From Magnolia sinica (Eukaryota; Streptophyta; Magnoliopsida; Magnoliales; Magnoliaceae), in NCBI RefSeq assembly GCF_029962835.1, contig NC_080578.1, forward strand, positions 48,415,001 through 48,479,000: a stretch of 64,000 nucleotides of DNA, written 5' to 3'. This document shows, in pieces, positions 1 to 64,000 of this stretch (position 1 is its first letter; every line of letters starts with the position of its first letter). The position numbers and the translations under genes were made by a program. Under the pieces are notes generated by a model. The model was not told the origin of the DNA. It saw nothing but the letters and a program-made list of their open reading frames with translations, and made no database searches.

Positions 1-142
1 AGGAAGCAATAAAGGGTTTGGTCTCTAAGCTAGATATTGAAAAGGCATACAATCACATGAATTCGGATTTTTTTGGCCTATTTATTGGCAAGAATGTATC
101 TGTTCGGTGAGATTCTCAATTCTAGTTAACGGATCCCGTAAG

Positions 143-680
143 GGCATGTTTGGGACACGAGGTTAAAAGGTATTGAATTGCATTAGGTGGAATTAACACC
201 ATTATTGCACAATGATTACATGTTGGCGGGGGGGGGGAGGATTGTTGGTATGGGCCAGCACCCCCAACCGTGAATGAACCGTTACACCGACATTTATCAA
301 TACCCCGACTTGGCTATAAAACTATCGTTCCGCCTTTGGCTAACAGCTTAAGCTTTTAGCTCAACTGGTTGGAACAGTAGAGCCGAGGTCCTAATAGTCA
401 CCTGTATACTATGCATATGCAACTCAATTGTCACGTGTAAAAGACACAAATGGATGGATGACATGGATAAAACACATGCATCAATGTGGGGCCCATAAAT
501 GTAGTGGATTTCAAAATCCACTAGAAATCCCACCGTATCTTTGTTAAGACTCAATGATATGATACCTAAATTAATGCAATCATTCTCATCTTTTTCCAAA
601 CGTCGGATGGAATTTGCATGTACCAGTTGCAATTCCATTCCACCTAATCCCACTTAATCCCATGTTCCAAACAGACCATG
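143..680. mobile_element. MITE-like TIR element inside the LINE
   Basis: The left end GGCATGTTTGGGACA matches the inverted right end GGTCTGTTTGGAACA. Just inside are matching blocks around ATTAGGTGGAAT. Removing about 143-680 restores the LINE reading (VNGSRKG followed by FFKSS). A possible 3-bp duplication AAG flanks it (140-142 and 681-683). No transposase is present. A copy of the dispersed GGGGCCCA/TCCATCC module lies inside at about 455-500. The exact ends and the superfamily are uncertain. Confidence 0.65.
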
Positions 681-2183
681 AAGGTTTTTTTCAAATCATC
701 AAGAGGTATCGAAGCAAAGGGACCCACTATCCCCCTTCCTATCTGTCATAGTGATGGAAGCCCTAAGTAAAATGCTCGAAAAGGGTTAAGAAGCAAGTAT
801 CATTGGAGGTCTCAAAATAGACAAGTAGATCCCTCCAATTACGCACCTACAGTTTGTAGATGACACTATTGTTGTTTGTGATGCTAATGAAGATATGGTA
901 GAAAAGTTTAGGATGGTGATTCTTTGTTTTGAAGTGATATCAGATCTCAAAGTCAACATCGCTAAGAGTGAGATGCTAGGGGTGCACATTCCCATGGACA
1001 AAGTAGAATGGTTGGCAGGGATATTGAGTTACCGCGTGAAAACTTTTCCATCTTCCTATTTGGCTCCCCCTTTGTATCAGGAAGCTAGCAAGGCATTTAA
1101 TGGATGAAGTTATGGAGAGGTTTGGAAGGAAACTATCAAAGTGGAAAAAAGCCAATATCTCACTATAGGTTGTTGAATCACTCTTCTAAAAGCAGTCTTG
1201 CCAAACCTTCCATTATATTATGTTCTTATTTAGATGCCCGAAGTCAGTTTTAGCAAAGTCAGTTTTAGCAAAGTTGAAAAAGGTGAGAAGTAATTTCTTA
1301 TGGTAGGGATCAGAGGACAAGAGAAGATTTCATCTCATGGATTGGAAGGATGTTTGTAGGCTGTATAGGGAAAGGGCGGCAAGTATAAGGAACTTGGAGA
1401 AGATGAATTTGGTTCTCTTAGGGAAGTGGTTGTGCAATTCAAGACAGAAGAGAATGCCTTACGGCGAGGAGTCATGGCAAGCAAGTATGGGTGCCTAGTT
1501 GGTGGATGGGGTGCAAAAGACCTCTTTATAAAGCATCATGGATTTGGAAGGGAATTGCAAGGCTTGAATCCAATTTTAGTGAAGGGATCGGCTTTGCGAT
1601 CGGAAATGAGGAGAAAATCATATTCTGGGAGGATATGTGAGCTAGAGACATGTCCCTCCAAGAAGCTTTCCCGAGAACGGCACATTTCGCAATGGAATAA
1701 TGATATCAAAGTGCTTCATTGTCATAAGATCCGAGTTGGTGTGGACAGTGAACACCACCTTGTCGAAGGAATGTGTGAGATGAGGAAATTGAAGAATTTG
1801 TGAAGCTACTCGATTGCCTTCAAGCTCACACTTTGATTAAGGAAGAAGAGGATAGATTGGTGTGGTTGAAAGATAAGTTTGGGCGCTTCTCAATTTGGTC
1901 ATTTTACGAGTCCCTTTAGAGGTATGAGAGGAATGAGCTTAGCAAGCACACAACATATGATTGGCGCTATGGAGCCCCTCCGAAAATTGTAGCTTTTGGG
2001 TGCTTGTAGGTAGGGGAAAGATTCTTACTATTGACAATCTCCAAAAAAGGTCCATGGTGCTCACGCAGATGTGTGCTATGTGTATGGAGAATGCCAAATC
2101 CATAAATCACCACTTCATCCCATTGTACGTACGGGAGGAAAGTGTGAAGCTGCCTCATAGGCGCATAATGCTGGAATCAATTA

Positions 2184-2766
2184 GGGCCTATTTGATTTTC
2201 CAAACCTTTAGTAAATACACTGCAAATGAGTAATAATTATTTCACTGGGTAATTACAGCATTGTTATCGTTGCTTGATATGACACTTACTTTTTTGAGCT
2301 CTAAAACCGAGGACACTGCCAAATATATGTGGGGCCCATCGTGATGTCTATGTCTTATCCACACCGCCCATCTATTATGCCAGCTGAATTTAGGGCTTGA
2401 CAAAAAAAAAGAAAAAAAAAAAAGAGAGCGAGAGAGAGGCTGATACAAAGCTCAAGTGGACCACACCACAAGATTTACGAAATCGAACATCTACCGTTAA
2501 AAACATATCAATGCCACTATTTCCTTTAGTGCGGGCCACTTGAGTGTTGGATCAGGCTCATTTTTTGGCTCATGCCTCAAAATGTTATGCTAAAACTGAT
2601 GGACAGCGCAGATATATCATATATATCATGGTGGGGCCCAGAAATTTAAACCAGTCTTTTTTACTCGGTTTTTGAAACAGAAATGCAAGTGCATTTTCAA
2701 ACAAGAGGAGTAATAATTACTAATTCCCAAGGCATTTACGTGTGATTTGGAAAATCAAACAGGCCC
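2184..2766. mobile_element. Tourist-like MITE (PIF/Harbinger type)
   Basis: The left end GGGCCTATTTGATTTTCC pairs with the inverted right end GGGCCTGTTTGATTTTCC. It is flanked by TTA on both sides (2181-2183 and 2767-2769), the target duplication expected of PIF/Harbinger elements. It splits the 3' part of the LINE and has no coding capacity. It carries two copies of the dispersed GGGGCCCA module in opposite orientations (about 2325-2370 and 2598-2640). Confidence 0.85.
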
Positions 2767-3029
2767 TTAGAGGCCTATTCTTGAATTGGCACGGTGTTCA
2801 GCTTGACTAAAATGTTCAATATCCTTGGAGGTTGGTCATTCTGGCTGATTTGTGATCTACATGGGGGAAAGGAATGGAAGGTGCTTCCAGAACAAGTGCG
2901 GTAGGGCAGAGAAGGTCGTTTTCAAAGCAAAGCGTATTGTAGTGGAATGGGCTTTGTAATTCCTTGCACTTTTTCGGTACTTTCTTAATAAATTGATTTG
3001 TTGTTCTTCAAAAAATAATAATAATAATA

Positions 3030-3796
3030 TAGTTCGAGAGATAAGCATAAAAATACAACACAAGCAAAAATATTTCAAGAATGCTCGTCTTCCAACACTC
3101 ACAATTAACTATAGATGCCAAACAACAACTGTCGATCACAATTAATTGGCACAAGGCTTAGATGATGATGATGATAATGCCAAGCAAACAATTCACCCCA
3201 TATTGGATAAAAACCCTAAAGAATCCTCAAATATAGGAAATCCGAGTTTGCGTATCTTCTAAAGAGGGATCTAATTTCTCAAATATGTTTTATGAGTTCA
3301 TCTAAAAAAATGTTTTATTGCATGTAGTAAATGCTAGAACTAGTGCCACCTTTAACCCCTCTTTCAGCACAGCTATACACAATGCCTAGTTTAACATTGC
3401 AAAAGATACGAGCATGCCGTAGGGCATCAGGCACACCCTCAAACTAAGCATTCCTAACATAATGATCAAAGGAAATATCGATTGACAAAAAATGCTATTG
3501 TGCTTTAGGAATACATGAATTGGAGGACCCACACTCTGCTAGCAAATGCCACACTCTGCTAGCAAATGCTCACAACCTTCCACGAGATCAATGGTTCAAC
3601 AGTTTTGTTGGCCAGGCTTCTTGCCTCCCCTTACATTGAATGGACTGGGGTTGATCCTAGTTTCATGAAAAGCTTTGTAAATATGGACAACTCTCTCGTT
3701 ACGCTTTCATGTTCTTCAGCTTGAATAGAACTTACATTTTACCCAAAAAAAAAAAGACATAAAAGCTGTGTAGATTTATTCTTCCTTTTTTTTTAC
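3030..3796. other. Non-coding stretch between LINE tail and fibrillin exon 4
   Basis: I find no fibrillin exon here. The stretch contains a perfect-looking 20-bp tandem duplication (3531-3550 and 3551-3570) and an A-rich end near 3746-3757 after a 3'-UTR-like segment, which could mark another decayed retrotranscript. If the fibrillin gene is intact this is intron 4 sequence. The remaining 3' exons would then lie left of position 1 or have been lost. Confidence 0.4.
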
Positions 3797-6214
3797 CTCT
3801 AATAGGGTTGGGATGCTCCAACGCACAACATTACGTACAATGCCTCCATCAGATTGATCCCGGCATTCAAATTTTTGATAAATTTGCCCCACCTACATAA
3901 ATGTAACCATGTGATATTTGGAAATCCCATTTTAGAAGAACCATAAAAGAAAATAACTGAATTGGGCCTCCCAAAGTAGCATTTAGGTATTAGCCCAAAG
4001 AATTCAAAGGTCATGTTAGATATTATACGGAACTGAGGGAAGTTTTTGTCATTAGAATGATAAGGAATACTATGCTCTGCCACAGCATGGCAGGTCATAT
4101 CATGCACACACTCACATCTAGGGCTGTCAATGGGCCAGGCCCGGGGTAGGTCTCAGCCCGGATTTTGAACTGTTTCAGGCTGAGCCTATTCAAAATTCTG
4201 ATTTTTTAGGCCCAAGCCCAGCCCATTGACACCCCTACTCACATCTACACGTGAGGGATATGCACTGAATCCAAACCATCCACATCGTGGGCGTATTGTA
4301 GATAGAACATGCCCCGAGAATCACATGGTTGGGATGATGATGATTCATTACTATCCAGTTAATGGGCGCACACCTGTTGAATTTGACTGTTGACTTCTCT
4401 TCTATCCATCCATTTGAAGGTTACTGATCAAATAGTCATATGCGTCCTATTGAGGAAATATTTAGGTTATGCCTCGTCCACAATGGGGCCCACACTTTGG
4501 ACAGTTTGGATTGTCCGTATCTTCCATGTGTATACGTGTGTGTGCAACTGTCAAACACTATATTTTACAGTTTCTCTCCTAATATAAGCAAGTAGTACTA
4601 ACAAGGTGTTTTTTCATGATACCACATCAATAATGGGTATCAGAAAAATAACCACATAAAACAATAAAAATTCAGTTTCCAACTACTCCAATAATTCACT
4701 GTTGTTGCAAATCCCTGCTTTCCGTTATGTTTTGCTAAATATCCCTCCCTACCAGACACACTCTCCCACTCTCTTATACAACTTTATGTTGTAGTATTGT
4801 TAGTGAGAAATGGTCAAGTGGAACTGAGCATACAGAACCCTTCCCCGCTTAGGTTCTTCTCTTTTTTTTTGTAATACTCGTTGGCATCCACATCATCTAT
4901 CCGGACCATCCATTTGGTTCCTTCCACTCTTCCTCCACTGCTAGACAAAAATCACAACAAGCAGATGGTCCTAAACCTCACTGACTGAACATAGCTTCTA
5001 TTGACCAGCTGTCCATCCATTTTTGCATGCCAGTGACTGTATGGTTTGGATCATCCTATCACTATGATTCCTTCAAGGCAGCCTACCAAGACTGGACTGG
5101 GCCTAAAGAGCAATTTAGATAAGTGAGGTAGCTGCCACTGAGTCCAAATGCAACTAGATCCTTGGGAAGGTTGCTATACACTGAGCCCATTAGATCATTT
5201 CTCACATGTATGAAAACCTTGCTATGCACATAGTTGCATTTGGACTTATAATCATTCACATCACCTATCTGGTCCATCCATTACATCTAATCTAATATTC
5301 TTTCATCGCTGTGCACAGAAATCAGATGGTCCTAAACATCCGTGATTGGACCTATCTTTAATGAACAATATGGTCCATCAATTTCAGCAAGCCACAGACT
5401 AGGTGGTGTGGATCATCCAATCAGTACGATTTTTTTCAAGGCAGCCTATGAAGAGCGGACTGGACCTAAGGGACGGTTCAGATAGGTGATGTAGATGCAA
5501 ACGAGTCCAAATGCAACTATATGCAGGTAAGGTTCCGATACACTTAGGACCTGTTTGGGTGCCTTTGAAAATAAGTTCAATGGAGAAATCTTAGTACCAG
5601 ACCTGAAAGAAGAAGGGAAGCCTCGCTGCCGACTCGAGAAGAACGAGAACGTCGGGAGCAGAAGTGTAATGCAGGCGCCATGTCCCATCCAATTTCGTGA
5701 GGTCGATTGCTGAACCTGCATCGTAGCCCTCCACGCACACCTACCATTTTAATTTCTTTTTAGCCCTGCATTTTCAGTATATTACCAAAGAAACTAAAAA
5801 GGAGAGAGAAAGGAAAGATAATGACTGACCAGGGCTTCTTCAATGGACGCGCGCTGATCAGAGGTTGCAATGAGGCCACGTTGCGTCTCTTGAGCGGCTC
5901 TCAAGAGATCATGCTTTCTACTCTCTAACTCTGCCGCCTGAAACCCACGCATAAATGAAGTGAAATGAAAATCGTAATAAGAAGATGATGGAAGGGAGAT
6001 TTTTTTTAATTTAAGCACGCAGAGGAAAGGGTATGAGAAACAGAGGAGGGACTACTGGATTTGTGTGCACCGCCACTTGCGCGAGACACCGAAATGTTTT
6101 CGGTGACCCTCGGTTTCTTGACCAGATGGGCGTTTCTTGTATATGGCGCTTGCTAGTGAGAGGGGCTCTGGTGAGGTGAAGGGAAAATTGCAGACGAGGA
6201 AATGCCAACTCCAT
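3797..6214 (-). CDS. Plastid-lipid-associated protein (fibrillin/PAP family), 5' four exons
   Basis: Four exons can be spliced in one frame, all in phase 0. Exon 1 is 6214-6056 (starts MELAFPRLQFSLHL, a Ser/Thr/Arg-rich leader that fits a chloroplast transit peptide). Exon 2 is 5937-5830 (LLRAAQETQRGLIATSDQR, SIEEAL). Exon 3 is 5740-5603 (VEGYDAGSAIDLTKLDGTW, YTSAPDVLVLLESAARLPFF). Exon 4 is 3892-3797 (VGQIYQKFECRDQSDGG, NVVRWSIPTLLE). Introns 1-3 begin with GT and end with AG; a donor (GTAAAA) follows exon 4. The blocks are those of the PAP_fibrillin domain (known: lipocalin-like plastid proteins of plastoglobules and thylakoids). By memory they are closest to the PAP13/FBN7-type subgroup. 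The 167 residues seen lack the C-terminal half of the domain, so the gene is partial or truncated. Exon 1 could instead end at an earlier GT, also in phase 0. Exon 3 carries an extra Phe beside its donor. Intron 3 is 1.7 kb and holds repeats. Confidence 0.85.
4120..4236. mobile_element. Short TIR element (117 bp) with 10-bp target duplication
   Basis: The ends AGGGCTGTCAATGGGC and (inverted) AGGGGTGTCAATGGGC pair almost perfectly. The same ten bases, ACTCACATCT, flank both sides (4110-4119 and 4237-4246). A 9-11-bp duplication points to a Mutator-type element rather than hAT (8 bp). It has no coding capacity and lies in intron 3 of the fibrillin gene. A diverged relative is at about 10618-10844. 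Confidence 0.75.
4880..5545. repeat. Diverged tandem duplication in fibrillin intron 3
   Basis: Segment 4880-5185 and segment 5255-5545 share the same order of blocks: CATCTATCyGGwCCATCCATT, CAGATGGTCCTAAACmTC, GGATCATCCwATCA, TTCAAGGCAGCCTAy, then GAGTCCAAATGCAACTA. Similarity is clear but not high, so the event is old. No reading frame is shared. It lengthens the intron between fibrillin exons 3 and 4. Confidence 0.65.
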
Positions 6215-6237
6215 TCGAATGAGAATGAGATGTACAT
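6052..6237 (-). promoter_or_regulatory. Overlapping upstream ATG and GA-rich leader of the fibrillin gene
   Basis: On the - strand an ATG at 6237 lies 23 bases before the chosen start at 6214, in another frame. It opens a 61-codon frame that runs across the main start. A GA repeat (6238-6251) lies immediately upstream, as in many plant 5' leaders. If transcription begins upstream of 6237, this ATG could lower translation of the main frame. If it begins between the two ATGs, it has no effect. Confidence 0.35.
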
Positions 6238-6251
6238 CTCTCTCTCTCTCG

Positions 6252-7409
6252 CTTTTGGGTGAGCTTTAAAACGGACTGCGATAGCGTGACTACACGGTGT
6301 GATAATGAAGGCGTGCCTACAACTAACCGAGCACCTGGTGCGGGAGAATAGGCGTCAGATCCACCCCGTCCATCAGGTTTTCCGCCAAATTATTAAAATG
6401 GATTGTGAAAATCAGTCCAATCCAGGGCTTAAAAGGGTCACACCATAGAGAACGGTGTAAAAATCATGCCTAAAAACTCAATGAAACTTGAAATATCCTG
6501 ATTTTGATTTTCAGGAATTCTTTCATCCTAGTTTGGTGCGCTCAGACGAGTGGATTGGATGGCATATGTACGCCACAGTGGATTCCACACATGATTTTCA
6601 CGATTTTAACGGTGGGACTTCCCATCTCAATTGTTCCTCGTGGTCCTGAGTTTTTAATCGGCGTGATTTATGGGTCTGCTCCAAAGAGAGATGGTGCACC
6701 TGATGGATGGGATGGATCTGATCTAGATGAAGTCCTCTCTTCCATCCACGTCAGTGAATTCTCTTATTATGTTGGCACCCTGGATTCACTATCAACTTTA
6801 ATCCAAAAGAAGCTCCGCATCATATATTTACATGGATTTGAATTTAATTAATAAATTAACTTTAATATTTCTAATTAGTAAACCTATGTAATGTTTGACA
6901 CAATTGCTGCGTTTAAGCCCACTAAAATATATACTCCGCCCGAAAATAATAAAATTTCGAGTCTCGAGTGAGCAACAAGCACAAGATCACATCCTAGTGA
7001 TTGGATGGTGTTGATCATCGTATTAAAGTAATTATAGTGATCTAATTGATAATCTAATTATTTTGGGATATCATTAGTGGGACATGTGTCCAATAGATTA
7101 ATAGTATAGTGACGCACTTGTTATACATGCATCTCTTGGAAAGATTTTAGATGTAATCCAAGCTTTAACCCTAGATTTAGGGGATTTTGAAACCCCCAGT
7201 TACTTTTCGGTGCCAAACGACAGGAGATTTGAAACCCCCCCTAAATCCATTGTGCCAAACCACCCCCTCATGGTGTGAGTGCATGGGCATGTCGAAAAAA
7301 AATGTAGTCATGCCTTAGTGGTAGACTCATAAGAGTTTCAACAATGTGGTCATTGGTTGGAACGGGGTGTAAGAAAAAAGTATAGTTATGTGAGCATTTT
7401 CACTTTAAA
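6252..7409. other. Upstream region of fibrillin gene; old repeats, no gene seen
   Basis: From 6340 to about 6760 there are degenerate copies of the dispersed GTCCATC / GGTGGGACTT type modules. Around 7160-7265 a segment rich in GAAACCCCC and ending in TGCCAAACCACCCCC looks like one end of an old TIR element whose partner I could not find. No convincing exon is present. The 115-codon frame at 6504-6851 is repeat-derived. Confidence 0.4.
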
Positions 7410-7529
7410 GAGATTTTTCCCACGGTAAATCTCACCTTTTACTCACTGGCTTTTCTGAATCAGCCAAACTTTACTTTTCCTAACTAAATCACTGTTGTAC
7501 AATTTAACCCTTTGTAGATGAAAATACCC

Positions 7530-7790
7530 TTGCTTTCACGGTGGCACCGTGATATCCACGGTGCCATCATGGGACTTTGTCTTATCCACGGTGGCACCAT
7601 GGATATCGCAGTGGCACCGTCAGATTCTTTTTAAATTTTAGACAGATTGTCATGATGGCACCGTGATATCCACGGTGCTACCATGGACAAGACAGAGTCC
7701 CACGATGGCATCATGGATATCACGGAGGCACCATTAGATTCTTTTTTAAAATTAGACAGACTGTCATGGTGGCACCATTGAAACTCTTTT
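7530..7790. repeat. GGTGGCACCGTGATATCCACGG-type internal repeats in the MULE
   Basis: Near-palindromic blocks such as CACGGTGGCACCGTGATATC recur in both orientations. They are followed twice by a segment with TTTTTAAA...TTAGACAGA at about 7628-7652 and 7740-7770. They lie just inside the left TIR and could form strong hairpins. No coding sense. Confidence 0.6.
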
Positions 7791-8875
7791 GGGAGTCACA
7801 AAAGTTTTGGATCGATATGATATTTATTTTTCCTTGTCATCCAAGTCTTTTTGACCTTATGAACAGATTCGATGGAAAATGAACGTTATGGTGGGACCTA
7901 CGAATGTTTTAATGGTGAAAATATTATCCTCACTGCTATTTCTGGTGTGGTCCATTTGAGCTTTGGATATGATTCATTTTTTTTTGCTCATGCTTTGAAA
8001 TGATCTCTACAAATGGATGATCTGTGTGGGTATAATAAATACATCATTTTGAGGCCCATTTAACTGTGATCTCCTTTGAATCGTTCGTACAACTCGCAAA
8101 ATTAATTGAGTAGTACATGAAATTGACCGAGCAGTACATGAAATTAGAGGTTTGACGTGTTTTGAATCATATGTTGCAAAGAAACAAAAAATAAAATATG
8201 CGGATTTTAAAAAATATTACTCTAACCATAAAGAAATTGCAAAAAAAAAGATAGCATGGGTGATTGCATGCATGTGAGCGGACATGCATGTCATGCTTAA
8301 GGAATGTGAGTTAAGGATGTATGCTACCTCCAGGCACGCTAAGAATAATCAGTTGGCTGTCATGGCTATTAAGGGTGTTAGGACCCTATAAAGCAGAACG
8401 GTTGCTACCGTTGTTGTGTTAACCATTTTGGAATAACTTGATCAAGGATGCAAAGGGCAAGAGATGTGGCACAACAGTCAATCCGAGAGTTCGACTAGTA
8501 GCTTGGTGTTTTAGTTTTTAGAAGTGAGCCTCATGGTTTAGTGATCCAAACCATTGATAAGATGGTCCCCACCACCAGCTCCCAATTGAACAATCATTAA
8601 GACGAGCGCAATAAAAAAAATCAACAAACAAAATCAAGAAAAATTACATTTGGTTTATATAAAAGGGTCCCAGGTGAGTTAAGGCAGTAGACCACTATCG
8701 CCTACTGCCTTGGTGAGTCAGGCGAGGGGGTGGAGCTCCTTTTTAGCACGCAGCATAGTACGACTTTAAACGTGCGATACATCTTCTCGTTCCACCTCTC
8801 CTGCAAACTACTCATCTCTTCCACTCTAGCTTCACTAGTAAGATGAAGCAACAGATGTAACATGATCGACTATTG

Positions 8876-9130
8876 GTCTGCATACATCCATCGACCCAAA
8901 CCTCACCCTAAATAATTTCATCTCATCTACTTACAATCTAATCTTCGATTATTACTCTGCATACATCCATCGACCCAAATCTCACCCTAATCAATTTCAT
9001 CTCATTTGTATACAATCTAATATTCGATTATTAGTCTGCATACATCCATCAACCCAAACCTCACCCTAATCAATTTCGTCTCATCTGCATACAATCTAAT
9101 CTTCGATTATTAGTCTGCATACATCCAATG
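8876..9130. repeat. Tandem repeat, ~78-bp unit, in the MULE
   Basis: Three full units and the start of a fourth begin with CTGCATACATCCATCGACCC, at about 8877, 8957, 9034 and 9113. Each full unit continues with CTCACCCTAA...TTTCATCTCAT and an AATCTAAT...CGATTATTA block. The fourth copy runs into the next repeat type. Confidence 0.8.
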
Positions 9131-9157
9131 ACTTATTTAAGTATCCATGGGTTTACC

Positions 9158-9355
9158 CTAGGGTTGTTGTTGACCATTCACTCATACCAAATAAGTTGTT
9201 CATTTGCAATGATGCACCGACTCTACTCTGGGTGAGCTGTTGACCATTCACTCATACCGAGCAACTTGTTTATTTACAATGAGGCGTCGACTCTACCCTA
9301 GGGTTGTTGCTGACCATTCACTCATACCAAACAACTTGTTCATTTGCTGACCATT
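9158..9355. repeat. Tandem repeat, ~70-bp unit, in the MULE
   Basis: Three units contain TTGACCATTCACTCATACC (or GCTGACC...), then AACTTGTTCATTTGC-like and GATGC/GAGGCGTCGACTCTAC-like blocks. They directly follow the 78-bp array. Small differences between units show they are not recent. Confidence 0.75.
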
Positions 9356-9754
9356 CACATACTAACTTCCCACCATAAGAGCATACAATTCTCATAGCCA
9401 TTATCCGAAAACAAACACAATGACATATTCTCAACGATTCGTTAGACAATAGAAGCATACCATAAGGTACAACTCAGTTGACTAATAGATGAGGATGATG
9501 TAAATCTAAAGGAACTAAAGAATAAGTGGGTAGTTAAAGTTTTCAAGTCTACAACTAGAGCTTAGATGGATATGATTGAATAAACTCCCAGTGGATGATA
9601 TGTCGTACTTGAGCCATAGAATTTCAAAGAGGCAAGGAAGGTGACTTTGAAAGAGGGGATTTAATGCATACCAAAGCAATTGAATAATACTTGTAAATGC
9701 AAGAGATGCTAAAGAGAAGGTAAGTAGTCCCATGTTGCATTTAGGTTCGATGTC

Positions 9755-9865
9755 ATAGAAAATTGACCAAGCTTCACATGAAATTGATCGAGCCTCACAT
9801 GAAATTGACCGAGCTTTACATGAAATTGAACGAGTACTTCTTAAAATTGACCGAGCATTGCAATT
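9755..9865. repeat. 24-bp tandem repeat (ACATGAAATTGACCGAGC) in the MULE
   Basis: About five units of a 24-bp repeat with core ACATGAAATTGACCGAGC. The same unit also occurs about twice near the other side of the element at 8104-8146. Two separated arrays of one unit suggest internal rearrangement. Confidence 0.75.
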
Positions 9866-9989
9866 GCAAATTTTTTCGATTTAGAGTTTAGGGTTTAGGG
9901 CAATTTGTTCAAATATACATGTAATGCATCGTTTCTTCAATGGAAGCACCACTTTCGTCCTTCGTTGACAAAATAAAATGAAGAAAAAA

Positions 9990-10215
9990 AAATAATGGTT
10001 TGGTGGAAGGGTATTCGTATATGAAGAAGAGAGAAGATTTCATTAAAGGGTTTTATGTAGAAGGGTATTGCAGTTTGAAGAGGAGAGAAGATTCCAGAAA
10101 ATGGATTTTCGATAGTTGGGTATTTTGGTGTGAAGGGGAGAGAGGATTCCAAAAAATAGATTTTTGGTGGTAGGGTATTCTGGTATATGGAGAGGAGAGA
10201 AGATTTCAAAAAATG
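9990..10215. repeat. ~55-bp tandem repeat in the MULE
   Basis: Four units are anchored by GGGTATT at about 10009, 10062, 10118 and 10173, each followed by GAAGAGGAGAGAAGATTTC-like sequence. The 90-codon open frame on the - strand here is a by-product of the repeat. It lies just inside the right TIR. Confidence 0.75.
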
Positions 10216-10346
10216 AGTTTGTATTATAGGGGTATTATTGTCCGAGAAAAGGCATTGGTTTAGTTTGGAAAGGTAAAGTTTGGATGGCTCAGAAAAGCTG
10301 GTGAGTAAAAGGTGAGATTTACAGTGGGAAAAAACTCCACTTTAAA

Positions 10347-10617
10347 GGAAGACATTTGTTGATAATCTGCCAGACTATGATGGATGATACGTACACGCTT
10401 CCAGTTGTACAAGTGGCGCACACCTCACTCAAATACAGCCGATACAAACCTAAGGAGTCGCGCAGATGCATTACAAACCTAAAATAATATTAACTAAATG
10501 ATTATAGTTTTTGATCTATGAAATCTTGTTTGTTGAATGCAAAACAACCGATTGTTTTTCATGCAGGCCTTTCATTAGATATCCACAAATCCATTAGTAA
10601 CGGCTCCGTTTCTAACC
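10347..10617. other. No gene seen
   Basis: Low-complexity, AT-biased intergenic sequence between the MULE and an old TIR element. I see no exon or structured repeat. Confidence 0.5.
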
Positions 10618-10844
10618 AGGATGTCAACGAGCAAGTAAGGCTTGGGCCAACCTCTGTTTAAGCCCAACCAACATTGTCAACATAAGCCCATGTCTAACAT
10701 GAGCTTAAAATAGGTAAAATAGTCCAATTTAAGCCCATTCCAAAATATTTATACAAGGTGAGCCCCAAGAGCAACCCTAGTCTAGGCCAACCGTATTTAA
10801 AATTTTGATTTTGCTAGGCTTGAGCCCAGCCCATTGATAGCCCT
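10618..10844. mobile_element. Old relative of the 117-bp TIR element
   Basis: The left end AGGATGTCAACGAGC and the inverted right end AGGGCTATCAATGGGC match the ends of the element at 4120-4236, and both interiors carry AGCCCA-type blocks. At about 227 bp it is longer. I cannot see a clear target duplication, so it is probably older. Confidence 0.5.
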
Positions 10845-10879
10845 ATATGGATTCGATATAAATTGAAATTTAAATCATA

Positions 10880-11516
10880 GTTGTCATTTGTTGTGGAAAA
10901 AGTTAATTGATCTACCATATGGAAATGGCGATCGACCGTAGGAAGAGTACCACAGCGAGTTCTCTAAAACAACGAAGCATAAAGCTCAGAGAGCTAGGAA
11001 GACACTGTCGACGATCCTCTCGGCAAAGAGATCGACCTCGAGCCCATCTCCTTGAAGATATGGCTCAAGTGCAAAGAGCCTCTCCCAAAGCTGAGCAGAT
11101 CGACCACCATCAGGGTGAAGCGAGTATCTCGGAGAATATCTTGCCTCGAATCAAGGGATCAAATCCGATATAATTGAAGATTATGCCGACTAAGGCAAGC
11201 TCGGTGATAAATTCGGAGGAAGATCCATACCCAAGATAAGATCTCAGCATATCCTTATGAAATTCTATAAGATATATGATCTTAACATGATCCTATGAAC
11301 CCTATAAATACTCCTGTTGCTGATGAAGGGAGGTAAGTTGTAAGACTCGTAAATTCATGAGACCTTTGGTACACTTCTTCTTCAACAACGGCATGTTCCC
11401 GACAGACCAGATCGATGAGTTTTGATCGTGATCCCATTTTAGTACTACAATACCTCGAGACTTGTACCTTAGCGACGCGCAACACACTCCATTTCGACCC
11501 TTAGACTAGAAGTTAC
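10880..11516 (+). mobile_element. LTR-like remnant (+ orientation)
   Basis: A TATA box (CCTATAAATACTCC at about 11301) is followed by a leader-like stretch ending ...AGAAGTTACA, then TTTTGGCAC, which resembles the start of a primer-binding site. Upstream is a GATCGACC/CTCGAG-rich segment. This is the layout of the U3-R-U5 part of an LTR, but the left border and a partner LTR are not seen. The 88-codon frame inside is probably spurious. Confidence 0.4.
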
Positions 11517-11519
11517 AAT

Positions 11520-13357
11520 TTTGGCACAATCTGAGATGGGCCGCGCAATGCATGTGAGCCCCACTTGCACGAATCCTCATGTTGTCAAATCCATCAATCC
11601 ATCCATCAATCAAGCCATCCATCACTCATGTCACTCTCTCCCCATTAGTCAAATAAGTCCATGCCTTTCTCATGCAACCCATACCCTAGCTATGCTAGTC
11701 ATCATTTTTTCTTCTTTTTCCCCCCATTTTACCCCTCCATCTTCCCCTTATTCCCTCCCTATTATAAAATCTCTATCACAAAAACTCCCTAACTCCCTTT
11801 CATTTCTACAATTTTCTAACAAGAGTAGAGAGGGATTAAGAGAGAGAAAAAAATATTAGAAAGATTAGGGAGAGATTAAGAGATAAAGAGAGAAAAGAAA
11901 GAAAGAGTAGATAGAGATAAAGAGAAAAGGGAGTGTTTAGGAGAGATTAGAAAGAGAGATTGAGAGAGGGTTATGAGGGATCAAGAGAGTAAGTGAAAGA
12001 GAAAAGTGAGATTAAAGAAGATTAGGGGTAAAGAGGAGTTTGGTGGGCCATTCGATCACCGATTCGAGATGATCCAACCGTCCATCCTTGTAAGTGAGTG
12101 CATTGGAGGGTCAAAACCCGCCCATTCTTTGTGATTTTTCTATTTTGGTGGGCCCACAAGGGTGGGACCTACCTTAATTATATATTAAGTATGTGGTGGA
12201 CCCCATAGTGGCAGGGGGTCACCCTGATGGCTGGATTCCTTTCCTTTTTTTCTTTATCATGGTGTTGTGGGACCCATAAGTGGGCCATGCATTGGAGAGC
12301 GTGTTCCGCACGCTATTATAGAATTGATTACTTTGTGTGGTCCACCGTTATGTTTATTTTCTATTTAACTAATTGATTGTGTAAGCACACTTGGATTATG
12401 AAAATACACCAAAAATTGATGTGATCCAAAGTCTCTTGTTCCCACCATGAGTTGGCCATTCAAATGGATGGAGTGGATTTCCTAGGTGGACCCTACCTCA
12501 CCCTTAAAGTAAAAGATAGGGAGAGGGGCAGTGGCACTGTCGCTGGACGCAACAATGTCCAAAGACAGTGCTCGCATCGTCTACCTCCCAAGGCCACCGT
12601 GTGGGCTTCCCTTGTGGACCACATCATGATGTATATATGTCATCCACACCATCCATCCGATTTCCCTCATCATTTTAGGTGTTGATCTAAAAAATGAAGC
12701 TAATCTGAATTCCAGGTGGCCCATACCACAAATACTAAGCGGTTGGGTTACCCATCGTCATTATTTGGTTTGCATGGGAGGTTCGGAGTGAGTTTTCACT
12801 CGTGGGACCCAGATTGATGTATTTCTTAGATCCACACCATCCATCCATCTCCTGGCTCATTTTAGCTGTGGAACTCGAAAATCTAGCTAATCCAACCATC
12901 AGGTAGACCACACCATAATCAACGGTGGGACTAGAGCACCCCTCATGTTAGCAATGCTGATGTGGGGTGGGGACGTCCTAGTCGTGGTCGCCACCTTGAT
13001 ATATATGTTTAATCTACACCGTCCACCGACTTCTCTATATCAATTTAGTCCATGGGCCGAAAGATGAGACAGATTCAAGTCTCAAGTGGGTCACAATGTG
13101 GGAAACAAATAGTTACTGTTGAAATCTTCCAAGGCCCATTGTGGAGTCCCTGTTTGTCCAAATCAACCCAAATCAGAACCCATTAGACCCACTCGAGATG
13201 GACTATGCGGTGAATGGAGTAGAACATCCACGCGGGGCTCACACTGATAGTGTATAAAAAAAGAAATAAATAAATTTAAAATAAAATGACAACACCCACT
13301 GGGCGGGCGAACGCCCATGCTGGGCGTGGAAGTGGGGCCCACACGTGGGACCCTACA
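11520..13357 (+). mobile_element. Old LTR remnant related to the nested solo LTRs, opposite orientation
   Basis: The landmarks of the solo LTRs downstream appear here in reverse order and complement. They are the CCATCCATCACTCATGTCAC-type CT-rich leader (11590-11720), a TATA-like TATTATAAAATC (11760), an A/G-rich stretch (11820-12040), and the block around GACCCCATAGTGGCAGGGGG (12190-12225) that is inverted at 18540. Degenerate GGGACCC...CCACACCATCCATCC modules follow. The piece continues for some distance at 26557 on the far side of solo LTR-I. No coding sequence. Confidence 0.5.
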
Positions 13358-14679
13358 TGTCACGCCCCAAACTCGAAAATCGGGCTCACAAAATTCTCGA
13401 TCGGCCAATCCAGTGCAGACAGCCTCCTTAGTACCCCGTTCTCGGCTCTCGGGGCCCATACACCAGATTCTGATCCTAGGATCCTACATGGAGGATTTTT
13501 TTTTCAACGTACATTTATCTCATAAGAAGCATAACCACAAGTTTACCCAATCACAAAGGCAACATCATCATCACATATCCACTAATATAAACAGTTGAAT
13601 ACAATGCTGAAAGGAAAATATATATATCGAAAATCAAAGCTCCAGAAGACAGCTGCACGCTCCAAGCTCAACGCTACTGCGACCTAACGCCACTTGCACG
13701 TATCTATCATGCATAAGCTTATAGAAAGCTTAGAGGGCGGTGAAAGTATGTACTCGATGTAAGTGCTAAGTATGCAATATCAGAGCAATGTGGAAACATG
13801 CTGGTAAGTCCATAAATACCATCAGCTTTATCTAGGCTATGAGATGCAAAAATATAATAAGCCAATATCATATACTGAGGAAGCAATGTAGATCAGTTAT
13901 GCGAGACGGAGACATAGTAAACCAAATATTAGATACCGAGGATGCAATATAATATGCAAATCCTGACGAATCCACGAATATCGTTAACCTCATCTAGGCC
14001 ATATAAATATAGAAACATAGCAACCAAAAATGTTATATGCTGCGGATGTAATGCAATATGCGGTGCGAATGAAATAACCAAGCTGGAGTGTGAAGTCGAG
14101 ATAATAGTATATAGTATCGCAAACTATGGGGTCCATCACAAGGGACTTCTATCCAAACTAGTCTCATACCTAAATTTGGATAGCTAGACTCAATGTGGTA
14201 GACTCCTGATCTCAGGTTGGTCGCGCACCCCAACCGAAATCTTGACCATTGCAAAGGTACACATAACAATTAGTTGCGCACCACAGCCCAAGTGGATAGT
14301 GAATGAATAAATGAATGAGTAAAATGCTGAGTATGCAATTCCAGCTTAATAAGTCTACACATTAGTACCATACTTCTCTAGAATCATCATTGGGGTCTAG
14401 TACACTCTACGTTACCTGCCGCCTCATCAAGCGCACAACTGGGTAAATGAAAGAGACTTCACCATCCGCCTGTCAATATCAGCCCGACTCGTCGATAGCG
14501 GACCCGTTCCTCAAGCTGGTTAGACTCAGCCTAACATTTCCTACTCCCTTAGGCAGGTAAGGCCACACCTCCTCCCAACTGACCACGATACAATGGGAAG
14601 CGCGGCTCTTGGTGGGTATAAGGCGGCCCATGGCCCGTAATAATGAATGAGTGGCGTGCACACAATCACATACACATGG

Positions 14680-14870
14680 TGGGTCTCACACATCACAATT
14701 GGGCCTCGCACATACAAGGGGCTTCACACATTCACAATGGGCCTCATATAATCACAATGAGCCTCATATAATCGCAATGGGCCTCATATAATCACACAAT
14801 GGGCTCCATACAATCACGATGGGCCTCACATAGTCACAATAGGCCTCATACAACACAATATTTTGTTAAC
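14680..14870. repeat. GGGCCTCATATAATCACAAT minisatellite in LTR-I
   Basis: About eight short units of roughly 20-24 bp with core ATGGGCCTCATATAATCACA. This is a smaller array of the same kind as at 19440-20215 and 23515-24010. Confidence 0.7.
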
Positions 14871-16839
14871 ACATACTCAATGCGTATATCAATCATAGTC
14901 GTAATCAATAATCGGCCTATATATATAGCGGGGTTCATAGAAGGACAACAGATCTAATCCATAACATGAGGATCGGTCCTCAACAATGGATATACCAAAC
15001 CTAATACCACCGATCTTTCTACCTATGGTGACGATGTACTCTTCTCATATCAAGGATGGGCCTAGATGACCTACTTATATTAAGAATGGGCCTAAGAACA
15101 AGGAGCGGGCTTCCTTGCCCGTTCCATCACGTAGCAATTTGGGCTTCCTAAGGGCTCAATAAGCACAAGGTGGGCCACATTCCCTATGGAAGGCTCAGTA
15201 TGAACAAAAGATGGGCTCCAACGCTTAGGTGGTCTTACAGGGTATGGTGAAAAGCATCATTATTGAATGGAGGCCCAACGGATTGAGATAGCCTAATCAA
15301 GGGAAAGATGCGTAATATAATTATTAATGGAGGGCCCAACGGTTTGGGTTAGCCTATTAAGGGGAGATGAGAATGGCCCTAGCAACGGGACCTAGTGTCA
15401 TGCCCCAAACTCGGAAACCGGGCTCACAAAATTTTCGATCGCCGAATCTAGCGTCGACAGCCTCCATAGTACCCCATTCCCAGCTCCCGACACCTATACA
15501 CCAGGTTCTGATCCTGGGATGCTACAAGGAGAATTTTAAATCATCAGTTCAATTGTAATGAGCATAACTAAAAGCATAACCCACGAACAATAAACACAAG
15601 AACACCATCACAAAATTCACTATGATAAAAAACTTTAAGTACAATGCATCTGAAGGGAAATACGAGATAACAAAACTCCAGAGGGCTCGACCGCACACTC
15701 CTGTTACTGCTATGCTATGGCTGTGACCTAGCGTCACCTGCACACATCAATCATGCATAAGCTTATAGAAAGCTTAGAGGGTGGTGTAAGTGTGTGCGTA
15801 ATGTGAGCGTGCTCAGGATGCAAGGTTAGAGAAATGCGGGATCATGCTGATGAACACATGTATGCAATCAGCCATACTAAGGCCATGCGATGTAAAACGT
15901 GAATGCGATCGGCCACATCAAGGCCATGCGATGCAGAATGCAAGTCAAGTATGTCAATCCTCATCCACATATCAATGCAGCTCCTCACAAGAGCATCAAA
16001 TCAATGCAGTTCTCAGTATAGATAATCACCGGGGTCAAGTACACTCTATGCCAGCTTGCCGCCCCTATCCGGACGCACAACTGGGAGGGTGGAAGAGACC
16101 TCACTATCTGCCTGCCAATATCGGGCCCGGCTCGTCGATAGCAGACCAATTCCTCAAGCTGGTCAAACTCAACCTAGAAATTGCCCTCTCACTCAGGCGG
16201 GTAAGGTCACACCCCTTTCCAACCGACCACGACATAGTGGGAGACGCGGCCTACTGGTATACGGCCCTCGCGCGCTCGTGTATCCACTCGGTCTCGACGT
16301 TGGAGTCATCCTTTGGTACCATCGGGTTTAGGAATTTTCACCCAGGGACATCTATGGCGTCCGTATGCTAGAACCAAATATTTTCGATATCGAATCCTGT
16401 CATCCATGATGTGTCTGTGGAGGCTATGACCCTGATGTCGCTAGGGCATATAGTAACTACAATCACACAAATGCAAGTGCATGAGTCACACTATCAGTCA
16501 TGCAACAGTCCTGCGTGTACCATGCACTTATATGGGGCAACTCCGCCTATCAGGGAGCCCATAAACAGTCCGCCCAAAGGCATATGCTATGATCGGTCAC
16601 TCCTCACATCAGGCATACATATGATGCGAATGATCATGAATCATGGATCTATACTAAACATGTATAAAGAGATGGGCTCTGTGTATAACGGAGATGGGCC
16701 TAGACGGCCTACTTTCCACAAATATGGGCCTATCAGTGGGCCTTAGGGAGAGTTATAATGCGGACATTTAACCAACATTATCCATTCAATGTGGACGTCA
16801 AACCATCATCGCTCCCAAGGTATAGCCCACTATAAAATC

Positions 16840-17020
16840 AACACATATACCGTGGTGGAATTATACTATAATGGGCCTTATGTACGTCCTATTGGGCCTT
16901 GACCCATGGGCCTCCAGTACAGCAAATGGGCCTTATACATGGGTCTCGTATGTACATATCAAGGTGGGCCTCAACAAGGACCACCAATACATCAAGATGG
17001 GCCTCAACAATGGGCCTTAA
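16840..17020. repeat. Short GGGCCT minisatellite in LTR-II
   Basis: A few degenerate units containing ATGGGCCTTA/ATGGGCCTCA with TACATCA-like spacers. It lies at the position corresponding to the long array of LTR-I and LTR-III, so the array has a different length in each LTR. Confidence 0.6.
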
Positions 17021-18335
17021 ATTATCTCCAAAATGGTTGGACAATTGGATGAAATACATGCATCATGATGGAGCCCACTCTAATGGAGGGTATGGTTTAC
17101 AATACATACATAAGTGGGTCCCATGTGGGGCCTACCATAATTTTTATTTCCCATCCATCCCATTGATAAGGTCACTCAGACCTGGGGCCCATAGTAAAGT
17201 TTATTTTCCAAGCAACCTAGGGCCCAACATAATGTTTATTTTCCAACCAACTATTCATAAGGTCACGTGGACCAGGGTAGGGCCCACTGTGATGTTTGTT
17301 TTCCATCCAGACCGTGCACGGGTCACGTGGACCATGGGAAGCTGGGGCCCACCGTAACGTTTACTTGCCATGCAACCCGTTAACAGGGTCACACGGTTAG
17401 GGAGGGGGAGTCCCACTGTAATGTTTATTTTTCACCCAACCTGTTGATTGGATCATGTGGATAGGGAGCCCACTGGAATGTGGTCCCCAAATCCAGTCCA
17501 CCCATTATATGTGTCCCACTTGGCTGAGGGTTCAGACCAATTTTTAGCGGCATCCAAATTTCAGGTAGGCCCCACCAAGTGATTTTATGTGTTTAGGCAT
17601 GTCTTCACATGATTTTAAATGGTGTGGCCCACCGGAGTTCTGTATAAAGTTGATTTTTGGGGTGGTCACCTAGACCGAGGGGACCCATCAAATACATGGT
17701 GTTGATGTTCGAAACGCATCACGATGGGGTCCCAGAGCAAGAGCCGTGAGGCCCAGTCGGTCGTCCGTCAGCAGCCAGCGCAGGTGCTGCCTGCGCCTTC
17801 TGTCAGCGGCAGCAGTTGCTGTTGCTGCTTATTATTATTATTTTTTTAAATCTGTTTTTCCACAGATTTTCTTAGGTGGGGCCCATATCAACAAAATCCA
17901 CTCCGTCCACTTACTCCTACGGCTCAAGACAAGCCCAACGGGTCTAATATCCGAGGTATTTTCGTGTATAGGGTCATCAAGTGAATTTTTTAACGGTAAG
18001 AATCACCATTTTCCATGCTACGGCCCACCAGATGCTCGGATTAATTTCATACCTCGGCTCAACGCCTAAAATAATTCCGAGAATGGAATGGATGGCTTGG
18101 ATTAAATATATACATCAAGGTGGGGCCTGCATGAGTGGCCCACCTCTTCTTTCTCTTTTCTTCTTTTTCTTTTGCAAGTACACACCCATGTCAGTATACA
18201 CACTCCATGTTAACCTCATCCGTCCAGTGTCCAGTGACGCTGGACGGTATGGATAAACACATGCATTGTGGTGGGTCCCATATGGACGTGGCCCACCAAC
18301 TATATATATGTGTACTTATATATTAGTATAATATA

Positions 18336-18336
<1 letters not shown>

Positions 18337-18376
<40 letters not shown>
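18337..18376. repeat. (TA)n microsatellite
   Basis: An uninterrupted TA run of about 38 bp inside solo LTR-II. Confidence 0.95.
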
Positions 18377-18377
<1 letters not shown>

Positions 18378-18480
18378 CCACCGGATGGTGGATTTTTGCC
18401 TAAAATGTGGTGGGCCTCACCATTGATGAATGGAGTGGATTTAACATGATTTGGTAGGGCCCACTTCATTATAGGGAGGG

Positions 18481-18483
<3 letters not shown>

Positions 18484-18522
<39 letters not shown>
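18484..18522. repeat. (GA)n microsatellite
   Basis: An uninterrupted GA run of about 37 bp inside solo LTR-II, at a site where LTR-III has a shorter GA-rich stretch (25150-25190). Confidence 0.95.
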
Positions 18523-18524
<2 letters not shown>

Positions 18525-19439
18525 CGGTGATAGAGAGGAGGGACCCCGCCACTATGGGCCCTCCATTGATACAACACATACATTAAGTGGGTCCCACAAC
18601 AAGTGGCCCTTAAAATTGCAAGCAACGGTAGATCACCCACCTTATCTTCTTTCTTCTTGGTCCCTTAGACTCCAATGCTCCTTAGCTTGCCTTTTGATGG
18701 AGGTTGATGGACTTTTGATGGTGTGGATGAAAGATGAGAGGGTGTAGATGGAAGATGAGAAGGTGGACCACACTTGTGGTTTGGGAGAGAGGGGTTGGAC
18801 GTATGAAATTTTTGTTGCTTGGGAGATTTTGAGAAATGAGAGAGAGGGTGAGATGATGGGAGTGATATGGATGGGTGAGGTGGTAGTTGTAATTAATGAG
18901 GTATGGGTTGGTTTGAAAAATGGGTAAAAGAGGGATGGTGAGGGAGAGAGAGGTTTGACTTATGGGAAACGGAGGAGTGGGGTGGTTGTACTTGGATAAG
19001 GGATGCATTATGGTTGATTGATGAGACTTATTGTAGATATTCCCTCGAGATCGCAACGCGTGGCGTTTCTTCAAAATAAACACAGATCGACATCTTCTAG
19101 CCTGGGTATCGGGTCGATGCGCGAGTCGCGGCGTTGGAACCGCGGCGACAGCGTGGTCGCCAAGATATAGGTTTTGGTTCGAGCCAACTTTGGCAAGCAG
19201 GACTCGGCTTAGGATCGCGCAATCATCAGATACGGTGCAAAGGTTGCCGAAATTTGACCAGAAGGATCGCGAAAGTTAATGGAACGGTACGGACTATGAC
19301 ACGGGTCTTACACCTGGAGAGAGTTACAATGTGGACATCTAACCATCATTGCTCATACAACGTGGACATTAAACCATCATTGCTCCCAAAGCATAGCCCA
19401 TTTAATATCAACTAGGAACATGGATGGGCATCATAAACA

Positions 19440-20215
19440 TCATTACATACATCCTGGTGGAATCACACATCACAATGGGCCTCATATACATCACCTTGGG
19501 CCTCACACAAGGGCTTTATATACATCACATTAGGCCTCACTCATGGGCCTCATATAGATCACATTGGGCCTCATACCTAGGCCTTAAATACATCACAATG
19601 GGCTGTATCACATGTGCCTGATACACACTACAATGGGCCGCATCACATGGGCCTAATGGGACCATCACAATGGGCCACATACAAACGCAATGGGTCTCAT
19701 ACAATCATAATGGGCCTTATTACGTAGGCCTCACATACATCACATTGGGCCTCATCATATGGGCCTCACATATCTCAATGGCCACATACAATCTCAATAG
19801 GCCTCAAATACATCACAATGAGCCTCATCACTAGGGCTGCGTGTATATCTCATCGGACCTTAAACACGGGCCTCATATACAATAGGTGGGCCTCACACAC
19901 AACAGCGGGCCTCACACATACATAGTGGGCCTCCTATACAACAGTGGGCCTCTCACACGACCTAATATACATCTCAATGGCTGCTCACACGGGCCTAATA
20001 TACATCACAATGGGCCCCATCGCCTGGCCCTCAAATGCATCACAGTGGGCCTAATCACTTGGGCCCAATAAACATCACATTGGGACTCATTCATGGCCAT
20101 ATAAACATCACATTGGACCTCACCACATGGCCATATAAATATATCACTTTGGGCCTCATCATTGGATCACAAATACATATATTAGGCCACACACAAGGGC
20201 CCATGGGTTAGGCAC
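19440..20215. repeat. Expanded GGGCCTCATATACATCACAAT minisatellite in LTR-I
   Basis: Roughly 30 degenerate units of 22-28 bp built on GGGCCTCATATACATCAC. Open frames here (for example 19424-19621 and 19886-20071) are repeat-derived. It is the longest of the arrays in this LTR family. Confidence 0.8.
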
Positions 20216-20224
20216 AAGGGATGG

Positions 20225-21310
20225 GTAGTGAGCTTGCAATACATACATCAAGGTGGGCCTAATGGGGTAGCCCATAACCCAGGAAAAATGGATGGGTAGC
20301 CTGAATCATACATCACGGCGGGCCGCACAAATGGACGGCATACATACATCATGGTGGGCCGCACAAACGGATGGCATATATATACAATACATACATCACG
20401 GTGTCCCTCACAGGGATGAAACACATACATTCAAGGTGGGGGTCCTACCTGTCCAGCAAAACGGACAGTGTGGATGGAGTGGATATAAAATAAATACATC
20501 AAGGTGGGTCCCGCCCGTCCAGAACAAATGAATAGCTGGGATAAAACCCATATCACACGTGTATCACACCGTCCAGATGGACAATGTGAATATAGAATAT
20601 ATAAATCAAGGAGGGTCCCACCCACACGTGTGGGGTGGGCCACGTCTTGGACGTATGGTGAGAATAAAATATATAAATCTGGTGGGTCCCACCGTCCCAT
20701 GCACTGGACGGTGTAGATACAACCCATCCATCAAGGTGGTCCCATCGTCCCATCTGCTGGACGGTGGTGATAAAACACTTACATCAGGACCCCATAGATG
20801 GACGGTCTGGATGAAACCCATACATTCAACGGGGTGGGTTCCACATCCCTGTACAGGACAACGTGGATAGAACACCAACATCATGGTGGGGTCCCACAAC
20901 TGGATGTCAATCTAGCACGTCCATTTGATGGACGGTTAAGATAAAATATATAAATCATGGTGGTCTCAGGGCTGCTGGACGTCAATCCAGCATGTCCATT
21001 TGATGGACAGTTAGGATATAACACACACCTCACGATTAGACCGACATAACCTGTTGAGATTAATACAACAACTATATAGCTAGGTGAATCTAGCAAATGG
21101 ACAGCTTGGATTAATAGATACATTAAGGTGGAGTCTCACGTGTGGACAACACACATGTGCACCCTTGGTCCCACCATCCCTGATAGATGGTGTGGATATA
21201 AAAATACATACATCTGATGGGTCTCACAACAACTGCTGGACCTTCCACCAGTGTCCCATTGATTTGGATGGCTGGATGAAATGCATGCATCTGGTGGGTC
21301 CACACGTGTG
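20225..21310. repeat. Degenerate tandem array of the GGGTCCCACC/GTCCA module in LTR-I
   Basis: Units of about 60-90 bp read GGACGGTGTGGATGAAA, then ACATACATCAAGGTGGG, then TCCCACC and GTCCA. More than ten units occur here, and similar ones at 24290-25120 in LTR-III. The many overlapping open frames on both strands come from this repetition and are not genes. Confidence 0.7.
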
Positions 21311-23514
21311 GCCCACCAGCTATGTCAAGCTAACATTTGTGCTTTCTCTTCGGTCTGGGCCAGTCCAAACGGACAGCCAGTGGTGGGCCCCAGATATGGT
21401 GGCGACGTGAGCCCCACTTGGACAGTAGCGTGGTCCACTAAATGCACAGTGTGCATAAAATACTTGCATCATGGCCGGCCGTAAACTGGGAAGAGAGACA
21501 GAGAGAATAGCGTGATGGAGGGACCCCGCCAGTATGGGCCCCTCTAGGATTTACAACACATACATCAAAATGGGTCCCATCACAAGTGGGCCTTACATCA
21601 AAATCAAGATCTAACGCTATGAACACTCACCAATTTTGTCACGCTCCAAACTCAAAAAATGAGCTCACAAAATTTTCGATCGCCGAATCCGGTGCCGATA
21701 GCCTCCGTAGTACCCCATTCTCAGCTCCCAGCGCTTATATGCCAGATTTCGATCCTGGGATTCTACAATGAGGATTTTTCAATATACATTTTACTCGTAA
21801 TAAGCATAACCACAAGTTTACCCAAATCACAAAGGCAACATCATCATCACATATCCACTAATATAAATAGTTGAATACAATGCTGAAAGGGAAAATACAT
21901 ATATCGAAAATCAAAGCTCCAGAAGACAGCTGCACGCTCTAAGCTCAATACCGCTGCGACCTAATGCCACCTGCATGCATCTATCATGCATAAGCTTATA
22001 GAAAGCTTAGAGGGTGGTGTAAGTGTGTGAGCAGTATATGCATGCTTAGAATATAATATTAGAGTAAATGAAAATACGGGTAAGTCTACGAACCCTACAA
22101 TATAAGAGTAAGCAGAAATACTAACAAGTCCATAAAAATATCATCAACCTCATCCATGATATGTGATGAAAAGATATAACAAGCAAACGTCATATGCTGA
22201 GAAAGTAATGTAAATCGGCCATATAATGCGGAAACATAATGAACCAAATATCAAATTCGAGGATGCAATATAATATGCAATTCGAAAGGGCTACGAATAC
22301 CATTAACCTTATCTAGGTCATATAAATGGAGAAATATAGCAACCCAAAATGCCATATGCCAAGGATGTAATGCAATATGCAATATGTGGTGCGAATGAAA
22401 TGACCAAACTGCCGTGTGAAGTCGGGAGGATAGTATGTGGTATCGCAGGCTATGGGTTCTATCACAAAGGACTTCTATCCAAACCAGTCTCATACCTAAA
22501 TTTGGATAGATAGACTCAATGTGGTAAGCTTCTGATCTTAGGTTAGTCGCGCGCCCCAACCGAAATCCTGGTCATTACGAAAGTACACAATAATTAGTTG
22601 CACACCACCAGCTCGAGTGAATAGTGAATGAATGAATGAATATAATGTTGAGTATGCAACTCCTGCTCCACAAATCAGTACTCTACATCTCTAGGATCAT
22701 CACTGGGGTCTAATACACTCTACACCACCTGCCGCCCCATCAAACGCACAACTGGGTAAGTGGAAGAGACCTCACTATCCGCCTGCCAATATCAGGCCTG
22801 GCTCGTCGATAGCGGACCCATTCCTCAAGTTGGTCAGACTCAGCCTAGCGTTGCCTACTCCCTCAGGTAGGTAAGGCCACACCCCCTTTTAACCGACCAT
22901 GACACAATAGGAGACACGACATACTAGTATACGGCTCTCATGCGCTCATATATATCCACTCGGTCTAGACGTTTGGACATCCTCTGGTACCAAGAGGGTT
23001 TAGGGATTTTCACCCAGGGCCATTTATGGAGCCCGTTGCTAGAACAGATTTTCAGTGTCCCATCTAGCCATCCACGATATGCCTGTGGAGGCTACGACCC
23101 TAATGTCGCTAGGGCGTATAGTAATCACAATACACAATACAAGATATATGAGTCATATAATCCAGTCATGCATCAATCCTATGCATACCGTGTGCTCATG
23201 TGAGACAATCTCCGCCTATCAGGGAGTCTCATAACAACTTGCCCAATGACATATACAATGGTCAACCATTTCATAACAAATATGTAAATGATGCGTATGG
23301 GCATGTATCATGATACTATGCTGTCACATACTCATAATCGGTATCGACAACCGCCACCCATAATCGACATCGATAATTGGCCTCGATAATCGGCCTAACA
23401 AAGGGCTTAAGGGAAGGTCACGATGTGGACATTTAACCATCATCGCCCATTAATGTGGACATTTAACCATCATTGCTCCCAAGGAGTGGCCCACATAGAG
23501 CCAAACGTATCGTG

Positions 23515-24010
23515 GGCCCATGGCCTCGCACAAGGGCCTAATATACATCAATGGGCCTTACTCAAGGGCCACATGTACATCATATCGAGCCTCATATACA
23601 TCAAGTGGGCTGCATCAATGGGCCGCACTAATGGGCCTCATATACACAACAAGCGGGCCCTACACATGGGCCTCAAATATATAACATGTAGGCCCTACAC
23701 ATGGGTCTCATATGCATTGAATGGGCTACGTATCTGGGCCTCGAATACATCAAAGGGGCCACGCATTATGGGCCTAATACATATCACAATGGGCCTTGCC
23801 CATAGGCCACAAATACTTCATAATGGGCCTTGTCCATAGGCCTTGAATACATCACAATGGGCCTTGCCCATGGGCCTCAGATTCAAGCAGGTGGGCCCCA
23901 TCACATGGGCCTTGAATACAAGGCAGGTGGGCCCCATCATATGGGCCTTAAATATACATCATGATGGGCCTCATGGATGGGCCGCACCAATGGGCCTCAA
24001 GTGGGCTTGG
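23515..24010. repeat. GGGCCTCATATACATCA minisatellite in LTR-III
   Basis: About 18-20 degenerate units built on ATGGGCCTnnnATACATCA, equivalent in position to the array at 19440-20215. The 138-codon frame at 23423-23839 is a by-product. Confidence 0.75.
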
Positions 24011-24102
24011 ACCACACCAAAAATCATTTCAATAGTTGTAAGTGTAACATATGTATCACTGTACACTATCATTCCATGGGGCAATGGCCCACTAATAATG
24101 AT

Positions 24103-24282
24103 CAGCACTGTCCAAACATTGTCCAGGTAAATCAGCACCATCCAAACATTTCCCATGTAAATCAACACCATCCAAACATTATCTATGTAAATCATCACCA
24201 TCTAAACATTAACCATGTAAATCAGTACCGTCCAAACTTTGGACAGCACCGTCCAAACACGACCAGCACCGTCCAGCACAAT
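24103..24282. repeat. 30-bp tandem repeat (CCATCCAAACATT...GTAAAT) in LTR-III
   Basis: Four regular 30-bp units (core CACCATCCAAACATT, ending ATGTAAAT) and two shorter degenerate ones. They directly abut one another, so this is a tandem repeat and not a CRISPR-like array with spacers. I see no equivalent expansion in LTR-I or LTR-II. Confidence 0.8.
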
Positions 24283-24665
24283 CTAGACGATGTGGATGAA
24301 ATACATCATGGTGGTGTCCACCGTGGAGATACAACACAAACATCATGGTGGGGCCCACACGTGCCATCAAGGCAGGCCCTGCAACTTGCTGAATAGCCAG
24401 GTGTGCAGTACCCAGCTAACCCACATCCCATCGTCCCATGGATTGGACGATGCGAATGGAATACATCATTACAAGGTGGGCCCCACACGCTGCCATGGTG
24501 GGGTCCACATCCAACAGATCGACGGTAGGGATATAACATATACCTCATGTGGGTCCCACACACGTTGCCCACACACGCAACAGCGTGCCTACATGGCACC
24601 GTCCAGATGGACGATGCTTATATAAGATACATGCATTAAAGATGGGTCCCACGTGGGGCCCACCA

Positions 24666-24715
24666 GATATAATATATATTATATTATATTATATAATATA
24701 TAATATAATATACAT
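24666..24715. repeat. AT-only imperfect palindromic stretch in LTR-III
   Basis: About 48 bases of A and T only, built of TATAT/ATAATATATAAT units that can fold back on themselves. It lies within the module array of LTR-III. Confidence 0.7.
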
Positions 24716-26556
24716 GACGGCTTGGATGCAATACGTACTCCATGTGGTCCAGCATCGTCAAGACAGTCTGGATGGTGTGGATGAAACAAATGCATCAAGG
24801 TGGGTCTCACAACACCTATCAGGTGGAGTTCAGCACCGTCCAAAGCGTTGGACAGTGTGGATGGAAGACATACATCATGGTGTGGTCCCACGTCCCTTGC
24901 TGGATGGTGTGGGTGCCATACGTGCAGAGGGTGGGGTCTATGAAGGGACGACATAGATAAAACACATGCACCACATGTGGGTGGCCCACAAAGTTTTGGA
25001 TCAAGCTATTATTTGTGTTATCCTTCATCCAGGCACGCTGGACGTCCAACGGACGAATGACCTAGATGAAATGCATACAGCAGGTGTTTCCCACAAATGT
25101 GTGGGCCATACGTGCCATCAAGGTGGGCCATACACCAAAAGAAAAGAAACTAGGGAAAGAGAGGGAGAGAGAGGGAAAGAAACAGTGGAGATGGGAGGGA
25201 CCCCACCACTATGGGTCCCTCTAAATACAATGCATACATCAGGTGGGTCCCATTACAAGTGGGCCCTAAATTTAAAAAATGAGATGATGAATACCCACCG
25301 TTAGATCTCATCTTCCTTCTTCCGCCAATGCGATCTAGAGCTCCAAGGAGTGCGATTCAACAGTCGAGATAGACTTTGGATGGTGGGATTGGGTGGTAGG
25401 AAGGTGGGCCACACCTAACTCTCTCATGGAGCTTGGACGTGGATTGCTTAGGAGATGGGTTTGAGAAATAAGAGAGAGAGGGTTGTGAGAGAGAGAGAGA
25501 GAGAGATGGGTGAGGGATGGTGAGTGATAAATGGGTGTACTTGGTTGTAAGAGAGAGTTGACTTTATTGTGTGATGGGAGTGATGTGTACTTGATTGATG
25601 TGATTGATGGGATTGATGTGATGTTATCTAAGGATTGCAACGCGCGACATTTTTTCTCGAACTAAACGCATGCCCACATCTCCTAGCCTGGGTATCGCCT
25701 CAGTGCATGAGATGCAACGTCGGAACTGCGGCGACGGCGCGATCGCAAGGGTACAAGTTTCGAGTCAAGCAGACTCTGATATATGAAACACGACTCAGGA
25801 TCGCGCACAAACACCGATAACAGATCGCGGGTCACCGAAATTCGATCGTGAGGACCGCAAAAACTTTTGGAATGGTACGGTCTAGGATACGGGCATTATA
25901 GATTTCGCTCCTTCTTGGCTCCTTGGACTCCTAAACTCCTTGGCTTTCCCTTTAATGGAAGTTGATGAAGGTTGGATGGCTAGGATGGGAGATTAGGTGG
26001 TAGGGAGTGGGCCACACCTAGCTTCTCCTCTCCTTAGGAATTGCTTGGACGGTTGCTCCGTTGGTAGCTTGGGAGTGAAGAGAGAAGTGAGAGAGAGAGA
26101 GAGAGTGATGGATAGGAGAGAGGGATGGTGATGGGTGTAAGGAAGGAATGGGTGGGGAGAGAGAGAGTTGACTTTGGATGGAAGAGGTATGGGTTGTCAT
26201 GCCTTGTTGGTAAGAGAGGGATGGGTGTTGTACTTGATTGATTGATGGGATTGATTTGATAGATTGTAGAGATTCTCTTCTCAGAATTTGCAACTTGCGA
26301 CATTTTCTCGAAATAAATGTGGGCCCACAACTCCTAGCATGGGTATAGCATAGGTGCGCAAGGTGTAGCATTGGAACTGCGGCAACGGCGCGGTCGCAAG
26401 GGTACAAGTCTCGGGTCGAGCTGACTCAGATCTATAGTATATGACTTAGGGTCACGCATAAACGCTGATTACAGGTCGCTAGTTGCCAAAATTCGACGGG
26501 GAGGATCGTGAGAGTCTACGGAATAGTACGAACTAGGATACAGAGCTTACATTACA

Positions 26557-28766
26557 TGATGTATATACGATATCTACTCCGTTCATCTGTCTTATTAGAT
26601 CATGTTAGGCCATGGACCCAAAACTCAAGCTGGTCCAGATTTAAGGTGGGTCGAACCACAAGAAAATGTGGGGGTAGAAACCTCTTGGACTTAGGATTTC
26701 TTGGTTTTTGGGATCCCTTGGACTTAGGAATCCTTGGTTTTGAGATCCCTTAGACTTGGGGATCCCTAGAATTGGGATCCCTTGGGTCTTTGGTTATATT
26801 TGGCATCTTGGATTCAATTCCTAAATTAGTAGGTATGTAAATGTTAAAACTATGGTTATATTAAATCCATTTAAGCATATACTTTCCTAAACTGATGAGA
26901 TCCCAGGACTCAGATGGGCCATGAGCATATGATCACATCCTAGTGACTAACCAATGATCTGTAACCGACGATTTATGTTAGTAATGATCAGACAGTGCAT
27001 ATCATCCTACTAAAGCGATTTATTAGCTAAATCAATTACCAATAGACTAATATTTAACAGCATGCCCCAATCAATTATATTCAGGAATAAGCAACCAACT
27101 CAACAGCATTTCAGGATATTCTAACTAATATGGGCAAACAATTGGCATGCAAGTGCATTATTCAATCATTGCATAATTTACCACAATCATCTAATTAGGC
27201 GCATGTATCAGGGAAAAGTATGGAACATATGGGCAAGGAATTTAAGTGTATCCAGTCTATTCTAGCATGCAATCAATAATCGATAACCATAAACAAAAAT
27301 TTCACTTCATAAAAGGATAATAGGCCTAAGGATTAGTCGCTAGTTAGCATGCAATTCACAATTTTCACTACACAATCATTATTTGTGACATAGGTTTGAT
27401 AATTGGCAACATAGAGGTAATGGTTCGCACTTAGGATACGTCCAACGGTTTTGGAGCCGTACCCCAATAGAATTTGCATGTTACAGAGCATGTAAGTGTC
27501 TTAGGATACCTAAAATTTGGAAGGGGCTGGATTGATTACCTTTTTATGGCTGGTGGGCCGCTTCTACAGCGGTAGAGTCGTCGGCTTCGATGTGAGTTGA
27601 GGTAGGAGAGAAAATTTCTTAAAATCCAACTCGTTTGGAGCTCCCTCTCTCTATTCTCCCCACTCTCTCTCTCTCTTGTAGAAAAATTCATATGGGAGTG
27701 AGGAAGTGAATTTCTTAGACTTATATAGTCTGAAATTTTCATCTAAATGGCCCTAGGAGCTCTTATTCCAAAATGCATGCCCCTAGTGGGTTGATTTCTA
27801 GCCCTTAGGGCCATTCCAGTGGCCTCCTGACCCATCTATGTCATGGGGCAGGTGCCCCATTGTCGGATAAGTGGTTGGTTAGAATTTAGCGGCAAACGGA
27901 TGACCTGATTGGCCGTGGGAGCTTGATTTGCGATCAACGGTCACTGATGATCAATCGAGCCATAGTTATACTGATATGAGCAGAAAAATATCCTTAACTC
28001 ATGCCTTAAGTTTGGTTACGATCTAATGGTCGGAAAGCCATAACTTCGCGAAAAAGCGGAAGGTCTATTTCACTTAAGTTTTTAGATTTCAGCCTAGTGG
28101 ATTCGCGCGTTTCAAGCACTTGGCTTTTAGCCCGAGTTGAGCAGTTCCGAGCACTTTCTTGGTTCACCACCCAATGGAAGCCAAGCACAGTGAGATGGAC
28201 ATTATTCTATAATTTCGAAACTAGTGGGCCACTAACGAGCGGTCTGGAGCTTGTTCAAATAATCGGGGGATTTTTCGAATGAATTGGGTAGGGAGATTTC
28301 TTGGGCGCAGTTATTAAGGTCTGGATTAACTAAGTTTATAGTGTGGCCTATTCTAAATTAGCAAAAATTGTGATTCAGTCATGATCACTCCAAACCGTTG
28401 GTTCTTCGGCTAAATGAGTAAATATGTTGACTTAGTCCATTAGTTAAGATCCAACCCATAGCTGGCTCGGGTTTGGGTAGATTTTTAATTTACTTATGGT
28501 TGTCTTGATCAGTCAGTGATTGATCGGTTAGATTTGGGCACTAGATGAACAATTCATGAGGTTAAACTTGAGGTTTAAGTGATCAGGCGGATTCGTTGGC
28601 TTCATACAGTTGGTTAATCGAAATTGTGCGGTTCTTTACTCATATCACCTACGTATAAGCTCACCTTGAGCGTCAAGGGTCAGCAAGTGATGACGTGGGC
28701 TAGTTATATATAAAAAAATTTAAGGATTTTTGGTAATCCAAAATAACAAAAATTCAGGATGTTACA
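26557..28766 (-). mobile_element. LTR-like sequence, chromovirus type (- orientation), left border unresolved
   Basis: In - orientation it begins TGTAACATCCTGAATTTTTG at 28766, a start typical of long plant chromovirus (Tekay/Del-like) LTRs. It has a TATA box (GACTATATAA at 27721-27730) followed by a CT-rich leader. The interior shows short GGACTTAGGA..TTGGTTTT..GGGATCCC repeats at 26690-26790. The first ~130 bases (26557-26690) appear to continue the old LTR remnant at 11520-13357. No coding sequence, so it is probably another solo or truncated LTR. Confidence 0.5.
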
Positions 28767-29510
28767 GAACCAGATGCCTAACTAAGGAGAAAGGTCGGGA
28801 AGACTAAGGTCGTCCCAAAGGTCGGCATGACTAAGGTCATCTCAAAGGTCGACATGACTAAGGTGGAGTTCTTCGAGGAAGTAATGAAGAAGCTAAAGGC
28901 TACAGGAATTGGAGATCACAAGGACATCACAAGGACCTTTGGTCAGTTTAATCAGCGAATGATGTCGAACTTCTTATAGATTGGTCGGCATTGTGATTTC
29001 TATTAGCCGACCTTAATCAATGCTCGGACGATTACGCCTCGGTCTCTAGACAATGACCAACCTAATATGAAGGAAGACCTATCCGATCTTTCCTCCAAGG
29101 ATCACGAAAACTAACTCGTGGTCAGTTCGGAATTATGAGATCCCTACCGAGGATCTCAGGAGATCTCCTATACGTTAGGAATTATTATCCAACTACAATG
29201 CGTACCTACTAAATAGGGAGGATCCAAGGAGATCTCCTATACATTAGGAATTCTAATCCAACTACAATGCGTACCTACTAAATAGGGAGGATCCCTTTAC
29301 GATATAATCTCCCCTCTATTATAAATAGAGAGACCTCTAATGGTGAAAGGTACACGTACATCATCTCTACCCTTATACAATTTTAACAAAGACCCGGATT
29401 CCTAACTTTGGCATCAGAGGGTCCCCTACATTAGCTAGGGTCTTCCTTGTTTTTCTTATGTGCATGTACTCAAGGGTCCGAGAAGGGTTAACCAAAAAAC
29501 AACATCAACA
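28767..29510 (+). mobile_element. Fragment of a Tat-type LTR (+ orientation)
   Basis: The 3' part shares landmarks with the LTRs of Tat1: TATAAATAGAGAGACC at about 29322 (TATAAATAAGGAACG in Tat1), CTGATGGTGAAAGGTACAC-like sequence, GAGGGTCCCC...AGCnAGGGTCT, and the terminal AACAACATCAACA at 29510. The 5' part has AAGGTCGGCATGACTAAGGT repeats (about 28790-28860). No primer-binding site or second LTR is adjacent. Confidence 0.6.
29159..29296. repeat. 69-bp tandem duplication in the Tat-type LTR fragment
   Basis: Two nearly identical units start with GGAGATCTCCTATAC at 29159 and 29228 and end with AAATAGGGAGGATCC. It lies just upstream of the LTR's TATA box, so it duplicates part of the U3 promoter region. 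Confidence 0.85.
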
Positions 29511-31183
29511 AACTAATCGGCTTAGGTTTCACCTAGCAAATTGGGGTAGAGATGCAAAATCGTGTCCTAAAGGAGGTCTAACTTCTTTTTTAGGTCATTC
29601 AATACCCAAATAAGAAACCTTCCACCCCATCCAAACCTTTCACAAGAGTTCTAATTGGAGAAAGTTTTGATATACGAAGAGTAAAGAGAACTAGTATGGA
29701 AGAGGAAGAGGAAGAGGAGGAAGTCAGATTAATAGCATTACAAGAAGAGCAATTACAACTCCCTTTGAAACGTAGTATTGAATAGGCTTATAGACATCAA
29801 CAATGTCCTTTAAGATAAGATGATGTCAAACTAGAATTAAGCATGAGCAAAGAGAAGAAGAGTAACAAAGAATCCAAGTTTCTCTCCAGTCTCAGTGCAT
29901 TTTACAGAGTGTTGTGTACTTCATATAAATTTGCTCAAAAAGAAAACTTGAAAAATCTAGTTGAATCTATACGAAAGCACAATGGAAAACTCTCTCCACC
30001 TTCTTATTCAGGAGATGCGAATAGGTATCTATATGGAGATTTAGGTGATAGCTTGAGCTCGGCAAACGAATCTCATGTACTAAAAAAAGACAAATGCATT
30101 TAACGATGGATTAGACGACGAAAGTGATGGATCCAGTTCAGATGAATGAGGTAACTATTATGGACACGACCATGGTTATATGTTAGGAAGACACTCCTTC
30201 TATGAAAGATATTAAGTTGATGTTGTGAACACTGTAAGTTCATAATGTTTTCATTTTTCAATTTGTAAGTTGAATTTGATTTTCACTTCTACATATATGA
30301 TGGATTGGATTTTATGCATTGGATTTTATGTACAATCTCGAACTCAAACTCAACTCGAGAGCTTGAACTCAAACTCGGCTCGAGCTAGCCCGAGCTGCTG
30401 ACCGTACCGAGCCAAGTTAGCTAGTACGGTTTGAAGATAGAGTAGAGCTGAATTGAAGCCAAGGTAAGCCGCTGGCTGAATCGAGTCAAGCTTGACACAA
30501 CTCGGCTCATATCAGCTTGGTGTCTAGCTTTACTGGTCAATGCTTAAAAGGATTTCTGAGGTAATCCAACCATTAGATCGAGGTGGGGTTCTCAAGACGA
30601 TCTAGATCATTGAGTAGTCCTTTTTGGTGTTCGAGAGCATCTTAGTGTTACATTGCTGCCCCTGTGTCACTTTTGGATCTTGATATGCATTCAAAGGAAT
30701 TTCTAGGGCGATTTGACCATTGGATTGGCATGGGGGCCCTCTTGGATGATTTGGACCACTTATTTGATTACTTTGGCTTCCTTTACTCCCCCCCCCCCCC
30801 CTTCTCTCTCGTGTGGAACTGATTTAGTGTTGGTGTTGATCTTGCATGATGATAGGTGGTCGATGTGGTCACTCTCTGAAGGCATCCTCGAGTCAGGCTC
30901 CATCTCAGTACAATCTCGATCACCGATTGCACTTGGCTATTACCCCTTTGCTCTTCAAATTTTATTCTAGTGGTTGCTGCTTCTTTGTAGGAGGACGGGC
31001 GATCGTCTTGAGCATTCCCATGAGGCCTTATCTAGCCATGGACCCCCGCGAGACCCTTATTCCATGGATGGAGACAATTGCTTGGTACAAGTCCTTAGAC
31101 CAAGGGACCAAGGATATCTGTACGTGCTATTATGTATAAAGCACACTCTTGTTTGTCAAATTTCGATGGGACAAAACAACTTA
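29511..31183. other. Unassigned region with an acidic coding-like remnant
   Basis: On the + strand 29640-30240 reads as a broken acidic/basic protein: RVLIGESFDIRRVKRTSMEE then a Glu run, an open stretch at 29843-30103, and a tail with DDESDGSSSDE. I do not recognise it; an old transposase C-terminus is possible. From 30320 to 30520 there is a CTCGAGCT/AACTCGGCTCGA-rich, palindrome-like segment resembling old MITEs. A 14-C run lies near 30788. The overlapping frames at 30713-31186 have no recognisable domain. Confidence 0.35.
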
Positions 31184-31879
31184 TGATATGGTTCACATGA
31201 TGAGATGAAAATTTCACCTTCAAGTATTAGTCATGAAGTTGGAAAATGCAAGTTTAAGTACAAGTCGTGAAGATGGATTGTTCAAGTCAAAATGAATTCA
31301 AGTTCTACTGCACTTCAAGTAGAAGAACAACTGTGCACTATTGAAGATTCAAGTAGAAGATCTAAGCTTTACACTTCAATGTCCAGTTTTCTCAGGTATA
31401 ATTGACCCTAAAAAGACCTTAGACTTAGGTGCTTTCAAATGATAAACTTATATGAGTTTTAATACTTTGGTTAAGCTTTAGTTTGACTAGTCTAAGCCTT
31501 CGTTTGACTTGTCTAAGCTGTGGCTCGACCAGTCTAAGATTATCTTTGACCAGTCCAAGTTTAAAATTCAAAAATCAAATATTTCTGGTGGTTTCTCAAC
31601 CAGTCGAGTAGACTGCTCGACCAGTCGAAGAGACACTTGAAAGTGCCCTAGCTTGTCAATTAGCGTGGGTGTTGAGTCAGCAAGTCAAGTGAGCCCCATA
31701 GGAAGATCATACAAGTGTCTGCATCAACTGGATGTGTACTCTGAACTCGTCAAAGGTAAACTTAGTCTCACATCCCATATCCCAAAACACCCAGGTATAT
31801 ATAAAACCCTTAAAAGTGGATAGAATATCATAGGGTTTAAAGTATGAAAACTATCTTGCAAATCTGGAAAATTTGTAAG

Positions 31880-32720
31880 TTTTCATCTTTTTTCGATATA
31901 TCGAGATCACCTCGATGAGATAGGACACCAGTTATCGATGTCCTCGGAATCCAATCGATATCATCGAATTGAGGACCTCTTGTGTCCAGCAACTAACTTG
32001 ATCTCTGGACAAAATTTTTGATGAATCAATGAAAGTATCAATATCATTGACAATCGAATTCCGAGATCATCGAGACAGCTCGATATAATCGAATTCTAGT
32101 CTGTTTGTGTCTAGCAAGATACTAAGGTAAATCATTCATTTATCGATGACTAGAAGAGAGCCTCGATTTCCTTAGAATTCAAACTCCGATGATATCGATG
32201 GATCTTCGATGTTATCGAATTCGGACCAAACTAGTCCAGCAAGCCTTTAAGAAAATCCTCATTAAATGTTTGAGGAATCGAGACTCCCTCGATAATATTG
32301 ATATTTAAATATCTATCATATCTAAACTCGGTCAATATCATCAAAATTGGATAATGGAATGTCGAGCAAGCGTATAGGAAAATCTTTTATAAAAGATCAA
32401 TGAATCGAACTAGGTATCGATATCATCGACATTTGAATATCAATGACATCGTGGTAGGATTAGTAATATTGAAGCCAGCTGTCTCATGTTTAGCCTGCTC
32501 TCATTTTTCATTGTCAAGGAATTGAATCGTGGTTCGATGAAATCAGAGTTCGAAATCCGATGACATCGAAGAATGTTCAATATGATCGATCTATGTATAA
32601 GAAATTCAGCAGTGATTGTCAGTAGAGTTCATATCATCGATCAATCACTCAATGTCTTCAAAAGTATACGTTCGATGATATCGAAGATGGCTTGATGATA
32701 TTGAACTCTGTAAAAAAAAC
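31880..32720. repeat. ~126-bp tandem repeat rich in ATCGA
   Basis: The anchor GTGTCCAGCAA/TGTCnAGCAAG recurs at about 31983, 32107, 32233 and 32361, giving a period near 126 bp. Between anchors are ATCGATATCATCGA-like blocks. Units are well diverged. The array occupies the U3-like part of the copia-type LTR, before its TATA-like box. Confidence 0.65.
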
Positions 32721-33422
32721 TAACTATTTTATTACCATTGAATCTCTTTGCCTATTTAAGGAGAGCTTCTTACTGGTTGCAGAATTGAGAAAAATAGAGA
32801 GAGCCTTGAGAGAGTCTTGCATACTACTTACCCTAAGCTCTTTTTCTCATAGGAGTTCATAGAGTGGATTGGGGAATGAACTTCCACATTCAAGGATCTT
32901 CCAGCTACCACCTTAATGGTAAATCATTGAGCTGGGATACCTTGAATGCTTGGAATTACTGTCTCTAAAATAGGAAAACATTTTATAGAGTAGGATTCCA
33001 ATGTAACCATGACCCAACCCGTCGCCATACATTGGAGCATCATCAGTATTGTGGATCAAGGGAGCTGAAGATTCTTCGTCATCAAAGGAGAAGATCTTCA
33101 TCAACGCGCTTAATGGGGCCCATTTACTTATCTGTAAGTCATTAGAGTCCTAAGACCCCGCTAATCATTCCTTTGTGTAGGATTGGGTCACAAGTGATTC
33201 TCACCCCTTTCAAGTCCTCGTAAGAGGCCTCCGACAGGAGAGTACGTGTGGGTGTTGTGTGTTGACCCTTGCTCTTGAAGAGCATAAACTTAGGTCCTTA
33301 GTGTATGTTCTTGGCCTGTGTGGCCTAAAACCTAGGTGTTTTGCATTGACCTTTGCTCTTGTGTAGGGCATAAACTCTAAGTTCCTTGTGTGAATCCTTG
33401 GCCTGTGTGGCCTAAAACCTTA

Positions 33423-33786
33423 GGGCCTGTTTGGCTGGGCAGATCCCATGGTATTAGGAGGGATGGGATCAATTTTAAGGTAATGATGGTGCTGTCAGTG
33501 GATTGTCTTAAGATTCATGGGATTGCTTATATCCCGGGACAAGTTCACTGGGTCTGTTTGGCACGCCATGCATATCCCGGGATTTTACCTTCCAATCTAT
33601 CCAACCAAGGGATAGGATCAATTTTAAGGTAATGATGGTGATGTCAGTGGATTGTCTTAAGATCCATGGGATTGCTCATATCCCTGGACAAGTTCACCGG
33701 ATCTGTTTCGCTTATCATGCATATCCCAGGATATTGCCGATCCCATCCCTCCTAATATCATGGGATCTGCCTAGCCAAACAGGTCC
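33423..33786. mobile_element. Tourist-like MITE with TTA target duplication
   Basis: The ends GGGCCTGTTTGGCTGGGCAG and (inverted) GGACCTGTTTGGCTAGGCAG match, and pairing extends to about 48 bases (…ATGGGATC). TTA flanks both sides (33420-33422 and 33787-33789). Inside, a ~110-bp segment is duplicated (about 33463-33570 and 33610-33720, both with TTTTAAGGTAATGATGGTG and GTCAGTGGATTGTCTTAAGA). No coding capacity. Confidence 0.88.
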
Positions 33787-34397
33787 TTAGGTTCCTTATG
33801 TGGATCCTTTGCTTGTCTGTAGAGCATAAAACCCAGGTGTTGTGTGTTAACCCTTACTCCTGTGTGGGGCATAAACTTGTGTCTCGTGGAGACATGTCTA
33901 GGTTCCTTGTGTAGGTCCTAGAGTCGACCTTATATAAGTTGTGAAGGTTAGAGGTGAACCTGATTTAAAACCTCCTTTAGTGAGATTCGGTACACTCAAG
34001 GGTTGAGTGCGTCCGCCGGAAGTGGAATAAGCACGTAGTCGAACCACTATAAACGATTGTGTTTGGGATAGATATTTTCACCTTACTATTTGTGTTTACT
34101 TTAAATGTTCTCGTAAAGCATGCTCACATGATTATTTAAAACTGATAAGAATCACATCCCACACACACACATAGAGTCGTATCCTTCATTCATCATAGAC
34201 TAAGCCTGCATACTGTTTAAATTCTGAATAGTCTTATGATTGGATCCTCTATTTGGCTTGGAAGCCATTGGAGTTAAATTGGGGTCATCTTGATAGGAGT
34301 TTGTTAAATCAGTATTATGATAATTGGATTTTAAATCATTATAAAATTTTATAAAGTCCTATTCACCCCCCTCTATGATACTTTGACATATTCTCAC

Positions 34398-35580
34398 TTC
34401 TACTAAAGCGGTCATCACTAAAATTTCAGTACCTTCGACCAATCGAGGGGTGCTCGACTCAAAGTCCAGTGACTTATTTTTAGCACCCTCGACCAGTCGA
34501 AGCCTGTGCTCGACCAATCGAAGAGGGCCCTCGACCAGTCAAGCAGGGCTTTCGACCAGTCGAAAGACTGTTTAATCCGATCGTGCCCAAAATTTAAAAT
34601 TTGGTTAGATCTTAGACGAGTCAAAGCAACAACATTTCAGCCTATAAATAGAGGCATTCTCTCATTCCGAATTTAATCATCCAAGGTAAGAAAAGCCTCC
34701 ATTTAGAAAGAGAGAAGTCCCCACTATCATCAAGCTATTACACAGTATTTTATATTTTTGTTTATATAGCTTTTGTTTTTAATTCCTTGATCTCTTTTTA
34801 TAAATCATTTGTTTTAAAGAGAGTAATCACTCTTATTTTGAGATCTAAGGGATTCAAATAAGTAGCTTATAGTTTGAATTAATTTAAAATCAATTTAGAA
34901 CCTAGAACCCTTGTTTGTATTACTAGACATTGAACATTATACTTTAAGTAAAACGGTTCTACGAGCTAAATCAAGAACATCTTCCAAGAGAAGATAAATA
35001 TCATTCTATATCTTTGTATTTTGGTTTTTTTGAGATATCCATAAAATCTTATGTATTGGTTTTGACTAAGATAGCCAGAAAATCTCAGCGTGGGGTTTTT
35101 GTTTGTGATAACCCTTCTAAAATCACAACTGTATAGGTTTTAAGGTGAACATGTGAAAACCTTGTTTATTAGTGAACGCCAATATCACGTGGGTTGTAAT
35201 TATTGGGAGTGGAGTAGGTGTACACACCGAACCACTATAACTTCGGGTGCTTGTGGTGAATGATTTAAGTTTTTAATATGTGGTGAATGATTGTAATTTA
35301 TTTATGCATATGTGGTGAATGCTTGTAATAGATAGCTTTCTTATCTCTTGCTTAGTTTAGGATCTTGATCCTTACAAATGTTCCTGAAATCAGGTTGTCC
35401 TACCTAAAACTTTGTTTCTGGTGTAAGGTTGTCCTACGAACTAAGTTTGAATCAATTTCTCAATATTACTGCTATTAAGATCTGTGATTTATTCTGATTT
35501 ATTTATTATTTTAGTACTTTAAGTTTTTATTTGCCATAGTCCAATTAACCCCCCCCCCCCCTCTTTCTAGGATAGTTAGC
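34398..35580 (+). mobile_element. Second copia-like LTR fragment
   Basis: It opens with a cluster of CGACCAGTCGA-type motifs (34437-34565). A TATA box GCCTATAAATAGAGG (about 34641) and a long leader follow. It ends in the pyrimidine run AACCCCCCCCCCCCTCTTTCTAGG (about 35549-35572), as in SIRE-like LTR ends. Its sequence differs from the preceding LTR, so it is a different family. The left end is probably truncated. The open - strand frame at 34418-34624 is built of the motif repeat. Confidence 0.45.
34430..34570. promoter_or_regulatory. Cluster of TCGACCAGTCGA inverted-repeat motifs
   Basis: Five to six copies of the 12-mer TCGACCAGTCGA (arms TCGAC and GTCGA around two bases) or single-base variants lie within 140 bp, about 75-210 bp upstream of the TATA box. 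The motif is symmetric, as expected of a dimer-bound site, but this is inference. A smaller cluster is at 31600-31640 in the other copia-like LTR. Confidence 0.45.
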
Positions 35581-36543
35581 TCGCCTCTTTCAATATCTTA
35601 GCTAGGACTCCATTCCGAGGATTGCTAGAAGTGTGAATGCCTAATCAGGATCAGCACGTCCTCACAACCTTATCCGAGCACTAGTATCCTGAGATGCATA
35701 CATTTTATCCATTGTTCAAGGAGTGGGGGATCACTCTCCTAGATGTGTACGTGTTCATGGGATTACCGATCTCTGGGATCTCTCTTCTATTTGGTTGAAC
35801 TATCTAATCCATTTCCGATGAGGAGTACCTTTAACTACTGGGCGTGATTCCTCCTCAGTCGGCCCAGAAGGATTGAAATGTGAAGTTGTCTTAGTTGCAA
35901 GAACACCTCGATGGTCGCTCGACCCCGACTTAGGAGGCCAAAGAGCATAGTGCCCGTGCTCTACTCTTTCATCACTTGGGTGACAATGTGTTTGGAATTT
36001 CACATAGCATGGCCCATACCATCATCATTTGCGTCATGGCAGCATTAGCTATATGATTTGGAGCATAATCATGATGTACATGCATTGCATTGCATTACAT
36101 TGGTAACAATATCATACCTTACTTACTACATGCATTCCGTCACACATGATTCATTCATGGCATATTCATCTTATTTGCCTGTATGTACAACATACTACAC
36201 ATACAAATGCACTCACTGGTCTTTAAAGCTCATACCTTTATTTTTATAAATTTTCAAGACAATGTTAGATATATGAGTAACAAATGATGCATGCCGTGTG
36301 ATTTTTGGAAACTACACTTTCGATACTTTTTAATGGATATATACTTTTGTGGAACAATTGTACTATACATAAATTGTATAGTGGAAACTAGTTATTTTGC
36401 TTGTGATGGAAATGCCAATCTTTTATGCTTGATATCCATTAGTGACAAAAAAAAAATTATCCCCAAAATTTACAAGTTGTACGCAGAACTCAGGACTCGG
36501 TGTATGGGTGTCGGATGTCGAATGCTGGATTTAGGGCGTGACA
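35581..36543 (+). mobile_element. 3' part of a chromovirus-type LTR (+ orientation)
   Basis: It ends TTAGGGCGTGACA at 36543, the same terminus that solo LTRs I-III show inverted at their left borders. The preceding kilobase has a similar layout (CTTATCCGAGC..., multiple ATGCATTGCATT, AAGCTCATACC). The 5' part is missing, so it is a truncated LTR of the same or a sister family. Confidence 0.5.
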
Positions 36544-37833
36544 CGCATGATCCAAAAAAGGAGTCAAATCCCGTAAAGTTTGTTTGCCATCTAACCTATT
36601 CATAAGGTCATGTAGACATGGATGAAGGGAAAACACAAATACTATCTTGATCAAGGCCCCCATGAAGTTAACAATAGGCATTTAGTACCCATTGTTTCTT
36701 GTAGTGTGGCCCACTTAAGCCTTGAATTTGCTTCTTTTTTAGGCTCATTCCTTAAGAAGATTTAAAATAAATGGACGACGTGGATAAAACAGAATACATT
36801 ATGATAGGCTCCACATAGACCCATTTAGATTGAGTCCATCTTGGTAGGGTAAGGTGTAATCTGTTGCGTCCCTTTCCAACATACTTTGCATGGGCTTCAT
36901 CCAACCAAATCTTGTCACGTCACTTTTGTCTCCCACTGTCCTTATGGGGGTGTACCCAGTCCACCTCCAAAACTGTACATCCAATCCATGAGATTTTTTA
37001 AATATCCCTTATTAAACCACACTGAGGGTTTATTTGTTTCAATGTAAATATATATAATTGTATGGTAAAAGCATAATAATTGCATCTTTTCTCTATTTTG
37101 GAAAGAGCGGAATTGCTCCGGCAAACTCAACCTTATTTCATTATGGAAAATCTATAAGCCCTACCATGATGTATGAGTTATATCTAGGTTATCCATTCAT
37201 TTTAACACATGAGCTTAAAAATAAGACAAATCCAAAGATCAAGTGGATCACACCAAAGAAAACAATGGGTTTAATGGTGTCATCATTATCCCCTTTTGCT
37301 TCCTATGATGTGGTAAACTGGAGCTTTGGATCGGCGTCATTTTTTGACTAATTCCTTAAAATGATCCAAAAAACGAATAGCTCTTGTGAATGTAACACAT
37401 AAATCATGGTGGGCCCACATTGTCTGCCTTGTTTTCTAAGTTAAGATATACAAAAAGTATAGATGTCAACATTATGTATTAATAACTATTGGCATTTACC
37501 ATTATAGTTAATAAATGCTCAATTAAGAAAAACATACAAGTAAATATAACCCATCAAACATGCCTTAAGTTCTTACAGCCAAAGTAAGCAAGATCCATGA
37601 TCTCATCTTCATGAGAAATCCACCTTGTCCACCCATTTTTCCTGCTCATGTTAGGACATGAGCCCAAAAGTAAGTCAGATTGAAAACTCAAGTGGACCAT
37701 GTGATAGTAAAATAAGTGGCGATTAAATGTTCACTGTGAAACATTCCTTGGCCAAAAAGTTTTAGAGCATGTTAACATTTTTTTTCTTTTGGCTTCATCC
37801 CTGCTAAAGTGACCTTATAAGTGGTTTGAATGG
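36544..37833. other. Old repeat DNA, no gene seen; target of Tat1
   Basis: Degenerate copies of the dispersed module in both orientations (for example near 36770-36815 and 37155-37200) lie in otherwise unremarkable sequence. It reads on across the Tat1 insertion: ...GGTTTGAATGG at 37833 continues as CATATAAACATC at 48017. It holds no convincing exon. Confidence 0.5.
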
Positions 37834-38666
37834 TGTCGGGAAAAATATGACAAGTCCGATAAGTCGGCTTATATATGAATGACATGGCCCAGACTCACTA
37901 GGCGTCGAGCCTAACCAAGGCTTACATGTCCAGTACCACAAGGCGAGACTATAAGGAGGCTGAAGCACCTTAAGGATCCCTCAGGAAATTCCCTGGGACC
38001 AATCCATGCCAACTCATTTCATAGGTCGGCCATCATTCAGGCATAAGTCGACCAGACATAAGCCGACTTAACTTTGGCCCAACCTCAGTCCGACCTACCT
38101 TCTAAGTCGGCCAATAGGGAGGCCATCGATCAACAATAAGTCGATTATGAATCGATCGCTTCTGACTAAGGGTCAGATGAATAGTAGAGGAAAAGAGTCG
38201 ACCGGTGCCCGAGAACATCGACGCTCCGGGGTCGGCCAATGGCTTGCCGAGCCACTTATTCTCAGCTAGAGGCTTATCAACGGATCTCGCCCTAAGCCGA
38301 GCTAAGAATCGACTAAGAGTCGGCCCGTATTAGAAAATCTTCCTCCGAGATCTTCGGAAGATAATCTCCAATCCTGGGAATCTAGGGAATCGAGGATCTC
38401 GGGATCATCCAAGATAATGATTTATCCCATTTAGGGAAGGTCCCGAAGTTACACGGGATCGCTTCTCCTTTATAAATAAGGAACGCCTGATGGTGAAAGG
38501 TACACACACATTCTCACCCCAAAATCCCTATCAAATCATTAGACCCAGAATTCAAGTCTGACTTAGGCATCGGAGGGTCCCTGTACAAGCCAGGGTCTCC
38601 TTTGTCCTCTCCCTGCGCAGGTGTTCGAGTAGCGGAAAAGGGGGTGAGTAGAAAACAACATCAATA
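37834..38666 (+). repeat. Tat1 5' LTR
   Basis: It starts TGTCGGGAAAAATATGACAA and ends AAAACAACATCAATA. A TATA box CTTTATAAATAAGG lies at about 38465. Compared with the 3' LTR it differs by roughly 5-10% by eye, mainly transitions, and it has an extra stretch near 38050-38070 (ACATAAGCCGACTTA). The insertion is therefore not recent. Confidence 0.9.
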
Positions 38667-38690
38667 GTTTGGCGCCGTCTGTGGGAACGA
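38667..38690 (+). other. Primer-binding-site-like sequence of Tat1
   Basis: TTTGGCGCCGTCTGTGGG begins two bases after the 5' LTR. A TGGCGCC... start directly after the 5' LTR is the usual tRNA primer site of many plant gypsy elements. I do not assign the tRNA. Confidence 0.7.
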
Positions 38691-38700
38691 CATTGTAAGT

Positions 38701-40450
38701 CATTTTCGCTCTACCAAGAACACTGCACAACCTTTCATAGCGAGAGGGAAAAAGAAAGTTCCAACCCCTACTGAGGTGACTCCGATTACAACCCTACCAG
38801 CAGCCAGTCAAGCCTCGCAGCCCGCGGACCAACTAGCATGATCGGAGACTTGTCAGGGCTCTCTGGCCCGCTAAGCAACCTCTGGTTCGACTAGGTGTAC
38901 TCAACGGAAGCGAGGGAATGGCCGGCATGATGCTTAGGAGAGAGACATCAAATCTGACCTGGATCACATGAGGCAAATGTTGGAATAGATGCAATCTCGG
39001 CAAGCACAAGAACCCGATAGAAGGGAAGGATGGTCGACTGGCATCCGCCAATCCGACCTATAGCCTTCTACCCCATAAACATTTCCTCAGCCAAGCCAAT
39101 GTCAGGACCCGACTGAGTTGTCCCCGACTCATGTTTCGGGGACCGTCCCCTTGCCCTCTTTTGACTTTCGCCATGAGATAGATCGGAGAAGGCGCAACCG
39201 ACCCTCGACCGAGGGAACTGCGGAGAGCAAGGAACCTTGAAAGATTGAGATCCAAAACCTGCAGAAACAAATTGTGGATATGAAGTAAAATTAGTCGGTT
39301 AACCCTTCTGGAAGAGAGGAGGCAGAATCCCCATTCGTGGCTAACGTGCTATGTGCTCGGTTACCAGAAAGATTCTGCCTACCACAGATCGCACTCTACA
39401 CCGGAAAGGCCGATCCAACTAAGCATGTAGAGTCCTTTTAGACCTACATAGAGTTACACGATGTCTCGGATGAAGTCATGTGCCGAGCTTTTTCACTTAC
39501 TATATCCAACGCTGTCAGACTTTAGTTCAAACAATTGAAACTGAAGTCCATCAGTTCGTTTGTTGAACTCAGTGATGCGTTCGTCACGAACTTCATCGGG
39601 GGGAAGAAGAAACTTAAAGCATTGGCACATCTGAAAAATATAGTTCAGAAAGAAGAGGAACTCCTCAAGGACTACATCAGACGCTTCAATCTCGAAGCCC
39701 TACAGGTCCGAAAGCACTCGGATGAAACGGCCTTGAACGCCATCATGCAAGGGCTAAGAGATAAGCCCTCTCTCTTCTCCTTGGACAAGAACCCCCCGTC
39801 TACATTGGCCGAGTTCATGAACCGATCGCAAAAATACGCCGACGCAGAGGAATCTAGGATCCTGCGAAAGTAGAAATGGCTCGGTAAAAGAATCAATGAA
39901 GAAGGAGACCAACTCGACCAATAAAAAAAAAGAAAAGATGGTTGGCCTCGGGATGAACGTAGGTCAGGTAAGTGACCCAACAACAATTTCACGACATACA
40001 CCCTGCTCAATAAGCCTCAGGAGCGAGTCCTGATGGAAATAAAGGGTGAGAACTTCGTCAACTAGCCGAACAAACTATAAGGCAATCCCGATCGGCGAAG
40101 CAAGAACAAGTATTATCATTTCCATTGTGATCAATAGCACAATACGAGTGACTACTACAACCTGAAATAGGAAATTAAAAGACTCATCCAGGAAGGTCAT
40201 CTCGGTGAGCACATGCATCAAGGAGCCAATAGAACCATGACCATGGAAGAACACCCAAATGACAACCGACTAATGGAGGAAATCCGAACCATCGTCAGTA
40301 ATCACAAAGGTAGAGGCGACTCGAACAATGCTCAGAAAACCCATGCGAGAAGCATTAGTCAGCCTGATTTTGAGATCATGATTCTAGCTTGGCCCCCGAA
40401 GGAGAGAAAGCTAGAAAAATATAATATGACATTCACTGAAGAAGATGCTT
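38701..40450 (+). pseudogene. Tat1 gag
   Basis: It encodes the capsid/nucleocapsid polyprotein part. The Retrotrans_gag region is clear at 39388-39855: LYTGKADPTKHVESF, CRAFSLTISNAVRL, LKALAHLKNIVQKEEELL, NAIMQGLRDKPSLFSLDK and STLAEFMNRSQKYADAEE. The longest open run is 39535-39873. In the zinc-knuckle-like region (40105-40205) KYYHFHCDQ-stop-HNTSDYYNLK stands where the family has Cys at two positions; both now read Tyr (TGT/TGC to TAT/TAC). Stops include TAG at about 39448 and 39522, consistent with CAG or TGG origins. It shares one frame with protease and RT. Confidence 0.88.
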
Positions 40451-40467
40451 GAAGCATCCACCATCCG

Positions 40468-40878
40468 CACGATGACGCTTTGGTCATTACTGTCACTAAA
40501 GCAAACCATACGGTATTCAGGGTCCTCATCGACACAGGCTCATCTGCAGATGTGTTGTTCACCCAAGCTTTCGATAAGATGGGCATCAAAGGGTCGACAC
40601 TATGGCCTGTGAGAACTCCTTTGATTGGCTTCTCGGGTGGACAAGTTCTCCCTAAGGGAACCATTCAGCTTCCCCTCACCGCTAGGGATGCGCCACATCA
40701 AGCGACGATCATGATTGACTTCCTCATAGTTGACCAATCTGTAGTCTACAACGCAATTCTTGAGCGACCCTCGCTATGCCTTATCCAAGCCATAGTCTCC
40801 ACGTACCACCTCTCCATGAAGTTCCCAATCGAATCAGGAGTTAGGATCATCAAAGGGGATCAACACAACGCTCGATGA
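40468..40878 (+). pseudogene. Tat1 aspartic protease
   Basis: The catalytic block LIDTGSSADVLF (about 40528-40563) is intact, followed by GFSGGQVLPKGTIQLPL and the ILERPSLCLIQAIVSTYH region. This protease cuts the gag-pol polyprotein in the particle. It is open from 40480 to a TGA at about 40876 and stays in frame with gag upstream and RT downstream. Confidence 0.88.
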
Positions 40879-40911
40879 TGTTATGCCACAACACTGAAAG
40901 CTCCATCCAAA

Positions 40912-42474
40912 GTGGCGACGATCGAGTCTCTGGACCCTCGCGACGAATCTCCCGAGTGTGGTCAGATGATCAAAAGCTCATCTAAGTCCCGCTTGATGAA
41001 TCCAACCCATCTAAGACTGCAGGTAAAGTCGTCTTTAATATCTCCATTGAAGGACAAACTTGTCGCTCTACTGCAACGATACTCCGATGTTTTTGCATGG
41101 TCTCACGAAGACATGCCCGACATCGACTCATCAGTAATCACTTATCGCCTCAATATCGATCCGACCTACAAGCCGGTCTGACAGAAGAGGCGTGTTCTCG
41201 GCCCTGAAAGATATGCCATAATAGAGGAAGAAGTGAGCAAACTTCTAAGGGATAAGTTTGTCGAGGAGGTGTACTATCCCGATTGGATAGCCAACATCGT
41301 CCTGGTAAAAAAGGTCAACATAAAGTGGTGGGTATGCGTGGACTATACCGACCTAAACAAAGCCTGCCTAAAAGACAGTTTCCCTATTCCTGAGATCGAC
41401 CAGTTGGTTAACAACACCGCCGGGCACGAATTACTTAGTTTTATGGATGCCTATTTAGGCTATAACCAAATTGTAATGCATTCGGGTGATAAATTAAAAA
41501 CCACATTTGTCATCGACAAAGGCCTTTATTGTTACCGGGTGATGCCATTTGGGTTGAAGAATGTCGGAGCGACCTACCAAAGGTTGGTCAACAAGATGTT
41601 CGCCCGCCAAATAGGGCGGACAATGGAAGTGTATATCGACGATATGCTCATTAAGAGCATTCGAGCGACAGATCATGTAGTCGATCTTGAGGAAATGTTT
41701 CTCATCCTTTGGCAATACCAGATGAAATTAAATCCGAGTAAATGCGCCTTTGTTGTAAGCTCAGGCAAATTTCTCGGTTTCTTTGTAAGCCAGAGAGGGA
41801 TCGAGGTAAATCCTGAGAAGATCAAAGCTTTGCTCAATATGGAATTGCCTAAGACGATTGAAGACATCCAAAGGCTAACAGGAAGGGTTGCAGCACTCAA
41901 CCGCTTCATGTCCCGAGCCACATACAGATGCCTTCCCTTCTTCAAACAGCTAAAGGGTTGGCAGATAGTCAATTGGACAGAAGAATGCGAAACAGCCTTC
42001 TAGCAGCTTAAAGAATACTTGGGGTCGCCGCCCTTACTCTCTAAACCCGAGCCAGGCAAAACACTGCTGATATACTTCGCAGTTTCTGATGCTGTCGTAA
42101 GCTCGACCTCGGTCTGCAAGCATGAAGGGAAGCAGTTTCTGGTTTATTACATCAGTAAAGCTCTCGTCCTGGCAGAAACGTGGTATCCAACCTTGAAAAA
42201 GGTGGCTTTGGCATTGGTTGTCTCATCCTGACGCCTGTGGCCCTACTTCCAAGCTCATTCGATAATCGTTTTGACCAACCAACTGCTGCGTCAAATACTC
42301 CAAAAACCGGAAGCTTCAGGATGGCTCACAAAATGGGTAATCGAGCTGAGCGAGTTTGATATCCATTATAAGCCTAGAGTCACAATCAAGGATCAGGCAG
42401 TGGCCGACTTCATCGTTGTAGTGCATCAATCCAAGCTAACTTCAGCTGAATTAGAGAGGCCGACTAACCAGTAA
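40912..42474 (+). pseudogene. Tat1 reverse transcriptase and RNase H
   Basis: RT begins with YSDVFAWSHEDMPDI. The open run 41233-42003 contains SFMDAYLGYNQI, MPFGLKNVGATYQRLVN and the catalytic YIDDML (about 41632-41649; the family's usual YVDDM/YIDDM). It ends with LGFFVSQRGIEVNPEKIKAL and the thumb/connection. RNase H follows (42019-42474: LLIYFAVSDAVVSS, LVYYISKALV, LTNQLLRQIL). Stops at 41179, 42001 and 42229 all sit where one transition from CAG, CGA or TGG would explain them. It is in the same frame as gag and protease. Confidence 0.92.
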
Positions 42475-42504
42475 GTTCAAGAATAGGCCGCTCCCGCCCA
42501 TTCC

Positions 42505-42940
42505 CTTTGGAAGCTCTATGTTGATGGCTCTTCCAACTCTAAGGCAAGCGGGGCAGGGGTTGTCTTGGAAACTCCTGATCACACACATGCAGTATGCCTT
42601 ACGACTTAGGTTTCAAGCCTCCAACAATACAACAGAATATGAAGCTTTACTCGTAGGACTTCGCTTGGCGGCCAGTTTGGGAGTCACTCATCTTGACGTA
42701 TACAGAGATTCTCAATTAGTTGTTAACTAGATAGTCGATATCTACTAGACTAGAAAAGAGAGACTAAAATCCTACCTACAAAAAGTAAGAGAGTTGATCG
42801 GTGGGTTTCAATATTGTACCATTGTCCGGATCCCTCGAGCTGAGAATGCCAAAGCCGACCTCTTGGTGAAGCTCACCTCGGCCAATGAAGATGAAATCCC
42901 CAGGTCTGTCCCGATTGAGTATGTTGTCGAGCCAAGCGTT
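42505..42940 (+). pseudogene. Tat1 second (archaeal-type) RNase H
   Basis: WKLYVDGSSNSKASGAGVVL (about 42508-42567) followed in the next frame by FQASNNTTEYEALLVGLRLA, LGVTHLDVYRDSQLVVN and IVRIPRAENAKADLLVKL. This extra RNase H downstream of the RT-linked one defines the Tat lineage of Ty3/gypsy elements. A frameshift near 42590 moves the reading from the gag-RT frame to the frame used by integrase. Confidence 0.88.
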
Positions 42941-43129
42941 AACGAGACCGACTCCGCAGCCATGCTCCCCATTGACTCGGGACCTACTTGGGTCGATCCT
43001 ATTATTCGGTATATCGAGGCCGGTGAGCTGCCTGAAGATCAAGTCGGCGCCCGACGACTGAAGATCCGAGCCTCCCGCTGCACTATGCTCAACGGAATCC
43101 TATATAAGAAAGGATTCTTCCCACTGCTC

Positions 43130-44173
43130 CTGCAATGTTTATGACCTAACGAGGTCGACTACGTCATGCGAGAAATTCATGAAGGTATCAGTGGCAATCA
43201 CTCTAGAGGACGATCTTTAGCTCATAAAGTTGTTCGGCAAGGCTACTACTGGCCGACCATCCAGCAAGACACCCAGAAGCTCGTCCAAAGCTGTGATAAA
43301 TGCCAAAGATTCGCAACGGTTCCTCAGCAGCCACCGGAGGAGCTCACCCCAATGGTTGGCCCTTGACCCTTTGTTCAATAGGGGATCGACATCATCGGAC
43401 CTTTCCCAATAGAGAAGGGACAAATCAAGTTCGTTGTCGTCGCTGTAGACTACTTCACCAAGTGGGCAGAAGCTGAACCCTTGGTCAAGATAACTGAGCA
43501 AAAAATTACAAATTTTATTTAGAAAAATATTATCTGCCGATTTGGGATACCTCGGACTATCATTTCTGACAATGGAAAGTAGTTCAACAACCGGCAATAT
43601 CGAGAGACGTGCTAAAACCTCGGGATTAGGAACGTTCACTCGTCTCCACGTCATCCCCAGGTAAATGGACAAGTTGAGGCTGTTAACAAGATAATCAAGT
43701 AACATCTCCGAACCAAGCTCGACCGAGCTAAAGGAGTGTGGACCAAGGAACTTCCTAAAGTTTTGTGGGCCTATCGAACAACGACTTGGACTGCTACAGG
43801 CAAGACCCCGTTCTCCCTAGCATATGGGTCAGAGGCAATTACCCCCGTGGAAATCGAATTAACGACCGCTCGAGTAAGCTCGTTAAATGAACAAGACAAC
43901 GAGGAACTACTGGCGCTCAACCTCAACCTTCTGGAAGAACAAAGAGAACATGCTCGACTTCGGACAATTGTACGTCAGCAGCAAGTATCTCGATTCTACA
44001 ATGCTCGAGTCAAGATTAGACGATTCCGAGTGGGAGACTTAGTCCTCCGGAAGACATTCCAAAACACCAAGGAGGTCGGTACAGGTACATTGGGGCCTGA
44101 CTGGGAAGGACCTTACGTCATAGCTGGCATCGTCCGACCTGGTACATATCGATTGGAAGATCTGACCAGCTAG
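43130..44173 (+). pseudogene. Tat1 integrase
   Basis: The HHCC zinc region reads HEGISGNHSRGRSLAHKVV...GYYWP...CDKCQRFA (43170-43320). The DDE core has GIDIIGPFPIEKGQ, DYFTKWAEAEPLVKI, RTIISDNGK and HPQVNGQVEAVNKIIK, so the three catalytic acids are present. The C-terminal part WAYRTTTWTATGKTPFSLAY...VGDLVLR...LGPDWEGPYVI (43736-44173) is open. Several TAG stops (for example in TNFI-stop-KNI) look like CAG/TGG derivatives. The protein would join element DNA to the host chromosome. Confidence 0.9.
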
Positions 44174-44527
44174 CTATTGCCTCATCTTGGAATGCCGAGC
44201 ATCTCAAGATCTACTATCCTTAAGTTGGCTGTCGTACAATTATCACGCAACCTTCATCGGCAAACATGCCAGGATTCACGACAAACAATGTAAATCGGAC
44301 AATGGATTGCAAGGAAAAATGTATTCATTGATCATATCAGAAATGTCGCATCGATATTGATTCAACATTTACATCAGTATTACATTAGCAAAAAAACAAC
44401 AACAAAAGTACATAATGTTAAGGGTGGACGATGCTCACTTCTGCAAATGCTCTCGAGCTCAGTGCTCGGTGTGCTTGAAGTGCCTGAAGCAGATGTGGGG
44501 AGCAGAAAGGAATTTTGCTCCACAAAG

Positions 44528-46700
44528 CTAACTTCTAAGCTCGTCCGCCTCATCAAGAGCTAACTCAGGGGCCACCGAAGGACCTGCCTCAGGAGCAACA
44601 TCAGGAGTCGCTTCAGTGAATGCCTCAGGGTCAACTGCGACTCCCTCGCCCGGGCCGTCGGATCCTGATTCGCTCTCATCGAAGCCATAGAGGCTGAGCT
44701 CGGGAAAACTCTCGTTCATTCCCCTTACGCACTCGGTGTAACCTTGACGGAAGAGATATTCCTCTCATCTTTTAAGGCCTGGGACGTTAGATACTCTTCC
44801 ACGACCTCTCTTCGAGCAATGGCAAGAGCGGCCTTAGTCTCCACCCTATCCCGATTGGTTGCAGTGCAAGCTTCAATGCACTCTTTGTGGCTCTTATCAA
44901 AGACCTTCCTAGCCTCTTCCAATCACGAGGCCAGACGGGGCCTTTCCGCCTAAGACTCTCCGAGGACGACCCTTGTCACCTCGAGGTGGCCCTTTGCAGA
45001 GACGGCCCGAGCCACGACAGACGATAGCCGAGCCTTCGCCTCTTCAGCTCGCCTATTGGCCTTGGGTAGCTCGGCTCGACCCTTCAGCGTGCATGGCGCG
45101 AACTACAAAAAGAAAAGAACGAAGCTCAGTGTTGAGAAAACTGGGCAGGCTAGCAACAAAAGTTACACCCTTACCTTCAGGAGCACCGTCGTCATCTTGG
45201 CAAGCGTCAACTCCATAGAAGGTGACTCGAAGAGGCTGATGAACTCCTCCTCGGTCCCCTGCTTACTTGCCTAGGGGAGTATACTTTTGACATGCCAAAG
45301 GAAGCTCCCCCTCTCTTCCTCAGCAGCCTCCTACCTCCGAGGATCTTCCTCCCTCCTCGGGGGGACCTATTCTGCAATAGGTCCTGGCTCGGAGACCTCC
45401 CGAGGCTCAGGAGGAGCTGCTCCCGCCACCATCATGGCCTCCTTCGGGACCTCTATAATGATCGAGCGAGGGGGGCGACCTTCCCCCAATCCTTAGAGGA
45501 TGCCTTCTATCTCTTCAACACTCAAGGATCTCCCTAAGGCGAGGCCCTGACCTTGGAAGGAGGACGAAGAGTAGGCCCAGCCTTATACATCTCTACATAT
45601 CAGAAGCAAGAACTATGTAAGCAGAATTATCATTGTTAAAGAAAAACTGTTAGAGTCAAATCTTATCGATTAAAGCCGTGTTAAGACCCGACTGAAGAAG
45701 GCGCTCTGGTTGGAGAAGCCTCTTCCAAGATCTCCTCTCCGGACTAAAGGCTCGCAAGTCATAAATCCGAGTTAGGGAATCGGGAGCAAGCCTTGGCGGT
45801 TGCTTGGGGACAACTGACAAAACACGAACAAGCAGTTAGAAGGCATAATAAGGAGGACTCAACCGACTAAAGCGACAAGCACAATATTTTTCTGTATTAC
45901 CTGCCTTGGAGAAGGCCTGGGGAACAAAGGGACTGAAGGGCCCTAGCTCAGCCGTTTCCCAACGATCAAAGGTCTAGAACCACCAATCCCTCCAGTTTTT
46001 GTTAGAGCATGGAGGATCAGTTATCAAAGCCCTGCCAGTATTCCACTAGGAACAGAAATAATACCAACTAGGCTACTAGGGGTTCGGCCATACTTGATAT
46101 AGGTGGAGGAATTCATCCACGCTTTGCTCGGGTTGCTTCATCTCAACCCATAGAACTGCGCAACTGAACAGGTCCCTCCACCCATTCGGGGTAACTTGCC
46201 TTAAAGCCATGCCGAGGCAACCTACGAGACGCTGTTTGATCTCTTGAAGAGGAAGATGAAGGGCGCACTGCAACGCAACCTGGAATATTGCGACCGGTCG
46301 GGCAGCTCATCCGGCAGAGGAAGATGCAGGATGACTGACTCGGGAACGTGATACCCAGTATGGATCCGAGATAAGTCATTCTTAGTCAAACTGAGGGCAC
46401 CGGTCCCTTGGACCCTTCCTCTACCTCGGCTTCTTCAGCCTCATTTTCAACCGGAGAGTCAAACCGGCTAGAAAAACCTTCGATAGCTGTCTCCCGCCTG
46501 GGAGACAGATTCGACGCCCTAACAGACGTTGCCGGCCTTTGCGCCGAAGAATCCAACACTCCTTAAGAGTGACGAAATAAGGCATCTGCTTCCACCGCTA
46601 TCTCCGCCAACAATGAAGATGATTTCGAAGTAGCCCAAAAGCCACTCGCTTCACCTTCGTCACCGTAAACTCCCTCCCAAGGGCTTATGGGGCTTGACAT
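44528..46700 (-). pseudogene. Tat1 antisense gene, 'putative gypsy type transposon' (PF04195-like) protein
   Basis: A broken gene reads opposite to gag-pol, between integrase and the 3' LTR. Its start MSSPISPWEGVYGDEGEASG is at 46700. The central block has LTKNDLSRIHTGYHVPESVI, ALHLPLQEIKQRLVGCLGMA, LRQVTPNGWRDLFSCAVLWV and a WYYFC-like NKNWRDWWF segment. This matches my memory of the PF04195 family of plant retrotransposon antisense genes. The C-terminal part (44725-45200) is charged and coiled-coil-like (EEARKVFDKSHKECIEACTA). The tail (44528-44719) is acidic (YGFDESESGSDG). At least two frameshifts and several stops are present. Its function is not known. Confidence 0.75.
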
Positions 46701-47179
46701 TCTTAAAATTAAAGGGGAGGGAGAAGGAGCTCACCGGAGTTTTGAGGAGATGCCGGAAAATGCAGAAAAAGCAAGAAGCAGAGAGAGGAGAGATGGAGAT
46801 GGGCGCGAAATTGCAAGAATGAGGACTCTAAGGCACCCCTTTTATAGCTGTGCCATGTGGCTCTGACATTAAATGGGAAGTCGAATTGGGGTCTCCTCGA
46901 ACGCCCCAGCCCAACACGTGGCACCACACCACGTGCCGCTTGAGCTTGCCATCAAAGGCTCTGCCACGCGTCTCCCTCCTATTCATCTGGCTATCGAAAC
47001 GACGGCCCTACAGCTTGTGCAACCTCGGAAAGCGAACCGACACATGTTAGAACAAGGTAATGTGCACCGATATTCGTGTTGGCCGACGTACAAGCAATAA
47101 ATGCTCCATCATAAGCTCGGTCCAAGTACATTTCGACTCAATTCCTATCTACTCCTCGGCTTCCACGGGTCAACACAAG

Positions 47180-47196
47180 GAGTAAGGGGGGTTTAC
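47180..47196 (+). other. Polypurine-tract-like sequence of Tat1
   Basis: AGGAGTAAGGGGGGTTT lies just before the 3' LTR, where the plus-strand primer of LTR retrotransposons normally is. Confidence 0.6.
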
Positions 47197-48011
47197 TATT
47201 GGGGAAAAATATGACAAGTTCGATAAGTCGGCTTATATGTGAATGACATGGCCCGGACTCACTAGGCTCTGAGCCTGACCGAGGCCTACATGTCCAGTAC
47301 CACAAGGCGAGACCTCTAAGGAGGCCGAAACACCTTAAGGATCCCTTAGGAAATTCCTTGGGACCAATCCATGCCAACTCATTTCATGGGTCGGCCATCA
47401 TTTAGGTATAAGTTGACCTAACTTTGGCCCAACCTTAGTCCGACCTACCTTCTAAGTCGGCCAATAAGGCGGCCATCGATCAACAATAAGTCGATTATGA
47501 ATCGATCGCTTCTGACTAAGGGTCAGATGAATAGTAGAGGAAAAGAATCGACTCGTGCCCGAGAACGCTCCGGGGTTGGCCAATGGCTTGCCGAGACACT
47601 TATTCTCAACTAGAGACTTATCAACGGATCTCGCCCTGAGCCGAGCCAAGAATCGACTAAGAGTCGGCCCATATTAGAAAATCTTCTTTCGAGATCTTTG
47701 GAAGATAATCTCCAATACCGGGAATCCAGGGAATTGAGGATCTCGGGATCGTCCAAGGTAATGATCTATCCCATTTAGGGAAGGTCCCGAAGTTACACGG
47801 GATCAATTGTCCTTTATAAATAAGGAATGTCTGATGGTGAAAGGTACACACACATTCTCACCCCAAAATCCCTATCAAATCACTAGACCTAGAATCCAAG
47901 TCTGACTTAGGCATTGGAGGGTCCCCTGTACAAGCCAGGGTCTCCTTTGTCCTCTCCCTGTGTAGGTGTCCGAGCAGCGGAAAAGGGGGTGAGCAGAAAA
48001 CAACATCAACA
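47197..48011 (+). repeat. Tat1 3' LTR
   Basis: It matches the 5' LTR nearly end to end. The start has decayed to TATTGGGGAAAAATATGACA, and the end is AAAACAACATCAACA followed by GATGG, the target duplication. Confidence 0.9.
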
Positions 48012-49900
48012 GATGGCATATAAACATCAGTGGACTTAGGAAGTTTTGGATCGAACTCATTTTCAGCATAACATGAGCTGGCAAAACCGATAAACACACA
48101 AAATCACAGCGGCCCATCGTGATGTTTGTGAGAAATTCACTATATCCATCTGTTTTGCTAAATAAAGTTAGGGGATGGGCACAAAATAAGGTAGATCAAA
48201 ACCCAAGAGGAAACAGTGAGGGTTGAACGTCCACCATTGAAACAATCATGAGGCCACAAAAGTTTGGACTAGGCTAAAATTTTTGTGTTATCAGTTAATC
48301 CGGTAGAAATGAAGATGGCATATACAAATCATGGTGAACCCTGAGAAGTTTTCATCGGTAAGCATTTCCCTACCCACTTGAATTTTGGTTCTGCTTCTTT
48401 TTTGAGTCAATGTGTTAACATAATCTGGCAAAACGGATGAACGGGATAGATTTCATGTAAACATCGTGGTGGCCCCACTTCGCTTCTCGTCGCAGAAGTT
48501 ACTGCGAAAGGCTTGGGCTGGCAATCCGAGTCCCCGCTAGCCAGATTATTTTGTGCACCTATGCATGTGGGATGCGGATTGCGTCCTACCCCTACCTGGA
48601 CGGTTTCCGCGTCCCACCCCCGCCCGGACGGTAATCCGTCCGGGCAGGGCTCTGTGGGGCCCAACATGATGTAAGTATTTTATCCACAACGTCTATCGTT
48701 TTTCTCATATTATTTTAAGGTATTATAGAAAAAATGAAGCAGATACACTATTCCAGTGGACCACATCAAAGGAAGCTGCAGTGATAATGACACCTACCGT
48801 TGAAACCTTTCTAATGGCCACCGCGATGTTTTTTTACCACCCAACCTATTAATAAGGTTTGATGAAGTGAAAACACAAATTTCAGCTTGATCTGACACTT
48901 CTCCGGCTCCTAAGAAGTTTTTAATGGTGGACGTTCAATCCCCACTTTGTGGTCCACTTAAGCCTTGAAACTACTTCAATTTTGTATCATACCTTATATT
49001 TATCATATAAAAATGATTAACGGTGAGCATGGGTAGGGCGCAATCCGTGTCCATGCATGTGCAACTCTGACCTGGATCCGGTACCATCTAGGGCAGGTAC
49101 AGGGACAGCTCTGTGGCCCCCAAAAATCTAGTGTTTTATCCACGCCCTCCATCCATTTTTTCAATTCGTTTTAAGGTATAAGTCAAGAAATGAGGCAGAT
49201 CCAAATATCAATTGAACCATTGCACGAGAAACAGTGATGATTGAACACTCGCTATTAAGTATCCATTAGGAACCACAAAAGTATTAGATGAAGCTGATAT
49301 TTGTTTCAGGACTCTTGCGCGCTAATCCTCAGGTTGTATCACAAATAAACGTTACAGCGGGCTTTCGATTTTTTTTTTTTAATCTTAGTAGTGGGCTTTC
49401 AATCACCACTGCTTCCTATCGTGTGCTCTGAGATTTAGATCTACCTAATTTTGGGCTAATGCCTTAAAATGAGCTGGCAAAATGGATGGACGGCGTCGAT
49501 AAAGCACATACATCGTGGTCGGTCCATGGAGCCGTTACCGTGGTAGTCAAAGGCGTCACTGCTGAATCCGAATGCATCAAACTCGGTCCTAACCGCGCGG
49601 ACCATTCAAAAATTTTTAGGGTTCTCCATCCTCGCTTCGCAGGTGTCTTTTCTTTCTACCTTCCACGCATCTCTCTCTGATTCAGTACACTTTCAAAATC
49701 AAATTCCACCGTGCCATCTGTGCAGTATACCCGAGCCGTGCAAAACGTGGGCCCCAACCGTCACCTTGTGCGAGAAAACCAGGCTGCTCCGCTCATGAGG
49801 TGGGCCACCATTCGTGGAAGCAATGGTCGCCTTAAATCAGACCTGCCAATTGGTCTGTTTCAGCGTCTACATGTGTCCCTCCTGATGAGCGGACCGGCAT
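48012..49900. other. Old repeat DNA and upstream region of the zinc-finger gene
   Basis: 48017-49150 contains several degenerate copies of the dispersed module and of a phrase like AGTGGACCACA...GTTGAACG, in both orientations. Near 48520-48660 are two copies of a CCnCCCGGACGGTnnCCG-type block, and 49030-49130 is a diverged repeat of the segment at 48530-48660. From 49600 on the sequence becomes leader-like (TCTCTCTCTGATTCAG near 49675). I see no exon before 49990. Confidence 0.4.
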
Positions 49901-50011
49901 GATTTTTGTGTCGGATGATTATTTTATTTTATTTTTTCAATGTTGTTTTCGTTGGCGGGGAAACTGATATTGTCTCCGATGGTGCTATACAGGACCTTTC
50001 CAGAACCACAT

Positions 50012-50326
50012 ATGTCTTCGTCGTGCCCCTTCTGTCATCTTACTATTCCGTTACTAGAGCTTGAATGGTATCTCTTTTCTTTCCTGGCATGTTTTATGAA
50101 GTTCTTTCTACAATTCTTTTGAATTTATGATTGCTATTGTAGTTTGATGCGGGTCCGCTTTTCTGTTTGGCATTTTCGGAACATTCTTCTACTTATGCGT
50201 TCGGGATTTGACCTTGTGTGCAGGCACGTGAATGATCACCTTGTGGAGGAAGAACTTGCTAGGGACATGGATCTGGCGCGACAGATTGCATCAGCCCCAA
50301 GTCCTCCTAGAGTCATCGCTGTGCCT
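50012..50326 (+). CDS. C2H2 zinc-finger protein, 5' two exons; ZUFSP/ZUP1-like (peptidase C78) candidate
   Basis: Exon 1 is 50012-50067 (MSSSCPFCHLTIPLLELE plus two bases). The intron starts GTATCT and ends TGTGTGCAG at 50223. Exon 2 is 50224-50326 and completes Trp, then HVNDHLVEEELARDMDLARQ and IASAPSPPRVIAVP, with a donor GTATGG after it. Joined, they give C-x2-C-x11-H-x3-H, a ubiquitin-binding-type zinc finger, followed by an acidic helix. By memory this N-terminus resembles plant proteins with UBZ fingers and a UFM1-specific-protease-like (C78) domain, which remove K63-linked ubiquitin; no catalytic part is in view. The same frame is open back to 49940, but CTATACAG at 49985-49992 looks like the acceptor of a 5'-UTR intron, so I chose the ATG at 50012. 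Tat2 begins 284 bp after exon 2, inside what should be intron 2. Confidence 0.65.
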
Positions 50327-50609
50327 GTATGGTGTTTGTAGCGTATCATTCTGCTTGTTGATATTACTTGCAGCGAATGCATTAGCTTTGTGCATTTTTC
50401 TTTGTAGTTTGAACAATATCATGGTGCTTTTTTTGTTGCTCAGAAAAAAATCATGATGCTTTGCTTCTTTTTGTTTCTTGTGTAATTGATTGGGATGTTA
50501 TCCGAATATCTCCATTGATACTCATAAACTACACCAAATAATGTCATTAATCTAGGGATGATTTGATTGGTTCTCTAAGGTTGTTTGGATGCCTGTAGAT
50601 GGTTTAAGT
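50327..50609 (+). other. Start of intron 2 of the zinc-finger gene
   Basis: T-rich sequence beginning GTATGG, with no coding sign, up to the Tat2 LTR. TTGTTTGGATGCCTGTAGA (about 50581-50599) could be the end of a small TIR element, but no partner was found. Confidence 0.45.
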
Positions 50610-51525
50610 TGTAACTGTTCACTCGTTTTTCCCAGCACGGGTGGAGTGCAGGCGTGCTAGAATTGGGATTGTGGCTCCAATTCAAACCGAACAACTATAA
50701 CCCCGAGCGTGAAAGTAGGCAGACACAGGGTATGACCGAGTCTGAGAAGATTGGTTGCCTATTCAGCCACTCGCTCAACGTGTAAACATATTAGATGATA
50801 GTCAGAGGGTGGGGTTCGTCCTCTGATGATGGGTCACTCTTTTGCCTTCCATACTAAAGGACTTTTCATTTCAAATAAAGCGAAATGAGAGAAAATGCCT
50901 TACAGTTGACTGTTATTGGCTTCAGAAGGATGCTCCTCCGACGATCGAATGAGGTTCAGCGCACGAGCTTAAACTCCAATTACAACCACAATTATTAGCT
51001 ACTAGATTATCACTACGAATTACACTACGAAATGTAAACGATGAGTGCTGAAGATAAATTATTACGCTAGAAAAGTAATTAGTTGGACGGAAAAGGTAAA
51101 TGATTACACTAAGGAATGTAAATTGACAAAAATAATTGAAAGATAAATTTGGTTTGATTGGTTTGGTATGAGACGACATTTTCTGCATGATTTGTCTTGC
51201 TATTTATAGTTTCGATCCAACATTCTGGATTCTTCCCACGTTCCAACGGTTATGGTAACTGTTTCTCCATTACTCTCTACTTATAAACACTTCCTATGTT
51301 CTGCTTCTTTGAATCATTCTTCAACCACCTATTCGATAGTCGTGTGAATTCAACCGTTACATCTCGGCCACTTTAATGTAATTGATTCGTTGTGGCTCCA
51401 TTTCTCGAGATGCAACCGTACATATTTGCAAAAGATCCTGCAACCGTTGCACGTGTTCCGTACAGATCACACGTAATCAACTCTGATTGGCTGAAAACAG
51501 AACTCGGTTGGATAGGGTACAAACA
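50610..51525 (-). repeat. Tat2 3' LTR
   Basis: In - orientation it starts TGTTTGTACCCTATCC at 51525 and ends GAACAGTTACA at 50610. A TATA box ACTATAAATA lies at 51210-51201. It directly follows a polypurine tract. The right partner LTR is outside the window, so the left border (after TAAGT, 50605-50609) rests on the TG...CA rule only. Confidence 0.7.
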
Positions 51526-51538
51526 TTGCCCCCCTCGT
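51526..51538 (-). other. Polypurine tract of Tat2
   Basis: On the - strand ACGAGGGGGGCAA lies immediately before the LTR's TGTTTG. It is the expected plus-strand primer site and fixes the LTR start. Confidence 0.8.
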
Positions 51539-51639
51539 CGCTGTCCTTACGGATAAAGTGACAACGAAGTTTGAGTTTTCACTAATTTTGCCCTCGAAAC
51601 ATTCACACGTGCTGCCCAATACGAACCGCCTTCGATTGA

Positions 51640-54600
51640 TTGCTTTACCATCAGTCGTGTCAAATCGAGGCGTCGGATGCGGCCAATGCATTAAAGACGA
51701 CAAGACTATGGACGAAACTACTTCCGGGATGGGAAGATTGGTTTTCGCGGGTATTGACCAAATATGGAAGTCTGTGGAAAAGACTTGGCATATATGAATG
51801 CATCAAATGATCCCTCATAGAATATGCACCCAACACGTCTCTTCTTCTTACTCTATCGTCATTTTGGAGTACTTCCTCCAACACCTTCATGTTTGGTTGT
51901 GGTCCGCTGAGTGTTACCATAAAGGACATATGTCATCTGACCGAGCTTTTGCCCTTTGGGATGACATACCACGCCAAGGCCAATATGCAACACAAAAACT
52001 TTCCCAGCAAGACCGCCAAAGGCTCTACTGCTTCCATGAATGTCTACCGCAAACTCGAAGGACCACCTCACATTCCTTCTCTTTTGGATCTGCCGTCATT
52101 TGTTATATGTCAACGCCCAATAGGTCATGGCTGAATATGTTACCTTGGCTGAATGCCTTGTCAATCAGCAACGCATAGCCATAGCACCATTCGTTCTCAA
52201 CCATCTGTATAGAGGTCTTTTCGAAGTCAATCGTAAAGTATTATACTCGGCGGGGGTGCCTATATGGCTTGCACAAATGTGGTTTGTAGCATACTTTCGA
52301 TCTTATCTCTTTGATTAGCAGCAGACTGACCAATCATTTTCTTCCAATGGTGACCGAATTCTCCACTCTCTGGAGACTAATACGGTCGATGAATACCTCA
52401 TAGGGTTCTTCTCTCTTGACAAATCCTATGACAATCAGTCATTCACACCCTTTGTAGAAGGAAAGGCTTACGGGCCTGAATGGCTCACAGGGCGATTTGA
52501 TCATGAAAACGAGCAATTAGTTGGTCGGTTGCATCAAGCTTGGACTTGCTACATCATCGGCCATGACTTGTCTTACGGCGGCATGATTGAGAAAGGCAAA
52601 AATGCGAAAGCATGGGTCGAACAATATCATCCTTCCTTGTTTGCTTGTCAATTGGGTCTGATGCAGTACATCCCCTTTCACCCATAAAACATACAACCAA
52701 CCTCCTTACGATCGTGTGATAGTGATCGATGAAGAACTTTACACCTCCCTCGATAACTCTTATCGTAAGGAGTCGGTCGCCTTGAAGATTCGAACATATC
52801 CAGAGTCTCCTGAAGCCATGAACAGTTTTGTGGCATGGTGGGATCGACAATATGTTAAATTTTTGGGCGGTCGAAGTACCACAGAGCTTCATCCCAGTTT
52901 TGCTCTCAATTGGGTTTAATAGAGAGCAGAAAAAGAAGCCCTGCATCGCCATCCACTACAGCAAAAAGAACAGTGAGGTTAAAGACGAGATCAACTGCTA
53001 CTTCTTCCACTCCGATGGCCGAAAATCCTTTCCCAGAGGTTTCATAGATTACCCAGGAGCATCTTAATATTCTTGCGGCTGCTCAGCTACAATGGATGGC
53101 TTCGAAGAAAAATTTAGATTTGAGAGGTATCTCCGGTCCTCCTCTAAAACCACCTATTCTTTCTTTTTAGCGCACAAAACCTTCTAAATCTCAGTCGACG
53201 CCAAGAGATCAACCGATATGACGATCGAGTCGGCCGTCAAGTACTTCAGCCAAGGCCGTGTTAGCTTTCGAAAAATATTTTAAAACCCAATAGTGGCTTG
53301 GTCTTGGTGTTAAGGATTATTCGTACGAGATTGACAAAGGTATAAAACACCATGAGGAGGCCCATTATAATAAATGCTGGAACAAATGGTGGCAGGATAG
53401 AGAGAGGTTAAATGACCCTAATCTTCCTTTCGACGAAAAATACCTAAAACCTTATCTTCATAAACCGCCATCATTTCCAACTTGACTCGGCCGTTAGTGA
53501 CTGTGATAAAAAATCCTTAAGTTGTCAAGGATCGGCCAGTCTTCCAAGCAGTTCGGTTTGATTTAGGTGGAGACTACTTGTATATTTCCTTAAAGTAATT
53601 CCCTTGTACCTTCACTGATACTGTTTTGATCCTTTTAGTGACTCGGGAATTGCCCAAGATGCTGGCGGCTCAAGAACAAGATATGCCACTAATACCGGCA
53701 GTCCCATTGACTGCAATTCTGCCGCCGATTTTAGCACCAACCGACACAGTGGCCGCAATAGTGATCACTCTCGTAATCCTGAAGGATCCTACCTCGATGA
53801 CTACAGAGGTGGTGTCTCTTGATTCAGAGACCACGACCGGTACAAAAGGCGTTCCTTCCAGCAACCCGCCTGAAGTTAGCACTGCTCCTATTGACTCAGA
53901 GCATGTGCGACAGACGACTCCACCTGCACCAACCACCTGCTCAGCCTTTTAGGCTAGTTCCGACTCCCTCACTTCCTCCATTACCAACGATGACCGAAGA
54001 GATTCCAACTTTGTCCGAATCTGAAACAGCAAATGTAACAGTAATGCCTGAAGGGTCGGTTGAAATCGAGAGAGTCGCGACTGATGATGAAACAATTGTC
54101 AAAACTTCAGCGGAGGTGATTAAGCAAGTCTTGATCGAGACTATGGAACAACAATTGGTCGATGTTGGGTAGCCGACTAAAGTTATTTCAGTCGAGATCC
54201 CTACAACACCGGCCGAGATAAAAATGGTTGATGCAAGTTCTCTACCATCTTCCTCAACAGTTATTCCTGGGGATGATGCATTTACTATTGCCGATCTTCC
54301 TCCAGTCGACGACATTCTTTCTTTGTTTGAGAAAGTTCTCCCCGAGGAGATGTCTGCGGCAAAATCTCCTCTTCATCTTGATAATCTACAAAGTTTACAG
54401 GCAGAGTTACACGACCTCCTCCGAAAAGGGTTATCCGAGTCCTTTGATGCCGAATTGATTGACAAGATCGGCCGATTGGTTGATTTGGCCTACATACTGT
54501 CTTAATCAGATCCAACTTTAGCGGCTAGAATACCACCTCTCTTGGAGCTTAAGAGAATACTTGATATGTATTGTCAAGCTTATTTAGTTGTTGCTCATAT

Positions 54601-54963
54601 TGAAGCTAAAAAATGAGTGGCCGATCTTAAGAAGGCTAGTGTGCAAGAGGTCGCCCAAGAACTTATGGCCAAGAATGCTGGGGTGAAGGCTTTTGAAATG
54701 GAAATTGAGAACTTAGAAGTCAGGATCGTGGTTTTGGAGGCTGAGCTGATTACACCGAGACAGAATCTGGCAGAAAAATGCACAGGACACCTCATGGCCA
54801 CAGATTAGATTTCCAAGTTGGCTACTACAGTGCACTCTCAAGCAGAAGACGTCAACCAATTGTCTCGATCGACAACAAAAAGGGAAGCATCATTGTGGAC
54901 TGCTAGAAGACGGGTGGAAATGGCTAGGGTGTTCTTGGAGAATTATTTGTCTTTTGATTTCTA
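51640..54963 (+). pseudogene. Tat2 antisense gene: plant mobile domain (PMD) protein with coiled-coil tail
   Basis: It reads opposite to Tat2 gag-pol. The PMD part has GWEDWFSRVLTKYGSLWKRL (from about 51727), LLLTLSSFWSTSSNTFMF, GCGPLSVTIKDICHLTEL, VLNHLYRGLF (52196) and AWVEQYHPSLFACQLGL. It ends with a MNSFVAWWDRQYVKFLGG block at about 52818-52871. The linker (53640-54300) is Pro/Thr/Ser-rich. The tail (54380-54963) looks coiled-coil: SLQAELHDLLRKGLSE, EVAQELMAKNAGVKAFEME, LEVRIVVLEAEL. PMDs are found in retrotransposons and in the host silencing factors MAIN/MAIL1. The reading changes frame at about 52125, 52690 and 53940. Nearly all in-frame stops fit CAA/CAG/CGA to TAA/TAG/TGA. The start codon is not certain. 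Confidence 0.75.
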
Positions 54964-55183
54964 AATCTGACATCTTCTTATGTGAACGAATAGCCGTTGA
55001 GCCTTTTTTGACTTCGCTCCTTCGAGTAACTGCTTGTAATTATTTTATGAGTGTTTCCTTGAGTTTTGGCGGAACGTGGGTCGTTCCTGAACGTTATGCC
55101 TTAACTGCCCAGTTTCAAACAAACTAAAACGTGCAACTCCCTCTCGCCACGCCTCTTGTGGAAAGTGAGCTTTTAGACCCTAC

Positions 55184-55193
55184 TATTTAAATA
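55184..55193 (+). promoter_or_regulatory. TATA-like box of antisense gene A
   Basis: TATTTAAATA, 58 bp before the ATG of gene A. Equivalent boxes precede genes B and C at similar distances. Confidence 0.45.
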
Positions 55194-55241
55194 GCATTGA
55201 GTTCCTGACTTCGGTTATCCTTTTGAATTTAATCTTTCCCA

Positions 55242-55904
55242 ATGGCTATCGAATTACCTTCTCTCATTACCGGCACTGAATCCTTTCTCAAGGAGATCTT
55301 CAATGATGGGTTGAAAAACTTTTCTTTCTCCTTTTTGCTATCCGATGTTAGGAGATTTGTTACTGATGCTTCTTGCTCACTTGATCTTCATCCTTCAGTC
55401 GAGTTGAATGATCGACTAAAAGGACTACTCGGGAAACTGAAATGGTTAACCGTCATAGGAGATCATTACGAAAGATCGCACTATCTTCGTGAGATGAATG
55501 CGTGCTATTTCGAGCAGCAAGATACGATTGTGAAGGACTCGGCTGATATGAGCGGTAAATATGAACTGGCTTGGTACGACAAGTTACGTTGTACTCAGGC
55601 ACATCAATTCAATCGAATGATGCTTAAAACATTGCAATCTTACTGCTCTGGTCTGATGGACGAATTACAGGAACGAGGCAACGCTTTTTATGAGAAGGAG
55701 ATAGCTGTTCCATCAGATATGGAATTCTTGGATGAACAAATTCTTTTATATCAAAATCAGTTGGTGGCAAGTTATGCTGCTAAAAAGGCGGTCGTTAGCG
55801 AAGTTCACTCAACTGCTATTCGTGTCGATCAACTACTTCACTTCTTGCCACGCCTTATCGTGGAAGGAACAGTTGGAGTCATGCCAAGGAGAAAAATGAA
55901 GTAG
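55242..55904 (+). CDS. Antisense small gene A of Tat2 (intact, 220 codons), unrecognised family
   Basis: A fully open frame, the longest intact one in the right half of the window apart from Tat1 RT. Starts MAIELPSLITGTESFLKEIF. The middle has LRCTQAHQFNRMMLKTL, followed by LDEQILLYQNQLVAS and a basic C-terminus (PRRKMK). It appears helical, with no signal peptide or membrane segment. A TATA-like TATTTAAATA (55184-55193) lies 58 bp before the ATG, and AATAAA is at 56025-56030, about 120 bp after the stop. Genes B and C to the right share its layout and key residues, so it is the first of a tandem triplet. It begins 278 bp after the PMD gene on the same strand. I do not recognise the family and give no function. 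Confidence 0.7.
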   Translation: MAIELPSLITGTESFLKEIFNDGLKNFSFSFLLSDVRRFVTDASCSLDLHPSVELNDRLKGLLGKLKWLTVIGDHYERSHYLREMNACYFEQQDTIVKDSADMSGKYELAWYDKLRCTQAHQFNRMMLKTLQSYCSGLMDELQERGNAFYEKEIAVPSDMEFLDEQILLYQNQLVASYAAKKAVVSEVHSTAIRVDQLLHFLPRLIVEGTVGVMPRRKMK

Positions 55905-56316
55905 AGATGCACGCTCTTAGAAGAATTTGAAAGTTTGAAGATCTTATTTGTTTTGCCTTTAGAATTTTGCTTTCTTTTTATTTTTATTTTTGTAATCATG
56001 CAGTCGATGACCAACACAATGATGAATAAACTTTTAACTTTTAAACAAGCTACAAATATCATACATCCTTTATCTCGGCCGTAATGCATGGATTGAGTGG
56101 TCCTTTTACAATCCACCTAGCCCTTGTGTATACACCCGTTACTTGGCCATTTTCAGCCGTGCTTGTCACGTCCTCGCTATAGTGACACATCGCTTCTTGA
56201 AAGACATCCATTAATTTTGCTGCGTCCCAATGATCTTGGGAAAGACTGGATTTGTCTCGAGAAACCCAAGCATCACTGCTCCCCACGCGTATTAATTGCT
56301 GCACTGCTACGCCTCG

Positions 56317-56326
56317 TTTATAAAAA
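56317..56326 (+). promoter_or_regulatory. TATA-like box of antisense gene B
   Basis: TTTATAAAAA, 83 bp before the ATG of gene B, within otherwise GC-balanced spacer. Confidence 0.45.
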
Positions 56327-56399
56327 CAGAACTTGGGTTCCAAGTAGCCTCACAAACCCACTTGACACAAAGCCTTCAGCACTATAGCCTCAATCTCCG

Positions 56400-57113
56400 A
56401 TGGATCCTCTCTCTTAGGTGACTAAAATCATGGAGGAAATACTTTTAGAGGGACTAGATTCTTTTTCAAACTCTTTCTTGCCTGATCCTTCTCCTTTCAA
56501 CTCTTTCTTGCCTAATCCTTCTCCTTTCATCCAAGGCGTTGCTGCACTTTCTGTAGATTGCCAATCTACTCAAGTGATCATGGAGGTTCTCTCAGAAATC
56601 CGACGACTTGGAGAAGAATACACAGCTGCAGATCAAGAACTCGACCACTTTGATGCTTTTTTTTTTTTCTCAAACCTATCATCTATTAACACTGAATGCA
56701 TGGCTCTACCAATCCATTAGGAGATGACTTGACAGAACATAGTACGTTGGACCCGCGAGTGTAACTTTGACAAAGAGATGTTGCTGTCGATGAGGCTTTC
56801 CCCTAACAATGCTGACTTGGCTTAGGTTCATCTGCTTTACCCAGATCGGGTTCAGCCAAAAAGCGAGGAGCTAGCCGCATTCATTATGTCCCGGATAACA
56901 TTTTACTGGGGCCGCATCGCGTCCAGCGAAGCTGGGAAGAGATCGGCCGAACAAGAGCATGAAACCCTCGGCCAATGTCTTGCTAGCGTAGAACGTTCCT
57001 TTATTGCGCTAGCAGGCCAGTATAATTCATGGATGGGGAGGCGACACGCTCTGATGGAGGCAAAAGTTGCGGTTGAGAGGAGGTTTGAAGAGCTCAGGCG
57101 AGCCCACTTGTAA
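56400..57113 (+). pseudogene. Antisense small gene B of Tat2 (one frame, four stops)
   Basis: One frame runs from MDPLS at 56400 to the stop at 57111-57113 (237 codons), broken only by TAG at 56415, TAG near 56718, a TGA shortly after, and TAG near 56823. Each is one C-to-T step from CAG or CGA. Contents: SEIRRLGEEYTAADQELDHF, VRWTRECNFDKEML, then ELAAFIMSRITFYWGRI, ASSEAGKRSAEQEHETLGQC, ASVERSFIALAGQ and a basic C-terminus FEELRRAHL. It aligns along its second half with gene C (ELVAFVEAQIALYQGR...SEAEKRLAESKH...YIEHTLVKLVSQ) and more weakly with gene A. A local duplication (SFLPDPSPFN / SFLPNPSPFI) lies near the N-terminus. Unknown function. Confidence 0.7.
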
Positions 57114-57565
57114 TTTTGATCATGACCATCTCCTTCATCTGTAGCTTGTCCATTCCATCCTCATCCTCATCCTGTTCTTCTTTATCCCCACATTTTTGTA
57201 ATTAACGACCCAATCCGTTTTGTAATTAACGACCATTGATTGACCGCTCTTGGACTTGCTTTTCGCTTTTACTTCGTGTAACCAGGCGGTCAATGACTAG
57301 TGTATTACATAGATTTCCATGATGAATATAATTTAATCGGTCAATGACATTTTTGTATTGCAATCTTTAGTGATTAACTTAGACCTTACCTTCCACATGT
57401 AGTTACAATGTTTAACCATTCTGTAACGAGCGCCATACCTTAACCATACTTCCTGAACAAGCTCCATCTATCTCGCCATATCCCTGCTATCCCGGGAACA
57501 ACTCCTTCAGTATCGGGTAACTAACCGTCACACCGCTCCCTACGTGCAGTAACTGCTCGCATTGT

Positions 57566-57577
57566 AATATATAAAAG
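57566..57577 (+). promoter_or_regulatory. TATA-like box of antisense gene C
   Basis: ATATATAAAAGT about 65 bp before the ATG of gene C, a strong TATA-box match. Confidence 0.5.
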
Positions 57578-57632
57578 TGGTGCTTAGGTTAAAAAAATAT
57601 TTAGCTAACCAATTTAAGCCCGAGTCTCTATT

Positions 57633-58311
57633 ATGAAAACTCCAGCATCCATGGATTTTTTCACTATTTCCATCAAAATAATGGAAAGTCTTCGCGATCT
57701 CCCTTCACCGGCGACCCTTTTCCTTTCCTTAGGGACGTTGACAATCTTCTTGAGAAGGAGCGGCCTCCTCGGGAGATTTTGAACCTCATCTCCGAGCTCT
57801 GGCAACTTGGAGATGTATTCGCCAAGGCAGACATAGAGATCGAACGCTGTACGACCACTTTAAACTGTCTGTCAGCCTTCAGTGTCGAGTGTAGGGCTTT
57901 ACCAGCCCACTTTGCGGCAGCTTGGAAGAACGACTGCATTGGATTAGTGAGCATGAGTTCAATAAAAAAATGCTGCGAATGTTGACGCGTTCGCGTGACC
58001 GCATCCTTATTGACTTGGCTGAGACTAATCAACTATACCTTGACCGCGATTGGCCGGAGAATACTGAGCTGGTTGCGTTCGTGGAGGCCCAGATAGCTCT
58101 CTATCAAGGGCGCGCTGAGGTTAGCGAGGCCGAAAAGAGGTTGGCTGAGTCAAAACACATGGACATCGACCACCGTTTGGCCTATATCGAGCATACATTG
58201 GTCAAGCTCGTAAGTCAATAGGCTTCCTGAACTGAGAAGCGCAATTTGGCGATAGAAGCGTGGGTTGAAGCTGCCAAAAGCTTTGAACATATCAAGTGGG
58301 CCGGCCGGTAG
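57633..58311 (+). pseudogene. Antisense small gene C of Tat2 (frameshifted)
   Basis: Starts MKTPASMDFF at 57633. Reading continues after a shift with ILNLISELWQLGDVFAKADI and CRALPAHFAAAW. After a second shift near 57930 it reads WISEHEFNKKMLRMLTRSRD, ELVAFVEAQIALYQGRAEV, SEAEKRLAESKHMDIDHRLA and IEHTLVKLVSQ. The last part, FEHIKWAGR, ends at 58311 after two more stops explainable as CAG and CGA. About 225 codons originally, close to A (220) and B (237). Its end is tail-to-tail with the integrase end at 58458, 146 bp away. Unknown function. Confidence 0.7.
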
Positions 58312-58457
58312 TCCCGTTATTCAGCTTCTCCTCTTTTTCTGTCATCTTCTTCCTTATATGATATTTTGCAACCAATAGCCTCTAAGCTTTATTTGAACGT
58401 ATGTTTACTATAATTAACGATCCCTTATCGAGGGTTTTATTTAAATGTAAGCTCTAT

Positions 58458-59603
58458 TTATTTTACTGAACTAGTTCGGCCCATCTTGATAACTTCCCAT
58501 AGTGAAGGAAAGCGGTGTTTAAAAAATCGGCCGTTTATAGGTGCATGTGCAACATTGCCATTAAGGTCCCTTAGAACGTAGGCTTTTCCTTTAAGGACTT
58601 GCTCGATGAAATATGGTCCGTCCCAGGTGGGAGACCATTTGCCTAACGCTCGGTTCTTCTGGCCGATGGGAAAAACCATCTTCTAGACCATGTCCCTTTC
58701 TTCGAAAGACTTTCCTTTAACCCTTTTGTTATACACTCTTACCACAATTGCTTTGTTGACCATGATAGAATTCAGGGCTCTGATATGAAACTCATCCAAC
58801 CCTTGAGCTCGGCCATCATTGCTTTTGTAAACTCTGGAGGACTAAATTGGGATTGATGTGCAACTCGCAATGACGGAACTATAATCTCCATAGGCAATAT
58901 TGCCTCATGCCTGTAGGTCAACGCAAATGGATTGACCCCTGTACTTGTATGCGGTGATATTCTATAGGCCCATAAAGCTTCAGATAGCTTGAGATGCCAC
59001 TCTCGTGGATTTCCTCGTATCATCTTCTTCAAAATGTTCTTGATTACCTTGTTGCTAGCCTCGGCCTGACCATTAGCCCGGGCATAATATGGGGTTGAAT
59101 GCAAGATCTTTATGCCATATTGGTCGGCCATGGTGCGCATTTCCTTGGCCGAGAAGGCAGCACCTCGATCCATGGTAATGGATTCTGTCACCCCAAAACG
59201 ATGAATGATGTTGGCCTCAATGAAGCTAATGATTTTTTTCGTGACCGACCTTTCTCATGGGTTTTGCTTCGACCCATTTGGTAAAGTAATCGGTTGACAC
59301 TATGATGAATGTATCCAGCCGGGTTGAAGGAGGGTGAATCTGACCAATTAAGTCGATCGCCCATCCCCGAAATGGCCATGGCTTTATGATAGGATGCAAT
59401 TCGGCTACAGGCACATGTTGGACTGGCCCATTTATTTGACACGCCTCACAACCCTTTGCGTATTGGATACAATCGGCCATCATTTCTAGCCAAAAGTGCC
59501 CATAACACCTAAGCATAAGCCTTATCTTCCTTCTCGCTTGGTGAGCCTCGCAAATGCCTTTATGAACTCCTTCCATGACTGACATAATTTCATTCTTATA
59601 CAA
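58458..59603 (-). pseudogene. Tat2 integrase
   Basis: The zinc region has HKGICEAHQARRKIRLMLR, GHFWLEMMADCIQYAKGCEACQ. The core has GWAIDLIGQIHPPSTRLD, DYFTKWVEAKPM, then after a one-base shift near 59235 ESITMDRGAAFSAKEM and ARANGQAEASNKVIKNILKK. D, D and E of the DDE triad are all present. WAYRISPHTSTGVNPFALTY and the C-terminal GKWSPTWDGPYFIEQVLKGK complete it. Its 3' end abuts the antisense gene cluster. Confidence 0.92.
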
Positions 59604-59836
59604 ACATCGAAGTAAAACTCCATCGGTCCCTTACCGATACAGTTCATTATCAACCATCACATAATTGATGGCCGACCTTCACACATTCCTGTCAGTCTTA
59701 GTGCGAGGACTTTGTAAGTAACCCATGAGAGGAGCTCACCAATCACCCTCTTCAACTTCTATTTGACAAATTTCCACCAATTTTTCTCTCTGGAAAACCT
59801 TCTTTGGACCGTGACCGACCGACCGGTCGATCCTTT

Positions 59837-60235
59837 CTAGGCTTCTAGACCTGTAGCTAGTTGTGCCATTTCGTTGGCATCCACATTATGCTCTCGAGTG
59901 ATGTGCATCAGCTGGACCTCATCAAATTGTTCGAGTGACTGGATTTGCACAGCATAGTATAGTGATAAAGATGAGCTGGTGCACTTAAACGCTCCCGCCA
60001 TTTGATTTATCACTAGCTGTGAATCCCAGATGATCATCACGTCTCTTACTCATAATTCTAATAATATCTCTATGTCGATTATCATGGCTTCATACTCGAC
60101 CTGATTGTTGGTGCATTCAAATTCTAACTGGAACGCAAACTCTTGCCGATTCCCATTAGGAGCAATCAATAGTATTCCAGCTCCAGACATCTCATGTGTC
60201 CTCGACCTGTCGAAAATCAATTTCCACGGTGTCAG
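59837..60235 (-). pseudogene. Tat2 second (archaeal-type) RNase H
   Basis: WKLIFDRSRTHEMSGAGILL (the family's usual W-x-LYFDGS reads FDRS here), ECTNNQVEYEAMIIDIEILL, then IWDSQLVINQMAGAFKC and MHITREHNVDANEMAQLATG. One stop separates two open pieces. With the Tat1 copy it places both elements in the Tat lineage. Confidence 0.88.
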
Positions 60236-60289
60236 CTGCACATAATATAGATCTAAGATGCCCAAAGGAATTTGCTCCTCGAGATCTGA

Positions 60290-60840
60290 AAGGTGATCGG
60301 CCAAAAAATCTGTTATGACCCGACCTTTTATTGCTTTCTGTGGCACATAATACAAATCAAATTCAGATAAGGTCAACACCCATTTAACAATTTGACCGCT
60401 AAGAGTCAACCGATTTAACATATATTTCACTAAATCAGTCATAACTATTACATTTACTCTCTAGACCAACAAATAATGCCTCAATTTAGTGGCCGCGAAG
60501 TACAATGATAAGCATAATTTTTCTATAGCTGAGTACCTTTTCTCCGCATCAAGCAACGTCCGACTCAAATAATAGATTACCCTTTATTTTCGCATGTCAT
60601 CATCTTGAGCAAGGAGAGCCTCGACCGAAACTGCCGAAGCTGAGATATACAACTTGAGCGGTCGATTCTGTATAGGGGGAATCAACACAGGTAGCTTCAT
60701 TAGATACTCTTTGATTTTGTCAAAAGCCAACTGCTGCTCCTCCCACACAAATTTGGTCCCTTGTTTCAATTTGAGCAAATGAGAAAAGATGTTAGTCTTG
60801 CCTGCGCAGTTAGATATAAATTGCCTAAAAAAATTTACAT
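60290..60840 (-). pseudogene. Tat2 RNase H (RT-linked)
   Basis: FVWEEQQLAFDKIKEYLMKL, PLKLYISASAVSVEALLAQD, then VIYYLSRTLLDAEKRYS and VKWVLTLSEFDLYYVPQKAI. It links RT and the second RNase H. Single stops interrupt it near 60584 and 60442. Confidence 0.88.
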
Positions 60841-60862
60841 GACCTAGGAATCTCTACAACTC

Positions 60863-61746
60863 TTAAGTCTTATTTCTTAGAGGCCGTGCATTAATTACGG
60901 CCTGGGCCTTGTTTTGATCGATTTCGATCCCTCTTTGATGTTCCAGGAATCTTAAGAAATTATCGGCTAAGACGACAAAAACGCACTTCAGTGGATTCAT
61001 TTGTAACTTGTGGTGTCTCATCCATTCAACGGATTTGCGCAAATGTGCTTGGTGCTCGCTCACATCGATCGATTTGACTACCACGTCGTCTATATAAACC
61101 TCCATAAAGCGACCGATCATGTCATGAAAAATGGTAAATTGCCCTTTGATATGTGGCACTTGCGTTCTTCAACCCAAAAGGCATCATGACCCAACAATAC
61201 GTTCCCAAGGGTCTTGGACATCTGAATGTTGTCTTGGGAATGTCATCCAATGCTTTGTATATTTGATTGTACTTAGAGTGCCCATCTAGAAAGGACACAA
61301 TCCCGTGTCCCGTGGCCCAGTCAATAAGCTGATCGGCTATTGGCATGAAATATTCATCCTTCGGTGTAGCCAGATTTAAATTTTGAAAATCGATACATAC
61401 TCTCAACTTACCGTTCTTTTTCAGTACGGGGACTATATTCGACATCCATTTTGCATATTTAATCAGTCGTATAAAAATGGCTTTCAAGAGTCGCTCGATC
61501 TCTTCCTTAATCTTGATAGTGATCTATGTCGTCAATCGTCATCCGCCTTGGCGGTTGTTTATACGGCATGTACCCTTCCTTGGGTAGCCTGTGTTTGACC
61601 AGGGATCTATCAAGTCCTGGCATGTCATGATAGTCCCACGCGAAGCAGTCAGCAAACTTTGAAAGCAGACTTATTATCATTTCTTTTTCAGGCGGACGCA
61701 ATAAGTTGCTTATGAACACTGGCTTTAGGTCATGATCTGTTCCCAA
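60863..61746 (-). pseudogene. Tat2 reverse transcriptase
   Basis: It begins with FADCFAWDYHDMPGLDRSLV and YKQPPRRM (61507-61746). Then come NGKLRVCIDFQNLNLATPKD, SFLDGHSKYNQIYKALDD, MPFGLKNASATYQRAI and the catalytic YIDDVVVKS (about 61100). LQMNPLKCVF and EHQRGIEIDQNKAQAV follow. Two frameshifts and few stops. The catalytic aspartates are intact. Confidence 0.92.
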
Positions 61747-61752
61747 ATTAAC

Positions 61753-62207
61753 TTAAACAAGTGGGTCCTGAACTTGCTGTCGATCATCCTCTTTTTCTTC
61801 GAGGAAATCTTCAAACTTTAAACCATCTTCTTCATTCGGTTCGCTTTTTTTAGCCAAATTCACAAACATTCCTTTATTGGCCTCCTCCAAACTCTCTTCA
61901 AGTCTTTTTATTCTGGCCGTGAATTCGGCCCCGATCGTCTCTTTCTTTAGTGCTTCAGTCATGGGATATCCTCAATGACACAGCGAGGGACCACCCTATA
62001 AAGGACAATGCCCTTCGGTCGGTCATCATTGCTTTGAGTTACCTCCAAAATGGCTTGCACGATACTTTCTGGATTCTTTTTCACGGTAATTCCAGTAGGG
62101 CGACCAAGTTTATTTCTTCCAGTAAATTTGATAGGTCCTACCTCTTCGCCGTAATAATATACTTCGTTGGCGTTTGATGTGGCCAAAAATGGCTTATTAT
62201 TGGCCAT
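61753..62207 (-). pseudogene. Tat2 protease-RT linker region
   Basis: Charged linker of the gag-pol frame: GEEVGPIKFTGRNKLGRPTG and SIVQAILEV (61959-62207), then a Glu/Lys-rich stretch (61753-61962). No domain recognised. It is open apart from one frame change. Confidence 0.6.
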
Positions 62208-62231
62208 AATTAGCTCTACCTTGTTTTGATT

Positions 62232-62903
62232 CTAGAAAATGACTAATTGGTGAAGGGAGGATGGGATGCATGCGAAAGAATGGATCCAATCCCTTCCTAA
62301 TAGCACATTGTAACTTGATGAAGTATCCACCACAAAGAATGGTGCTAACACTGTCTTAGTGCCCATGGTCAAATCGACTGGCAAGACGCCATGTGCATTT
62401 TTGACGTGGTCAACAAAATTGCTAACGGTTACCTTTGACGGGATTAAATCGGTCATTATCTTGCCCAATTTAGCCATCATCATCTTCGGCAATAGATTGA
62501 CTGCGGCCCCATTGTCTACTAATATCCTGGTTATAGGACATCCGTCTAAATGGGCCGATATATACAATGGTTTAAGGTGTTGTGTCATGTCGCTGGTAGG
62601 TTTATCAATAATTACTTTTTCAGACGCACCATCAACCATTATAGTGATTGTATCAACATGTGGCGTTTTCTCAGTGCTGATTTCGCTTCTCTCTCGTTCC
62701 CCAAACGGAAAGGAAGCATGCTGTATGATTATGGGAGGGGAATGTTCTTCCACATCCCCAGGCATTGTGTTTGGTTGTGTGGGCCGTGCCTGAAAGCTAT
62801 TCGGCAGTGTCAAGACCATATTACAATGGAACGTTACAGGAGATAACGAACCAAACACAATTTCACCACTCAAACCTTGCCCCCCTAGTTTTTTCAGATT
62901 CAA
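62232..62903 (-). pseudogene. Tat2 aspartic protease
   Basis: A 223-codon open stretch. HLKPLYISAHLDGCPITRIL is followed by the active-site block VDNGAAVNLLPKMMMAKLGK, then VDLTMGTKTVLAPFFVVDTS and YNVLLGRDWIHSFACIPSSL. The family's D-[ST]-G reads D-N-G, a variant I have often seen in Tat/Ogre-type proteases. The piece is still open although its neighbours are broken. Confidence 0.85.
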
Positions 62904-63216
62904 TTTTATTGATCTAGCTGCGGGGTTCTTCTGTCATAGGTTCGGCTTAGAATTTGGTCGTTGGCATATGTTTTTCTGCATTTGCGGTCGACGAGAGTTC
63001 ATTGACCAACCATTTTTTGCCTAGAAACAAACTTCACTTAAGTAATCAGACATATTACCACCACTGTCTTCTTCTTTAAACTCTTTCGACCCTGCCGAGT
63101 GGTTTGGCGGGTCGGCAGTATTCTGTGCTTCAATTGGTAGGATGACTTCGATTTTATTTACTGCCACTTGCTCATCCATCTTGGGAGCTCTCCAAAATGG
63201 ACGATGAAGTTCGGTG

Positions 63217-64000
63217 CTAAGCTAGGAGAAAGTTCCTCCCCTTTCTGCTCCTCTTTTTGTCACGGCTATCTCTCTTTGCCATCGACGCTTTTGAGGTTTT
63301 GTCATGGTTTCCGGCACGGCTGGAAACTTTGGGTGAACAACTCGTTTCCATACACCTTCCCGCATGTTTGGAGGCTTGACTGTTCTCGTCAAGGGTGGCC
63401 CCCAACGTGAGCGGCGAACATAAGCTAAATTCGTTGATCGTGCTCGACCATGAATACTACTGCAGTATTCTCTTCCCCTTTCGGGAGGGTTCCTTGATGG
63501 CGACATGATTTCTCGCGCGCATCGACCGTGGATCTGAGAGTTTTGCTGTCTATCATTGGTAACGGTTGTTCGATCATTATGAGGACGAGGAGTCCAACGA
63601 TACCTTCGCCTTTGTCGACTGGCCTTCTCCCATGAATTTCTTGAGTCGAGATTGATCTTTGGCCTTGGACGGCTCCTGAAATCAGCCGTGACCATATTTC
63701 TATGTTGGCAGGAAATGGATTGGTGTTGATCAACATCGCCTCCTTGTCCTTCTCAGGGAACTTCAGTAAACCACGGTCGATATGATCTTGGATTACGTTC
63801 CTGAAAACAACACATTTGTTAGTGGCATGTGACGGAGAGCCATGCCATTTACAATAGTTAATCTTTTACAATTCCTTGGTTGAGGGTATTTTATGATTGA
63901 TGGGAATTTTAATGAATTTCCCAACCAATAGAATATCAAATATTTCCTCACCTCGGGTGATATCAAAGGCATATACTTTTTAAGCCTTTGTGTGGTCAAG
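63217..64000 (-). pseudogene. Tat2 gag, C-terminal part
   Basis: The nucleocapsid-like motif CKWHGSPSHATNKCVVFR (about 63855-63800) keeps its C-x2-H-x4-H-x4-C spacing. NVIQDHIDRGLLKFPEKDKE and TNPFPA follow, typical of Tat-lineage gag. Downstream is a basic linker (63222-63695, RRRYRWTPRPHNDR). The N-terminal capsid region lies beyond the window. Confidence 0.82.

Follow-up and report, generated by a model that had tools for sequence, protein, structure and literature searches.

Genes that run antisense to gag-pol are already known in plant retrotransposons of the Tat/Retand type, where their function was described as unknown (PMC7264820, PMC11963269, PMC6317226). In representative elements of 63 Retand clusters, 104 antisense ORFs were reported, 57 of them with Transposase_28, and SMC-like coiled-coil ORFs were among those listed; every representative element had at least one antisense ORF, and the tandem arrays described in that report consisted of units of 8–100 bp, not of genes (PMC11963269). 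Another example is gene23 of maize Grande, an antisense gene which has its own upstream promoter and codes for a nuclear protein (PMC7264820). The plant mobile domain (PMD) was described as the most frequent atypical domain (PMC9289625), and the PMDs of Gypsy elements as clades PMD-A1 and A2, with the host proteins MAIL1 and MAIN acting in silencing (PMC5418596). In the literature consulted, we found no description of paralogous antisense genes arranged in tandem, which is not a claim that none is in print; what sets the locus reported here apart is its set of antisense duplicates.

We identified three small related genes (units A, B and C) on the + strand of a 64,000-nucleotide stretch of the Magnolia sinica genome (the window), flanked by two broken genes, a PMD gene that is also on the + strand and a Tat-type pol on the – strand (Table 1). 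Their starts were spaced by 1158 and 1233 nt, leaving 495 and 519 nt between consecutive units, and our ORF reading of the + strand agreed with the coordinates, lengths and spacing given in the initial annotation. That annotation had also assumed a single antisense gene per Tat element, which is contradicted by the 104 antisense ORFs over 63 Retand clusters (PMC11963269) and by the additional + strand PMD gene of the Magnolia copy, which it had not included. This PMD gene lay 5' of A and was larger than any of the three units.

Table 1. Positions of the units, their putative promoter elements and the neighboring parts of the host element (window coordinates)
Feature	Position	Strand	Remarks
Possible polypurine tract	51526–51540	–	purine-rich, by eye; suggests 3' LTR to left; partner LTR would lie beyond window
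Broken antisense gene with PMD fragments and long tail	51811–54967	+	true ends not fixed
PF10536, piece 1	51811–52131	+	E 1.9e-5, below Pfam's cut-off
PF10536, piece 2	52127–52312	+	E 3.9e-7, below Pfam's cut-off; colinear with piece 1
TATA-type box TATTTAA	55184–55190	+	58 nt before A ATG
Unit A	55242–55904	+	ORF intact, 220 codons
TATA box TATAAA	56319–56324	+	81 nt before B ATG
Unit B	56400–57113	+	single frame; ATG at 56400; four in-frame stops before the final one at 57111–57113
TATA box TATAAA	57570–57575	+	63 nt before C ATG
Unit C	57633–58311	+	broken; apparent ATG at 57633; two frame changes; two in-frame stops ahead of the final one
C1 (piece of C searched separately)	57632–57958	+	front half
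C2 (piece of C searched separately)	57922–58218	+	back half
Broken pol	58458–62903	–	protease, RT, RVT_3, integrase zinc finger, partial integrase core
Integrase zinc finger	59226–59603	–	E 5.9e-6
RVT_3 (additional RNase H)	59837–60049	–	E 5.9e-8
RT	60866–61484	–	two pieces, E 4.7e-9 and 5e-8

In the pol region, RVT_3 was found between RT and the integrase zinc finger, and the order RT, RVT_3, integrase is that of Ogre and Retand (PMC6317226). By the additional RNase H criterion, the host element classifies from its sequence as Tat-type, of the angiosperm type (Ogre or Retand), and this order together with the upstream PMD gene places the set in a Tat-type element. The assignment leans to Ogre over Retand because PMD was reported in 57% of Ogre elements (PMC6317226). 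Matches to the protease (E 1.2e-4) and to part of the integrase core (E 2.2e-4) were below Pfam's cut-off; the gag-side piece, the 130-aa piece directly before RVT_3 and the final pol piece had no match at the limits used, and two other pieces of the PMD gene had no Pfam match. The units were antisense to gag-pol and just past pol, with about 150 nt between the end of C and the pol stop; strand, position and the placement of RVT_3 support the initial view of genes antisense to pol within a Tat-type element. With the 3' LTR side judged by eye, the order of the element would be 3' LTR, PMD, A, B, C and pol. The copy is dead or dying, since pol, the PMD gene, B and C are all broken. That A is the sole intact unit may carry little weight because A is short.

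Local BLOSUM62 alignment scores, each judged against 2000 shuffles, connected the three units. None of the shuffles was as high as the scores of A–C2 (86), B–C1 (92) or B–C2 (150). The direct A–B score was weak (44; 38/2000 shuffles as high), the front of A against the front of B scored 42 (13/2000) and A against C1 scored 31 (416/2000), with no signal between the front of A and C1 (21; 1797/2000). Because A–C2 was strong and the front of A gave nothing against C1, A is by sequence a member of the family by way of a shared core, its front half having drifted far. Within the window, tblastn linked A to the back piece of C (E 1.2e-5) and linked the back and front pieces of C to B (E 5.6e-15 and 5.5e-7, respectively). 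The shuffle tests and tblastn bear out the paralogy that had been proposed, and the outcome named beforehand as refuting it, no A–B–C similarity, did not occur. When all 36 frame pairs were compared, the + strand coding frame was at the top for A–B, A–C and B–C (for B–C, 178 vs 141 for the best minus-strand pair). The shared motif was LRCTQAHQFNRMML in A, VRWTRECNFDKEML in B and LHWISEHEFNKKML in C; the signature described earlier was found in all three units except for its W, which is missing from A. A core profile recovered A, B and C, whose own scores are no proof since the profile was made from them, together with one chance-level match (E 0.17) in the 64-kb window. A fourth unit in the window was not detected by this profile.

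We then scored identity by codon position in ungapped blocks taken from the protein alignments, in which approximately a quarter is expected by chance. Positions 1, 2 and 3 were identical in 46, 51 and 31 of 78 codons for B–C, in 40, 35 and 21 of 77 codons for A–C and in 21, 19 and 11 of 44 codons for A–B. The deficit of position 3 relative to positions 1 and 2 had p values of 0.0009, 0.0013 and 0.017, respectively, all based on small numbers. Position 3 identity was near chance for A–C (0.27) and A–B and above chance for B–C (0.40; 0.35, or 22/62, in the longest B–C block). The contrast was slight in the B–C front half (0.58, 0.60 and 0.49 for positions 1, 2 and 3 in 78 codons), and a 16-codon B–C block had none (0.50, 0.69 and 0.56). 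The stronger conservation of positions 1 and 2 points to old duplications, that of A being the older, and to selection on a protein of the + strand. In addition, B and C have few stops relative to their divergence, suggesting that they diverged mostly while the genes were held open, before the loss of their frames.

Each unit was preceded by a TATA-type box. Between 51530 and 58470, six + strand TATA-type matches were found (53341, 55184, 56319, 57568, 57570 and 58438), compared to 3.5 expected. For a 71-nt slot, which was set post hoc, shuffles gave a chance of 0.032 for a match in one slot and of about 3e-5 for all three. B and C also had in common a 34-nt stretch just upstream of the TATA box (0/500 shuffles), and A shared no upstream stretch with B (324/500) or C (48/500). 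For the downstream flanks, 7/500 (A–B), 375/500 (A–C) and 123/500 (B–C) shuffles reached the observed score. A further + strand TATAAA was present at 51282 in the probable 3' LTR and is a possible promoter for the antisense PMD gene.

Relatives of the units were sought in Pfam, in PDB sequences and in a collection of 5.8 billion proteins. For A as well as the B and C pieces, a Pfam search at E up to 1 yielded just weak hits that fell short of the cut-offs, consistent with the initial statement that no domain was recognized in them. In the protein collection, A had 126 candidates and an alignment of C2 with B, whose stops were treated as residues, had 1348, none at E up to 10. As a control, 88 of 94 candidate proteins from the same collection matched an integrase piece of the element at E up to 0.001, and 21 of these were named for a flowering plant, so plant proteins are present in it; the best match of the integrase piece came from Magnolia sinica (79% identity across 64% of the query), a hint of a magnoliid host. 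Gene annotation habitually leaves repeats out. The absence of relatives from the collection is only moderately telling, due to this omission and to the word filter in the protein search. When viral contigs were scanned with A and with C2, eight stretches came up for each query, none confirmed; two PDB sequence searches had a single match apiece (E 0.58 and 0.25), which we judged to be chance, and the best match in PHROGs (E 0.038) was a family of unknown function.

Structure prediction for full-length A from four rows gave a helical model that was not usable (pLDDT 46.8). The C2 core, predicted with rows of B and A, reached a pLDDT of 83 and a pTM of 0.61, with helices at 2–34 and 45–98. The core of C is therefore predicted to be a two-helix hairpin, and the motif [HN].F[ND][KR].ML falls in the first helix of the model. 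Foldseek returned 446 PDB and 717 viral-library matches for this core at E up to 10 and none at 0.001, a long weak list of the kind expected for a two-helix hairpin.

Compared to known systems, the units resemble gene23 and the Retand antisense ORFs in their location just beyond pol, toward a putative 3' LTR, their strand, their small size and their lack of clear homologs. By description, they are set apart from gene23 as three tandem paralogs, each with a TATA box and without Transposase_28. Transposase_28 proteins of Retand are likewise antisense and occupy the same zone (PMC11963269), but A and the pieces of B and C had no match to PF04195 at E up to 1. The PMD proteins of Gypsy elements are represented here by the gene immediately 5' of A and in the same orientation; however, none of the three units matched PF10536 at E up to 1 or resembled the tail of this PMD gene. 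The units could still be far-diverged members of a known antisense type, either the tail of a PMD or Transposase_28 protein or a Retand ORF of the SMC-like coiled-coil kind, in which case intermediates would link them. The strand and the apparent zone are the same, A and the C2 core are predicted to be helical, ORFs of this type have been recorded for Retand elements (PMC11963269), and very rapid divergence has been described for the additional ORFs in plant retrotransposons (PMC6317226). We nevertheless consider this origin rather unlikely, as the Pfam matches of A and of the B and C pieces were no better than chance. Derivation from the PMD tail of the element was also unsupported, because 773, 65, 336 and 1654 of 2000 shuffles reached the scores of A, B, C1 and C2, respectively.

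A function as antisense RNA, for example in double-stranded RNA with the element transcript, would make the proteins incidental. B and C are broken, and a dsRNA-type role has been raised for antisense transcripts (PMC7264820), but the low position 3 identity in the + strand frame and the top alignment scores of that coding frame make such a function improbable. Invasion of a host gene cluster by retrotransposon pieces, named beforehand as a refuting alternative, seems more doubtful still. The element was seen as one copy with only one end, itself a guess, which leaves some room for it, but the units fill the space from the PMD gene to the pol stop, and the gene order is that known for Tat antisense genes (PMC11963269), so their position does not favor a host cluster. 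The even spacing of the units might also reflect a recent, meaningless tandem duplication within a single dead copy; this is contradicted by the divergence of the units, with position 3 identity as low as the B–C and A–C values given above and no direct repeat of at least 40 nt within 44000–64000, and we regard it as very improbable.

The explanation that we favor, and hold to be somewhat probable, is that a Tat-type retrotransposon carrying PMD had an ancestral antisense accessory gene, that this gene underwent two duplications, and that the three copies were retained as proteins until this copy of the element decayed. Paralogy, strand, placement with the PMD gene on one side and pol on the other, a protein-type pattern of conservation and the TATA boxes were all observed, in an evidence base of one element copy, mostly broken. 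Under this explanation, each unit would have a promoter of its own driving transcription antisense to gag-pol and would code for a small helical protein with a helical hairpin as its core. By analogy, this core may oligomerize with the paralogs, the tail of the PMD protein being a further conceivable partner. The proteins might act as nuclear regulators that aid expression of the element or its escape from silencing, an analogy drawn from gene23 and PMD proteins only, and the diverged copies may serve different partners or targets. If one antisense gene was indeed duplicated and three copies were kept under protein selection, then the proteins matter, not antisense RNA alone, and paralogs become available in which conserved residues and partners can be compared. 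We more tentatively put forward, as a joint possibility that is less probable, that the units represent an undescribed small helical protein family, with three paralogs in a plant LTR retrotransposon, each having an antisense promoter, and that they form a multigene accessory module similar in layout to the set of accessory genes that complex retroviruses carry; an arms race with host silencing might have driven its diversification.

Additional repeats were present elsewhere in the window. One example, at 37838–48012, is a second LTR element, this one on the + strand; its direct repeats (37838–38667 and 47202–48012) were 90.5% identical. Its interior contained RT (E 1e-27) and, after it, RVT_3 (E 4.3e-6), and for this reason it is probably Tat-type too; neither tblastn nor the core profile detected a relative of A, B or C in it. 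Repeated blocks were found within 13358–25893 (for example, 13358–14598 vs 21637–22912, 79% identity). An inverted repeat at 49131–49507, with 59-nt arms that are 78% complementary and 259 nt apart, is perhaps a small inverted-repeat transposon.
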